This document shows, piece after piece, positions 1-64,000 of a stretch of DNA of 64,000 nucleotides. Each line of letters begins with the position of its first letter. Within the stretch, counting starts at the first letter, position 1. A model generated the notes under the pieces. The model had not been told where the DNA came from. It did no database searches and was given only the letters and a program-made list of their open reading frames with translations. The position numbers and the translations under genes were made by a program. The DNA comes from Orobanche coerulescens (taxonomy: Eukaryota; Streptophyta; Magnoliopsida; Lamiales; Orobanchaceae), in contig CM065804.1 in the NCBI GenBank assembly GCA_033398695.1, positions 52,731,501 to 52,795,500 of the forward strand, in the 5' to 3' direction.

Positions 1-123
1 TGTAAAATTGAGGGTATTTTGTTTTAATGGGAATATTTTTTGAGAAATAAAATGTGACTAAATACTTTGCATATGAATTTTGTAGATAATAGAATGGCAT
101 AAAACAACATATCTACCATTTCA

Positions 124-950
124 TTGCGATCCGTCCTTGAGAAGGACAAGTTCAAAGAAAACGGCAACAACTATCTGGATTGGATCTGGAGCTTGAGAAT
201 AGTTCTCAAGCAAGAAAATTTGTATGTTCTTGAGGAAGAAATTCCCGATGAGCCTGCTGACAATGCTAACAAAGCAACAAAAGATAAACGGATGAAACAT
301 TATGATGATCCATTGATGTCAGTTGTCTTATGTTGGCTACCATTTATCCAGAACTTCAGAAGAATCTGGAAGAAATGGAATCTTATGAGCTTAATGCTCA
401 CCTCAAGAAAACTTTCTCGAATCATGCTAGACAAGAGAGGTATGAGACCTTTAAAGCCTTGTATGATTGCAAGATGGTTGAGGGGATATCTGTCAGTGCT
501 TATGTACTCAAGATAAAAGGATATATTGATCATCTTGATAGGCTCGGTTTTCACTTTCTAAGGAGCACTCCAGGGATGTGATCCTAAACTCATTACTCGA
601 CAGCTTCGATCAGTTCATTATGAACTATAATATGAATGAGATGGAGAAGTCCATTGCTGAGCTGCATGGGATGCTTAAAACAGCTGAGCAGAATATTAAG
701 AAGAAACCAAGCCACGTGCTAATGGTCAGCAAAGGGAATTTCTTCAAGAACAAAGGCAAGGGCAAGGGTAATGCAAAAGTTGCCAAATCTAAAGACCATA
801 CTAAGCCGGTTTTCAAGACTAAAGCTCCCAAAGATAGAAATTACCATCATTGCGATAAATCAGGACATTGGAAAAGAAATTGCAAGGTTTACTTGGAAGA
901 GCTAAATCATACCAAGGGCAGTGAGACTGCCAAAGGTATATTTGTTATAG
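124..950 (+). pseudogene. Copia-1 Gag (broken)
   Basis: This is the capsid/nucleocapsid precursor of a copia element. The N-terminal part (from 124) has the gag pattern in which a short segment with NYLDW precedes a Leu/Val-rich helix. The frame shifts near 330 and is interrupted again near 580, then continues through a Lys/Gly-rich basic stretch (KGKGKG near 755) into a CCHC-type zinc knuckle at about 842-883. The knuckle's first Cys position reads Tyr, so the Zn site is probably lost. The start at 124 is uncertain because the ATG follows only about 120 bp of visible leader. Gag was translated in one long frame with protease. Confidence 0.75.
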
Positions 951-2336
951 AAGTTAACTTATCTACTTCTACCTCCTGGGTATTGGATACTGGATGTGGA
1001 TCTCACATTTGTATAAATGTGCAGGGTTTGAGAAGCAGTAAAGAGCTGAAGAAAGGAAAAATGGATCTAAGAGTTAGCAATGGAGCAAGAGTTGCTGCAC
1101 TAGCCGTATCAACTTATGATCCAGTTTTACCCAATGGGCTTTTGTTAGTTTTGAACAATTGCTATTATGCTCCTGCTATGAATAGGAATATTATTTCAGT
1201 TTCTACATTAGATTGTGAAGGTTACAGTTTTCTTATTAAGAATAAGATTATTCGTATTTTCTTTGATGACTTGCTTTATGGTACTACAAAATTATATACT
1301 GGCCTTTACAATATTGATCTAGATGGGTCCAACACTTTGGAAGTCTATAACAATGGAACCAAGAAACCTAATCCTAATGATTCTAATCCGACTTACTTAT
1401 GGTACTGTCGACTTGGTCACATAAACGAGAAACGCATTTCTAAACTCCATAACGATGGACTTTTAGACTCTTTTGACTATGAGTCATATGGGACATGCGA
1501 ATCTTGTTTATTGGGCAAGATGACAAAGAATCCTTTCACCGGTCATGGAGAAAGGGCTAGTGGTCTATTAGGCTTAGTACATACTGATGTATGCGGACCT
1601 CTTAGCACTCATGCCAGAGGCGGATACCAATACTTCATCACATTTACCGATGATTTTAGCTGGTATGGATATGTTTATCTTATGAAGCATAAACATGAAT
1701 CTTTTAAAATATTCAAAATATTCTAGAATGAAGTACAGAATCAACCTAGCAAGACAATTAAAGCCCTTTGATCGGATCGAGGTGGTGAAATACTTGAGCC
1801 AAGAATTAGATGATCATCTTAGGAGTTGTGGAATTGTTTCACAACTTACTCCTCCTAGAATACCTCAACAAAACAGAGTGTACGAGAGGAGGAATCGAAC
1901 TTTATTAGATATGGTTCGATCCATGATGAGTCTAACGGAGCTTCCATTATCATTTTGGCGCCATGCCTTAGAAACAGCAGCATTCACCCTTAACCGTGTT
2001 CCATCTAAAACAGTTGAAAAGACACCATTTAAGAAATGGACTGGTAAGAGACCAAACTTGTCTTTTCTAAAGATCTGGGGTTGCGAAGCGTTCGTAAGGC
2101 ACCAAGTGTTTGACAAACTGGCAGCCAGATCTAAAAGATGTTTAATTGTGGGATATCCTAAGGAAACTAAAGGATGCTACTTTTACAAGCCCACAGAGAA
2201 CAAAGTGTTTGTTGCTCGAAATGCTGTCTTCTTAGGAAGGGAATTTATTTCAAAAAGAGACAGTGGAAGAAGATTAATTCTCGAGGAAACTCGAGAACCC
2301 CAAGAAGACATTGCTTCACCGATGGAAACTGAATAG
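951..2336 (+). pseudogene. Copia-1 protease and integrase (broken)
   Basis: The protease active site is DTG at 985-993, within the copia pattern WVLDTGCGSHIC. A GAG-pre-integrase segment follows (LWYCRLGH near 1400) with a CESCLLGK motif, then the integrase core opening with HTDVCGPL near 1580 and YQYFITFTDD near 1628. A frameshift near 1726 ends the first ORF. The integrase continues in another frame from about 1735 through SQLTPP and an ERRNRTLLDMVRSM motif to about 2336. The second catalytic Asp region is disturbed (FDRIE near 1768 where the family has an SDRGGEY-like motif). The integrase is therefore very likely inactive. Confidence 0.8.
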
Positions 2337-2379
2337 GCTCAAACATTAGTTGAAGAGCCAGTTCAAAGTACACAAGTCC

Positions 2380-3021
2380 CTCGCAGATATGATAGGGTGC
2401 GACCTGAACAGAGAGATATGGGTATCTCGTAATAGAGGATTATGATGCATCACTCATAGATGATGAGCCTAGTACCTATACAAAAGCTGTTTCAGGACCA
2501 GAGTCCGAGGAATGGCTAGAAGCCATGACGTCAGAGATGCAGTCCATGTATGACAATCAAGTTTGGAACTTGATAGATCCACATGAGGGTGTTAAAACCA
2601 TTGTGTGAGAATGGGTCTTCAAAAAAATAAAGACATGGACGATAATCTGCAAGCGTATAAATCTATAATAGGGGAAAAAGGTTATACACAGATTCATGGT
2701 GTTACTATGATGAGACTTTTTCGCCAGTAGTCATGCTTAAATCAATTAGGATTTTATTTGCCATTGCCGCATACTATGATTATGAAATATGGCAAATGGG
2801 TGTCAAAATAGCGTTTCTTAATGGAAACTTACTCGAGGATGTGTACATGACACAACCTGAGGGTTTTGATCATCCAGAAAATTCTAAAAAGGTTTACAAG
2901 ATTCAAATATCTACTTATGGGTTGAAGCAGGCTTCACGGAGCTGGAATCTTCGTTTTGAAGAAACTGTCAAAGAGTTTGGGTTTATTCAAAATGAATATG
3001 CATGTGTGTATAATAAGGTTA
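2380..3021 (+). pseudogene. Copia-1 reverse transcriptase, N-terminal half
   Basis: This is the first half of the copia reverse transcriptase. From 2733 it reads in one frame with the canonical YEIWQM-V-AFLNG and YGLKQASRSWN motifs. The first catalytic Asp of the palm (QMDVKTAFLNG in related elements) is Gly at 2799-2801, so polymerase activity should be abolished. Upstream, 2390-2730 holds the EEWLEAM/VWNLID segment with stops at several places. The frame ends where Gypsy-1 enters after 3021 and resumes at 12669. Confidence 0.8.
3017..3021 (+). repeat. Target-site duplication of Gypsy-1, left copy (GGTTA)
   Basis: GGTTA lies immediately left of the TGTAATACCC start of the LTR and is repeated at 12669-12673 just after the TGTTACA end. 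A 5-bp duplication is usual for Ty3/gypsy integrase. Confidence 0.95.
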
Positions 3022-3171
3022 TGTAATACCCGAGATTTTTGATTTGTATTTGGAACTTGTGATATTGTAATTATTGCATTTTGATCTGAATATTATTCTC
3101 CTTATTTCATAATCCGGTATTGTTGAGCGCATGATTTCATGAATGTGATTTAAATTGTGATTCTGCGCATG

Positions 3172-3462
3172 TAGCGCACGCTATCGACTAAGTGTAGCGT
3201 ACGCTAACTTGGATCCATAGCGCACACTGTGAAGGAACCTTAGCGCACGCTATACGTGGTCAATATGATTGAGACGTGTTGGTAGGTGAGATCAGGCCGG
3301 GGATCTTGGTCGGATTATGTCGGGATGAACCTGGACGGCTTTCGGAAAAAATCCAAGTCAACGCGTTAGCGCACACTACTCATATGAGGATAGCGCACGC
3401 TAAAGACCGAGTACAGTGAAATCAGTAGAGTTTCAAATAGCCGTATGGACTAGCGCACGCTA
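3172..3462 (+). promoter_or_regulatory. Phased TAGCGCACGCTA array upstream of the Gypsy-1 TATA box
   Basis: Copies of the 12-bp near-palindrome start at 3172, 3195, 3218 and 3241 (steps of exactly 23), then 3367 and 3391 (24), then 3451. The last ends 12 bp before the TATA box. In the 3' LTR an extra copy restores the 23-bp dimer before TATA. The position in U3 directly upstream of a core promoter suggests a binding-site array; the protein is unknown. Confidence 0.75.
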
Positions 3463-3474
3463 ATAACCATTTTC

Positions 3475-3482
3475 TATATATA
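3475..3482 (+). promoter_or_regulatory. TATA box of the Gypsy-1 5' LTR
   Basis: TATATATA follows the last dodecamer by 12 bp. It precedes a pyrimidine-rich stretch where plant LTR transcripts commonly begin; the start site itself is inferred. Confidence 0.6.
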
Positions 3483-4180
3483 GGACATCATCCTTTTTCA
3501 TATTTTCAGACTTTTCACTTCCCACATCCGAATTCTTGAACTTAGAGAGTCACTCTCTTCATCCTAAACACTTCATATCAGCATCCTAGCTCGTGTTGAA
3601 GATTGTAGATCATTGGGGATTGGTGTTCAAGCCTTCGGCGTTGGATTACTTCGAGTTCCTTCGTGTTCTTCGCTACTTTGAGGTAGGTGATTCTTCGCCA
3701 ATATTAGTAGTATTCTGAAGGACGTTTTGATCATGTTTTGGGATTACCTAGTCAGTTAAATTCATAAGTAGTCGAACATCATGTGTTAGAAGGATATTTT
3801 CGATGTTTCGGTACTTATTCATCGTATAAACCATTGAACCTTTTAGTGTTTGAACTCCTAGCATATTTTGAAGCTTCAAACCGATTTGTGACCAGTATAT
3901 GGAGATTTTCAAAGTTCTTATGTCTTTACATAAAGGAATCATACGTTTAGGGACATGTGACGGATTGAACTTAGGATATTCCTTGAAAATCAAGATGAAT
4001 TATGGTGTTGTGATGGTTATGCGAAACCTTGTATCTCGTAGTCGTTTAATCCGTATAGAACTTTCACAAAACCTTATGAGCATGATATGCACGGGGATGA
4101 CATGTATTATCACCATAGAATTCATGAGTACATCACCATTAGATCAAGTTTTCTGCGAGTAGTAATCTGCCATGCACGGT

Positions 4181-4395
4181 TAGCGCACGCTAACATATGT
4201 AAGTTAACGTGCGCTATCGGGAATAAGTTAACGCACGCTACGTTTGGTACGTAACGTACGTTATGTTATCAGTCGAGTCAGTCGGCTGATCAGAGAGAAC
4301 TGTCAGTCCATGGCTAGCGTACGCTAGACTTAGACGATAGCGTACGCTAACAGGCAGGCTTAGCGCACGTTACGTAGAGTACGTAGCGTACGCTA
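4181..4395 (+). promoter_or_regulatory. Second dodecamer array in the Gypsy-1 5' LTR
   Basis: Two tetrads of the same 12-bp motif lie about 700 bp downstream of the TATA box. Starts are 4181, 4205, 4229, 4252, then a 63-bp step to 4315, 4338, 4361, 4384. Variants include TAACGTACGTTA, which is still a perfect palindrome. Confidence 0.7.
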
Positions 4396-4767
4396 AGTGG
4401 TTCAGGCAGATTGCATATTTAGAGCTTTTGGCCATAGGCCGGATTGATAGGAAATCGTTCGACTTGAGATGAATTCTATATCATTTCTTTTATTAAGGTT
4501 CAAGCTTGCTACGTTGATCGAAGGAGGCGGCCTTCGAGTGTGTTGAGATCATGAAGTGTTTCGTTCTTGCCATCTTCGAGGCAAGTGTCGTAATGTGTTA
4601 ATATTGGTATTTTTGAGCATGTGTGTGGTTTATTCATGTTGTTGAACATGAGATTTATTTCGTTGAATTGTCATGATATTCGTTATCTAGTGTTTGTATG
4701 TTCATGTTGATGGACATAGCGATTTGGCATATATGTATGCATGAGTTGCGTTTGTGTATGTTGTGCG

Positions 4768-4935
4768 ATCTATGCTGAGAGCGCTGGATCGGATGTCCAC
4801 CTCGTGTTGGTCCGACGGGATCATCTTGGGATCTAGGCTGAAGGCGCTGGATCATTGGACGGGTTATTTCCACCTCGTGTTGGTCCGACGGGATCATCTT
4901 GGGATCTATGCTGAGGGCGCTGGATCATTGGAATA
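4768..4935 (+). repeat. About 73-bp tandem repeat in the Gypsy-1 5' LTR
   Basis: The block CCACCTCGTGTTGGTCCGAC...GGCGCTGGATCATTGG occurs at 4797 and again at 4870, with a partial copy before them. The 3' LTR has the same duplication near 12050-12183. Confidence 0.8.
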
Positions 4936-5420
4936 CCCTTGCTGTGTTAATGGAATCTTTTGGATTCGCATTATCGGATTCCGGTAGCGGAAGTCCGTGT
5001 GGTGTATCTTGTTATGTATTGTTGATGCATATTTGATTTGTTTAAATGATACTTGTACTAGCATCGTTTTGATAACCCCTTCGGGGGTGGACATTTGTTT
5101 TGATGTTCAGGTAGCCGAGGAGCGGGAAAACGACCGCGATCTGCGATGTGACGATGAAGGGGTTCAGTGATGTTTTTTGTTGTTGGTGATTTGTCTTCTT
5201 GGTTTAATTTCAGTACTTGAGTACGCGTGTCTTATTAATATCATTTCGATATGGTTGTATTAATTAACTCGTTGAACCCGTTGGAACCGGTTTTGTAAAC
5301 TTGAATTTCCGTGGTATTGATGTCTTATATTTACATTTCTTTTATTTAGACTTGTAAATCCTTACTTAAAGGGTTTACGGCACTGTAACTATTCCGAATA
5401 TCTCTGGGTGTTACAGAATA

Positions 5421-5432
5421 TGGTATCAGAGC
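5421..5432 (+). other. Gypsy-1 primer binding site, initiator tRNA-Met
   Basis: TGGTATCAGAGC begins 5 bp after the LTR end and is the complement of the 3' end of plant initiator tRNA-Met, the usual primer of plant LTR retrotransposons. Confidence 0.9.
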
Positions 5433-5660
5433 TAAGATTCATGGATATCTTGGCAGTCGGGTTTTAAGTTGGGTCTGTTTACGTTATTGATTTACGAGTC
5501 GTTCGTAACATCACTGTTCAGCCAAAAGTCGTCATGTGGACCGTGGTTGTAAGTCTCCTAATCTCTTGTACTACCGTTTTACTTAATTCTGTTTTGTGAG
5601 TATTGACGGGCTTTATTTTTGAAAATTTTGTCTTGGATATTGAGAAGTTGTGTTTTCAGT

Positions 5661-6850
5661 ATGTTGAAAGGGGGTCGTGGACGCGGACGTGGAAATATGA
5701 GACAGGAGGATTCCGCAACTACCCCAGAATTATCGGATAGTAGAACCGATTCCCATTCTGGAGGGCAGCAGGGATCGGCGAATGACGACGCAAATCCTAA
5801 CATGCCGGGAGTGCTTCAACAGGTGGTGGATCAAATAAACCAGTTCGCTCAGGTAGTTGACCGCATGCAGACAGCGATGGGACAGCAGCACCACGAGGAT
5901 AACCGGGGAGACAGATGGCTTGCTGAGGTGGTCAAATTGCACCCGCCAAAGTTTGATGGATCTGCTGAGGCACTTACTTGGGATCATTGGCTAAATGAGT
6001 TAGAGAAAATATTCGCGGGTATTAACTGTCCCGAGGACCGGAAGGTTCCCATTGCCCAGTATTTTCTAACTGGGGAGGCCTTTGACTGGTGGGAAGCTAT
6101 TCGGCCCGAGAATCATAATGCGGAGTGGACGGAATTCAAAATAATGATGGAAGCACAGTATTGTCCTCGTCTAGTTAGAGAGGCAAAAATCCGAGAGTTT
6201 TTCTCACCACAGAGTTCGGAAGCAACTGTAACAGACATAATCAAAACTTTTAATCATCAGCTGACTTGTGTCCGATACTTGGTCAGAACGGAGGCAGAAA
6301 AGATTTTTCATTTCGATATGCGAATGAGGCCGGAGATTCAGCAGTACATGTCCGGATTCGAGTGTACTACGTTGCGATAGTATCAAGACAAAGCGCTGGC
6401 CTACGACATGAAAGAGGCGGCGGTGGAGAAATCAGTGGAGGCAAAGAAGCAGAAAGTGACCGTGACTTCTCATAAAACAAGAGTGGTGGGCCCCGCAAGG
6501 GCCAGTCTTCCTTTTATTCGGCTAGGAAACCTCCACATCCTTCTAGAGGTGGAAAGAAGTTCCGGACAACATCAGCCGTTTCGGACGCATCAAAGAAATG
6601 CTACAATTGTGGTCGAGCAGGGCATATTCGACGTGATTGCCCCGCATCTTCTGTGACTTGTTACGATTGTGGGCAAGAAGGGCACCGTGCGGCTTTCTGT
6701 GGAGTTGCTACTAGATCTTTTGGTAATCGCACACCAGCGCCAGTTCCAAAGGAGATAAGTGTGAACCAGACGCAGCAGAGTGGATTTCAGCAGCAAAATA
6801 TTGGGAAGAGATAGACATCCAGTGCTGGGTCTGTTCCTCCGTGCCTGTAC
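5661..6850 (+). pseudogene. Gypsy-1 Gag (broken)
   Basis: This is the structural protein of the element. The start at 5661 gives an N-terminus beginning in an Arg/Gly-rich tract (GGRGRGRGN), shared in style by Gypsy-2 and Gypsy-3; an ATG at 5619 in the same frame is possible but adds 14 unrelated residues. The retrotransposon-gag core follows (FDGSAEALTWDHWLNELEKIF, AFDWWEA). A stop at 6378-6380 breaks the frame, which continues as YQDKALAYDM-like sequence and then shifts. Two CCHC zinc knuckles lie at 6599-6640 (CYNCGRAGHIRRDC) and 6659-6700 (CYDCGQEGHRAAFC), both with all metal ligands. Confidence 0.8.
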
Positions 6851-6853
6851 GAG

Positions 6854-8720
6854 ATGAGGAAATATGACGATCAGAACACTGCTGTTGCATCAGGTACGAT
6901 TCAGATCCTTTTGCAACCAGTTAGTGTCTTATTCGATTCCGGAGCTACACATTCTTTCATATCATTGAACTGTGTTAATCGTTTAAAAATCTCGTGCTTA
7001 TTTGATTGTGAACCATATGTTGTGGGTTTGCCGAGCGGAGAGAGAATTGTGGGAACCCTAGAAACTAGAGATTTTCCAGTGTCTATAGGAGGGAGAGACT
7101 GGCCATCGAATCTTATTGTAGTTGACATTCATGGTAACGATTTAATTCTCGGAGACGATTGGCTCAACTGTTATGGAGCTATTCTGAATTATCGAAAGAG
7201 AGTCATTTCTATTATTGCTGAGGACGGATCTGAACATTTATTCAGAGGATGGAGAAAGGGAAGCTCGAGAAAATTGATCAAAGCGATGAAAGCTGTGAAA
7301 TTACTGAAGCAAGGATGTCATGGACTTTGGTGCTATGTCATGAAGAAAGAAGAAGGAATAGAACTCTCATCTATTCCAGTTGTGAATGAATTTTCAGAGA
7401 TATTCCCTGACGAACTACCTGGGTTACCTCCGCAGAGAGAAGTGGAGTTCACTATCGAATTAGAGCCTGGAGCCGCTCCTATTTCCAGATCACCATACTG
7501 CATGGCGCCAACCGAGATGTATGAACTAAAGAAGCAACTGGAGGAATTATTACAGAAGGGTTATATTCAACCTAGCGTTTCTCCTTGGGGAGCGCCCGTT
7601 CTCTTTGTCCGGAAGAAAGACGGATCCCTCCGACTGTGTATTGATTACAGGGAACTAAACAAAGTGACAATCAAGAACAAGTATCCTATACCTCGGATCG
7701 ATGACTTGTTTGATCAACTGCAAGGAGCAAGGGTATTCTCGAAGATTGACTTGCGATCAGGATACCATCAGTTGAGAATTAAGGAATCGGATATACCGAA
7801 ATCTACTTTCAGATCCCGGCACAGGCATTATGAATTTGTAGTGATGCCATTTGTACTTACCAATGCTCCTGCGGTATTTATGCAATTGATGAATCGGGTA
7901 TTCTTAGAATACTTGGATAAATTCGTGGTCGTCTTCATCGATGACATCTTGATCTATTAGAAAGATACAGAGGAGCATGCCGAGCATTTGCGTGTAGTTT
8001 TGAGCACCTTGAGGAAGGAGCAGCTGTATGCAAAGCTTTCGAAATGTGAGTTCTGGCTTAAGGAAGTAACCTTCCTTGGGCATGTGATATCAGCGGACGG
8101 AGTTTAGGTGGACCTGAAGAAAGTCAAAGCAATCTTAGAATGGGAAGCTCCTAATAACGTGAAAGAAGTCCGGAGTTTCTTAGGACTTGCTGGATATTAT
8201 CGCCGTTTTGTAGAGGGATTTTCCAAAATTGCCCGTCCGCTCACTCAGTTGTTACAGAAAACTCAAAAGTTCACGTGGGATGAGAAATGCCAGGCTGGTT
8301 TTGACGAACTTAAGAGGAGACTAACGACAGCACCTATATTAGCGTTACCAGATGGAACTGATGGATTCATGGTATACAGAGACGCTTCAAATCAGGGTCT
8401 GGGATGTGTACTGATGCAAAAGGATAAGGTGATTGCTTATGCCTGTCGGCAGTTGAAACCGTACGAGGTAAATTACCCAACTCATGATCTGAAGTTAGCA
8501 GCTGTGGTCTTTGCCTTGAAAATTTGGCGACATTACTTATACGGTACTCACTGTCAGATCTTTACATATCATAAAAGCCTCAAGTACATTTTCAGTCAGA
8601 AAGAATTAAACATGAGGCAAAGAAGGTGGTTGGAATTGATCAAGGATTACGACTTGGAAATTCTCTATCATCCGGGTAAAGCAAACGTTGTAGCCGATGC
8701 ATTGAGCCGTAAACCTGTTT
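6854..8720 (+). pseudogene. Gypsy-1 protease, reverse transcriptase and RNase H (nonsense mutations)
   Basis: The protease active site DSG is at 6935-6943 ([11 protein letters not shown]). A linker leads to the reverse transcriptase: [12 protein letters not shown] near 7415, [20 protein letters not shown] near 7630, the [14 protein letters not shown] motif near 7738, and the catalytic FIDD at 7934-7945. TAG stops follow at 7958-7960 and 8105-8107 in an otherwise continuous frame. RNase H follows ([12 protein letters not shown] near 8380, ALSRK near 8700) and keeps most landmarks; the position that is TDHKS in Gypsy-3 reads TYHKS here. The enzyme copies element RNA to DNA from the tRNA primer. 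Two isolated nonsense codons suggest recent inactivation. Confidence 0.88.
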
Positions 8721-10286
8721 CTCTTCGAGTGTTGGAAGCACTTACGTCCCAAACCAGCATTCAACGAGAACTGATCCACGAAGGGATTGAAGTATGGGCA
8801 CCAGAAATCCAAGGGCAACTATATGTGATGGAACTGACTTCATCATTAGTAGAGGAAATCAAATCTAAGCAGTTGAACGATTATCTGATCCTTTGGTTAT
8901 GTGACGAAGTAAAGAAAGGAAAGGCCCCAGGATTCGTGATACAAGATGATGGAGTTCTGAGATTTCAGAGTCGACTTTGCGTTCCCGATAATGATGAATT
9001 GTGATGAATTGAGACGGACAATTCTGAAGGAAGCTCACAGCGCGCCCTATTCTATTCACCCGGGCAGCAGTAAGATGTATAAGGATCTAAAACAAAACTA
9101 CTGGTGGGGGAATATGAAGAAGGATGTAGCAGAGTACGTTTCGAAGTGTTTGACTTGTCAGCAGGTTAGGATTGAACATCAGCGACCTGCCGGAATGTTA
9201 AAGCCGCTTCCGATCCCTGAGTGGAAGTGGGAGGACATCTCGATGGATTTCATCACCAGTATGCCAAGGACCAAGACGGGAATGAACATGATTTGGGTTG
9301 TAGTTGATCGACTAACCAAGTCGGCTCATTTCCTAGGAATTAAAGATACTTGGGGACCCGAGAAATTGGCGCGAGTATTTATTGCAGAGATAGTCAGATT
9401 GCATGGGACGCCGAAGACCATTATTTCAGATCGAGATGGTCGCTTCGTGTCGCACTTCTGGAAAGCAGTTCACAGGGCTTTGCGGACTGAGCTCAATTTT
9501 AGCACAGCTTATCATCCCCAAACGGACGGTCAGTCCGAAAGGACTATTCAAATAGTAGAAGACATGCTTAGAGCTTGTGCGCTGGATTGGTCAACTGATT
9601 GGGAAGTTCACTTGCCATTGATTGAATTCACCTATAACAATAGTTGGCATGCTTCTATTAAGAGGGCACCATTTGAAGCTTTGTACGGGAGAAGATGCCG
9701 ATCACCCTTGTGTTGGGATGATTCCTCGGACTTGATCGGGACGGAACCGGAATTGATAGTTCAGACTCAAGAGAAGATAGCTTTGATTCGAGAAAGACTG
9801 TTGACTGCCCAGAGTCGACAGAAGTCTTATGCAGACGTACGTCGTTGCCCTCTAGAGTTCGACATTGGGGACCACGTACTATTGAAGGTGTCTCCTACAC
9901 GAGGAATTTTCCGTTTTGGGAGGAAAGGCAAGCTAAGTCCAAGATATATCGGACCATTCGAGATCCTCGAGAGAGTTGGAGATTTAGCATACAGGTTGGC
10001 CTTACCGCCATCGCTGAGTCACGTTCACAATGTGTTTCACGTATCCCAATTGTGGAAGTATGTACCAGATCCCAGTCATATCATTGAGTTTGATGAGATC
10101 GAGATAGCTAATGATGGCATCTTCGAGGAGAGACCAATTAATATACTTGAGAGTCGGATCAAACAATTGAGGAATAAACCAATACCCTTGGTTAAAGTAC
10201 AACGGTCACGGCACGGAGTTGAAGAGGCCACTTGGGAAACGGAGGACAGTATGAAGACTAGATATCCAGAGTTGTTTTCATCTTAA
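8721..10286 (+). pseudogene. Gypsy-1 integrase with chromodomain-like tail (frameshifted)
   Basis: The integrase has the HHCC zinc domain (HPGSSKMYKDLKQNYWW to CLTCQQV near 9055-9165), then the core with MDFI near 9244, SDRDGRF near 9428 and QSERTIQ near 9532; all three acidic catalytic residues are present. GPY/F-type sequence (KLSPRYIGPFEIL near 9930) precedes a tail with ILESRIKQLRNK and EEATWETED, ending at the stop 10284-10286. The tail resembles the group of chromodomains that lack part of the aromatic cage. A 10-bp duplication at 8992-9011 shifts the frame between RNase H and integrase. Confidence 0.88.
8992..9011 (+). repeat. 10-bp tandem duplication breaking the Gypsy-1 pol frame
   Basis: TGATGAATTG occurs twice in direct succession (8992-9001 and 9002-9011). 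One extra unit shifts the pol frame by one base; the older frame ends at a TGA right there. Confidence 0.9.
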
Positions 10287-10309
10287 GTTTCGGGACGAAA
10301 CTTCTTTTT

Positions 10310-10321
10310 AGGGAGGAAGGG
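10310..10321 (+). other. Gypsy-1 polypurine tract
   Basis: AGGGAGGAAGGG abuts the TG start of the 3' LTR. Polypurine tracts prime plus-strand DNA synthesis. Confidence 0.9.
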
Positions 10322-12668
10322 TGTAATACCCGAGATTTCTGATTTGTATTTGGAACTTGTGATATTGTAATTATTGCATTTTGATCTGAGTATTATTCTC
10401 CTTATTTCATAATCCGGTATTGTTGAGCGCATGATTTCATGAATGTGATTTAAATTGTGATTCTGCGCATGTAGCGCACGCTATCGACTAAGTGTAGCAT
10501 ACGCTAACTTGGATCCATAGCGCACGTTGAAAAGGAACCTTAGCGCACGCTATACGTGGTCAATATGATTGAGACGTGCTGGTAGGTGAGATCAGGCCGG
10601 GGATCTTGGTCGGATTATGTCGGGATGAACCTGGACGGCTTTCGGGAAAAAGCCAAGTCAACGCGTTAGCGCACGCTACTCATATGAGGATAGCGCACGC
10701 TAAAAACTGAGTACAGTGAAATCAGTAGAGTTTCAAATAGCCGTTAGCGCACGCTATGAATATGGACTAGCGCGTGCTAATAACCATTTTCTATATATAG
10801 GACATCATCCTTTTTCATATTTTCAGACTTTTCACTTCCCACATCCGAATTCTTGAACTTAGAGAGTCACTCTCTTCATCCTAAACACTTCATATCAGCA
10901 TCCTAGCTCGTGTTGAAGATTGTAGATCATTGGGGATTTGTGTTCAAGCCTTCGGCGTTGGATTACTTCGAGTTCCTTCGTGTTCTTCGCTACTTTGAGG
11001 TAGGTGATTCTTCGCCAATATTAGTAGTATTCTGAAGGACGTTTTGATCATGTTTTGGGATTACCTAGTCAGTTAAATTCATAAGTAGTCTAACATCATG
11101 TGTTAGAAGGATATTTTCGATGTTTCGGTACTTATTCAACGTATAAACCATTGAACCTTTTAGTGTTTGAACTCCTAGCATATTTTGAAGCTTCAAACCG
11201 ATTTGTGACCAGTATATGGAGATTTTCAAAGTTCTTATGTCTTTACATAAAGGAATCATACGTTTAGGGACATGTGACGGATTGAACTTAGGATATTCCT
11301 TGAAAATCAAGATGAATTATGGTGTTGTGATGGTTATGCGAAACCTTGTATCTCATAGTCGTTTAATACGTATAGAACTTTCACAAAACCTTATGAGCAT
11401 GATATGCACGGGGATGACAAGTATTATCACCATAGAATTCATGAGTTCATCACCATTAGATCGAGTTTTCTGCCAGTAGTAATCTGCCATGCACGGTTAG
11501 CGCACGCTAACATATGTAAGTTAACGTGCACTATCGGGAATAAGTTAACGCACGCTACGTTTGGTACATAACGTACGTTATGTTATCAGTCGAGTCAATC
11601 GGATGATCAGAGAGAACTGTCAGTCCATGGCTAGCGTACGCTAGACTTAGACGATAGCGTACGCTAACAGGCAGGCTTAGCGCACGTTAAGTAGAGTACA
11701 TAGCGTACGCTAAGTGGTTCAGGCAGATTGCATATTTAGAGCTTTTGGTCGTAGGCCGGATTGATAGGCAATCGTTCGACTTGAGATGAATTCTATATCA
11801 TTTCTTTTGTTAAGGTTCGAGCTTGCTACGTTGATCGAAGGAGGCGGCCTTCGAGTGTGTTGAGATCATTGAAGTGTTTCGTTCTTGCCATCTTCGAGGC
11901 AAGTGTCGTAATGTGTTAATATTGGTATTTTTGAGCATGTGTGTGGTTTATTCATGTTGTTGAACATGAGATTTATTTCGTTGAATTGTCATGATATTCG
12001 TTATTTGTGTATGTTGTGCGATCTATGCTGAGGGCGCTGGATCGGATGTCCACCTCGTGTTGGTCCGACGGGATCATCTTGGGATCTAGGCTGAGGGCGC
12101 TGGATCATTAGACGGGTTATTTCCACCTCGTGTTGGTCCGACGGGATCATCTTGGGATCTATGCTGAGGGCGCTGGATCATTGGAATACCCTTGCTGTGT
12201 TAATGGAATCTTTTGGATTCGCATTATCGGATTCTGGTAGCGGAAGTCCGTGTGGTGTATCTTGTTATGTATTGTTGATGCATATTTGATTTGTTTAAAT
12301 GATACTTGTACTAGCATCGTTTTGCTAACCCCTTCGGGGGTGGACATTTGTTTTGATGTTCAGGTAGCCGAGGAGCAGGGAAAGCGACCACGATCTGGAT
12401 GTGACGACGAAGGGGTTCAGTGATGTTTGTTGTTGTTGGTGATTTGTCTTCTTGGTTTAATTTCAGTACTCGAGTACGCGTGTCTTATTAATATCATTTC
12501 GATATGGTTATATTAATTAACTCGTTGAACCCGTTGGAACCGGTTTTGTAAACTTGAATTTCCATGGTATTGATGTCTTATATTTACATTTCTTTTATTT
12601 AGCCTTGTAAATCCTTACTTAAAGGCTTTACGGCGCTGTAACTATTCTGAATATCTCAGGGTGTTACA
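10322..12668 (+). repeat. Gypsy-1 3' LTR
   Basis: It is the partner of 3022-5415, with the same ends. Dodecamer starts are 10472, 10495, 10518, 10541; 10667, 10691; 10745, 10768; the last is followed after 12 bp by a TATA box at 10792. The second array runs 11498-11712. Relative to the 5' LTR it lacks about 70 bp after position 12000, bounded by a short GTTTGT-like repeat, and carries one additional dodecamer unit. Confidence 0.95.
10472..10799 (+). promoter_or_regulatory. Dodecamer array plus TATA box in the Gypsy-1 3' LTR
   Basis: A tetrad at exact 23-bp steps, a pair at 24, a 54-bp step, a pair at 23, then TATATATA starting 24 bp after the last motif start. The terminal 54-23-24 spacing is the same as in Gypsy-2 and nearly the same as in Gypsy-3 (53-23-24). 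Confidence 0.75.
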
Positions 12669-12673
12669 GGTTA
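12669..12673 (+). repeat. Target-site duplication of Gypsy-1, right copy (GGTTA)
   Basis: Matches 3017-3021 and immediately follows the LTR end. Confidence 0.95.
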
Positions 12674-13437
12674 GTGGGAGCATAGTTGTTTTCTTAGTCT
12701 TATATGTAGATGACACATTACTCATTCGAAATTACATACCACCTTGCAGAAAGTTAAGACTTGGTTGGGAAGTTGTTTCTCAATAAAAGACTTAGGAGAA
12801 GATTCTTACATTCTTGGGATAAAAATATATAGAGATAGATCAAAGAGAATGATTGGTCTGAGTTAAAGTACCTTGTGCTCGACCAGATGTATTGTTTGCC
12901 CTTAGCATGACAAGTCGATACCAATCAAATCTAGGTGAAAGTCATTATAGCAGTGAAAACCATCCTAAAGTACTTAAGAAGAACTAAGGATGCGTTCCTA
13001 ATTTATGAAGGTGTGGGAAACGAGCTGTCTCTAAATGGTTACGCTGATGCAAGTTTCAAAACCAATAGGGACGATTTAAGATCGCATATAGTTTTGTGTT
13101 TTGTTTAAAATGGAGATGTTGTGAGTTGGAAATGTTCCAAGTAAAGACGCTCATAGATTCTATAACTCAAGCTGAGTACCTGGCAGCATTGGATGCAGCC
13201 GAGGAGAATATGTGGATCCTTTTAGGACCTATAAGTCTTTACTACGACAATAATAGTGCTATTGCGCAAGCTGGAGAGTCAAGGACCGATTAGAGATCCA
13301 AACACATACTCAGTATATGCAAAGTAGCAACGGAAGAGAATGTTGTTGATCCACTTACCAAGCCTCTCTCACAAGGAAAGCATGTTGAGCATGCTAGATC
13401 GATATGACTAAAAGTCATGAATGAATGGTCCTAGTGC
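12669..13437 (+). pseudogene. Copia-1 reverse transcriptase C-terminal half and RNase H
   Basis: Directly after the GGTTA duplication the copia frame resumes with FLVLYVDD; the catalytic YVDD is at 12703-12714. It then runs through a DLGEDSYILGI-like segment, a short RNase H stretch near 12990-13090 (TKDAFLIY, LNGYADASF) and SITQAEYLAALDAAEE near 13155. The frame ends at a TAG at 13291-13293, with degenerate ENVVDPLTKPLSQGK near 13340. Several frameshifts are present and part of the connection domain is missing, so the product is non-functional. Confidence 0.8.
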
Positions 13438-13447
13438 AAGTGGGAGA
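13438..13447 (+). other. Copia-1 polypurine tract
   Basis: AAGTGGGAGA, the usual copia plus-strand primer sequence, lies one base before the TG start of the 3' LTR. Confidence 0.85.
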
Positions 13448-13448
13448 T

Positions 13449-14330
13449 TGCTGGGAATAGTGCCCTAGGACATTCGATGTGCCTAAATTTGTAATTGTCA
13501 TATTTAATAAAGTTATTTATTTCTCGTTGATTATTATAATGTGTGCATGTTGTAACATTATAATAATCGAATAATAGTTATTCACGAATAATGAGATTTT
13601 TCAAATTTCCCTAGTCCAATCACGTTGAGTGGAGACTCAAGTGATTAATATACTAGTATAAGTTTGATTGATAATCATCAAATGATTATGCGTATGGTAT
13701 GGATCAAACTTATAGGATATTATATATTATATTATTTAATTATATCAACTAGGAAAGATAAATATAATATTAGATATTTTATTTATTAAAGGATTAAATA
13801 ATAAGTAATATATAACATAAGATATTATATGTATTGTATTATTTAATAAGTTGAGGTGCAACTAAGCAAATACTAGAGTTTGACTCTAGGGTTTACTTGG
13901 TATAAATAAAGGGCCTTGGGCAAGGAGTTGTTAGAAGAATAATTACACAACCCTAATTGTGTGAGACCAAAAATTGGCCCCTCTCCTCTACTATTCGGCC
14001 GAACTATTTTCAGTCCGGGAAGTCCGTTTCGGCCATCTCCGTCTTCTTCCCTTAGTTGATTTCGATCAACAGTACAAATCCTTCTAGCAAGGAATTATTT
14101 GTTGTACTGTTTATCAATATTATTCGTAAGGACTTAGCAATCCGACTTGTACCAGTTGTTCGTATGTGGATTACCGACAGTGGAAGTGGATTTAATCAAC
14201 TTCTTGTCCGAGTTCAGATCTATTCTTCGAATTAAGGTAATTCGACGAACTCTTTATAAATCAATTTAATTACTGCTTGAAGATCCTCGCTTGGGTTTTT
14301 TCGTTGATTTATTCCGCTACGTCTTTCTCA
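13449..14330 (+). repeat. Copia-1 3' LTR
   Basis: It begins TGCTGGGAATAGTGCCC right after the polypurine tract. A TATA box (TATAAATA, 13901-13908) follows an AT-rich U3 with many TATA-like stretches. The end is placed at the CA of CTTTCTCA (14330), because sequence from about 14340 aligns with the SIRE-B 3' region; an end at 14350 cannot be excluded. Confidence 0.65.
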
Positions 14331-14901
14331 TCTTTATTGTATTAGATACAGGTAAATCCCAATAAAGACTCCTTAATCAACTGTTGGAGAGGAACCGATC
14401 ATGATCATTCTCGAGAGACTTGGAAACATTCTCATTATAGGGACTAGCTTCTGTTAGTTGTATTTTGCAATTTATCCTACTGTATGCTCTTTGATGCAGT
14501 ATTTATTTTTATCTTTCAAGCCATGTAAATTTCTAGCATCCATAAAATTTTGATTTCTTGAAAGATTACAGCTCGTAATCTACTTTTACTGTTTTACTAT
14601 TTTGATTATAATAAAGTATTGATATATTCACAAGTACAAACTTGTTAATCCACAAGCTGTAAGAACTTGTCTGCAAACCGTTCATAGAGTAAGTTGTATT
14701 CAATCTAGATTACACTCTGTAAGATTGTACCTACGCGTCAATCATAAGTTAAGTTGTAATACAATTAGTCCTGTAGGATTTTCATTTAAGAACTTGCTTG
14801 CGAGGAGTTCAAAGTTTTAGACTAAGTCACTGAGATCGGATCTTTCGTCAGAAGACTTGAAGACAGCCTCTCCATATCAAGAAGGAAGTTTTGGCATTAT
14901 C
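14331..14901 (+). other. SIRE-A non-coding region before the 3' LTR
   Basis: No ORF is supported. The sequence aligns along its length with 37430-37960 of SIRE-B (shared ATTACAGCTxGTAATCTA, AGCTGTAAGAACTTGTCTGC and ACTTGCTTGCGAG blocks). The long conserved untranslated stretch contains an ATTACAGCTCGTAAT near-palindrome. Confidence 0.7.
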
Positions 14902-14951
14902 AAAAAGGGGGAAATTATTGGGATAAATACAACCTGTTTTGATAATCGCCA
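14891..14951 (+). repeat. Inverted repeat spanning the SIRE-A internal/LTR boundary
   Basis: The arms TTGGCATTATCAAAA (14891-14905) and TTTTGATAATCGCCA (14937-14951) flank the polypurine tract and LTR start. SIRE-B has weaker equivalents near 37950 and 37994, and the LTR arm is intact in SIRE-C. Confidence 0.75.
14902..14914 (+). other. SIRE-A polypurine tract
   Basis: AAAAAGGGGGAAA lies just before the LTR start at 14916. Confidence 0.8.
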
Positions 14952-15851
14952 CCATACAACATGAAGTCTTCAAAGTCAGCATTTCGCTAAGTATGGAAGC
15001 TGTTAGGAAACTCCATACAGCCTATCCATACAGCAAGAGATCTTCCTACATAGTCTGATCCTACCGTCCCTACATCATTATACAGCAAAAGTGAAGAGAG
15101 TTGGATACAGCAATCTTGCCATAGGAGTATTACTTAGGAAAAGTAAAACACATCCAACAGGACTGAAGAATAGCTTTAAACTATTGTGAAAAACACTTTA
15201 TTTATTCATAAAGTATTCACGGTTAAAGCAGCATTTAATGCTGATAGGACAACATTTAATACGGCCGATGGAGACAACAATCTGAACGCGCTGAAGAGCA
15301 TTTAATAGAAAGTCAAAAAGAATGTCTGAAGCATTAAATGCGAATCGTCTTTGATTCAAACATTCTACAGCTACCAATCAGAGCTTTCTAAATCTCACCA
15401 ACCGGCCAACGACTATATTTACAACAGATCTATTTACAAGGTCACCAAGCAGAGGACATTAGAAACATAAGACTTACCAATCATCTCGTGCATTACATCT
15501 GACAATCGGCTCTGACAATCAGCATATCAAGCTAAGAAAGAGCAGTATATTTCCTGAGCATACAACATCATCAAAACGAAAAAATATACAGTCCTCAACG
15601 CAAACAGCACGGCATACAACAATCGCTCGTCAAAGCATACAACTGCTATTTGAACTTGTTCTACCCTATCTTTACCATCGAGATCAACCTTGGCCCTGTG
15701 TCGACTAAGTCCTTACTAGTTCCGACCTGTGTGGAAAGAATAGCATTGAAGATGAAGCTTCGAACTGTGTGAGAAGAAGCAAGTCGAAAAGAGCCAAAGC
15801 CAATCTCTATGAATAGCCCAAGCTGTTGTCACTGTATCAATCTGTGTGAAC
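14916..15851 (+). repeat. SIRE-A 3' LTR, left part
   Basis: It starts TATTGGGATAAAT, with A where the family has TGTTGGG. It continues to 15851, where Gypsy-2 enters, and resumes at 26000 after the target duplication. ATACAGC/ATACAAC heptamers recur throughout. Together the parts give about 1.28 kb, close to the antisense copy at 59117-60400. Confidence 0.85.
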
Positions 15852-16080
15852 TGTAATACCCGGTTGTAATTCAGTAATTATCATTCAGTATTTATCATTC
15901 AGTAATTGATACTCAGTAATTTCACTCATTATTGATCATTTGTCACTCATATTCAATCATGGTATTCATCATTCAGAGTAATTGTATCGTGTATCAATCG
16001 TCATTCGTCACTAATCTAATTGGAGTTTCGTGCCGTGTTTATCATCGTTGTCTTTTTCGTTGTGGGTTGTGCGTGAGGAG

Positions 16081-16648
16081 TAGCGCACGCTACGTACTCT
16101 TTTTAGCGTACGCTAATTGAGTACAGGTAGCGCACGCTACCACTCAGCATTAGTGCACGCTAATGTTACCCTGGCTGCAGTCCAGAAGGTACTGGACTGC
16201 AAGTGAGTTATTAGTAGCGCACGCTACGAGTGGTAAGTAGCGCGCGCTAGTGGGTTGTAGTAGCGCACGCTAAATATGTGAAGTAGCGCGCGCTAAGGAC
16301 GGATCAGGTTGAGTCCAGTGGCTACTGGACTGCACTGGATTAATTCATAGCGCACGCTATGAGTGATATTTAGCGTACGCAAGCGGTGTAGTAGCGTACG
16401 CTACTTGTTGGTTGTAGCGCACACTACCGAAGTCAGATCAGAGGACAGACAATTTCTGGATTCCAGTACTGGGCATCACATAATTCGTTAGCGCACGCTA
16501 ACAATGGGTTTTAACGCACGCTAGTGGTATGGCCGTAGCGCACGCTACAAAAAGGTACGTAACGCGCGCTACCGTGTTCGGACAGTGGGTACTGGACTAC
16601 CCAAATTACCCGTTAGCGCACGCTACGCATAAGGGCTAGCGCACGCTA
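16081..16648 (+). promoter_or_regulatory. Eighteen-copy phased dodecamer array in the Gypsy-2 5' LTR
   Basis: Motif starts: 16081, 16104, 16128, 16151; 16215, 16238, 16261, 16284; 16348, 16371, 16392, 16415; 16489, 16512, 16536, 16560; 16614, 16637. Steps within groups are 23 or 24 (one is 21, where a motif has lost two bases). Steps between groups are 64, 64, 74 and 54. Inter-group spacers hold GTCCAG/CTGGAC inverted repeats. The last copy ends 12 bp before TATATATT. This is the clearest copy of the pattern in the window. Confidence 0.8.
16176..16201 (+). repeat. Inverted repeat TGCAGTCCAG...CTGGACTGCA between dodecamer tetrads
   Basis: Ten-base perfect arms are separated by six bases. Related GTCCAG...CTGGAC pairs lie in the next spacer (16313-16330) and, weaker, near 16591, and in Gypsy-3 at 34628-34651. 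Confidence 0.8.
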
Positions 16649-16660
16649 ACCTGGATTGGC

Positions 16661-16668
16661 TATATATT
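16661..16668 (+). promoter_or_regulatory. TATA box of the Gypsy-2 5' LTR
   Basis: TATATATT starts 24 bp after the last dodecamer start. The 3' LTR has the equivalent at 24329-24336. Confidence 0.6.
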
Positions 16669-18314
16669 GGACGATTGCTTTGAGTTCGTCATTTTATCAT
16701 CCTTTCTCATTCCCTCATTGGTTTCGGGCGATTTCGGGCATTTTGGAGAGTTCTCTTCGAGCTTCTATCATCCATCATCATCTTCAAGTCTTTGAGTTGG
16801 ATTATCATCACTTCATCATCTCCTTAACATCGAATCAAAGGTCTTAATCTCTTGGATCTAGAATTTCGGATTTTTGGGTTTTTCCTTCCGATTTCTTCGT
16901 GTAAGCTTGGATTATCATTGGAATATGTTAGATATGGATTATCTACCTTGGATAAGTATATTCTTACGGATTTAATGGTTATTTTCGGAATTATTTCAAG
17001 AACCCTTGGGTTTGACTTCGGTTAATTGGGGATTTTCCGATTGATGTAGTTGTAATCTCGAATTGTGGATTCCTAATGGATTATTGATATCATTGAGGTG
17101 TTTTGTTAGTTCGATATACTCATTTTGGTGTTGGTTTCGATATATTCGGGATTGGATATTTTCGAAGTCGTATGGTTGGTTACGTATTCATTAGAATGCC
17201 CCTATGAGTTTGATTATCGTTGTTTCGACCTTTGGGTTAGTCGTGTTTTGTTGCTTGATACGTGTATTGAACGGTTGTTGGTAATTGTTGTTATTCAAGG
17301 TTGTTCGAGCGACCGATATTTCACTTAGGATGTTGTTCGTGGACGGACATTCTTCATCGGTATTGAGTAAGTTGATTCTTACTCGGTTAAAAGGATATTC
17401 ATTCCTTTTGGTTGTTGATCATTCATAATCATAACTCATTCATCATTGTATTAATCATTTTGAGACTTGTAATTGTCGGATAATCATTTCATTAGCGAGG
17501 AACGGCGGTTCCAATCATTTCATTGAAAGCTATCAATCACTTCATTATCATTTTCATATTGGTGAGTCATTCTTGACTTTGTCGGATTATTATTATTCAT
17601 TGATATTCATTATGGTCATTCTTGTTCATATGACCTTCTGGGTTCATATTGCGTGGCGGGTGCGGATGTGTGGAATTTTTAGTCGGGCACATGATGGCCA
17701 TGTATTGGGAGTGATACATTGGGTGTGCACACGTGCGATTACCTCGTGAGACTAATTAGGTACAAGGACGAGTGGGTCCGGTCATCCGTCTTGTACACTT
17801 GCACAAAACACTACGGGCGTACTATGATGCTCCTCTTGGCGTAATTCATAACTAAGGACATTTCATAACTTGATTAAATCATGTTTGTGTATTTTCAACC
17901 CTTGAGGATTGTTGTTACGTATGGCGGCCCGTTGGGGATTTTGTTTTAGTCACGGCAAGGCAAAGGCACGGGAAGAGCATGTTGGCGGCGAGTCCCGATG
18001 ATACTAGTATGGGGGCCAGTCATTCCGTTTATTTCGATCATTTGATCATTTCCGTCATTTGTATTTTCCGCTGCAAATTCCGTTTGAGATGCTTATTTAT
18101 TCAGGGTGGTGTATTTTATCTCCATATAAAATATACTAGTATTCTGTTTTGTCCTGGTGTAATGTACTTAAACTCCTCATCGGAGTACTTGGTAATATAA
18201 TGTAGTTCGGTACTACAATTATATTATTTAATTCATCATTTTCATTTGCCTGGTGGGTCCCAGTCGGGGATTCACGGCACTGTAATATCCGCCTAGTTTG
18301 GGGTGTTACAGAGT

Positions 18315-18326
18315 TGGTATCGGAGC
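18315..18326 (+). other. Gypsy-2 primer binding site
   Basis: TGGTATCGGAGC lies 4 bp after the LTR end. It differs from the initiator tRNA-Met complement by one base (G for A). Confidence 0.85.
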
Positions 18327-18778
18327 GTGGTTTTGAACACTACCCTCCAAGTCATGTCTCATTTGAAATCATCGTCATCGGACTAGTATCATTGGACTCT
18401 CGCGTCACGTGTGACCTGTGCAAATGCCGAGCCAATCAGACCAAGAACTGTAAGATTTCTAACGCCATGGTATAATTTCTGGCAAGAATCATTCATTCAT
18501 AATTCATCAGTTAACAATCCTCAACCATCATTTTCAGTTGACCAGGACGGTCATGTCAACTCGTTAATCACTCAATTCATTTCATTATTCAGTTGTTGAT
18601 CAGGAAGATCAAATCATTAATCATGTTAACTTGTTCAAGATAATTATGTCACCTCAGTTAATCATTCATGTAATCACTGTGTTGGAGCACGTATGCTCAT
18701 TTTCATCATCTCATGTCATAATCATAACATGATATTCATGCGGGAAATATAATCATCATGTGACTTTCCTACTTCAGT

Positions 18779-20130
18779 ATGGAGAGGGCAAGAAGAGGAC
18801 GTGGAGGACGAGGCCGTGGAGCGGGCCGAATACCGAGAGCTCGTGTGAATACACGTGCAAACGCGAGAAATAATGCTAATTCATCGAGCAGCGACGCTGC
18901 CACTCATTCACCTGGACGCGATCATTCACTATCTGGGAGTCTTACCCGAGACACGGCTCAGTCAGAGGGTGTGCGAGTTGACCCACTCGCTTTCATGCAG
19001 GGCGTGATGGCCCAAATGACCCAGATGGCACAGCTGATGGAGACGATGCATAATTCCGTCAATCATAATCAACAGGATCCTCCGCCGCCACCTCAGAGGC
19101 AAGAGAGGAATGTGAGTAATATCATCGGCGATATCTCTCGCCAGAGGCCACCTACTTTTGAGGGCTCGTTTGAGCCGGCAGATATCATTCATTGGCTCAA
19201 GCATTTCGAGAAGTTGTTTGCTATGGTAGAGTGTCCCGAAGGACACAAAGTTTCTGTTGCGGCTTACTACCTGGGTAAGAGCGCTCATTCTTGGTGGTTG
19301 TCGTTGAAGCCCACCGAAGGATCATGTACTTGGGATCAGTTCAAGACTCTCATGATGAAGAGGTATTATCCATCCCCACTCAGGGAGGCTAAGCTATCAG
19401 AATTACTCACCCCCGACCTCTCAGCAGACGAGGATGTTCTCGCCATTGCCGAGAAGTTTCAGGAACTTCTTCCGTTCGCCTCATCTATCATTCATTCCGA
19501 GGCAGATAAGATTAAGTATTTGAAGAAGTGAAACCCCGTATGAGACTTCAGTTGCTTAATCATAATTGCACCACGTTGGCTGAATTCATTGAGAAAGCTC
19601 TTACCTATGAGCTTACTGCTAAGGAGATTGCTAAGCAGCAACCTTCGTCTGCTAGCAAGAAATCGAAGAATCGTAACCAGTCTGAAGGCGGTCAGACAAC
19701 CTTCAAGAAACCCCGTGCGGGCTCTGCCTTTTCTGAGCGACCTCCTGTGTCATCTAAACCCGCGGAATCTCAGTCACGAGCGGCCAGTTCGGCCATCACC
19801 TGTTATAACTGTGGGGATCTTGGTCATGTCAGCACCAAGTGTCCGAGACAGTCTGTCACGTGTCATAACTGTGGAATTGTGGGGCACAAGGCCCGTTTTT
19901 GCCATAGGGAGTCCAAACCTACTCAGACGTCATCTCAGGCCCCGAAGCAGTCAGCCGTTCAGAATCAGGCCATGCAATCAGCGTCGTTTAAAACGACAAG
20001 AGCGACAAAATGTGGAGCTTTTAGCCATAAGACGCGTGTGTACGGTGCCGGGACTAGCAAGCCCCCGAATTATGAGTTAATGAAGACCCATGATCCCGAG
20101 GACCGAATGATCTCAGGTACACTCGATATT
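18779..20130 (+). pseudogene. Gypsy-2 Gag (one frame break)
   Basis: The start ATG at 18779 opens a strongly basic Arg/Gly N-terminus (ARRGRGGRGRGAGRIPRARV). The gag core follows: FEGSFEPADIIHWLKHFEKL, SAHSWWLSLKP and RYYPSPLREAKLSELL. The first frame stops at about 19531, where CTGAAACCC-like sequence seems shortened, and the protein continues in the next frame from 19528 (KPRMRLQLLNHNC). Two CCHC zinc knuckles lie at 19801-19842 (CYNCGDLGHVSTKC) and 19861-19902 (CHNCGIVGHKARFC), both complete. The break coincides with a CTG site, so it may be a sequence error. Confidence 0.82.
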
Positions 20131-20496
20131 CTATCTCAACCTGTGTGTACCCTTTTTGATACCGTGCATCGCATTCATTCATTTCCGAGTCATGTTTGAG
20201 TAGACTACTTGGGTAGTGCTACTAGTTGTGAGCCTTATGTCATTGGTCTACCCGATGGTAGACGAATTATCGTGTCGGGAGATTGAGTTGTCGATTCGAT
20301 TTCATGGTCGTGTATGGCCAGCGGACCTAATCGTGGTAGATTTGCCGAGAGGCAGCGTCATCTTGGGTATTGATTGGATGGATCGTCATGATGCCATCAT
20401 TAGTGTCCGTAAGCGTATGATCACTATCATTTTGAGACGATGGGGTTGAATGTGTGTTTCAGGAGGTAATCCCTACATTGCAGTAAGGTCATTAAT
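20131..20496 (+). pseudogene. Gypsy-2 protease (frame broken)
   Basis: The region aligns with the Gypsy-1 protease: LFDT...HSFxS near 20152-20190, then LSIRFHGRVWPADLIVVDLPRGSVILGIDWM near 20285-20380. The active-site triplet reads Asp-Thr followed by a shifted frame near 20160, and another shift occurs near 20432. Both sit where Gypsy-1 or pattern logic indicates a CTG or CAG. Without those changes the domain would be ordinary, so true loss of function is uncertain. Confidence 0.7.
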
Positions 20497-21714
20497 TTGA
20501 TGAAAGCAGTGAAATTACTCAATCAGGGGTGTGTTGGTTATTGGTGCTATATGACCAAAACCGAGAAATCATCAGTAATGTTGACGGATATTCCGGTAGT
20601 GAGGGAATATGCCGATGTTTTTCCAGACGAGTTACCTGGTTTGCCTCCACAGAGGGATGTGGAATTCACGATCGAGTTGGAGCCTGGTACGTCCCCGATA
20701 TCGAAGGCACCGTACCGGATGGCCCCGACCGAAATGCAGGAATTAAAGAATCAACTTGAGGAGTTATTCGAGAAAGGTTATATCCGACCGAGTGCGTCCC
20801 GATGGGGAGCACCAGCGTTGTTTGTCAAGAAGAAGGATGGTTCATTTCGCTTATGTATTGATTATCGGGAGTTGAACAGGGTGACGATCAAGAATAAGTA
20901 TCCTTTACCCCGTATTGATGATCTCTTAGATCAACTTCAGGGAGCTTCAGTATTTTCCAAGATCGACTTAAGATCTGGATATCATCAGTTGCGAATCCGA
21001 GAGTCGGACATCGCGAGGACGGCGTTTCGAACACGCTATGGTCATTATGAGTTTGTGGTTATGCCGTTCGGATTGACTAACGCACCTGCGGTATTCATGG
21101 AGTTAATGAATCGGGTTTTCATCGACTTTTTGGATCAATTTGTTGTTGTCTTCATCGATGACATTTTGATTTATTCTCGTGACCGAGAGGAACACGAGTT
21201 TCACCTTCCTCAAGTACTCGACGTGTTGAGACGAGAACAACTTTATGGGAAGTTTTCTAAATGTGAGTTCTGGATGTCCGAAGTGACGTTTCTCGGACAC
21301 GTAACTTCATCAGACGGAGTTCGTGTCGATCCTCAGAAGACGGAGGCTATTCGTGATTGGCTACCTCCAAAGAATGTTAAGGAAATCCGAAGCTTCCTCG
21401 GATTAGCAGGTTATTATCGGCGATTTGTGGAAGGATTTTCTAAAATCGCTCAACCTTTGACGAACCTTTTGCGGAAGGATAAGAAATACACGTGGTCCGA
21501 CGCGTGTCAACGGAGTTTTGAGGAACTCAAGAGCCGGTTAATGTCAGCACATGTACTTTCCTTGCCGCAGGGGACGGAAGGATTTGTGGTCTATAGTGAT
21601 GCGTCCGGACAGGGTCTCGGATGTGTGCTCATGCAGAACGGGAAGGTTATTGCCTATGCTTCACGGCAATTGAGACCTTACGAGGTTAATTATCCGACCA
21701 CGACACGGAGCTAG
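20497..21714 (+). CDS. Gypsy-2 reverse transcriptase and start of RNase H
   Basis: This is one open frame of 405 codons. It contains [32 protein letters not shown], the [14 protein letters not shown] motif, [20 protein letters not shown], catalytic FIDD at 21151-21162, [20 protein letters not shown], and the RNase H opening [15 protein letters not shown] near 21592. It ends in a frameshift at about 21703 in the RNase H domain. The start at 20497 is only where the frame opens; the natural protein is a polyprotein joined to gag and protease. No inactivating residue change was seen. Confidence 0.85.
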
Positions 21715-21825
21715 CGGTAGTGGTGTTCGCTTTGAAGATTTGGCGTCATTATCTTTATGGCGTTACATCGAGATATTCACCGATCATAAGAGTTTAAAGT
21801 ATATATTTACTCGAAGGAGTTAAAT
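21715..21825 (+). pseudogene. Gypsy-2 RNase H middle segment (two shifts)
   Basis: The segment matches Gypsy-1 and Gypsy-3 RNase H ([11 protein letters not shown] and [10 protein letters not shown]) but in changing frames, with apparent one- or two-base losses near 21766 and 21812. At the latter Gypsy-1 and Gypsy-3 have GTCAGAA and this copy has CTCGAA. Confidence 0.75.
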
Positions 21826-23487
21826 ATGCGGCAGAGGCAGTGGTTGGAATTAATCAAAGATTATGATATCGAGATCCTTTACCACCGAGGCAAGGCGAAC
21901 GTTGTCGCCGACGCCTTGAGTCGTAAGTCCGTTCGGGAAGCAGATGCTTGCTCGTTTAACGGTTCGAAGGAGCTTCAACAGAATTCCTTAGACCCGAGAT
22001 CGAGTGCAGCCCGGCGAGTTCAGGGAAAACTTTGTATGTTAGAAATTTCATCGTCACTCGAGGAGGCAATCCGAGAGAATCAGAGTTCAGACCCTTCATT
22101 GTTGCGCATCCGTGAGGATGTGACTCAGGGGAAAGTCCCTAGATTTGTGGTCCACGAGGATGGACTTTTGCGGTTTAAGAATCGGTTGTGCGTACCGGCG
22201 AATGACGAGTTGAAAAACTCGATTTTGAAAGAAGTTCATGCTACCCCTTATTCTGTTCATCCGGGGTCTAGCAAGATGTACAAGGACTTGAGACAAAATT
22301 ACTGGTGGAGTAATATGAAGCGAGAAGTCGCAGAATTTGTTTCGAGATGCTTAACCTGTCAACAAGTTAAGATTGAACATCAGCGACCGGCGGGTATGCT
22401 AAAACCTCTTCCTATTCCCGAGTGGAAGTGGGAAGACATTTCTATGGATTTCATCACGAGTTTGCCAACGAGTCGTCGTGGTATGAATACGATCTGGGTG
22501 ATCGTGGACCGCTTAACCAAATCAGCTCATTTCCTTGAGATCAAGGATACGTGGGGTCCCGAGAGACTTGCCCAGCTTTTCATCAAAGAGATAGTGAGAC
22601 TTCACGGTACTCCAAAAAGTATCGTTTCCGATCGTGACGGACGGTTTGTGTCTCATTTTTGGAAATCAGTTCATCGCGCTATGGGAACTCAACTTAATCT
22701 CAGTACCGCTTTTCATCCTCAGTCCGACGGGCAATCAGAGAGGACTATTCAGACATTAGAGGACATGTTGAGGGCATGCGTCCTCGATTGGAAAGACGAT
22801 TGGGAAGCCCAACTACCATTGATCGAGTTCACGTATAATAATAGTTGGCATGATTCGATCAAGATGGCACCTTACGAGGCCTTGTATGGTCGTCGTTTTC
22901 GATCTCCATTGTGTTGGGACGACTTATCAGAATCAATCGGCACCGAGCCCGATATGCTTATAGCCGCCCGTGAGAAGGTAGCTTTGATCAGAAATCGTTT
23001 GTTGACCGCTCAGAGTCGACAAAAATCATATGCAGATAACCGTAGTCGACCATTAGAGTTCGAGGCTGGTGACCATGTGTTGGTCAAGGTATCCCCGAGT
23101 CGTGGTATCTTCCGTTTTGGGAAGAGGGGAAAGTTGAGTCCGAGATTCATTGGACCGTTCGAGATTTTGGATCGAGTAGGCGAGTTAGCTTATCGATTGG
23201 CTTTACCTCCGGCGTTAAGCCGAATCCATAATGTGTTTCACGTCTCTCAGTTGCGGAAGTATGTTGCCGACCCGAGTCACATACTTCAGTTCGATGAAAT
23301 CGAGATCGCCGACGATCATTCATATGAGGAGCATCCTATACGAGTTTTAGAGCGGCGAATCAAGCAGTTGAGGAATAAGACGATTCCTTTGGTTAAAATT
23401 CAGTGGTCTAGACACGGAGTCGAAGAGGCTACGTGGGAAACCGAGGATAGTATGCGGGAGAGTTATCCCGAGTTGTTTGACCCTTAG
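21826..23487 (+). CDS. Gypsy-2 RNase H end, integrase and chromodomain-like tail
   Basis: An open frame of 553 codons covers the RNase H end ([13 protein letters not shown]), the HHCC zinc domain (HPGSSKMYKDLRQNYWW, CLTCQQV), the integrase core with MDFI, SDRDGRF and QSERTIQ (all three acidic residues kept), the GPY/F-like segment KLSPRFIGPFEIL, and the tail with VLERRIKQLRNK and EEATWETED. The stop is at 23485-23487, 22 bp before the polypurine tract. Integrase joins element DNA to the genome; chromodomain tails of chromoviruses are known to bias insertion toward heterochromatin, which fits the nest seen here. Confidence 0.88.
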   Translation: MRQRQWLELIKDYDIEILYHRGKANVVADALSRKSVREADACSFNGSKELQQNSLDPRSSAARRVQGKLCMLEISSSLEEAIRENQSSDPSLLRIREDVTQGKVPRFVVHEDGLLRFKNRLCVPANDELKNSILKEVHATPYSVHPGSSKMYKDLRQNYWWSNMKREVAEFVSRCLTCQQVKIEHQRPAGMLKPLPIPEWKWEDISMDFITSLPTSRRGMNTIWVIVDRLTKSAHFLEIKDTWGPERLAQLFIKEIVRLHGTPKSIVSDRDGRFVSHFWKSVHRAMGTQLNLSTAFHPQSDGQSERTIQTLEDMLRACVLDWKDDWEAQLPLIEFTYNNSWHDSIKMAPYEALYGRRFRSPLCWDDLSESIGTEPDMLIAAREKVALIRNRLLTAQSRQKSYADNRSRPLEFEAGDHVLVKVSPSRGIFRFGKRGKLSPRFIGPFEILDRVGELAYRLALPPALSRIHNVFHVSQLRKYVADPSHILQFDEIEIADDHSYEEHPIRVLERRIKQLRNKTIPLVKIQWSRHGVEEATWETEDSMRESYPELFDP

Positions 23488-23508
23488 TTTCGGGGACGAA
23501 ACTCTTTT

Positions 23509-23521
23509 AAGGGGGGGTGTA
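23509..23521 (+). other. Gypsy-2 polypurine tract
   Basis: A run AAGGGGGGG followed by TGTA abuts the LTR start at 23522. Confidence 0.8.
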
Positions 23522-25994
23522 TGTAATACCCGGTTGTAATTCAGTAATTATCATTCAGTATTTATCATTCAGTAATTGATACTCAGTAATTTCACTCATT
23601 ATTGATCATTTGTCACTCATATTCAATCATGGTATTCATCATTCAGAGTAATTGTATCGTGTATCAATCGTCATTCGTCACTAATCTAATTGGAGTTTCG
23701 TGTCGTGTTTATCATCGTTGTCTTTTTCGTTGTGGGCTGTGCATGAGGAGTAGCGCACGCTACGTACTCTTTTTAGCGTACGCTAATTGAGTACAGGTAG
23801 CGCATGCTACCACTCAGCATTAGCGCACGCTAATGTTACCCTGGCTGCAATCCAGAAAGTACTGGACTGCAGGTGAGTTATTAGTAGCGCACGCTACGAG
23901 TGGTAAGTAGCGCGCGCTAGTGGGTTGTAGTAGCGCACGCTAAATATGTGAAGTAGCGCGCGCTAAGGACGGATCAGGTTGAGTCCAGTGGCTCTTTGAT
24001 CGCCTTCGATTAATTCATAGCGCACGCTATGAGTGATATTTAGCGTACGCAAGCGGTGTAGTAGCGTACACTACTTGTTGGTTGTAGCGCACGCTACGAA
24101 GTCGAATCGAGAGGACAGGCGGTTTACGGATTCCGATCGGGCATCACATAATTCGTTAGCGCACGCTAACAATGGGTTTTAACGCACGCTAGTGGTATGG
24201 CCGTAGTGCACGCTACAAAAAGGTACGTAGCGCGTGCTACCGTGTTCGGACAGTGGGTACTGGACTACCTAAATTACCCGTTAGCGCACGCTACGCATAA
24301 GGGCTAGCGCACGCTAACCTGGATTGGCTATATATTGGACAGTTATCCTGTGTTCGTCATTTTATCATCCTTTCTCATTCCCTCATCGGTTTCGGGCGAT
24401 TTCGGGTATTTTGGAGAGTTCTCTTCGAGCTTCTATCATCCATCATCATCTTCAAGTCTTTGAGTTGGATTATCATCACTTCATCATCTCCTTAACATCG
24501 AATCAAAGGTATTAATCTCTTGGATCTAGAATTTCGGATCTTTGGGTTTTTCCTTCCGATTTCTTCGTGTAAGCTTGGATTATCATTGGAATATGTTAGA
24601 TATGGATTATCTACCTTGGATAAGTATATTCTTACGGATTTAATGGTTATTTTCGGAATTATTTCAAGAACCCTTGGGGTTAACTTCGGTTAATTGGGGA
24701 TTTTCCGATTGATGTAGTTGTAATCTCGAACTGTGGATTCCTAATGGATTATTGATATCATTGAGGTGTTTGTTAGTTCGATATACTCATTTTGGTGTTG
24801 GTTTCGATATATTCGGGATTAGATATTTTCGAAGTCGTATGGTTGGTTACGTATTCGTTAGAATGCCCCTATGAGTTTGATTATCGTTGTTTCGACCTTT
24901 GGGTTAGTCGTGTTTTGTTGCTTGATACGTGTATTGAACGGTTGTTGGTAATTGTTGTTATTCAAGGTTGTTCGAGCGACCGATATTTCACTTAGGACGT
25001 TGTTCGTGGACGGACATTCTTCATCGGTATTGAGTAAGTTGATTCTTACTCGGTTAAAAGGATATTCATTCCTTTTGGTTGTTGATCATTCATAATCATA
25101 ACTCATTCATCATTGTATTAATCATTTTGAGACTTGTAATTGTCGGATAATCATTTCATTAGCGAGGAACGGCAGTTCCAATCATTTCATTGAAAGCTAT
25201 CAATCACTTCATTATCATTTTCATATTGGTGAGTCATTCTTGACTTTGTCGGATTATTATTATTCATTGATATTCATTATGGTCATTCTTGTTCATATGA
25301 CCTTCTGGGTTCATATTGCGTGGCCGGGTGCGGATGTGTGGAATTTTTAGTCGGGCACATGATGGCCATGTATTGGGAGTGATATATTGGACTGTGCACA
25401 CGGTAACGATTACCTCCGTGAGACTAATTAGGTACAAGGACGGGTGGGTCCGGTCATCCGTCTTGTACACTTGCACAGAACACTACGGGCGTACTATGAT
25501 GCTCCTCTTCAGCGTAATTCATAACTAAGGACATTTCATAACTTCAGTTAAATAATGTTTGTGTATTTTCAACCCTTGAGGATTGTTGTTATGTGTAACT
25601 GACCCCGTTGGGGGATTTTGTTTTCAGGTCACGGCAAGGCAAAGGCACGGGAAGAGCATGTTGACGGCGACGAGTCCCAGTGATACTAGTAGGGGGCCCC
25701 AGTCATTCCGTTTATTTCAGTCATTTCAGTCATTTCCGTCATTTGTATTTTCCGCTGCAAATTCCGTTTGAGATGCTTATTTATTCAGGGTGGTGTATTT
25801 TATCTCCATATAAAATATACTAGTATTCTGTTTTGTCCTGGTGTAATGTACTTAAACTCCTCATCGGAGTACTTGGTAATATAATGTGGTTCGGTACTAC
25901 AATTATATTATTTAATTCATCATTTTCATTTTCCTGGTGGGTCCCAGTCGGGGATTCACGGCACTGTAATATCCGCCTAGTTTGGGGTGTTACA
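23522..25994 (+). repeat. Gypsy-2 3' LTR
   Basis: It is the partner of 15852-18310. The dodecamer array starts at 23751 and its last copy is 24305-24316, again 12 bp before TATATATT (24329). The regions 23990-24020 and 24100-24150 differ from the 5' LTR almost only where the 5' LTR has CAG or CTG. From 25380 to 25740 the relation is reversed and this copy keeps CAG/CTG. Confidence 0.95.
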
Positions 25995-26341
25995 TGAACA
26001 ATATAGTGGCAGGTTTAGTTAAAGTCACATAGTTGTGTACATAGTGATTTTAATAGATATTTACTCTTATGTGGAGGGCCAGTGGATGTAGAGAGATTTA
26101 CCTCGAACCACTTATATTTGTGTGTATTTTACATTCCGTCCTTACTATTTTCATATCTATATGTGACTTAAAGTATACATATTGTGAAAACCGTGTACGC
26201 ATCAAGCAAATAGGAGAGTACCTAGTTGATGTATTTACAGCAACTCAATATTAGTCTTCCACTACCAAATAACTTTGAAAAACATGCAACTTATTGTATC
26301 CTCTCTTTCTAAGCTATTTACTGTATACTCTGTGTCCAACA
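25995..26341 (+). repeat. SIRE-A 3' LTR, right part, with the Gypsy-2 target duplication
   Basis: TGAAC (25995-25999) repeats 15847-15851. The remainder aligns with the antisense LTR 59117-59450 (shared GGAGxGCCAGTGGATGTA-like and CGCATCAAGCAAA blocks) and ends GTGTCCAACA. The 61-codon ORF at 26069 is matched in the SIRE-C LTR only because both are LTR copies. Confidence 0.85.
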
Positions 26342-27924
26342 TATGCCGAAATCTCTTTTGGAGATTCTATATTAGTTGTGTTGAGACTGCCTCATAAAAA
26401 TCTTGTTTGGGGTAATCTATTTGGGAGAAAAACTTCAATCAAGTAAAAGAGTACAACATATAATTTTCTTCCGCAATATTTTATTTTGAGTCGTTTAATG
26501 CATTGATAATATATTTGAAATCTCTCCATCAATTTCACATAATTATTCATAAGCCCATATGTTAATTGACCACAATGTTAGGTTGCATTAAACTAAATTT
26601 TAGTTCGCCAGCTTCTTTCTTACCAAGTAGTAATATCAGTAAGTAAGGGTTGATTCTGTAGTGAACGAATAATTAATTTTATTTAATTAATTGATTTTGA
26701 TAAATGAAAATTGAATAAAGCAGGAGGGGACTTTGCTGACTATTTTAATAACTAATAATTCAAGTAAAACAAATAAGAAGATATAATATAGAACATAAAT
26801 AGGAACAAGATTCCCATCCTTGGTTATGTTTATTCACTGTTCTAATTCAGTTACGATTTAATGAATGCGTATCTCCTTCTAATCCCTTTGAATTCTTATT
26901 ATAAAATCAACAACATGCTCTATAATCATTTCTCAACTTGAATTTAATTAAAATAAGCTCTTTAATTAAACCTACCTGGGAGAAAAATGTAAAATAAGCT
27001 CTTTAAATCGCTAGATGCATTGAAAACCCAAGTGATGTAATAGATAAGATATCGAGTTCATAGGCTTAACTGAAATGATCCTGAATTTATGTTACCTAGT
27101 TAATTAAAATCAATTATAACTATTTGTGAAATTAGAATTGCAATAATTACGGATTACAACCCTATTTCTAGGATGCGACATAAAAACCCTAGTCTAGTTG
27201 GCTAAACTATTTCAAGACACCCATCTTTGTGAGGCTTTTAACTTGAATACTCTTTCGTCCTTTACCAAGATGCCCAATTTTGTGTGATGGATTCTATACA
27301 TCTTCTCCACCTTACGGATTGGAAATCTACTGCTAAGATCAATGTCCACATAATTTGTTATGGTCGTCACAACTCAACCCATTACAATATGATTTTAGGT
27401 AGAGTTATCCCCCATAAAAGAAGTAAGGATTTCCTCTACGTAATGACATCTTTTCCAGTCATCATAGCATAGATCATATTCAACTCAGGAATTTCACCAC
27501 ATTCGGATTTTGTGTATCTTCCGGTAAATGTGCAAGCCATTAATCATTATATGTGATGGACCACCACATTATGGATGAAGATCGCCTTTGAATTACCTGA
27601 GACGAATCATTCGGCATTATGCTCGATCATTCTCCACCCTTCTTCAGTATCTTTTCATTTGTGAGCTCAATATAGCCAATCCAAATGCCTGGATAAACTC
27701 AATAATCCACCATTTTAAACCCCTAACATCTAAGCAAAAATAGAAAGAGCCTCGTTTCTAAAACTCGTCAAACTGAACATATCTGGAAAATCATATATCA
27801 ACTCATCATAAACATCCCAATCCAGTCATGATTCTTCCGTAACTTAGTACATCTATCAATTTCATAACATCCTCAAATAACCCAAGTTGCTGCAAAATAT
27901 CTATATAAAGATAGATTGAGGGTA
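26342..27924. other. AT-rich flank without a supportable gene
   Basis: No ORF longer than about 60 codons with recognisable content was found. A repeat-like segment at 26385-26465 (GACTGCCTCATAAAAATC, then GGGAGAAAAAC and AGAGTACAACA) resembles 28280-28370 and, reversed, the tandem repeat at 60600-61230. The rest looks like ordinary intergenic sequence. Confidence 0.6.
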
Positions 27925-28278
27925 TTACCTTTCATTTATGAGCTCTTGGTATTGTCTAATCTGACGAGGGGAGTTAAAATGGATGTTGTATTTATTTGAT
28001 AGGTCGAGAAAATTGCTGTGATTTTCTTTCATTGGTTGTGGAGCATAAAGAATGGCATGTTCAGCTACGGTCTGTACTTCTTCCTCCTCCATTAGTTGCA
28101 AATTGTATGGTGAAGATGGTGGCATTAGTTCGTCGATTAGAATACGAGCAATTGTCTCCTTATTCTTCCCAGGGCCATTCCTAACAATTCGGTTGCCCAA
28201 GGTGAAGTCTGGTAAATAGGCCCCATACTCAACATAATATTCGTACAATTTTTCTAAGCAAAATAAGGTAATGTGCAA
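27925..28278 (-). CDS. Unrecognised 117-codon ORF
   Basis: I do not recognise the product. The predicted protein begins MHITLFCLEKLYEYYVEYG, has an acidic run (EEEEV) near residue 65, and has no signal peptide, membrane segment or metal motif. It lies between a diverged repeat (28280-28370) and intergenic sequence, with no obvious intron signals or neighbouring exon. It could be an exon fragment of a host gene or of an old mobile element, or a chance frame. Amino-acid composition looks protein-like (mixed hydrophobic and charged residues, PP and SP turns), which is the only argument in its favour. Confidence 0.3.
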   Translation of the reverse strand: MHITLFCLEKLYEYYVEYGAYLPDFTLGNRIVRNGPGKNKETIARILIDELMPPSSPYNLQLMEEEEVQTVAEHAILYAPQPMKENHSNFLDLSNKYNIHFNSPRQIRQYQELINER

Positions 28279-28279
28279 T

Positions 28280-28370
28280 GAGCCTCATTAAAATCTTGGG
28301 ACGCAAAACTCTCCTAAAGGAAAACACCATCAAGAAAAGAGTACTCTATGAATAATGAAGAGTACAAAAC
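28280..28370 (+). repeat. Diverged retroelement-type repeat fragment
   Basis: GAGCCTCATTAAAATCTTGGG followed by AGGAAAACACCATCAAGAAAAGAGTAC follows a pattern common in plant repeats (CCTCATTAAAA...AAGAGTAC). It resembles 26385-26465 in the same orientation and 60600-61230 in reverse. Confidence 0.45.
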
Positions 28371-28588
28371 TTAGGGGAATATAAAACCAAACACAAGTGG
28401 AAATATAACAAAGAATGCTAAAGTCCTAAGAGCGATTTTTTCGAGCATTTTATAATATCACTTATAATCACATCCTCAATTTTCTTCAACATATCCTTCT
28501 CAATTGACAAAGTGATCAAACCATTTAACCTCTCTTATGGTATTGATGACCTCAAGTAGGATTTAATCCACTTCAGTATTGAAAAACT

Positions 28589-28794
28589 TCATTTCACCGT
28601 TCGTAAATCCCAATCGAGCAAGGCACATGTTGTTTCCATAGTGTTGTTTTTTGTACGCAGATCATTTAACCATAAATGAGCAGGTATTTTTTTCCAGTTT
28701 TTGGGCCATATATTTGAATTAAAAAACATTAGGGGCCCTATTTGGGTCGGGCCCTGGACCAGCACACTCACGGCCTACCCCTAGGGCCGGCCCT
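28589..28794 (-). mobile_element. hAT-like transposon terminus (Tip100 type), fragment
   Basis: Read on the minus strand from 28794, the sequence begins CAGGGCCGGCCCTAGGGG and continues GGGCCCGACCCAAATAGGGCCCC. Terminal CAGGGCCGGCCC followed by GGGCCC-rich sequence is characteristic of plant hAT-Tip100-like elements. The opposite terminus was not found, so the inner limit is arbitrary; the 60-codon minus ORF (28589-28771) has no transposase motif that I can identify. Confidence 0.5.
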
Positions 28795-29606
28795 GGTTCT
28801 TCCTCCCTTGTTTCGGCATGCGGACTGGATTTCTTTCTCTAAATTTCATTAGGAAGAATCATATACGAAGGGTATGCTTGTCGATTTACGACTGCCTGGA
28901 GGTTTTCCTTAGCCAGGCTTCATCACAGGTGGGAGGGTGAAAGTGAAGACCATTTTTTGAAGGTTGTGCGTTTGAAAGGGCCAGCGACAACGAATATTAT
29001 GGGTGGTGCAGATTAATTTAAGATCTGGTGCTTGTAGTAATGACAAAGGGTGGGAGTTCTCAAACCCGTGCAGCATCCTTGGGCTATTAACACCCTAAGA
29101 CCAGCCTATCCCCATACGGATGCCAAATGGTTTTGCCCTGCGATGGGCTCATTGGGGAGGCCGCAATAGCCCCTGACCAGTTGTGCCCTACCAGCAACGA
29201 TGCCCTTCATAGACAAGTCCACGACCAGCAACAAGCTCCCCGGACTAAACCGCTTGGCATGCCTAATTGTGATGAACCATTTTGAGTTGTACAAAAGATC
29301 ATTGACAATGCTTACAAAATTGAATTTCCAGGCTCATGATGTTTCTGCTACTTCCAATGTCGCCTATCTTTCATCTTACTATGATGAAGATGGTTCATAC
29401 CCTCGATGATGAGTTCTTTCCAACCCGAAGAGAATGATAGAGGAAGACAAGCTTGGAGAAAATCAAGCTCACGATGCTGAAAAATTATAGAGAAGCTTCT
29501 GTTCACGAACTCCAGATGCAATTTATCTTCTTTATTTCCTCATTGTAATTCGACTACGGGACATGTGAAATCCATATCCATGATGGGTATGAGATGAATT
29601 AAACTT
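28795..29606. other. Low-coding segment left of Gypsy-3
   Basis: Short ORFs only, none recognisable. No LTR, primer site or dodecamer motif is present, so the expected 5' LTR of Gypsy-3 is absent here. Confidence 0.6.
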
Positions 29607-29639
29607 ATGAGTCTATTTCTCCTTTCTCTATCTATAGTG

Positions 29640-30928
29640 TCAACTAGTAGAGGACGTAGACGCGGCCGTGGTCGTGGCCGAGGGCATGGCGCAGCTGACG
29701 GGGCGGCCATATCCCTCAGTTCTGTAGAAGGCTCGGCTACGCCTAATTTATCGGATTTGGTTCAACCTAGTACCGATAGCCATCAGGAGCCGTCGGTCAG
29801 TATAGAAACTTCCGCAGGGAATCACCCAGATGTGGGCGTTGCCACTATACTACAACAAGTGGCAAATCAAATGGCTCTTTTGACCCAAGCGGTTCAGCAC
29901 AACCAACTACCTCCTGCAACCAATACTGGGGTAGAAAAATCGCTACAAGATGTGATTTATATGCGCCATCCCCACTTTATTGGCGCAAATGATCCGATCA
30001 GCTGGAAAGATTAGATTAATGAGATGAACAAAGTCTTTGTGGTCGTAAATTATCCAGAGGCACATAATGTGTCAGTTGTTCAGTATTTTCTAATGAGGGC
30101 GCTGCTAGTTGGTGGGAGACAGTTGCACCTCAAGATCGTGTGGTTTCGTGGGACGAGTTTAAGGAATTAATGGAGGCCGAGATTTGCCCGTGGCCTGTTC
30201 AAGAGGCCAGGATTCGATAAATTTATGAGGCTACAACTCAGGATATCCCTGTATCTTAGGCAATTGTTGAATACAATCGTCAGCTCAATCATGTGAAGAG
30301 TCAAGTGAAGGAAGAGAGAGATAAAATCCGTCACTTTGGCATGCGGATGAAGCCAAAAGTTCGACACTATATGTCGGGATTTGCTTGAACCACACTAAAG
30401 GAGTATAAAGACAAAGCACTAGCCTATGATATGTCCTTCACTAATACCAAAACAGCAAGTCAGAGTAAGAAGCAAAAGACCTCCGAAAAGTTTTCTAGTG
30501 GTAGAAGAGGCAACCAATGAGGTCTCAGTCAGCAAATTATCCAGTCAGAGGGTCTTCCCGTGCATCGGGAAGTAAATGGAACTTCAGAGCTGGTACCAGT
30601 GTGTCCAATCGAGTCGTGACATGTTTTAATTGTGGCTAGCAATGTCATCTTAATCATGATTGCAGTCTACCTCCTTTGAAGTGTTATAATTGCGGCCAGA
30701 AAGGCCACAGAGCTATGTATTGTACGGAAGAGGAAAAGACACTTGGGCCTCAAGCGTCAGTTCCTACGCCTGGAGAACCGAGTGTTAATCAGAAATCATC
30801 CATGGGCCAGCCATCCCAGAGTTACGGTCAGGGCAGAGGTCGGGGTCAGTCCGTTAGATGGGGAGCCCCCATTGCTGGTTCGGTACAACCTCGTGTCTAC
30901 GAGATGATGAGCGCTGAAGATCCATAGG
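29640..30928 (+). pseudogene. Gypsy-3 Gag (decayed)
   Basis: The frame opens upstream at 29607, but gag-like sequence begins with TSRGRRRGRGRGRGHG, the Arg/Gly tract typical of these Gags. A core follows (HPHFIGANDPISWKD) and ends at a TAG at 30012-30014. Further pieces (a WWETVAP-like segment near 30110, HYMSGFA near 30366, KDKALAYDM near 30410) lie in shifting frames. The first zinc knuckle near 30625-30663 has an in-frame stop; the second, CYNCGQKGHRAMYC, starts at 30682 and is complete. Confidence 0.75.
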
Positions 30929-30930
30929 CC

Positions 30931-32766
30931 ACCATGGCCACAGGTATCGTTTATGTTTTATCTCATCCAGTTAGGGTGCTTTTTTATTCCGGTGCTTCTC
31001 ATTCTTTCATCTCTTTAGATTGTATGCGTCGCTTGAATATTGAGTGTTTGTCCGCTTGTGAAACCTTTGTGGTTAAAATGCCTATTGGGGATAGAATCGT
31101 GGGGAATAAGAAAGTTAAAGATTGTCCGGTGTTAATCTCAGAAAAAGTGTGGCTTTCGAATTTGATCGTCGTGGATATCGTTGATGAAGATTTGATCGTC
31201 GGTGAAGACTAGCTTGATAGATACCGGAGCGGTAATGAATTATCATACGAAGGTCATATCGATGTTGGCCGAAGATGGCACCGAGCATTTATTTATGGGG
31301 CATAAGAGGGGATGTCAGAAATTCATAATTAGCGCCATGAAGGCGTCAAAACTTATTAGAGAAGGCTGTGTTGGGTATTGGTGTTATGCCGTGAAAGTAA
31401 AGGATGGGAAAGTCGAACTTTCCTCGATTCCTGTAGTAAATGAATTCCCGGATGTTTCTCCAGATTATTTACCGGGTCTACCACCGGAGCGTGAGGTTGA
31501 GTTTACAATTGATTTAGAATCAAGTGCGACCCCGATTTCTAAGGCACCGCACTATATGGCACCTTCAGAAATGCAGGAGTTGAAAAGACAGTTGGGAGAG
31601 TTGTTGGATAAGAGGTATATTAGACCTAGCGCTTCACCTTGGGGTGCGCCGGTCTTGTTCGTAAGAAAGAAAGATTATTCACTGCATTTGTGTATCGATT
31701 ATCGGGAGCTAAACAAAGTGACCATTAAGAATAAATAGCCTTTGCTGCGTATCGATGATTTATTTGATCAATTATAGGGAGCTGCGATGTTCTCGAAAAT
31801 CGACTTGAGGTCTGGGTACTATCAGCTTCGGATAAAGGAATCCGACATTCCTAAAACCGCTTTCTGTACAAGGTACGGGCATTATGAGTTTGTGGTTATG
31901 CCTTTTGGATTAACCAACGCAACGGCAATATTTATGCAGTTGATGAATAAGATATTTATTGAGCATCTTGATAATTGTGTACTCATCTTCATCGAAGATA
32001 TTTTGGTCTATTCTCGTGATGATGCAGAACACGCTCGGCATTTGCGATTAGTGTTGGAAATTTTTGAGGACTCAGCATCTTTATGCAAAATTTTCTAAGT
32101 GTGAATTTTGGTTGGGAGTAGTTACGGTTCTCGGACATGTGATTTCAGCAGAAGGGGTCCGAGTAGATCCCCATAAGATTGAGGTAGTGTTAGATTGGGC
32201 ACCACCTAAGAACGTAAAGGAAGTTCGTAGATTTTTGGGTCTGGCTGGGTATTATCGAAGGTTCGTTGAGGGGTTCTCTAAACTTGCTCGACCACTTACT
32301 CAATTACTCCAGAAGTCCGAAAAGTTCCAATGGATTTAAGAGAGACAACAGAGTTTTGAAGAACTGAAAAAGCGTTTGACTACCGTGTCAGTTTTAGCCC
32401 TGCCCCAGGGAATCTATGGGTATTCGGTTTATTGTGATGCATCAATACAAGGACTTAGGTGCGTACTCCTGCAGCATGATAAGACTATAGCCTATGCTTC
32501 ACGACAACTTAAACCGTATGAGTTGAATTATCCCACCCATGATTTGGAATTAGCTGCTGTAGTGTTTGCACTGAAGATTTGGCGTCACTACTTGTACAGT
32601 TCTTCATGTTGAATTTATACCGACCATAAAAGCCTAAAATACATTTTTAGTCAGAAGGAACTGAATATGAGACAGCGTCGTTGGTTGGAGTTGATAAAGG
32701 ATTATGACTTGGAAATCCTTTACCATCCAGGAAAGGCCAATGTTGTAGCTAACGTGTTGAGCCGAA
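30931..32766 (+). pseudogene. Gypsy-3 protease, reverse transcriptase and RNase H (active sites changed)
   Basis: The protease active-site Asp is Tyr at 30985-30987 (FYSGASHSFIS). Reverse transcriptase landmarks are clear ([42 protein letters not shown]), but the catalytic FIDD reads FIED, with Glu at 31994-31996. Stops occur at 31736-31738 and several later sites, and a frameshift lies near 32080. RNase H runs 32376-32760 ([25 protein letters not shown]) with a TGA near 32610, and the normally conserved ADALSRK reads ANVLSRK. Confidence 0.85.
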
Positions 32767-34309
32767 AATCAGTATCACTTCAGATTCTTGAGGTCCTCAC
32801 ACCTCAAGTGAAGATCAGACAAGAGTTGATTGAGCAGGGAGTCGAAGTATGGATCCACCGAATTCAGGGTCAAATGTGTACTCTCGAGATTACTTCGTCC
32901 TTGGTTGATGACGTCAAGGAGAAACAGAGGAATAACCCAATGTTCGTCCAACTGAAGGTGGATGTGGAGAAGGGGAAAGCCCCTGTTTTTATGATCCACA
33001 AGGGAAGGCTTTGTGTTCCGAATAATTCCAAGTTGAGACAAAGAATACTCTGAGAAGCCCATGCTATACCTTACTTAATCCATCCGGGAACGTGTAAGAT
33101 GTACATAGATCTTAAGAGAAATTTTTGGTGGAATAATATGAAGAGAGATGTCACCGAGTTTGTATAACGGTGTTTGACAAGTCAACAAGTCAAAATTGAA
33201 CATCAACGGCCCGCCGGACTATTGAAGTCTCTTCCTATTCCCGAATGGAAGTGGGAAGATATTACCATGGATTTCATTACTGGGATGCCGAGGACAAAGA
33301 CTGGAATGAATATGATTTGGTCATTGTTGACCGATTGACTAAGTCGACACACTTTCTTGGCATTAAGGATACTTGGGGACTGGAGCAATTGTCTTGGATA
33401 TTTATATCCGAGATCTTGAGATTGTACGGTACGCCAAAGTCTATTGTCTCCGATCCAGATGATCGTTTTGTGTCGTATTTTTGGAAATCGGTCCATCGAG
33501 CTTTGGGCACCGAGTTGAGATTGAGTACTTCTTTTCATCCACAGTCCGATGGTCAGACTAAACGAACGATCCAGACATTGGAATATATGTTGCGGGCGTG
33601 TGCCCTGTACTGGAGTAGCGATTGGGAAATGCACCTGTCGTTGATCGAGTTCACTTACAATAATACTTGGCATGCGTTGATCAAAATGGCACTTTTCAAG
33701 GCATTATATGGTAGGCGGTGTAGATCCCCACTTTGTTGGGATGAAGCTTCAGAATTAGTTAGGACGGAGCCTGATATGTTGATGGAAATTAAAGAGAAGA
33801 TCTCTATCATCCGAGATAGATTGTTGACTGCTCAGAGTGGACAAAAATCCTACGCTGGCAGTCGTTGTCGGCCCATAGAATTTGATGTGGGAGATCATGT
33901 CCTACTCAAGGTATCACCGACGAAAGGAGTCTACAGGTTCGGGAAGAAGGGCAAGCTTACCCCGAGGTATATTGGACCATTTCAGATTCTCGACAGAGTT
34001 GGTGAGTTGGCCTATCGGTTGGCGTTACCTCCAGCCCTTAGCCACGTTCACAATGTATTTCACGTTTCTCAGATGAGAAGATACGTTCCAGACCCGAGTC
34101 ATATCATTGATTATGGGGATATCGAGATAGCAGATGACGTCACATTTGAAGAGAGGCCAGTGACGGTCCTGGAGCATCGTGCAAAGCAACTCCGGCACAA
34201 AACTATTCCATTAGTTAAAGTACAGTGGTCGAGGCACGGAGTCGAAGAAGCAACATGGGAAATCAAAGAGAGCATGCGTGCTAGATACCCGGAGCTATTC
34301 ATTTCTTAA
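32767..34309 (+). pseudogene. Gypsy-3 integrase and chromodomain-like tail (dead)
   Basis: The zinc-domain Cys pair reads CLTSQQV (second Cys lost), with a stop just before it near 33166. MDFI is kept near 33269. The second catalytic region reads SDPDDRF. The third catalytic residue is Lys instead of Glu at 33560-33562 (SDGQTKRTIQ). A frameshift sits near 33320. The C-terminal half from 33328 is otherwise open to 34309 and ends with VEEATWEIKESM. Several changes are G-to-A or C-to-T, as expected from decay of methylated DNA. Confidence 0.85.
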
Positions 34310-34332
34310 GTTTCGGGATGAAACTTTCTTTT

Positions 34333-34344
34333 AGAAGGGGAGGA
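34333..34344 (+). other. Gypsy-3 polypurine tract
   Basis: AGAAGGGGAGGA abuts the TG start of the LTR at 34345. Confidence 0.85.
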
Positions 34345-34526
34345 TGTAATACCCATACTATTTGTAAATTTTCCATTTTGGTGCTCCTATATTTTGACAC
34401 TTGTTGTAAGTGACTAGTGAGTTGGTGTTGATTTTGGAGTTCATATTATTTGGAATTTACTTCTTCTTGTTCGGATCGTTGCTGCATTGGATTTTCGATG
34501 TGATTCTATCACCTGTGCATAAGGTG

Positions 34527-34936
34527 TAGCACATGCTACATTCCCTTCATAGCGCACGCTATTTGAGTATTAATAGCGCACGCAATCTATCAACAGTAAC
34601 GCACGCTACTAGTGTATTTGAGGCAGACAGTCCAGAAAGGTACTGGACTGGAATCAAGATTCGTAGCGCATGCTATGTGTCGAAGATAGCGCACGCTAGC
34701 TATATTTGTAGCGCGTGCTAAGGCTTGATCATGGCAGAGAACAGTAGGTTCTGGACTTCAATTTCTGGGCACCAACAATCAGGTAGCGCACGCTAACTCT
34801 AGGCTAGCGCACGCTAAGGAGAGACGTTAGCGCACGCCAGAGTATTCGTAGCGCACGTTAATGATTCAGACAAAGGCAACTGGACTGCCCGGTGAACCCA
34901 TTAGCGCGCGCTATTCTCAGAGATTAGCGCACGCTA
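34527..34936 (+). promoter_or_regulatory. Thirteen-copy phased dodecamer array in the Gypsy-3 LTR
   Basis: Starts: 34527, 34550, 34574, 34597; 34664, 34687, 34709; 34784, 34805, 34828, 34849; 34902, 34925. Steps within groups are 21-24, mainly 23; the first tetrad has the same 23-24-23 steps as the first tetrad of Gypsy-2. The last copy ends 12 bp before the TATA box. Some copies have decayed (CGCAAT, CACGCC), but position is kept. Confidence 0.78.
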
Positions 34937-34948
34937 ATACCCATTTTG

Positions 34949-34956
34949 TATAAATA
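34949..34956 (+). promoter_or_regulatory. TATA box of the Gypsy-3 LTR
   Basis: TATAAATA starts 24 bp after the last dodecamer start, the same distance as in the other gypsy LTRs. Confidence 0.65.
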
Positions 34957-35561
34957 GGACACTTCAGCCCCTAATTCGTCATTTTTTTGTTCTCCTTCCT
35001 TGGGCGATTTTGGGTTATTTTGGGCAATTTGTGAATATCTCTACGAGATATCATCATCCATCAACATCCTCAAGCTTCTAGTTAGGATTATTCAACTTCT
35101 AATCATCTCCACCACTCCAAATTGAGGTAAACTTCGCTTAACCCTAGATTTTCAGGATTTGGGGATTTTCTTTCCGATCTCTTCGATCCAGCTTATTGTT
35201 ATGGTGGAATATATCGAGTATGAATTATCTACCTTGGATACATGTTTTTCCTATGGATTTATTGGTATATTTCCGGTATTATTGAGTATTTGGGATGGTT
35301 GATTGTGATTCACCATCTAAGAGTTTTATTTCCGGAATACATGTATCGTGGGTAGTAATTTCGGGTGGATTCCAACTTATTTTCATACCGATGGATTATT
35401 GACGGTTGATTACAAACTTGCCTTGGTTCAGAGTTGTCGATTCCTTCAACCTTGGTACCTTGTTGTCCGTACCCTTTTCTCTCATCCAGGCAAGTGATTC
35501 TTGTGAAAGTTATATTCTTAAATGTGAAAAGTAATGCATGAGTGTGAGAGTTATATTCGTT

Positions 35562-35690
35562 CACTCCGAGAGGGCCTGACGAGGCCGAGGAGGGATCCGC
35601 GTATTGTCGGGTCCGTGAACATTTGGGTTAGCCACTCCGAGAGGGCCTGATGAGGTCGAGGAGGAATTCGCGCATTGTCGGGTCCACAAT
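35562..35690 (+). repeat. About 71-bp tandem repeat in the Gypsy-3 LTR
   Basis: CACTCCGAGAGGGCCTGA starts at 35562 and again at 35633; both units end in a TTGTCGGGTCC block. It lies in the same part of the LTR as the Gypsy-1 tandem repeat but is unrelated in sequence. Confidence 0.8.
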
Positions 35691-36226
35691 TAATCACGGA
35701 GAAATTGTCACTATTGAGATATATATTTGGATAATTGCATTTCCGGAAAATTATTATCATGGCTTTGAAATTGGTGCATGTGCTTTTGCGTGTAAGATGT
35801 GACCTTTCACTTGTTATACTTCCTCTAATCCCTCTCATGTGGGGAAAACTATTTTCTTGTATTTCAGGTTCAAAGGATCCAAATGAGCGAGTACCGGGGC
35901 GATACGATTATGAAGCGAGGCATGATACTATGGCTAATCGTGTTCTCTTTATTTTTAGCATTGTCCTTTTGGACCGTTTTATCCTTGTATTAATAGATGG
36001 TACTCGAGTACTATAGGAGTTCCTTTCCCGGATGATGTATACCTTTCTTGTATTTTCTTGTGATCTTTGATGCTGTTTGGTTGGAGCTTCCTTGTCTGTC
36101 TCGGATTTATTGTTCCTATGTGGATATTGTGAAATTGGATGTGTAATGTGTAAAAATTAGCCTAGTGGGTCCCAGGCAGGGATTCAAGGTGCTGTAATAT
36201 TCTCTGAAAATCTCGGGAGTGTTACA

Positions 36227-37368
36227 CTTGTCCCCGAGACTGAACAAGTCGCACAATCTTCCGAAGCACCTGCTCCCGAAGCACCTGGTGTAGAAGAGCC
36301 CGCTGAAGATGCTCATGCATCTCCCACCTCTGCTCACTTAAAATCAGATTCTGATGATGGATTATTGCCTGACAACAGACCACGACGCCCTCGTCTTAAT
36401 GTGGTTCTCCGTCAACTCAATAATCCTGAGGATTCCAAAATAGCGCACCCTGGCTCCCCACGCACCAAGGCCCGCATCGAGAAACTCCATGCAATCGTCT
36501 GACAGAACGTGTTCCTATAGGATGCCGTGAAGGCACTGTTTGACGTTGGTAAAAAAACTTGATTGGATGCGAGGAACTCTCTGGTCTGAAAAATGAAATC
36601 ACCAACGTCGAGAATGCATTCCGCCTAATGCCTAATACATTGTGGCAAGCGCTTAATCAGCTGAAAGTGCATCAGGAGAGAATCCTTCGGCAAGAACAAG
36701 AAAATCTCATGATTGCCGAGGCAAAGACGGTTTAAGCCCTTAAGTTGAACGGAACCAGGTTGACAGACCATGATCATAAGGTAGATGACATGTCTCTGGT
36801 GCTCGGTACTCTAGTTCATAAAATTTCAAGTCTGGAGACCAAAGAGGATGAAACTATGAAGATCTTATAGGAGATTCATACTAAGGTCACAGATCTTGAT
36901 GATGCCAAAAAGGGGGAGGAAGCCAAAGAGGCAGGCCGGCAATGGAGGATGGAGAGAGAAAGAGAGATCGATGCTGCTCTAGAAGAAAGTGTTGCTGCTG
37001 TGATAGGCCGTCTGGCCATGCCTACAAGAGGATACAGGGAATCTGGTTCTCGACCAGAGTTCCAAGATCCCAACATACCCTGGAAGAACAACGTGCGAAA
37101 GCCTTCCGAGATTTTGCTACCCATAGACCGACAGCCTTCAGCCGATGAACTGAAGAACTGGAAGAAAAACCAATTGATGAGATACTTCTGTACACTCATC
37201 TGGGAATCTCCCCTGTTCAACAAATTTAAAATGCTGCAGGATACTGCGAATGAGTTCTCGAGGCTGTTAGCAGATGGAAAGCTCCCATTGCAAATGCATA
37301 TAAAGTCAAGGCATCAAAAAGGTGATCGGATCACTCACTCTGAAGACTGGATACTTGCCTACGATTAA
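36227..37368 (+). pseudogene. SIRE-B third ORF after pol (env-like position), decayed
   Basis: The left part is Glu/Pro/Ala-rich (APEAPGVEEP) with a basic patch (RPRRPRL). From about 36600 one reading frame runs to the stop at 37366-37368, interrupted by in-frame TAA at 36733-36735 and TAG at 36868-36870. Both are single C-to-T changes away from Gln codons. The middle (HKVDDMSLVLGTLVHKISSLET and following) has heptad-like spacing compatible with a coiled coil, followed by a charged EREREIDAALEES stretch. No RNase H, protease or membrane segment was seen. Sireviruses are known to carry an extra ORF here, sometimes called env-like; assignment is by position only. Confidence 0.5.
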
Positions 37369-37959
37369 TCTCCTGAAGGAAGAGGCATATATCAGGATCG
37401 AGGCAGTGACTCGCTAGTCAATTGGTGGAAGGGAACCGAACATGATCCTAACAAAAGACCTTGGAGGCATTCACAGTACAGGAGTTGACCTATCTGTATT
37501 TTTGCTGTATTTTTTTCTTCTATAGGCTTATCATCGCACTATGTTTTTTCTTTCTTTCAAGCATTGTAATTTTCCTGATTATTATCAATAAAATTCAATT
37601 TGTCTTGAAAGATTACAGCTTGTAATCTAAGCTTACTGTTTTACTATCTATTTACGAAGTTGTTACAACATTCGAACAAGTACAAAACTTGTTAAGTCTT
37701 AAGCTGTAAGAACTTGTCTGCGAACAGTTCATAGGTTAAGTTGTATTCAACCTAGATCATAATGTAATATTGTGTCTACGCGCCAATCATAAGTTTAAGT
37801 TGTAATACACAGTAATGTAGGATTCTTCATTTAGAACTTGCTTGCGAGCAGTTCACTTTCTAGACTAAGTATTGAAGATCAGATCATTCAGACAAAAGAC
37901 TCGATGACTTCCTCTCTGTATCCAGATGAAATCATCTAGAGAAGGGTTTTGGCGTTATC
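37369..37959 (+). other. SIRE-B non-coding region before the 3' LTR
   Basis: Aligns with 14360-14900 of SIRE-A. No coding content was found. Conservation between two old copies reflects common origin. Confidence 0.7.
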
Positions 37960-37972
37960 AAAAGGTGGGAAA
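37960..37972 (+). other. SIRE-B polypurine tract
   Basis: AAAAGGTGGGAAA precedes the LTR start at 37974. It is a decayed version of the SIRE-A tract. Confidence 0.7.
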
Positions 37973-37973
37973 T

Positions 37974-38695
37974 TATTGGGATAAACATTCCGGTTTTCAT
38001 AATTGCCAACATACAGCAAGTAGTCTCAAAGAAGATTGTAATTGTTGGGATAAATATTCCTCATGGAAGCTGTTAGAACTTGTGATACAGCCCAAGCATA
38101 CAACAAAGAGATCGTCCGACAGTCTATCCTACAGAGCCATCCTCATACAGCAAAAGAAGAAATACGTTAGATACAGTATGCATGCTGAAGGTGTTTTACT
38201 TAAGAAAAGTAAAACACATCCAACAAGACTGCATATTATTATGCTTTAAACCGTTGTGAGATAAAAATTGTTTATTCATAAAGTATTCATGGTTAAAGTA
38301 GCATTTATTGCTGATAGGACAGCATTTAATGCAGATGGAGAGAGACAAGTCTGAACACTGAAGAGTATTTAATGCGGAGATAGAAAGCATGTCTGAAGCA
38401 TTAAATGCGATCGGCTTTAATTCAAACTTTCATCAGCCGCCTATCAAGAGTCAGATGTCAACATCACACCAACCAACAACGGCTTCATTTATAACGGATA
38501 CATTTTCCAAGGTTATAACTACCTCCAAGACAGAGGACTTAAACACACGAAGAACACAAGTTATTCAATATCGCGAAAGCTCTGACAGATCACTCTGACA
38601 TTTCTAACGATTACAACATAGTATATTTCGTGAGCATATATCAAGTATTCAAGCAAAGAAATATACAAGTCCTCAATGCAGAAATCACAGCATAC
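37974..38695 (+). repeat. SIRE-B 3' LTR, left part
   Basis: Starts TATTGGGATAAAC and aligns with the SIRE-A LTR (shared GTAAAACACATCCAACA and TTATTCATAAAGTATTCA blocks). It ends in CATAC (38691-38695), the left copy of the Copia-2a target duplication. Confidence 0.85.
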
Positions 38696-40228
38696 TATTA
38701 GGAGTATGCCCTCGAATGCCACACAGAGGATGTTGAGTGAGGGCATTTTACTTGTTATTATATATATCGTTATCAAAAGGCAATTGTATGTTTCTTTATT
38801 TACTGGTAGTCACTGGTATTCCTAACTCGTAAATATATATATATATATATATATAAACTAGTCCGTGTATTTGAGAGCAAAACATTCCACTCCTTATTGG
38901 ATAAGGGGAACGGCACTGGAAAGGTTTATGGCTCAAATACTTAATCGTTCGCAAGTCGATGAAACTTGACTGGTCGTTAAGTTTATGTGAAGACATATAT
39001 GACGTGTTCTTTGACTTGGAGAGTGCATGTCGAACACTAATGGTTAGGGGAGCACACGTTATAGGTATGCTAATTAGATTAGTATACTCAAACCAACTCA
39101 CCCTTGATTCGTCACACGGATTTCACTCCGGGACAATCAATGACAGAATTGAAAGGTTGTGATAGGTATTCGTGAACCTTCGACTTGAGGATTTAGTAGG
39201 GATGTACATGTGACATTAAGATTTTTATTAGACTAGTTCGACCCAGAAAACTAGAAGGTGGGGGTCAACCTCGACGTGCATCTTAACGGGCAAGTAGCAG
39301 GTTCCACTAAATACCAAGATAGGATTCTTTCTCCTGTTAGTGAAGGGGTATATGTCCTATGAGGTTATTAGCATATGAGATCATAAGTCTTTGACCAAAG
39401 CATTAGAGCTAGTTGTATTGGATACACGAGAGCTCAGTGATCTCGGTTTGCATTAACTCATGCATAGCGTCAAGTACAGATAGGGTTTGACTGATCGTGA
39501 CCCTATAACTTGATCGGTACATTTGAAAGAAGGGTTTATACGTATACTGGTATTCATGACAGAATGGTTTTTGAATGATCCAAATCATTCGTTCTCAGTT
39601 GGGGTACAGTGTAGGCCGCCAGGCTGGCTAGGTGGTACTACTACTCTTTGGTTCCTCCCATTACTAACTGAGACGGATCTACCGACTCGCGCAATAGGAT
39701 TGACGACGGAATGAATCGAGCTTATTCTCTCTTTATAAATATTAGATATTGGATATCTAATTTATTGGACATTGGATGTCTAATTAATTTTGGGACATTG
39801 GATGTCTAAATTAATTTATTCGATAAAATAATTTACGGCCTAATGAATTAAATAAATTACTGGGTGATTAATTTAATTCATGAATATAATTCTTTCTCGG
39901 AGAAATTAATTATATTATTTTATATTTGATATGATTAATTAATTGGATTAATTAATTGATATAAATACATCGGAACGGAATTGGAGTTTATCTGATTGGA
40001 CTCTCGGGAGTCCGAAACGAACCGAACCCGTCCTGTTTTTCTAGATGGTTGGCCCCTCTTCCTCCCACCTACATTAGTCTTTGTCTTCACCTTGATAGGT
40101 GGAAGACCAAAGATATTGAGATATTTGATATCTCATATAATATGTAAAAGATGATTTGGTGTTGAATGCGTATATAGAAGTGAAGACTTCATTACTCTCC
40201 CTTACAACTTTGAGATTCATGGTTCAAA

Positions 40229-40271
<43 letters not shown>

Positions 40272-40734
40272 GTTTTAGTCCAAGTCCTCATTTTCTTCTT
40301 CATGTTCTTGAGTTTTCTTGGAGAAAAATCGAGAGATCATTGAGAGAAAGTGGGTTATACACTTAGAGTGTTATAATCATAATAGAAATATTCCATCACT
40401 CGATTCTAGCCGTAAACTTGGAGGTTAATTGGGTAGTCATCGTTCCGTCCGCTTCTCCGACGCGTGGCAAGTAGAGACGCGGTGTTTTCGGTGTTGGATC
40501 ATTCAAGAGCTTGATGAATCGGATTCGTGGGAAGACCATCCAAAGCCTCGGGAATCGTATTCGAGGAGTGCGCCATTTAATCAACGGACTACAAGGGTAT
40601 GATTTCGTATCTTCCTTTATTTTCCTTTTATATTCGTATATACGTAGCTTGATCGATCCTCGTAGGGATTCGAATCGAATTAGATTCGTGTTTTGATTCC
40701 GTTGCGCCTTTGTTTTGGGCACCGAATCCCAACA
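38696..40734 (+). repeat. Copia-2a 5' LTR
   Basis: Starts TATTAGGAGTATGCCC (TG mutated to TA) and ends GAATCCCAACA. It contains (AT)n at 38832-38855, a TATA box TATAAATA at 39960-39967 and (GA)n at 40233-40268. GGACATTGGATGTCTAA is duplicated near 39767 and 39792. The primer site follows directly. Confidence 0.93.
40233..40268 (+). repeat. (GA)n microsatellite in the Copia-2a 5' LTR
   Basis: An uninterrupted GA run lies downstream of the TATA box in the putative leader. The 3' LTR has a TA run plus a GA run at the same place. Confidence 0.95.
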
Positions 40735-40735
40735 G

Positions 40736-40747
40736 TGGTATCGGAGC
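40736..40747 (+). other. Copia-2a primer binding site
   Basis: TGGTATCGGAGC lies one base after the LTR end. It is the initiator tRNA-Met complement with one mismatch. Confidence 0.85.
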
Positions 40748-42338
40748 GTAGGTCTTGCAATTGTATATACGATATTTAGCATTTGGAATGCTTGATTGGA
40801 TGGTGAATGATTTGGAATCGTTTATAGTCATAATCGTGGTGTATGTTTTTCGTTCGTTGTAGTTATATTTTTCGTAAATTTATGTCTAAATATAAATCTT
40901 TATTTATGGGAAATATGATTTATATTGAAGATATGAATGTTGAAAAATATAGATATTAGATATCCGATCGATTATCGAGCCCCGAATTGCCGTTGGACGG
41001 CCCGGGAATGGATCGAAAGACGGGGGCCGCAGCCGAGGGCATAAGGGGATGCGGCCCAGGGCTGTTGCCAGCCCCTGCCATGCTTTCTGCATAGGGGGCC
41101 GTGGCCCAGGGGTTAGGGGGCCGCGGCCCAGGGCTGTTGGGCAGGCCCTGCTTGCTGCTCGATGTGTTTCGGGCGCGGTCCATCCCCTTTCGACCTATTT
41201 CGGGCTCGTTTTCTCTGTATATTCCATAAAATTAATCTCCCGTGTACTGATTGATTAGAATACTTGTGATTGACCGAATTACTTTGAACGTTTTCATATT
41301 ACCGATTGTGTGAATTGATTGGATCAATTCTATTTATTGTTGTTTATATATTGGTTGGATCAATATCTCTATGCAATACGTGTATTTAGTATTTATTCGA
41401 TGAATGCTTTTGAATGGGGATGTGGTTCATGGACTTAGTTTTGAATCGTTCGGTTTTATTCGATTGGGTTGTAAAGGCCGTTTTGAGCCCATTTATTTTA
41501 CTAGAAATATTTGTATCTAGGATGCAATTTTTCAATGTAAAATTTATATGTAATGACGAAGACTGGGGGAAGATCCATTCGAGAATACGAAGATTCAAGA
41601 CCGAAGACTTGTAATTAGATTACGACGTTTTGTTCTAGGAATGGTCCATGAACTACATATTGGTAGCAACTAGGTTGTGAATGTTTATTCATATGGTATG
41701 AATGCTGCAAACGCGCTTAAATGAATTAATGTGCAAAGTGTAAAATTAATCGTGAAAATTCTCCCATGACAAATTATTAAGTTTAAAAGGTTTCAAGGTT
41801 TTCCTTCCCTCCATCGAGCTTTCGAAAAAATCAAATCCAAACCGGATGTGCAATGCTTCCGACTTATCGGGGTAGTCATTCGGGGAGGATGGATAAATTA
41901 CCGAGAGCGCATTGGATGCCTTCGGTTGGAACAAATTTTATCCCTAGAAACCTGTTCGGTTGCCGGATAAGATTCAATTCTGAAACTGATTTGCGTCGAT
42001 GGTATAAACTTAACTTGTTCACGAACCATAGAAACTGTATAGGCTGAGGGAAGTGAACAAGGGGAAAAACAAGACCAAATCATCCATTAGATGGGTCGGT
42101 GTTGGACACCATTTTATGAAAATTAATAGACTAGAAACCTGTTCGGTTGCCCTCTATTAAAATTTATAAAGAATTCGATCACCACTATGAAGATATTGCG
42201 AACAATACTTCTGGATTTTCACATGTGGTTGTGTTATTCCGATAAAATTAGTGGGAGCTGGAATAATAGAATAGAATAGACCTTAATTCTATACTCAGAC
42301 CATAACTGAACGAGTCACTAATTAATCTGTCATACTTA
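40748..42338 (+). other. Copia-2a untranslated leader
   Basis: About 1.6 kb between primer site and gag has no supportable ORF. A GC-rich segment at 40978-41180 with repeated GGGGGCCGxGGCCCAGGG stands out from the AT-rich remainder. AGAAACCTGTTCGGTTGCC is duplicated at 41947 and 42131. Confidence 0.7.
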
Positions 42339-43175
42339 ATGCAGACAAACTCAACTCTCAATATGACAATGAACCCACTCGCTATACTACTCGAAAAGAA
42401 CACCTTAATCGGCCCTAACTTTGTGGATTGGCTCCGCAATCTGATGATAGTCCTCAGTATAGAGGCACTAGGATACATCTTGGAGACGGACATTCCAGCG
42501 CCTCCGGTGCGGAAAAGAGCCAATCAGGAAGAAATTGAAAACCACGAAAAGTGGGTTAAGGATGACGTAAAAGTCCGTGCTTATGTGATGGCTTCTATGT
42601 ATAATGAGCTTCAGAGAGCTCATGAGAAAATGACTTCTGCTAGGTAGATTTTATCTCACTTAACCGAGCTTTATGGTGAGCACAGTCGAACTGCTAGATA
42701 TGAGATATCCAAGCAACTATTTGGTGCAAGGATGAAGGAAGGTGAGAAGGTTGGGGACCACGTCCTCAAAATTATATCTATGATCGAGAGATTGGAGGCT
42801 CTTGATTTGAAGATGGATACTTCTCTTCAAATCGACCTTATCCTACAGTCTCTTCCTGATTCCTTCTCACAGTTTGTTATGAATTTCAACTGTAATGAGA
42901 TTGATTGCAACTTAGCAGGGTTGATGAAAAAACTGGTGACCGCTCAGTCTTAGATAAAGACTACGAGGATGAATGAGTCTGCCCTTGTGATTTCTTCTGG
43001 ACCTCGAAGGTCTAAGAATAAGAATAAAAAGACCAAGAAGCAGACAGGACCACAAGTCAAGGACCTTAAGGGTAAGGGCAAGGCCCCGATGGTTCCCAAG
43101 ATCAAGAAGAAGAAGGACGCATGTCTCAAATGTGGTGACCTGGGCCACTGGGCTAGAGACTGTCCGATTCTTCAT
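42339..43175 (+). pseudogene. Copia-2a Gag (two stops)
   Basis: The start at 42339 gives MQTNSTLNMTMNPLAILLEK, followed by NFVDWLRNLMIVL, the copia gag opening in which a Trp sits between hydrophobic residues. A TAG near 42645 interrupts the UBN2-like core, which continues as GEKVGDHVLKIISMIERLEAL, then QSLPDSFSQFVMNFN from 42732. Another TAG near 42951 precedes a Lys-rich tract and the zinc knuckle CLKCGDLGHWARDC at 43122-43163 (all ligands present). The 1.6 kb between primer site and gag (40748-42338) is leader without a supported gene. Confidence 0.8.
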
Positions 43176-43910
43176 GGCGCTTCAGGTACAGAACTTTTAG
43201 TTTTGGAAACAAATTGTTCTGCTACTGTATCTTCTACTTCTTGGATACTGGATTCAGGTGCTAGTTCTCACATTTGTACCGTGAATCAGGATCTGAAACA
43301 AAGTAGGAAGCTTGGAGCTGGGGAAGTGATGATTACTGTCGGAAGCGGGCATAGTTTCGAAGCAACTCACATAGGATCACTTCTTTTGGATTTGGGAATC
43401 CGTATTTGTTTTAACTTTAGATGATGTACTTGTTTTGTCCAAGGGGCATAAAAACATTGTATCCATTCCGGTCATGGATCGGAAAGGCTTTTCATTTTTT
43501 ATTGGTGATGGTTCCTGCAAAATTTATTTTAGAAATAAACTAGTAGGCACTGCTACATTGTTAAATGGACTGTATCATCTTAACCTTAGTAACAAAGTTG
43601 TTGTGAATACAATGACTAGAAAGCGTGGTGGGGATGAAACTAATCAAGTTTTGAAATGTCATCTTAGACTTTGTCATGTTGGTCAGACCAAGATTTACAA
43701 AATAGAAAAAGATGGACTTATGGGTCCATTGGGATCGGATCCCTTTCCAACTTGTGAATCTGGCCTTAAAGGCAAAATAACTAAGTCCCCCTTCACAAGG
43801 GCTTTTGAAAGAGCTGCTGATAAACTTGGATTAGTCCATACCAATGTATGTGGTGCTTTGGAAGCAGCACGTAACGGATATCAGTATTTTATTACATTTA
43901 CAGATGATCA
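43176..43910 (+). pseudogene. Copia-2a protease and integrase start
   Basis: The protease motif is SWILDSGASSHIC with DSG at 43251-43259. A frameshift near 43424 separates it from the pre-integrase region (KCHLRLCHVGQTKIYKIEKDG near 43650; the usual LGHV reads LCHV) and CESGLKGK near 43755, where the second Cys of the Zn pair reads Gly. The integrase core opens with HTNVCGAL (Asn for the first catalytic Asp, near 43840) and YQYFITFTDD, then is cut at 43910 by Copia-2b. Confidence 0.82.
43906..43910 (+). repeat. Target-site duplication of Copia-2b, left copy (GATCA)
   Basis: GATCA precedes the LTR start and is repeated at 53372-53376. Confidence 0.95.
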
Positions 43911-45872
43911 TGTTAGGAGTATGCCCTCGAATGCCACTCAGAGGTTGTTGAGTGAGGGCATTGTACTTGTAATTATGTAAACCATTTATATAAGGCAAAT
44001 GAATGTTTCTTTATTTACTGGTATTTACTGGCATTCCTAACTCGTAAATAAACATATAGAAACTAGTCCGTGTATTTGAGAGCAAAACGTTCCACTCCTT
44101 ATTGGATAAGGGAGTCGGCACTGGAAAGGTTATAGCTCAAATACTTAATCGTTCGCAAGTCGATGAAACTTGACTGGGCGTTAAGTTTATGTGAAGACTT
44201 GTATGACGTGTTCTTTGACATGGAGAGTGCCTGTCGAACACTAATGGTTAGTGGGAGCACACGTTATAGGTATGCTAATTGGATTAGTATACTCGAACCG
44301 ACTCACCCTCGATTCGTCACATGGATTTCACTCCGATACCAATGACGGAATCGAAAGGTTGTGATAGGTATTCGTGAACCTTAGACTTGAGGATTTAGTA
44401 GGGATGTGCTTGTGACGTCAAGATTTTCATTAGAGTAGTTCGACCACAGTAAACCGGAAGGCGGGGTCAACCTCGACGTGCATCTTGACGGCAAGTAGCA
44501 GTCCTACGAATACCAAGATAGAATTCTTTCTCCCGTTAGTGAGCGGGTTATATGTCCTATGCGGTTATTGGCGATGAGATCATAAGTCTTTGGCCAAAGC
44601 ATTGGAGCTAGTTGTATTAGATACACGGCACTCGATGATCTCGATTTGCATTAACGCATGCATAGCGTCAAGTACGAATAGGTTTTGACCGACCGTGACC
44701 CTATAACTTGATCGGGACATTTGAAAGAAGGGTTTATACGTATACCGGTATTCACTACGAATGGTTCTTGAATGATCTCAATCATTCGTTCTCGATTGGG
44801 GTACAGTGTAGGCCACCAGTGCTAGGTGGTGCTACTACTCTTTGGTTCCTCCCATTCTTGATCGAGACGGACCTACCGAGTCGCGCATTAGGATTGACGA
44901 CGGAATGAATTAAGCTAATTCTCTCATTATGAATATTAGATATTGGATATCTAATTTGGGACATTGGATATTTAAATCGATTTATCGGATAAATTGATTT
45001 ACGGCTTAATGAATTAAATATATCACTGGGTGATTAATTTAATTCATGGATATAATTATTTCTTGGAGAAATTAATTATGTTATTATGTATTTGATATGA
45101 TTAATTAATTGGATTAATTGATCGATATAAATACATCGGAACGGAATCGGAGTTTATCTGTTTGGACTCACGGGAGTCCGAAACGAACCGAACGCGTCGT
45201 ATTTCTTCATCATAGCCGCCCCCCTTCCCCACACCTTGACAAGACTTTGATTTTTTAAATCAATTGGAATCTTGATTAGGTGTTTAATGAATAGATATTT
45301 GATATCTTTTTCAAGGTGGGGTTAAACATGAGTTGTTCTCATGTGGAAAGGAATTGAATAAGAAGAGAAGACTTGTCACTCTCTAAAAATCATTGTGCCA
45401 ACCGTGAGATACATTGAGAGAGAGAGAAAGTGAGACTTTGAGTTCAAACACTTATCTTCATCTTCTTCTTCAACTTGTTCTTGGTGATTCTTGGAGAAAA
45501 ATCAAGAAATAAATGAGAGTTGTGAGTTATACACTTAGAGTGTGATAATCTCATATTGGAAGCTTCATCACTTAGCTCTAGCCGTATCCTCGGAGGATAG
45601 CAAGGTGATCGTCGTTCGGTCGTTTCTCGGCGCGTGGCAAGTAGAGACGCGGTACTTTCGGCGTTGGATCGTTCAAGAGCTTGGGGAATAGCTCAAGAGA
45701 AGGTTTCCATTTAATCAACGGACTTCGAGGGTTAGATTCTTATGACTCTTGCTTTTCGTTTATATATTCGTATATACGTAGCTCGATCGATCCTCGTAGG
45801 GATTCGGATCGAATTAATTTTCGTTTTACCGCTTCCGCTGCGGCCTTCGATTTTAGGCGCCGAATCCCAACA
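43911..45872 (+). repeat. Copia-2b 5' LTR
   Basis: The first 400 bp keep CTG/CAG. From about 44330 onward differences from the 3' LTR and from Copia-2a concentrate at such sites. The primer site after 45872 is disturbed (AAGGGTATCGAGC at about 45874-45886). Confidence 0.93.
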
Positions 45873-45886
45873 AAGGGTATCGAGCG

Positions 45887-47513
45887 TAGGTCTTGCGATT
45901 GTATATACGATATTGGCATTTGGAATGCTTGATTAGATGGTGAATGATTTGGAATCATTTTAGTCATAATCGTGGTATATATATTTTTACGTTCGTTGTA
46001 GTTATATTTTTCGTAAGTTTATGTCTAAATATAAATCTTAATTTCTTGGAAATATGATTTATATTGAAGATATGAATGTTGAAATATATTGATATTGATA
46101 TCCTATTCGAAAATCGAGTTCGAATCGTCGTCGGACGACTTTTCGGACAAAGGCGGTGAAGTCGCCAGGTGACTCGGCCGTGTCCGGTGACACGGCCGTG
46201 TCGGCGATCCCAGCCATCGCCAGCAGACCGACCGTGTCGAGACACGGGCCGTGCCTGCCGGTAGCCGCCGAGCGTGACTTCGGCCATGCGAGCCGGGCCG
46301 GAAGGTGCCGGCATGACTTCGCCATGGCAGCCATTTTCGCCCGGCTCGATTTTTCGTATTCTTGAAAATTAATCTCCCGCATGTTAAATTGGATTTAATA
46401 TGATTAAAATGATTTATGGTATTTCATTTTATAAGGGAAATTTACTTAATTGGAATATTTCTGGTCGAACCAATTATTTTGAACGTTATTATATTACCGA
46501 TTGTGTGAATCGATTGGATCGGTTCGTATTGTTGATTGGATCAATGTATCTCTACGCTTTCCATTTATTTAGTATTTATTGAATGAATGCTTTTGAATGG
46601 GGATGTGGTTCGTGGACTTAGTTTTTGAATCGTTCGTTTTATTCGATTGGGTTGTAAAGGCCGTTTTGAGCCTATTTATTTTACTAGAAAAATTTGTATC
46701 TAGGATGCAATTTTCAATGTAAAATTTATATGTAATGACGAAGACCGGAGGAAGATCCATTTCGAGAAGACGAAGATTCAAGACGAAGACTTGTAATTAG
46801 ATTACGGAGTTTTTGTTTTCTAGGAACGGTCCATGAACCACATGTTGGTAGCAACTAGGTTGTGAATGGTTGTTTCATATTGTATGAATGCCACAAACGC
46901 GCTTAAACGATTAATGTGCAAAGTGTAACGTTAATCGCGATAATTCTCCCACAACAAATAATTAAGTTTATAAGGTTTCAAGGTTTTCCTTCCTCCATCG
47001 AGTTTTCGGAAATTGAAATCCAAACCGGATGTGCTATGCTTCCGAGTTATCGGGGTAGTCGTTTGGGGAGGACGGATAAATTAGGGAGCGCATTGGATGC
47101 CTTCGGTTGGAGCAAATTTTATCCCTAGAAACCTGATAGGTTGCCGGATAAGATTCAATTGTGAAACTGATTTGCGTCGATGGTATAAACTTAACTTGTT
47201 CACGAACCATAGAAACCGTATAGGTTGAGGGGAGTGAACAAGGGGAAAAAGAATATCGAATCATCCATTAGATGGGTTGGTGTTGGACACCACTTTATGA
47301 AAATTAATAGACTAGAAACCTGTTCGGTTGCCCTCTATTAAGATTTATAAAGAACTCGATCACCACTATGAAGTAGAGCGACGATACTTAGGATTTCACA
47401 TGGGAGTGTGTTATTAGATAAAATAGTGGGAGCTGGGTAACAAGAATAGAAAAGACCTTAATTCTATACTCGGAACATAATATAACAAGTCACTAATTAA
47501 TCTGTTATACTTA
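45887..47513 (+). other. Copia-2b untranslated leader
   Basis: No supported gene. It aligns with the Copia-2a leader, except that the GC-rich insert differs: 46140-46350 holds repeated GACACGGCCGTGTC-like palindromes in place of the GGGGGCC repeats. Confidence 0.65.
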
Positions 47514-48345
47514 ATGCAGACAAATCTCAATATGACAATGAATCCACTCGCAATTCTACTCGAAAAGAACACCTTAATGGGACCTAACTTTGTGGATTGG
47601 CTCCGCAATCTGATTGTCCTCGATAGAGGCACCGGGATATGTCTTGGAGACGGACATTCCGCGCTCCCGTGCGGACCCGAGCCAATCAGAAGAGATTGAA
47701 AACCATGAAAAGTGGGTTATGGATGACGTGAAAGTCCGTGCTTATATGATGGCTTCCATGTCTATTGAGCTTCAGAGAACTCATGAGAAAATGTCTTCTG
47801 CTAGGCAGATTCTATCTGACTTAAGCGAGCTTTATGGTGAGCACAGCAGATCTGCAAGATATGAGATATCCAAGCAATCGTCGGTGCTAGGATGAAGGAA
47901 GGTGAGAAGGTTGGGGAACACGTCCTCAAAATGATATCCATGATCGAGAGATTGGAGGCTCTTGATTTTAAAATGGATGCTTCTCTTCAAACCGACCTTA
48001 TCCTACCTCTCCCACGATTCCTTCTCACGCTTGTTATGAACTTCAACCGCAACGAAATTGCATGTAACTTAGTTGGGCTAATGAACAAACTAGTGACCGC
48101 TCGCCTCGATGAAGACTCCGCGGATGAAGGAGTCTGCACTTGTGATTTCTTACGGACTTCTAAGTCTAAGAATAAGAAGAAAAAGACCAAGAAGCGGATG
48201 GACCACAAGCTAAGGACCTTAAGGGAAAGGGCAAGGCCCCGATGGTTCCAAAGAACAAGAAGAAGAAGGATGCTTGTCTCAAGTGCGGTGAGCCGGCCAC
48301 CTGGGCTAGAGACTGTCCGATTCTTCATGGCACTTCGTGCTGAGA
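47514..48345 (+). pseudogene. Copia-2b Gag (frames disturbed)
   Basis: Opens MQTNLNMTMNPLAILLEK like Copia-2a, then changes frame near 47610, 47880 and 48000-48010. A zinc knuckle is recognisable at about 48271-48312, but its middle is altered where Copia-2a has CCTGGGCCACTGGG. Frame changes sit close to CAG/CTG positions of the sister copy, so the actual gene may be intact. Confidence 0.7.
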
Positions 48346-49950
48346 ACTTTTAGTTTTGGAAACAAATTGTTCGCTCTTGTATTTTCTACTTCCTGGATAC
48401 CGGATTCTCGTGCTAGTTCTCATATTTGTACCGTGAATCGATCTGGAACAAAGTAGGAAGCTTGGAGTGGAGAAGTTATGATCACAATCGGAAGCGGGCA
48501 TAGTGTCGAGGCGACCGACATAGGATCACTTCTTTTGGGTTTAGAATCCGGTTTTGTTTTGACTTTAGAAGATGTACTTGTTTTGCCCAAGGGGCACAAA
48601 AACATTGTATCCATTCCGGTCATGGACCGAAAAGGCTTTTCATTTTTCATTGGTGATGGTTCTGCAAAATTTATTTTAGAAATAAACTAGTGGTTTGCTA
48701 CATTGTTGAATGGATTGTATCATCTAAATCTCAGAACAAAGTAGTTGTGAATACTATAACTAGAAAACGCGGTAGGGATGAAACCAATCAAGTTTTGAAA
48801 TGGCATCTTAGACTTGGTCATGTTGGTCGACCAAGGTTTACAAGATGGAAAAAGATGGACTTATGGGTCCATTGGGATTGGATCCATTTCCTACTTGTGA
48901 ATCTTGCCTTAAAGGCAAAATGACTAAGTCCCCTTCACAGGACATTTCAAAGAGCCGATAAATCGGGATTAATCCATACCGATGTATGTGGTGCTTTGAA
49001 GCGAGACGTGACGGATATCAATATTTCATTACGTTTACGATGATCATACTAGGTATGGTTATGTATACTTAATGAAACATAAATCCGAGGCCTTTGAGAA
49101 ATTCCAGAATTCAAGGCCCTAGTCGAGAAACAAACCGGTAATCATATCAAAGCACTTGGTCGGACCGAGGTGGTGAGTATATGAGTACGGAGTTTGATGA
49201 GTTCCTTAAGGAACATGGAATAGTTTCACAACTAACACCTCCAGTACTCCTCGGTTAAATGGTGTGTCGAAAGAAGGAACCGGACCCTGTTGAACATGGT
49301 CCGTTCCATGCCGAGCTATCTTGACTTGCCGATTTACTCCGGGGTATGCACTCGATCGCCGCATATATCTTGAACAGATGTCCTTCCAAATCCGTTCCTA
49401 AAACTCCACATGAGATGTGGGAAGGAAGGAAACCAAGTCTTAATCATATTAGGATTTGGGGATGTCCCGCTTATGTCAAGAAGACTAAGGTGGAAAAGTT
49501 GGAAGCTAGGTCAGCGAAGGGACGTTTCATTGGATTCCCGTCTGGGACGATGGGATATCTATTCTACATGCCCGAAGATCGAAGGATCATTGTTGCTTTA
49601 CAAGCACACTTCCTGGAAGATGAGTTCATTCAGGAAGGCGGAGCAGGTAGAAGTATTTCTTTAGAAGAATACAATGAAACTCCTCGAGAGACACCTGTGC
49701 AAGAAACTGGAACCGAACTTTCTGAAACACAAGTACAACCACCTCGTAGGTCTAGTAGGGTGTCTCATTTACATGATAGGTATGGTCTTGTGCACTTGGA
49801 GGAGCTGGGTCTCCATGAGGTTCCAAGTGATATCCAAGAGACCGACCCTATTACCTATGACCAAGCGTTGGTGGATGTAGACTCCATGAAATGGCGTGAA
49901 GCTATGGAAGCCGAGATAGACTCGATGCATGTAAATCAGTCCGGACTCTA
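48346..49950 (+). pseudogene. Copia-2b protease and integrase (frames disturbed)
   Basis: The protease active-site region near 48400-48420 reads Asp-Ser-Arg where Copia-2a has Asp-Ser-Gly, again at a CAGG site. The pre-integrase segment (HLRLGHVG near 48800), an HTDVCG-like start near 48975 and long integrase frames from 49346 to 49951 (ILNRCPSKSVPKTPHEMWEG, LNHIRIWGCPAYVKK) are visible. The end of the frame leads into the EAMEAEIDSM opening of the reverse transcriptase. Multiple shifts separate them. Confidence 0.75.
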
Positions 49951-51395
49951 GTAGACCGACCCAAGGGCATAGTGCCCATTTGGAATAAGTGGATCTACAA
50001 GAGAAAGACTGATGGTGATGGCAAGGTTGACGCCTATAAGGCCAGGCTTGTGGCAAAGGGTTATACCCAAAAGGAAGGGATCGATTACCACGATACCTTC
50101 TCGCCCGTAGCCATGATCAAGTCTATTCGCATGATGCTTGCTATAGCCGCCTACCACGATTATGAGATATGGCAAATGGACGTAAAGACGGCTTTCCTTA
50201 ATGGATTCCTCGAGGAGGAAATCTATATGGAGCACCCTAAAGGCTTTGTGTCCGAAGTCGATATTCGAGAAGTGTGCAAGCTTCAGCGTTCCATTTATGG
50301 ATCAAGCAAGCGTCGCGTAGTTGGAACCTTCATTTTGACGAGGCGGTCAAAGAGTTTGACTTCTGCAAAATGAAGAGGAACCTTGTGTATACAAGAAGGT
50401 TAGTGGGAGCAAGATCGCATTCTTAGTACTATATGTAGATGACATTCTACTAATAGGAAATGATGTGGGAATGCTCGGTTACGTGAAAGCTTGGCTTTGA
50501 GTAATTTCTCCATGAAAGACTTGGGAGAAGCAACCTATATTCTTGGTATTCGGCTCTACCGGATAGATCGAAGAGAACAATAGGCCTTTCCCAAGCCCTC
50601 TATATAGATAAGATCTTAAAGCGATTTAAGATGGATGATTCTAAAAGAGGGTTCCTACCGATGCAACATGGAATAAAACTCACCTTGAAGATGTGTCCTC
50701 AAAGTGAGGAACAACGCAAGGAAATGAGTAATATACCATATGCTTGATCGTGGGTAGCCTTATGTATGCTATGTTGTGTACAAGACTGACATCGCGCATG
50801 CCGTAAGCGTGGTGAGTAGGTTTCGTGCAAACCTGTAGGGAACATTGATCGTCAGAAAGAACGTTCTCAAGTACTTGAGAAGAACGAGAGATATGGTTCT
50901 TATGTATGGCGGTGGAGATTTAGATGTGGTGGGATTCACCGATTCGGACTTCCAAGGACCGAAGGACGACTCGATGTCCACTTCGGCTATATATTTACTC
51001 TTAATGGAGGAGCAGATCTTGGCGTAGTGCCAAGCAAAGCGCGATCGCCGATTCCACCTGTCAGCCGAGTATCAAGCGGCCTCGGAGGCTTCCAAGGAAG
51101 GGTTCTCGATTAAGAAGTTTCGGGAGAACTTCAAATGATACCATGTCTTGAGCCGCCTGTCTACCGCATCATGACAACGACGGAGTCAGAGCGCAGCCAA
51201 GGAGCCGAGGTTTCACAACAGACCAAACATATTGAGAGGAAGTATCATCTCGTAAGAGAATTTGTTCGCAAGGGATACATTGTCTTGCCAGAGTAGACTC
51301 GGCCGACAACGTCGCCGATCCACCGACCAAGCCACTTTCTCACTAGCTTGAGCGTCATCTGGATAACATGGGTATTAGATACCATAGTGTGTGGC
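49951..51395 (+). pseudogene. Copia-2b reverse transcriptase and RNase H (frames disturbed)
   Basis: The frame 49972-50373 contains WIYKRKTDGDGKVDAYKARL, AKGYTQKEGIDYHDTFSPVA and QMDVKTAFLNG, with the first catalytic Asp intact. A shift near 50300 precedes the catalytic YVDD at 50432-50443. RNase H pieces follow (LKYLRRTRDMVLMYGG near 50860, FTDSDFQG near 50940, ENLVREFVRKG-like near 51255) in changing frames. The region 51040-51220 differs from Copia-2a chiefly at CTG and CAG. Confidence 0.75.
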
Positions 51396-51404
51396 ATTGA
51401 GTGC

Positions 51405-51414
51405 AAGTGGGAGA
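51405..51414 (+). other. Copia-2b polypurine tract
   Basis: AAGTGGGAGA, one base before the LTR start at 51416. Shared with Copia-1 and Copia-2a. Confidence 0.85.
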
Positions 51415-51415
51415 T

Positions 51416-53371
51416 TGTTAGGAGTATGCCCTCGAATGCCACTCGAGGTTGTTGAGTGAGGGCATTGTACTTGTAATTATGTAAACCATTTATATAAGGC
51501 AATGAATGTTTCTTTATTTACCGGTAGTTACCGGCATTCCTAACTCGTAAATAAACATATAGAAACTAGTCCGTGTATTTGAGAGCAAAACGTTCCACTC
51601 CTTATTGGATAAGGAGTCGCACCGGAAAGGTTATAGCTCAAATACTTAATCGTCGCAAGTCGATGAAACTTGACCGGCGTTAAGTTTATGTGAAGACTTG
51701 TATGACGTGTTCTTTGACATGGAGAGTGCCGTCGAACACTAATGGTTAGTGGGAGCACACGTTATAGGTATGCTAATTGGATTAGTATACTCGAACCGAC
51801 TCACCCTCGATTCGTCACATGGATTTCACTCCTGGACACCAATGATGGAATCGAAAGGTTGTGATAGGTATTCGTGAACCTTAGACTTGAGGATTTAGTA
51901 GGGATGTGCTTGTGACGTCAAGATTTTCATTAGAGTAGTTCGACCGTAAACCTAAGGCGGGGTCAACCTCGACGTGCATCTTGACGGCAAGTAGCAGTCC
52001 TATCGAATACCAAGATAGAATTCTTTCTCCCGTTAGTGAGCGGGTTATATGTCCTATGCGGTTATTGGCGATGAGATCATAAGTCTTTGGCCAAAGCATT
52101 GGAGCTAGTTGTATTAGATACACGATACCGATGATCTCGATTTGCATTAACGCATGCATAGCGTCAAGTATGTATAGGTTTTGACTGACCGAGACCCTAT
52201 AACTTGATCGGGACATTTGAAAGAATGGTTTATACGTATACTGGAATTCACTACAGAATGGTTCTTGAATGATCCCAATCATACGTTCTCGGTTAAGTAG
52301 TGTAGGCCACCAGGCTGGCTAGGTGGTGCTACTACTCTTTGGTTCCTCCCATTACTGACTGAGACGGACCTACCGAGTCGCGCATTAGGATTGACGACGG
52401 AATGAATTAAGCTAATTCTCTCATTATGAATATTAGATATTGGATATCTAATTTGGGACATTGGATATTTAAATCGATTTATCGGATAAATTGATTTACG
52501 GCTTAATGAATTAAATATATCACTCGGTGATTAATTTAATTCATGGATATAATTATTTCTTGGAGAAATTAATTATGTTATTATGTATTTGATATGATTA
52601 ATTAATTGGATTAATTGATTGAGATAAATACATCAGAACGGAATCGGAGTTTATCTGTTTGGACTCACGGGAGTCCGAAACGAACCGAACGCGTCGTATT
52701 TCTTCATCATAGCCGCCCCCCTTCCCCACACCTTGACAAGACTTTGATTTTTTAAATCAATTGGAATCTTGATTTGGTGTTTAATGAATAGATATTTGAT
52801 ATCTTTTTCAAGGTGGGGTTAAACATGAGTTGTTCTCATGTGGAAAGGAATTGAATAAGAAGAGAAGACTTGTCACTCTCTAAAAATCATTGTGCCAACC
52901 GTGAGATACATTGAGAGAGAGAGAAAGTGAGACTTTGAGTTCAAACACTTATCTTCATCTTCTTCTTCAACTTGTTCTTGGTGATTCTTGGAGAAAAATC
53001 AAGAAATAAATGAGAGTTGTGAGTTATACACTTAGAGTGTGATAATCTCATATTGGAAGCTTCATCACTTAGCTCTAGCCGTATCCTCGGAGGATAGCAA
53101 GGTGATCGTCGTTCCGGTCGTTTCTCCGGCGCGTGGCAAGTAGAGACGCGGTACTTTCGGCGTTGGATCGTTCAAGAGATTGGGGAATAGCTCAAGAGAA
53201 GGTTTCCATTTAATCAACGGACTTCGAGGGTTAGTTTCTTATGACTCTTGCTTTTCGTTTATATATTCGTATATACGTAGCTCGATCGATCCTCGTAGGG
53301 ATTCGGATCGAATTAATTTTCGTTTTACCGCTTCCGCTGCGGCCTTCGATTTTAGGCGCCGAATCCCAACA
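51416..53371 (+). repeat. Copia-2b 3' LTR
   Basis: Partner of 43911-45872. Here the first 350 bp have altered CTG/CAG sites (for example ACCGG for ACTGG at 51520-51535), while some later sites altered in the 5' LTR are intact here. Confidence 0.93.
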
Positions 53372-54067
53372 GATCATACTAGGTATAGTTATGTATACTT
53401 AATGAAACATAAATCTGAGGCCTTTGAGAAATTCCAGGAATTTAAGGCCCTAGTCGAAAAACAAACTGTTAATCATATCCAAGCACTTTGGTCGGACCGA
53501 GATGGCGAGTATATGAGTACGAACTTTGACGATTTCCTTAAGGAATATGGAATAGTATCACAACTAACACCTCCAGGAACTCCTCAGTTAAATGGTGTGT
53601 CAGAAAGAAGGAACCAAACCTTGTTGAACATGGTCCGTTCTCTGCTAGGCTATACTGACTTATCAATTTACCTGTGGGGGTATACACTCCTGACTACCGC
53701 TTATATCTTGAACAGATGTCCTTCCAAATCCGTTCCTAAAACTCCACATGAGATGTGGGAGGGCAAGAAGCAAGTCTTAATCACATTAGGATTTGGGGAT
53801 GTCCCGCCTATGTCAAGAAGACTAAGGTGTAGAAATTGGAAGCTAGGTCCTAAAGGGATATTTCATTAGACCCCATCTAAGACGATGGGTTATCTATTCT
53901 ACATGCCCGAAGATCAAAAGATCATTGTTGCTTTGCAAGCACAGTTCCTAGAAGATGAGTTCATTCAGGAAGGCGGTGCAGGTCGAAGTATTTCTTTGGA
54001 AGAATACAATGAAACTCCTCAGGAGACACCTGTACAAGAAGTTAGAACCAAACCTTCTGAAACATAA
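53372..54067 (+). pseudogene. Copia-2a integrase, remainder
   Basis: After the GATCA duplication (53372-53376) the host frame resumes: YVYLMKHKSEAFEKFQEFK, WSDRDGEYMS with the second catalytic Asp near 53500, SQLTPPGTPQLNGVSERRN containing the Glu, and ILNRCPSKSVPKTPHEMWEG. A shift near 53770 and a stop near 53870 break it, with a continuation at 53885 (MGYLFYMPED). This segment reads through the LTR of Copia-2b in the open frame beginning at 53180, but that upstream part is LTR and not coding. Confidence 0.82.
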
Positions 54068-54094
54068 GTACAACCACCTCGTAGGTCTAGTAGG

Positions 54095-55741
54095 GTGTCT
54101 CATTTACCTGAGAGGTATGGCCTTGTGTACCTGGAGGAGCTAGGTATCCATGAGGTTCCAGGTGATAGCCAAGAGACCGATCCAACGACCTATGACCTAG
54201 TGATGGTGGATGTAGACTCCACGAAATGGCGTGAAGCTATCGAAGTTGAGATAGACTCGATGCATGTCAATCAGGTCTGGACTCTAGTAGACCGCCCCAA
54301 GGGCATAGTGCCTATTGAGAACAAGTGGATCTACAAGAGAAAGACTGATGGGGATGGCAAGGTTGACACCTATAAGTCCAGGCTTGTGGCAAAGGGTTAT
54401 ACCCAGAAATAAGGGATCGATTATCACGATACATTCTCGCTCGTACCTATGATCAAGTCTATTCGCATGATGCTTGCTACCAATATTATGAGATATGGAA
54501 AATGGACATAAAGACAGCTTTCCTCAATGGAATCCTCGAGGAGGAAATCTATATGGAGCAGCCTAAAGGCTTTGTGTCCGAAGTCGATATTCAGAAAGTG
54601 TGAAAGCTTCAGCATTTCATTTATGGACTGAAGCAAGCTTTGCGTAGTTGGAACCTTCGTTTTGACGAGGCAGTCAAAGAGTTTGACTTCGTGAAAAATG
54701 AAGAGGAACCTTGTGTATACAAGAGGGCTAGTGGGAGCAAGATCGCATTCTTAGTACTATATGTAGATGACATTCTACTAATAGGAAATGATGTGGGAAT
54801 GCTCAGTTCTGTGAAAGCTTGGCTTTCGAGTAATTTCTCCATGAAAGACTTGGGAGAATCAACCTATATTCTTGTTATTCGGCTCTACCGGGATAGAGCA
54901 AAGAGAATAATAGGTATTTCCCAAGTCCTCTATATAGATAAAATCTTAGAGCAATTTAAGATGGATGATTCTAAAAGAGGGTTCCTACCGATGTGACATG
55001 GAATAAAACTCTCCTCGAAGATGTGTCCTCAAAGTGAGGAACAACGAAAAGAAATGAGTAATATATCATATACTTCGGCCGTTGGTAGCATTATGGATGT
55101 TGTGTACGACACCTGACATTGCGCACGCTGTGAGCGTGGTAAGTAGGTTTCAAGCAAACCCAGGCAAGGAATATTGGACTGCTGAAAAGAACGTTCTCAA
55201 GTACTTAAGAAGGCCTAGAGATCTGGTTCTAATGTATGGCGGTGGAGAACTTGATGTGATGGGCTTCACTGATTCAGACTTCCAAGGACAGAAAGGCGAT
55301 TCGATGTCTACTTTTGGCTACATATTTACTCTTAATGGAGGAGCAATATCTTAGCATAGCACCAAGCAAAGCTCGACTGCTGATTCCACCAGTCAGGCTG
55401 AGTATCAAGCAGCCACGGAGGCTTCTAAGGAAGGGTTCTGGATTAAGAAGTTTCTGGAAGAATTTCAAATGATACCATGTGCTGAGCTGCCTGTTTCGCT
55501 TTTCTGCGACAACGACGGAGCTGTAGTGCAGGCTAAGGAGCTGAGGTTTCACAACAATACCAAACACATAGAGAGAAAGTATCATCTCGTAAGAGAATTT
55601 GTTCGCAAAGGATACGTTGTGCTGCATAGAGTAGACTCAGCTGATAACGTCGCTGATCCACTGATGAAGCCACTTTCTCAGATTAGCTTGGAGCGTCATC
55701 TGGAGAACATGGTTATTAGATACCATAGTGAGTGGCATTGA
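54095..55741 (+). pseudogene. Copia-2a reverse transcriptase and RNase H (several stops)
   Basis: WREAIEVEIDSM, VWTLVDRPKGIVPIENKWIYK and AKGYTQK lead to a TAA near 54410. MDIKTAFLNGILEEEIYM near 54500 keeps the first Asp. A TGA near 54602 precedes YGLKQALRSWNLRF. The catalytic YVDD is at 54760-54771 in an open stretch 54640-54996. RNase H includes LKYLRRPRDLVLMYGG near 55195, STSQAEYQAATEASKEGFW near 55385, and the final frame 55469-55741 with CDNDGAVVQAK and NVADPLMKPLSQISLERHLE. Stops are isolated, so the copy was intact not long ago. Confidence 0.85.
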
Positions 55742-55746
55742 GTGCA

Positions 55747-55755
55747 AGTGGGAGA
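55747..55755 (+). other. Copia-2a polypurine tract
   Basis: The AAGTGGGAGA run ends one base before the LTR start at 55757. Confidence 0.85.
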
Positions 55756-55756
55756 T

Positions 55757-57297
55757 TGTTAGGAGTATGACCTCGAATGCCACTCAGATGATGTTGAGTG
55801 AGGGCATTATACTTGTTATTATGTAAAGCGTTATCGAAAGGCAATTGTATGTTTCTTTATTTACTGGTAGTCACTGGTATTCCTGACTCGTAAATATATA
55901 TATATATATATATATATATAAACAAGTCCGCGTATTTGAGAGCAAAACATTCCACTCCTTATTGGATAAGGGGAATGGCACTGGAAAGGTTTATGGCTCA
56001 AATACTTAATCATTCGCAAGTCGATAAAACTTGACTGGGCGTTAAGTTTATGTGAAGACTTGTATGACGTGTTCTTTGACTTGGAGAGTGCCTGTCGAAC
56101 ACTAATGGTTGTTTGGAGCACATGTTATAGGTATGCTAATTAGATTAGTATACTTGAACCGACTCACCCTTGATTCGTCACACGGATTTCACTCCGGGAC
56201 AGTCAATGACGGAATCGAAAGGTTGTGATAGGTATTCGCGAACCTTCGACTTGAGGATCTAGTAGGGATGTGCTTATGACGTTAAGATTTTCATTAGAGT
56301 AGTTCGACCCATAAAACCGGAAGGTGGGGGTCAACCTCGACGTGCATCTTGACGGTCAAGTAGCAGGTTCTACTAAATACCAAGATAAGATTTTTTCTCC
56401 TATTAGTGAACGGGTATATGTCCTATGCGGTTATTGGCAAATGAGATCATAAGTCTTTGGCCAAAGCATTGGAGCTAGTTGTATTGGACACACGAGAGCT
56501 CATTGATCTCGGTTTGCATTAACTCATGCATAGCGTCAAGTACAGATAGGGTTTGACTGACCGTGGCCCTATAACTGGATCGGGACATTTGCAAGAAGGG
56601 TTTATGCATATACTGGTATTCACGACAGAATGGTTTTTAAATGATCCCAATCATTCGTTCTCAGTTGGGGTACAGTGTAGGCCGCTAGGCTGGCTTGGTG
56701 GTGCTACTACCCTTTGGTTCCTCCCAATGCTAACTGAGACGGATCTACCGAGTCGCGCAATAGGATTGACGACGGAATGAATCGAGCTTATTCTCTATCT
56801 ATAAATATTAGATATTGGATATCTAATTTATTGGACATTAGATGTCTAATTAATTTTGGGACATTGGATGCCTGAATTAATTTATTCGATAAATTACTTT
56901 ACGGCCTAATGAATTAAATAAATTACTGGATAATTAATTTAACTCATGAATGTAATTATTTCTTGGAGAAATTAATTATATTATTTTGTATTTGATATGA
57001 TTAATTAATTGGATTAATTAATTGATATAAATACATCGGAACGGAATTAGAGTTTATCTGATTGGACTCTCGGGAGTCCGAAATGAAACGAACCCGTCTT
57101 GTTCTTCGGGATGGCCGCCCCATCTTCCTCCCACCTACATTAGTCTTTGTCTTCACCTTGATAGGTGGAAGACCAAAGATATTGAGATATTTGATATCTC
57201 ATATAATATGTAAAAGGTGATTTGGTGTTGAATGGGTATATAGAAATGAAGACTTTATTACTCTCCCTTACAACTTTGAGATTCACGGTTCAAACAA

Positions 57298-57384
<87 letters not shown>

Positions 57385-57849
57385 ATAGTTTTTCTCCAAG
57401 TCTTCATTTTCTTCTTCATGTTCTTGAGTTTTCTTGGAGAAAAATCGAGAGATCATTGAGAGAAAGTGAGTTATAAACTTAGAGTGTTATAATCACAATA
57501 GAAAGCTTCCATCACTCGATTATAGCCGTAACCTTGGTGGTTAATTAGGTGGTCGTTGTTCCGTTCACTTCTTCGGCGCGTGGCAAGTAGAGACGCGGTG
57601 TTTTCGGTGTTAGATCATTCAAGAGCTTGACAAATCGGATTCGTGGGAAGAGCATCCAAAGCTTGGGGAATCGTCTTCGAGGAGTGCGCCATTTAATCAA
57701 TGGACTACAAGGGTATGATTTCGTATCTTCCTTCATTTTCCTTTTATATTTGTATATACGTAGCTTGATCGATCCTCGTAGGGATTCGGATCGAATTAGA
57801 TTCGTGTTTTACTTCCGCTGCGCTTCGTTTTAGGCACTGAATCCCAACA
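55757..57849 (+). repeat. Copia-2a 3' LTR
   Basis: Partner of 38696-40734. Has (AT)n at 55894-55921 and a compound (TA)n(GA)n run at 57301-57384 where the 5' LTR has only GA. TATA box TATAAATA at 57026-57033. Most of the length difference between the two LTRs comes from the microsatellites. Confidence 0.93.
57301..57384 (+). repeat. Compound (TA)n(GA)n microsatellite
   Basis: About 29 TA units followed by 13 GA units in the LTR leader. Absent as such from the partner LTR, so it arose after insertion, or was shortened there. Confidence 0.95.
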
Positions 57850-58427
57850 CATACAGCGAGTGTTCATCAAAGATATAGCTACTGTTTTAGATTTGTTCTA
57901 CCTTGTCGTTGAGATTATCATTAGCCCTGTGTGGGCTAAGGATCTGTGTGTATTCCGACCTGTGTGGGAAAAATCGCATTGGAGACGAATCTTCGATCTG
58001 TGTGAGAAGAAGCGAGTCAAAAAAGAGCTCAAGCCAATTTGTGTGAACGGCCCAAAGCTGCAGTCCCTGTATCAATCTGTCTGAATGATACAGAGACAGG
58101 TTTAGTTATAGCCATGTAGTTCTGTACGCAGTGATTATAATAAAAGTTTTACTCATATGTGGAGGACCATTGGACGTAGAGGGGTTTACCTCGAACCACT
58201 TTAAACTGTGTGTCATTTACCTTCTGCCTTTACTGTTTTCATTGATTTTTGATTTATCAAGTATACTGCTGAAACCCTATACGCACCAAGCAAACAGGAG
58301 AACGCCTAGTTGCTGTAGTTATAGTAACTCACAACAAAACTTCCGCTACGCAAACTAACTTCAAAAATCGTACAGCTTACTGTGCTTCTATATTCTAAGT
58401 TGTTATTTGTATACTTAGTGGCCAATA
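57850..58427 (+). repeat. SIRE-B 3' LTR, right part, with the Copia-2a target duplication
   Basis: CATAC (57850-57854) repeats 38691-38695. The rest aligns with 15640-15850 and 26000-26341 of SIRE-A (GTGTGAGAAGAAGC, GGTTTAGTT, TACCTCGAACCACTT) and ends GGCCAATA, one change from the family end CCAACA. Confidence 0.85.
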
Positions 58428-59033
58428 TGTGGTTTTTATGTCCCATCGGGCAGGGAGTGATCTCAATATTTTCAAATTTTTCTCCTTTTGGGTATACACT
58501 TTACCCAATGATTCAAGTTTACCGACAATGACGATAAATCTAAGGTCAAGATCCTCAAGTGTTTCTGTAGGTTTTATTTTGAAAGACTCAAATTGCTGAG
58601 TTAGTTTCGAAATTTTATTTTCTTTTGAGAGCTCAGTTCCCTCGCAATTGAGCTTGAGTTTTTCCCAGATTTGTTTGGTTGTCGGACAACTTTTTACCTT
58701 AGAGAATGTGCCTTTATCAAGAGTGACAAATAGCGCATTCTTGGAGACATTGTCCAGGTTTACATGCTTGTGCTCATCAGTCCTTCATTGATCGCGCTCC
58801 TTGTCGAGCATCTCTGCATAGGGTTGCCCTTCCATTCTTGCAGCTGTATTGACCTTCATAATCTTGATAGGTGCTTCCTGGATGACAAAAATCATCTCTT
58901 CGTGCATGGTTGCAAGATGGGCTTCCATCCTAATTCTCCAGTCATCAAATTCGTTAATAGAAAACATAGGAACTTTATTTAGCATGGAGGTATCCATTTC
59001 ATAAATAGGATAAATGATGAAAATATAACACAT
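58428..59033 (-). pseudogene. SIRE-C Gag, N-terminal 200 codons
   Basis: The start at 59033 gives MDTSMLNKVPMFSINEFDDWRI and continues as a UBN2-type copia gag. A TGA at 58782-58784 replaces what is probably a Trp codon. The same frame continues with VKSCPTTKQIWEKLKLNCEG and KISKLTQQFESFKI. A one-base shift near 58480 changes frame, after which ILRSLPARWDIKTT reads to the edge of the SIRE-B LTR. UBN2-type gags are typical of Sirevirus and related copia lineages. Confidence 0.75.
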
Positions 59034-59102
59034 AGTTTTTAAAATCTCGTGAATTTTGTGGATCTGATTCAGTTAAAAGACCGATTCTTTTTAGAATCAA
59101 CC

Positions 59103-59114
59103 ACTCTGATACCA
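59103..59114 (-). other. SIRE-C primer binding site
   Basis: On the minus strand TGGTATCAGAGT follows the LTR end CCAACA after two bases; it matches the initiator tRNA-Met complement except for the last base. Confidence 0.85.
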
Positions 59115-59116
59115 CG

Positions 59117-60400
59117 TGTTGGCCACAGAGTATACAGTAAGCAATTTAGAAAGGGAGGATATAATAAGATGTATGTTTTTTGAAGTTATTTGCATAGGGG
59201 AAGACTAATATTGAGTTGATGTAAATACATCAACTAGGTACTCTCTTGTTTGCTTGATGCGTACAGGGTTTTCACAATATGTATACTTTGATTCACAGGT
59301 AGATATGAAAACAGTTTGGATGGAATGTAAAATACACACAGATGTAAGTGGTTCGAGGTAAATCCCTTTACGTCCACTGGTCCACCACACAGGAGTACAT
59401 TGTTTATTAAAATTACTACGTACACAACTACGTGACTTTAATTAAACCTGTCTTTGTATCATTCACACAGATTGATACAGTGACAATAGCTTGGGCTGTT
59501 CACACAGACTGGCTTTGGCTCTTTCCGACTTGCTTATTCTCACACAGATCGAAGCTTCATCTTCATTCTTTTCTTCCCACATAGGTCGGAACTAGCAAGG
59601 ACTTAGTCCACACAGGGCTAAGGTTGATCTCAATGATAAAGATAGGGTAGAACAGTTCAAACAGCAACTGTATGCTTTGACGAGCGATTATTGTATGTTG
59701 TGTTGTTTGCATTGAGGACTGTATACTTCTTCGCTTTGATGATGCTGTATGCTCAGGAAATATATTGCTCTTTCTTAGCTTGATATACTGATTGTCAGAG
59801 CTGATTGTCAGATGTAATGCGCGAGATGATTGGTAAATCTTATGTTTCTGATGTCCTCTGCTTGGGGCTATTTATACCTTGGAAATAGATCCATTATAAA
59901 TGTAGTCGTTGGCCGGTTAGTGAGATTTGGACAGCTCTGATTGGCGGCTGCCAAATATTTGAATTAAAGGCTATTCGCATTTATGCTTCGCATATTTTTT
60001 TTACTTTGCATTAAATGCTCTTCAGCGCGTTCAGACTGTTGTCTCTTTCGGCCGCATTAAATGTTGTCCTATCAGCATTAGATACTGCTTTAACCATGAT
60101 TACTTCATAAATAAATAAAGTTTATCGCACAACAGTTTAAAGCTATTCTTCGATCCTGTTGGATGTGTTTTACTTTTTCTAAGTAAAAGTCCTACAGCAA
60201 GATTGTTGTATCCAACTATCTTCACTTCTGCTGTATAATGATGTAGGCACTGCAGGTTCGCACTATGTAGGAAGATCTCTTGCTGTATGGATATGCTGTA
60301 TGGAGTTTCCTAACAGCTTCCATACTGAGCGAAATGCTGACTTTGAAGACTTCATGTTGTATGGTGGCGATTATCGAAACAGACTATATTTTTCCCAACA
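59117..60400 (-). repeat. SIRE-C 5' LTR
   Basis: Reads TGTTGGGAAAAATATAG...GGCCAACA on the minus strand (1284 bp). TATA box TATAAATA on the minus strand at 59869-59876. ATACAGC-type heptamers recur. It is the only unbroken LTR of the SIRE family in the window and defines the ends of the other two. Confidence 0.9.
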
Positions 60401-61718
60401 GCATATATCGTAATATTGTAAAAATATGAGTTCGAATTGCACTGAACATAATACTCATGCTAATCCGTAAAAGATTTTTGAAATATTTAGAGCATATTGT
60501 ATAAAAATATGCATTGTGTTCTTTTTATTTGACTGATATAGCAATGTTTTTAAGAAACTAAGATGGCATATTATCATGAGTATTGTATTCTTTTCCCTTA
60601 ATTAAAATTTTTCCCACCGAATTATTTCTAATAAAGTTTTGATGAGGCATATTCATGGCATAATGAAGACCACTACAGATATTAATATTATTTCTCAAGA
60701 TATGAAAACAGAAGGAGTAGTTGTAATCTATCTCATTCGATCAAGATTTTTTACAACAATATTTCCTTGATAAGGTATTAATGAGGCACCATATGGATAC
60801 TCTTACAATAGATGATACATATGGAAGAGCATTAAATTCTTCACTCAGTTTCTATCTTAAGAAGTTTTGTTGAGGCAACACATGACTACTCCTATAACAA
60901 ATGATACATATGGAAGAGAATCAATATTCACTCAGTTTTTATCGCAAGAATTTTTATTGGGCCAGCACGTGGATACTCTTACAAGAATATATAAAGTGGG
61001 AGAATTTTACTCTTTTGAGCACTCAATTTTTCTCCCACGATATTTTACTGAGGCCGCATATAAATACTCATAAAAGAATGATCGGTCTGAAGATTGCTTG
61101 AGTTTTATCCTACAATATTTTCCTAGCAAAATTAGCATGCACCAATATATGATTGTCAGGAGCTCCACTACAACGGAGTGGAATTTTTTTTCCTCTCATC
61201 GGGTTTATCTACAATCCATTTCACGAGGCAGAAATAGCATTCCTTGAGTAATATTAGGAACAATTATACGAGTCACGGGAGTTACTATTCCCGTGACAGT
61301 GATATATATTTTATTTTATTTGACGTAATATGTAATTACGATTATGTCATCTAAAATTTTTCTTCAAGTAGAACTTTAGTTATTAATGAAAAACACGTGT
61401 GAGAATTCGTTCTGTCTATATTTTCTATCTTTTAGATGTAATTTTCGGTGTAGACTTGAGCAAGCTCTCCATTGGGTATGAGAAGTTAGAAAAAGTGACA
61501 TGGTCAAATAGTCTCGAGACTAAAATTAACTAGGATGTAAGGTTAATTTGTTTATGCAATAGCTACACCAACTATTTAGTACCCCATGTACGATTAACCA
61601 CTTTATAATTGTTTTAGTGATTCTTTTTTTTTAATTATTATTATTATAGAAGACTCCACATAATAGTTTCACAAGCAAAATAAGCGGCCTTTAAGAATGT
61701 TATCAATATGATCAAACT
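60401..61718. other. Flank with a degenerate tandem repeat, no gene
   Basis: Between about 60610 and 61230 a unit near 100 bp recurs in degenerate form. Markers are GAGGCA-like sequence, TGGATACTCTTACAA, GATACATATGGAAGAG and CACTCAGTTTxTATC. No ORF is convincing. A short hairpin CACGGGAGT...ATTCCCGTG lies near 61277-61298. The remaining sequence is AT-rich and unremarkable. Confidence 0.6.
61711..61718 (+). repeat. Target-site duplication of the MITE, left (ATCAAACT)
   Basis: Identical to 62187-62194. An 8-bp duplication is diagnostic of the hAT superfamily. Confidence 0.9.
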
Positions 61719-62186
61719 TAGGGATGTCAATAAGTCGGGTAGGGTACGGGTATGCCTCCTCCATACCCTACCCTATTTGATTCGGATCGGGCTCGGGTAT
61801 TACCCATCGGGTAATCGAGTACCCACCGGATATTCGGGTACCCGTATACTCTATATTTAAGAATGTAAATATTTTTTAATATATATCATATATACATAAA
61901 ATGTAATTAATAAATATAATTTAGTATAGTAAAAATTAAAATATAATATTTTATATAATAATATATATAATATAATATAATATTTATGTATAATATATAA
62001 TTAACATATATTTATATAATTCAGCCGGGTACGCGGGTCGGGTAATCGGGTCGGGTAATCGGATAATATACTATACCCATACCCTACCCGTACCCGATCA
62101 TAAAATTTCGGGTTCGGCCGATACCCGACCCGATTCCGGGTTTATCCGACGGGTAGGATCGGGTACGGATAAAGTTGACATCCCTA
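61719..62186. mobile_element. hAT-type MITE, 468 bp
   Basis: Perfect 12-bp terminal inverted repeats (TAGGGATGTCAA and TTGACATCCCTA) are flanked by an 8-bp duplication. Subterminal regions hold many CGGGTA/TACCCG repeats on both sides, giving strong self-complementarity. The centre is almost pure A/T. There is no coding capacity, so it is non-autonomous. It sits 28 bp beyond the stop codon of the P450 exon. Confidence 0.92.
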
Positions 62187-62221
62187 ATCAAACTGGATAA
62201 TTTAATGAGCATGAACAACTC

Positions 62222-62833
62222 TTATATAAAATACTTCTTGGGTACAAGGATGAGTGCATTTTTCTTGTGCATTGTAAGTCCAGGTAAAACATCTGTATCA
62301 ATATCTTGTGCCTTAATACCATGCGGCAGTTCCCAGTCAAAAGAGTAGAGCAGATTAGCAAGAGTAAGCTCCACATTTGCAAGTCCCATAAATATTCCGG
62401 GGCAAATTCTCCGACCCGATCCAAACGGAACCACACCAAAACATTGCCCTTTTATGTCAATATCTCTGTTCAAGAATCTCTCAGCCGAGAATTCGTGTGG
62501 GTTTTCCCAGTACTCGGTATCCCTTGCAACTGCCCATGCGTTAATGTAAACCACGGTCTTAGGTTGAATTTCGAAGCCTTCTAGTGTGCATTTTTCAGTT
62601 GTTTGTCTTGGTACAAGCATTGGAGCTGGAGGGTACAATCTGAAAGCTTCGTTTATGACTGCTTTCAGATAGGGAAGTTTATGCAGATCATCCTCTTCTA
62701 CTATATCCTTTTTGCCTACCAAATTTCTGATCTCCGCTTGTACTTTCTGCATGGCAAGAGGTTCCTTCATTAGGGCTGTCATGGTCCAAACAATTGCGGC
62801 TGCACTTGTATCTGTTGCAGCGATAAATATATC
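62222..62833 (-). CDS. Cytochrome P450, CYP71-clan, second exon
   Basis: The exon encodes the C-terminal 203 residues of an A-type plant P450, an ER-anchored heme monooxygenase using electrons from P450 reductase. In order: oxygen-binding I-helix AATDTS near the start, K-helix ExxR as NEAFRLYPPAPMLVPR, the PERF region as FSAERF (Ala for Pro), and the heme loop FGSGRRICPG with the axial Cys. It ends NALILVPKKYFI before TAA at 62222-62224. An AG acceptor (62835-62834) precedes GATATATTT at the position where CYP71-type genes have their conserved intron. The first exon is not within 64000. No frame damage was seen, so this is probably a functional gene; substrate cannot be inferred. Confidence 0.88.
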   Translation of the reverse strand, partial: DIFIAATDTSAAAIVWTMTALMKEPLAMQKVQAEIRNLVGKKDIVEEDDLHKLPYLKAVINEAFRLYPPAPMLVPRQTTEKCTLEGFEIQPKTVVYINAWAVARDTEYWENPHEFSAERFLNRDIDIKGQCFGVVPFGSGRRICPGIFMGLANVELTLANLLYSFDWELPHGIKAQDIDTDVLPGLTMHKKNALILVPKKYFI

Positions 62834-64000
62834 CTACAAGAGCAATAACAAAATGAAATTTCATTCAATGAGACAATTTTCCAGAGCAGCTTGATACTTC
62901 AATCCCACAAAATCTTTAAAGAAAAATAAATAACTCTAATAGACCGACAATTTGGAAAAGGATTTAGTGCTTAAGCCTTATGTGCTTAAACTGTGCTTAA
63001 GGACTATGAGTATTTCATACTCATATGTTCCGACAAATGAATACTCCAGTACCCATTACTAGGTCAAATGAGTACTGTGTGGTTGATGGAGCTATTTTAC
63101 TCACGCTCATATGTAAGAGTGTACAAGTACTCATGCACTCAACCAAAGAAATACAGAGTACTCATGTACCTGACCAAATGAGTACATGAGTACTCATGTA
63201 GTTGGCCAGATGGACACGTGAGTATCCATGTACTCGCCAAACAAGTACCCGAGTACTTATGTACTCGATCAAATGAGTAGATGAATATTCATGTACCCGG
63301 CCAAAGGATCATGCATGTACTACTCATGTACTCGGCCAAATAAGCACATGAGTCCTCATGTACTCGGCCAAATATATATATATGGTAGTATTCATATAGC
63401 TATCTGAATGCTCCAGTAATCTTTGACCGAATAATGAGTATTCGAATATATTTAAACATGACTCAAGCACGGAAGCACTTAAACACCATACCTATTCCCA
63501 AAAAGTTGCATCAGAGCCTGTTGGGTATTGGGTTTCTTGAAATTACTCGAACTTCTTTGTATTTGTAAACTCGTTCCTACAAGTCTCTGTATTTTCAAAA
63601 ATAAAGCGGACTTCAAACGAACTCGCTATAATTTTTCCAAAGAAAGAAAAGAAAAAAGGATAAAATAAAAGCAGAAAATTGTGAGGAATACGAATGTGAC
63701 TCAGCCGCTAAGTCAGCACCTATTCATTGTCCAATCAACAATCACACAATTGAACCATTGTGTCCTGCACTGCCAAGCCAGCACCACATCGTCAACACTA
63801 GTTTTAAGAAGAATTAGATTAAACTTTTATGAATTCAGGAAACTGTTGATTGGTCCCTCCATTTAAAGAGAACTACAAATTATTAGCCCCTCAAATTTTA
63901 GAAATTGCAGATTGACCCCTGATGTTTATTAGAAATTGAGGTTTTGCCCATGATCTTGGAAGAGTGGTTTGTAACCCACGGGATGCCATTTCGTCATTTC
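62834..64000 (-). other. P450 intron (or downstream remnant), at least 1.17 kb
   Basis: No P450 exon-1 motif was found on the minus strand to the window edge, so the intron is long or exon 1 is missing. It contains the minisatellite at 63020-63390. The segment 63820-63960 (TTGGTCCCTCCATTTAAA, GCAGATTGACCCCTGA) has the look of a diverged plant repeat. Confidence 0.6.
63020..63390. repeat. Palindromic minisatellite in the P450 intron
   Basis: Units of roughly 31-36 bp contain CATGTACTCGGCCAAATGAG with variations, about seven recognisable copies from 63160 to 63385 plus weaker ones before. A perfect 18-bp palindrome TACATGAGTACTCATGTA lies at 63183-63200, and most units carry parts of it, so single strands could form repeated hairpins. 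Confidence 0.8.

What the first reader, a model, noticed from the sequence alone, without database searches (positions are those of the whole stretch)
16081..16668. Phased tetrads of a 12-bp palindrome placed exactly 12 bp before the TATA box in three diverged gypsy LTR families
Seen directly: TAGCGCACGCTA and variants occur 18 times in the Gypsy-2 5' LTR, in groups of four at 23-24 bp steps, with 64-bp steps between the first groups. In all five gypsy LTRs here (3172-3482, 10472-10799, 16081-16668, 23751-24336, 34527-34956) the last copy ends 12 bp before TATA, and the final spacing is 54-23-24 (Gypsy-1 3' LTR and Gypsy-2) or 53-23-24 (Gypsy-3). Spacer sequence is not conserved between elements but spacing is, and most copies keep two CpGs despite the usual CpG loss in methylated repeats. 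Inference: a cooperative binding array for a dimeric factor, on one DNA face or in nucleosome-free register, driving LTR transcription or marking the element. Period near small-RNA length (23-24) may be coincidence. I know of no described plant LTR promoter with this layout.
Basis: partly seen in the sequence, partly recalled or inferred. Interest (0 to 1): 0.88.

Follow-up and report, generated by a model that had tools for sequence, protein, structure and literature searches.

The report
Phased palindrome arrays in retrotransposon promoters
A large plant genome holds over a million copies of one short palindrome, many of them set at fixed steps in front of the start signal of jumping-gene families, which looks like a shared switch that these elements keep in order to be copied.

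Summary
The window's five gypsy LTRs carry 74 copies of TAGCGYRCGCTA (one mismatch allowed) against 0.09 expected; in all five the last copy ends 12 bp before TATA. The 3.65-Gb host genome, probably Lamiales, holds 1,309,842 exact copies against 108 for the reversed pattern, 404,618 exact pairs at 23-24 bp steps, and 87,384 matches exactly 11-12 bp before TATAWA. Thirty arrays fall into 19 LTR families. Perfect-arm copies always have a pyrimidine-purine centre (157 of 157), and it is directional. Related subfamilies keep the motif (2-4% divergence) while spacers drift 17-27%. A second dialect, TTACGYRCGTAA, occurs at the same steps in related LTRs.

Best reading: a promoter-proximal operator array for a sequence-specific, probably dimeric factor, selected for element propagation. 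The factor is unidentified. Not supported: "one DNA face" at 10.0-10.5 bp per turn and the CpG-retention argument. Precedent: Sirevirus palindromic boxes upstream of TATA. New: another superfamily, another palindrome, the fixed register, the dialects, the scale.

The parts
3022..5415 (+). 5' LTR of element 1 (TGTAATACCC...GTGTTACA); element 1 = 3022-12668 with 5-bp flanking repeat GGTTA
3172..3462 (+). promoter-proximal array of element 1, 7 copies (<=2 mismatches), TATA box at 3475 (gap 12)
4181..4395 (+). second, downstream block of 8 copies (tetrad, 63-bp step, tetrad); no TATA at 12 bp
10322..12668 (+). 3' LTR of element 1
10472..10779 (+). promoter-proximal array of element 1 3' LTR, 8 copies, TATA at 10792 (gap 12)
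11498..11712 (+). downstream block of element 1 3' LTR, 8 copies
15852..18310 (+). 5' LTR of element 2; element 2 = 15852-25994 with 5-bp flanking repeat TGAAC
16081..16648 (+). array of 18 copies, groups 4-4-4-4-2
16180..16197 (+). second dyad GTCCAG-N6-CTGGAC at the centre of the first 64-bp step
16313..16330 (+). second dyad at the centre of the second 64-bp step
16661..16668 (+). TATA box, starts 24 bp after the start of the last copy (same register as the array steps)
23522..25994 (+). 3' LTR of element 2
23751..24316 (+). array of 18 copies; TATA at 24329 (gap 12)
34345..36226 (+). 3' LTR of element 3 (5' LTR not found in the window)
34527..34936 (+). array of 13 copies (<=2 mismatches); TATA at 34949 (gap 12)
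5619..10286 (+). gag-pol pieces of element 1 (Retrotrans_gag, RVP_2, RVT_1, Integrase_H2C2, SH3_Tf2-1 in the three ORFs scanned): Ty3/gypsy
18779..23487 (+). gag-pol pieces of element 2 (Retrotrans_gag, RVT_1, RT_RNaseH_2, Integrase_H2C2, SH3_Tf2-1 in the three ORFs scanned; protease part not scanned)
33245..34309 (+). 3' pol piece of element 3 (SH3_Tf2-1), 72-73% identical to elements 1 and 2

Best explanation
The arrays are the upstream activating part of the LTR (U3) promoter of a large clan of plant Ty3/gypsy chromovirus elements, probably Del/Tekay. Each 12-bp quasi-palindrome KTAGCGYRCGCTAM is a binding site for one sequence-specific, probably dimeric factor. Sites are stacked mostly as pairs and tetrads at 23-24 bp, and the last one lies one further step from TATA, so that TATA sits where the next copy would start. 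Shown here: the sites, register, TATA distance, directional YR centre, conservation between related subfamilies against drifting spacers, decay of motif CpGs at the ordinary rate after insertion, and a second dialect (TTACGYRCGTAA) in related LTRs. Inferred: that a protein binds, that it activates transcription (through contact with the TATA complex or by keeping the promoter unmethylated), that it is supplied in trans by the host or another element, and that its specificity split into two dialects.
For: Genome-wide 1,309,842 exact sites against 108 for the reversed control; 404,618 exact pairs at N11-12, control 0. Of 159,253 site-N1-30-TATAWA matches (control 7), 87,384 (55%) fall in the two gap classes 11-12 (control 0). 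Among TAG-type upstream arrays fetched without regard to TATA, 10 of 14 have the 11-12 bp gap (5 of 5 in the window; L001, both L016, L017, L025 yes; L028 21 bp; L007, L021, L022 none). 30 arrays form 19 families; in one array per family 122 of 210 steps are 23-24 bp, and groups of 1, 2, 3, 4 occur 7, 34, 6, 34 times. Centre YR in 157 of 157 perfect-arm copies, flanks K/M in 115 and 111 of 157; sense-strand CA:TG 151:18, 17 of 18 families, while arm CpG changes show no such strand bias (G>A 8, C>T 13), Fisher 4e-7. Motif divergence between element-2-type subfamilies 27/1297 (non-CpG) and 30/758 (CpG) against 485/2930 and 101/381 in spacers. The nine ORFs of 150 aa or more in elements 1 and 2 all lie in the gag-pol span (six of them scanned).
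Against: No binding, expression or methylation data. In the TTA dialect the distance to TATA is 14-19 bp in the four arrays where one was found, so the fixed distance is not universal; L028 (TAG) has 21 bp. L025, which was not the array counted for its family, has a run of five copies (six with three mismatches), so four is not a strict ceiling. The YR centre has exceptions: four of 18 copies with two arm mismatches and the TTA site TTACGGCCGTAA in both L012 LTRs. Element 1, L025 and L028 have a second block downstream of TATA, which a simple upstream promoter does not explain. L014, L020 and L026 have related pol pieces but no motif in their 10 kb (their LTRs may lie outside). Long RNA hairpins can form from the element-2 array (z -6.66). 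Only NAC and VOZ sites were checked against papers; no motif database was at hand.
Confidence: 0.72

Rival explanations
1. Anti-silencing operator: the bound factor removes or blocks DNA methylation of the LTR rather than activating transcription directly, as VANC does for VANDAL transposons. The two dialects would be cis/trans co-evolution.
For: VANC targets are short motifs in tandem in non-coding parts of TEs that differ between related TEs (PMC5735166, abstract and passages). The same two properties are seen here.
Against: VANC is encoded by its own element; here the ORFs of 150 aa or more in elements 1 and 2 all lie in the gag-pol span, and the interiors of three pol-less LTR families gave no Pfam match above cut-off in nine ORFs. 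The TATA register points to transcription. Methylation could not be tested.
Confidence: 0.12
2. Target of a host repressor or silencing factor; copies persist because they also serve the element, or because the host factor recognises what the element cannot lose.
For: Dialect change between related LTRs could be escape.
Against: Motif kept between propagating subfamilies much better than spacers, and present in up to 18 copies per array; a pure liability should be lost.
Confidence: 0.06
3. RNA structure element: the palindromes pair with each other in the RNA and act in packaging, siRNA generation or RNA stability.
For: Element 2 array folds far better than shuffles (z -6.66). An excess of small RNAs maps to palindrome clusters of maize Sireviruses (as cited in PMC10760457).
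Against: Shuffling only the spacers leaves the energy within the null in elements 3 and 1 (14 of 40 and 11 of 40 as low), though not in element 2 (0 of 40), so in two of three arrays structure follows from the palindromes alone. The directional centre and the TATA register are not needed for pairing; two CA-centre copies mispair there (inference).
Confidence: 0.07
4. Local DNA shape (alternating purine-pyrimidine GCGYRCGC, Z-DNA-prone) rather than a protein site.
For: The centre of perfect-arm TAG copies is always YR, which keeps the alternation.
Against: The outer TA...TA and flanking K/M are conserved although outside the alternating core; the dialect TTACGYRCGTAA changes the arms in a defined way; phasing to TATA is unexplained.
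Confidence: 0.03

Closest known systems
Sirevirus (Ty1/copia) repeated motif boxes, Bousios et al. 2010 (PMC2829016)
   Same: Palindromic, CpG-bearing motif, at least 8 copies per element, clustered in the LTR upstream of TATA and kept while the rest of the LTR diverges; near-identical motifs in distant families.
   Different: Copia, core CGG-CCG; copies also in the linker of env-bearing members; [quoted passage not shown] Here gypsy, core CGYRCG, 23-24 bp steps, mostly pairs and tetrads, TATA in register, two dialects in one genome.
VANDAL/VANC anti-silencing system (PMC5735166)
   Same: Short recognised motif multiplied in non-coding parts of TEs and changed between related TEs.
   Different: DNA transposons that encode the factor; motifs YAGTATTAY and AGTTGTCC/AGTTGTAC; the word palindrome does not occur in the main text. 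No factor gene found in the elements looked at here.
Del/Tekay LTRs with plastic 5' CpG islands (PMC4029996)
   Same: Same probable lineage (LTR start TGTAATACCC against the common U3 att TGTAACACCC, LTR 1.9-2.5 kb here); a variable CpG-rich stretch in the 5' part of the LTR in grasses.
   Different: That paper found no CpG island in eudicot Del LTRs; the words palindrome and tandem do not occur in its main text.
Plant LTR enhancer boxes such as those of Tnt1 and ONSEN (Tnt1 box I only as mentioned in PMC2829016; the rest recalled)
   Same: Repeated cis sites in U3 that recruit host factors.
   Different: Recalled, not tested: few copies, other sequences, stress factors known; no such shared register.

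Membership tests
Sirevirus repeated-motif (RM) boxes | carried by Ty1/copia Sireviruses | tested here: not met
   Elements 1-3 have gypsy pol; no TWRCGYRCGYWA match in the window's copia block
Sirevirus repeated-motif (RM) boxes | CGG-CCG core palindrome | tested here: not met
   Core is CGYRCG with TAG or TTA arms
Sirevirus repeated-motif (RM) boxes | many palindromic copies clustered upstream of the LTR TATA box | tested here: met
Del/Tekay chromovirus | Ty3/gypsy domains, RT before integrase | tested here: met
   RVT_1 then Integrase_H2C2 and SH3_Tf2-1 in elements 1 and 2
Del/Tekay chromovirus | C-terminal chromodomain | tested here: inconclusive
   PF00385 not reported for the integrase ORFs of elements 1-3 at E 0.001; some relatives list it
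Del/Tekay chromovirus | U3 end TGTAACACCC | tested here: inconclusive
   All five LTRs start TGTAATACCC, one difference (paper)
Del/Tekay chromovirus | RT tree placement | not tested
   No lineage-labelled reference set at hand
VANC-type anti-silencing | recognised motif multiplied in non-coding TE DNA and changed between relatives | tested here: met
   Motif arrays and two dialects; that the motif is recognised is inferred
VANC-type anti-silencing | factor encoded by the element family | tested here: not met
   All nine ORFs >=150 aa of elements 1-2 lie in the gag-pol span, six scanned; nine ORFs of pol-less interiors: no Pfam match above cut-off, weak zinc-knuckle/zinc-finger in L054. Shorter or spliced genes not excluded
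VANC-type anti-silencing | loss of DNA methylation at targets | not testable with these tools
   No methylation data
NAC palindromic site | CGT N7-8 ACG | tested here: not met
   The site has no such spacing; CG-centre copies contain no CGT on either strand (spacing from PMC4081100; copies)

The most novel reading that the evidence does not exclude
One trans-acting factor family controls most Del-type elements of this genome through a million-odd operators, many laid on a fixed 23-24 bp ruler that includes TATA. Its specificity has split into two dialects (TAG and TTA arms), and arrays of homologous LTRs have been recoded site by site to follow it. That would be cis/trans co-evolution of the VANC kind for LTR retrotransposons, shared by autonomous and pol-less families.
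Probability: 0.25. Interest if true: 0.88.

Novelty: new variant of a known kind. Interest (0 to 1): 0.72.

Why it matters
If the arrays are operators, a single DNA-binding activity would help to explain how many retrotransposon families (19 in the sample here) amplified in one 3.65-Gb plant genome. The 12-bp site, the strict ruler and the two dialects give a clear handle for finding the factor by one-step DNA pull-down. It would suggest that gypsy and copia elements arrived separately at palindromic CpG-bearing arrays in front of TATA, which makes the open question of why plant LTRs need such arrays (activation, methylation escape or siRNA conflict) testable. A host factor with this specificity would have a very large share of its genomic sites in transposable elements.

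Tried and rejected
Rejected: (1) chance or simple tandem repeat. Spacers within arrays are barely more alike than shuffled (0.298 against 0.255), and steps come in classes. (2) One-face helical phasing at 10.0-10.5 bp per turn; at an assumed 11.0 bp the positions do cluster (0.58 and 0.52), so the test depends on the helical repeat. (3) CpG protection in fixed copies. Motif non-CpG sites in LTR pairs do change less (2 of 394 against 128 of 5598, p 0.012), but the alignment of non-motif parts is noisier, so this is not leaned on. (4) NAC or VOZ palindromes: half-sites look similar in the TTA dialect, but the published palindromic spacing does not fit. (5) Strand-biased hypermutation as the cause of the CA centre: arm CpGs show no such bias. 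(6) A viral-collection match (L009): a G+C-rich contig with two copies 23 bp apart; four neighbouring ORFs have no Pfam match; treated as unrelated. (7) Site homology between dialects is not recovered when the motifs are masked before alignment (L012b and L025: 0 shared, 3 near; the close pair L025-L034: 12 of 13). The recoding claim therefore rests on the alignable LTR 5' parts and on a short step shared by both dialects, and is held as inference.

Left open: genome-wide counts of TTACGYRCGTAA, of TAGCGNNCGCTA, and of pairs at N1-30 did not complete.

Papers: sections 9 and 11, abstract and passages of PMC2829016; abstract/outline and passages of PMC5735166; passages of PMC10760457, PMC4081100 and PMC4029996; all others only as search listings. 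Bousios et al. 2016 (Genome Res) is not held; known here only as cited in PMC10760457.

On checking this report against the calls I mended: the ceiling of four copies per group, the exceptions to the YR centre, the dyad count, the number of pol-less families, the ORFs scanned, and the word 'random' for the 20 stretches.

Full report
WHAT IS THERE. The window (C4:52731501-52795500 of an unnamed 3,646-Mb genome) holds two full-length gypsy elements with 5-bp flanking repeats (3022-12668 with GGTTA; 15852-25994 with TGAAC) and the 3' end of a third (3' LTR 34345-36226). The pol pieces scanned carry gypsy domains (RVP_2 in element 1; RVT_1, Integrase_H2C2, SH3_Tf2-1) and are 72-79% identical in the integrase part. 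A P450 fragment at 62222-62782 is nearest to Lamiales proteins (best full-coverage hit Striga, 77%; Olea best by E-value), so the host is probably a Lamiales plant; this is a lead, not an identification. All 64 matches to TWRCGYRCGYWA in the window lie in the five LTRs; the copia block at 38-58 kb has none.

THE OBSERVATION. The distance from the start of the last copy to TATA is 24 bp, the same as an array step, so TATA occupies the place of the next copy.

GENOME-WIDE. TAGCGYRCGCTA: 1,309,842 exact copies; the same pattern read backwards 108. Pairs with an 11-12 bp gap: 404,618; reversed control 0. Site-N11-12-TATAWA: 43,668 + 43,716 on the two strands; reversed control 0. With N1-30 the counts are 73,026 + 86,227, control 5 + 2, so 55% of the matches fall in 2 of 30 gap classes. 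The tool warns that counts of repeats can be lower bounds; with variable gaps one place may count more than once, and the two strands differ. Twenty 10-kb stretches at round coordinates of C1-C3 and C5-C9, chosen blind to content, hold TAG-arm arrays in 6 of 20 (L016, L017, L021, L022, L025, L028). L014, L020 and L026 have related pol pieces without any motif in their 10 kb.

FAMILIES AND ARCHITECTURE. Thirty arrays were clustered with motifs masked: 20 taken from the list (first 7 Mb of C1, hence with TATA at 11-12 bp by selection) and 10 others. They form 19 LTR families at 80% over 150 bp. The TATA gap of the 20 is selected, the steps are not: in one array per family 122 of 210 steps are 23-24 bp, and a second mode lies at 62-67 (21 of 210). 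Group sizes 1, 2, 3, 4 occur 7, 34, 6, 34 times in that set and none is larger; but L025, not the array counted for its family, has a run of five copies, six with three mismatches. Among TAG-type upstream arrays fetched without regard to TATA, 10 of 14 have the 11-12 bp gap (window 5 of 5; L001, L016 twice, L017, L025; misses L028 with 21 bp, and L007, L021, L022 with none found; the mixed L013 left out). In element-2-type LTRs the 64-bp steps hold a second dyad, GTCCAG-N6-CTGGAC, at their exact centre (dyad and gap centre both 26.0) in all nine such steps of element 2, L016 and L022, with 0-1 mismatch in eight and 3 in the ninth; of 1300 shuffled gaps 1072 gave 4 or 5 mismatches. Steps of other lengths have it off centre or not at all.

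THE SITE. Perfect-arm TAG copies have a pyrimidine-purine centre in 157 of 157 cases, and the flanks extend the dyad (G/T before 115 of 157, A/C after 111 of 157). Exceptions: four of 18 copies with two arm mismatches and TTACGGCCGTAA of the other dialect in both L012 LTRs. The centre is directional: CA 151, TG 18 on the LTR sense strand, 17 of 18 families leaning to CA, while CpG changes in the arms do not lean that way (G>A 8, C>T 13; Fisher 4e-7). So the site is a quasi-palindrome with polarity.

SELECTION. Between element-2-type subfamilies (five arrays, ten pairs pooled, not independent) motif positions differ in 27 of 1297 (non-CpG) and 30 of 758 (CpG), spacers in 485 of 2930 and 101 of 381. 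Between the two LTRs of one element, that is since insertion, motif CpGs changed in 17 of 218 and other CpGs in 54 of 564 (three pairs). For CpGs, then, conservation is a property of propagating lineages, not of fixed copies: what one expects of a cis site needed for the element's own multiplication. Non-CpG motif positions changed less than others also between LTR pairs (2 of 394 against 128 of 5598, p 0.012), which this reading does not predict; noisier alignment outside the motifs may explain it.

TWO DIALECTS. In the 200 kb, perfect palindromes of the form xxxCGYRCGxxx have arms TAG (76), TTA (22) and ATC (1). TTA arrays (L010, L012, L013, short ones in L023 and L028) use 23-bp steps too. 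L012 (TTA) and L025, L017, L034 (TAG) have alignable LTR 5' parts, and a motif-aware alignment puts 10-11 sites in the same columns, 8-10 of them in different dialects. With motifs masked this homology is not recovered for the distant pairs. It rests on the alignable ends and on a short step of 16-19 bp in the last group of both dialects (L012 18 and 19, L010 18, L013 18; L025 18, L017 16, L034 18); only 2 of 210 steps in the family set are under 20 bp. In TTA arrays TATA lies 14-19 bp away in the four where one was found.

WHO SUPPLIES THE FACTOR. The nine ORFs of 150 aa or more in elements 1 and 2 all lie in the gag-pol span (six scanned). Of seven interiors examined, L052 and L053 have gag-pol, while L050, L051, L054, L055 and L025 show none in the stretch fetched; these five stand for three LTR families (L050 with L025, L051 with L055, L054), and nested insertions are possible. 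Non-autonomous families therefore seem to share the array with autonomous ones, and the factor most likely comes from the host or from some other element. Its identity is unknown. Published NAC palindromes (CGT N7-8 ACG, PMC4081100) do not fit.

OTHER READINGS. RNA folding of the element-2 array is strong (z -6.66); in elements 1 and 3 the fold follows from the palindromes alone, in element 2 the spacers add to it. Helical phasing on one face is not supported at 10.0-10.5 bp per turn, though positions cluster at an assumed 11.0. Z-DNA explains the YR centre but not the conserved outer bases, the dialects or the register.

COMPARISON. The nearest described system is the Sirevirus RM box (PMC2829016; sections 9 and 11, abstract and passages seen): 13 copia elements with 8-32 palindromic copies each (3-14 in the 3' LTR, mostly in its upper half), bounding CpG islands shortly before TATA. 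It works alike but is not the same family: superfamily and core both fail (membership table). The nearest evolutionary analogue is VANC/VANDAL (PMC5735166, abstract and passages): recognised motifs multiplied in tandem and changed between related TEs; but there the element encodes the factor. Del LTRs were surveyed in ten angiosperms (PMC4029996, passages) with no CpG island in eudicots and without the words palindrome or tandem in the main text. Searches for the motif itself (one paper, on let-7 in brain and retina), for LTR palindromes and chromoviruses, for Sirevirus palindromes, for LTR motifs with anti-silencing, for Tekay with palindromes, for Ty3-gypsy LTR motifs upstream of TATA, for Lamiales LTR motifs and for the TTA core with retrotransposons (one paper, on oat markers) listed no title or abstract opening that describes this array; the lists were capped and most subscription papers are not in the library.

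VERDICT. Real, strongly non-random, shared by many families, and best read as a selfish promoter operator. New variant of a known kind; interest 0.72. The dialect switch is the part that could raise it.

Noticed in passing
4181-4395 and 11498-11712; also L025 4072-4153 and L028: A second block of the motif some 690-860 bp downstream of the last upstream copy, in the part of the LTR that would be transcribed; in element 1 and, less complete, in L028 it shows groups separated by 63 bp, without a TATA at 12 bp.
   Followed up: partly
L012 rc 2096-2638 and 7295-7865; L010, L013, L023, L028: Arrays of TTACGYRCGTAA in place of TAGCGYRCGCTA with 23-bp steps; TATA 14-19 bp away in the four arrays where one was found.
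   Followed up: partly
L050, L051, L054, L055, L025: Array-bearing elements whose fetched interiors have no gag or pol match: probably large non-autonomous families (three LTR families).
   Followed up: partly
E1, L017, L025, L028 LTRs: A W-box-like AAGTCAAC (reverse GTTGACTT) lies shortly before a motif group in one set of families (seen output).
   Followed up: no
TATA regions of elements 1-3 and of L016, L017, L025, L028: A GGACA, GGGACA or similar just after TATA recurs in different families: possible start-site element.
   Followed up: no
L009 12696-12730: A G+C-rich viral contig has two copies of the motif 23 bp apart upstream of a minus-strand ORF; perhaps a bacterial operator, unrelated.
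   Followed up: partly
38698-57849: Several copia-type copies with 86-97% repeats and pol pieces in fragments, free of the motif.
   Followed up: no
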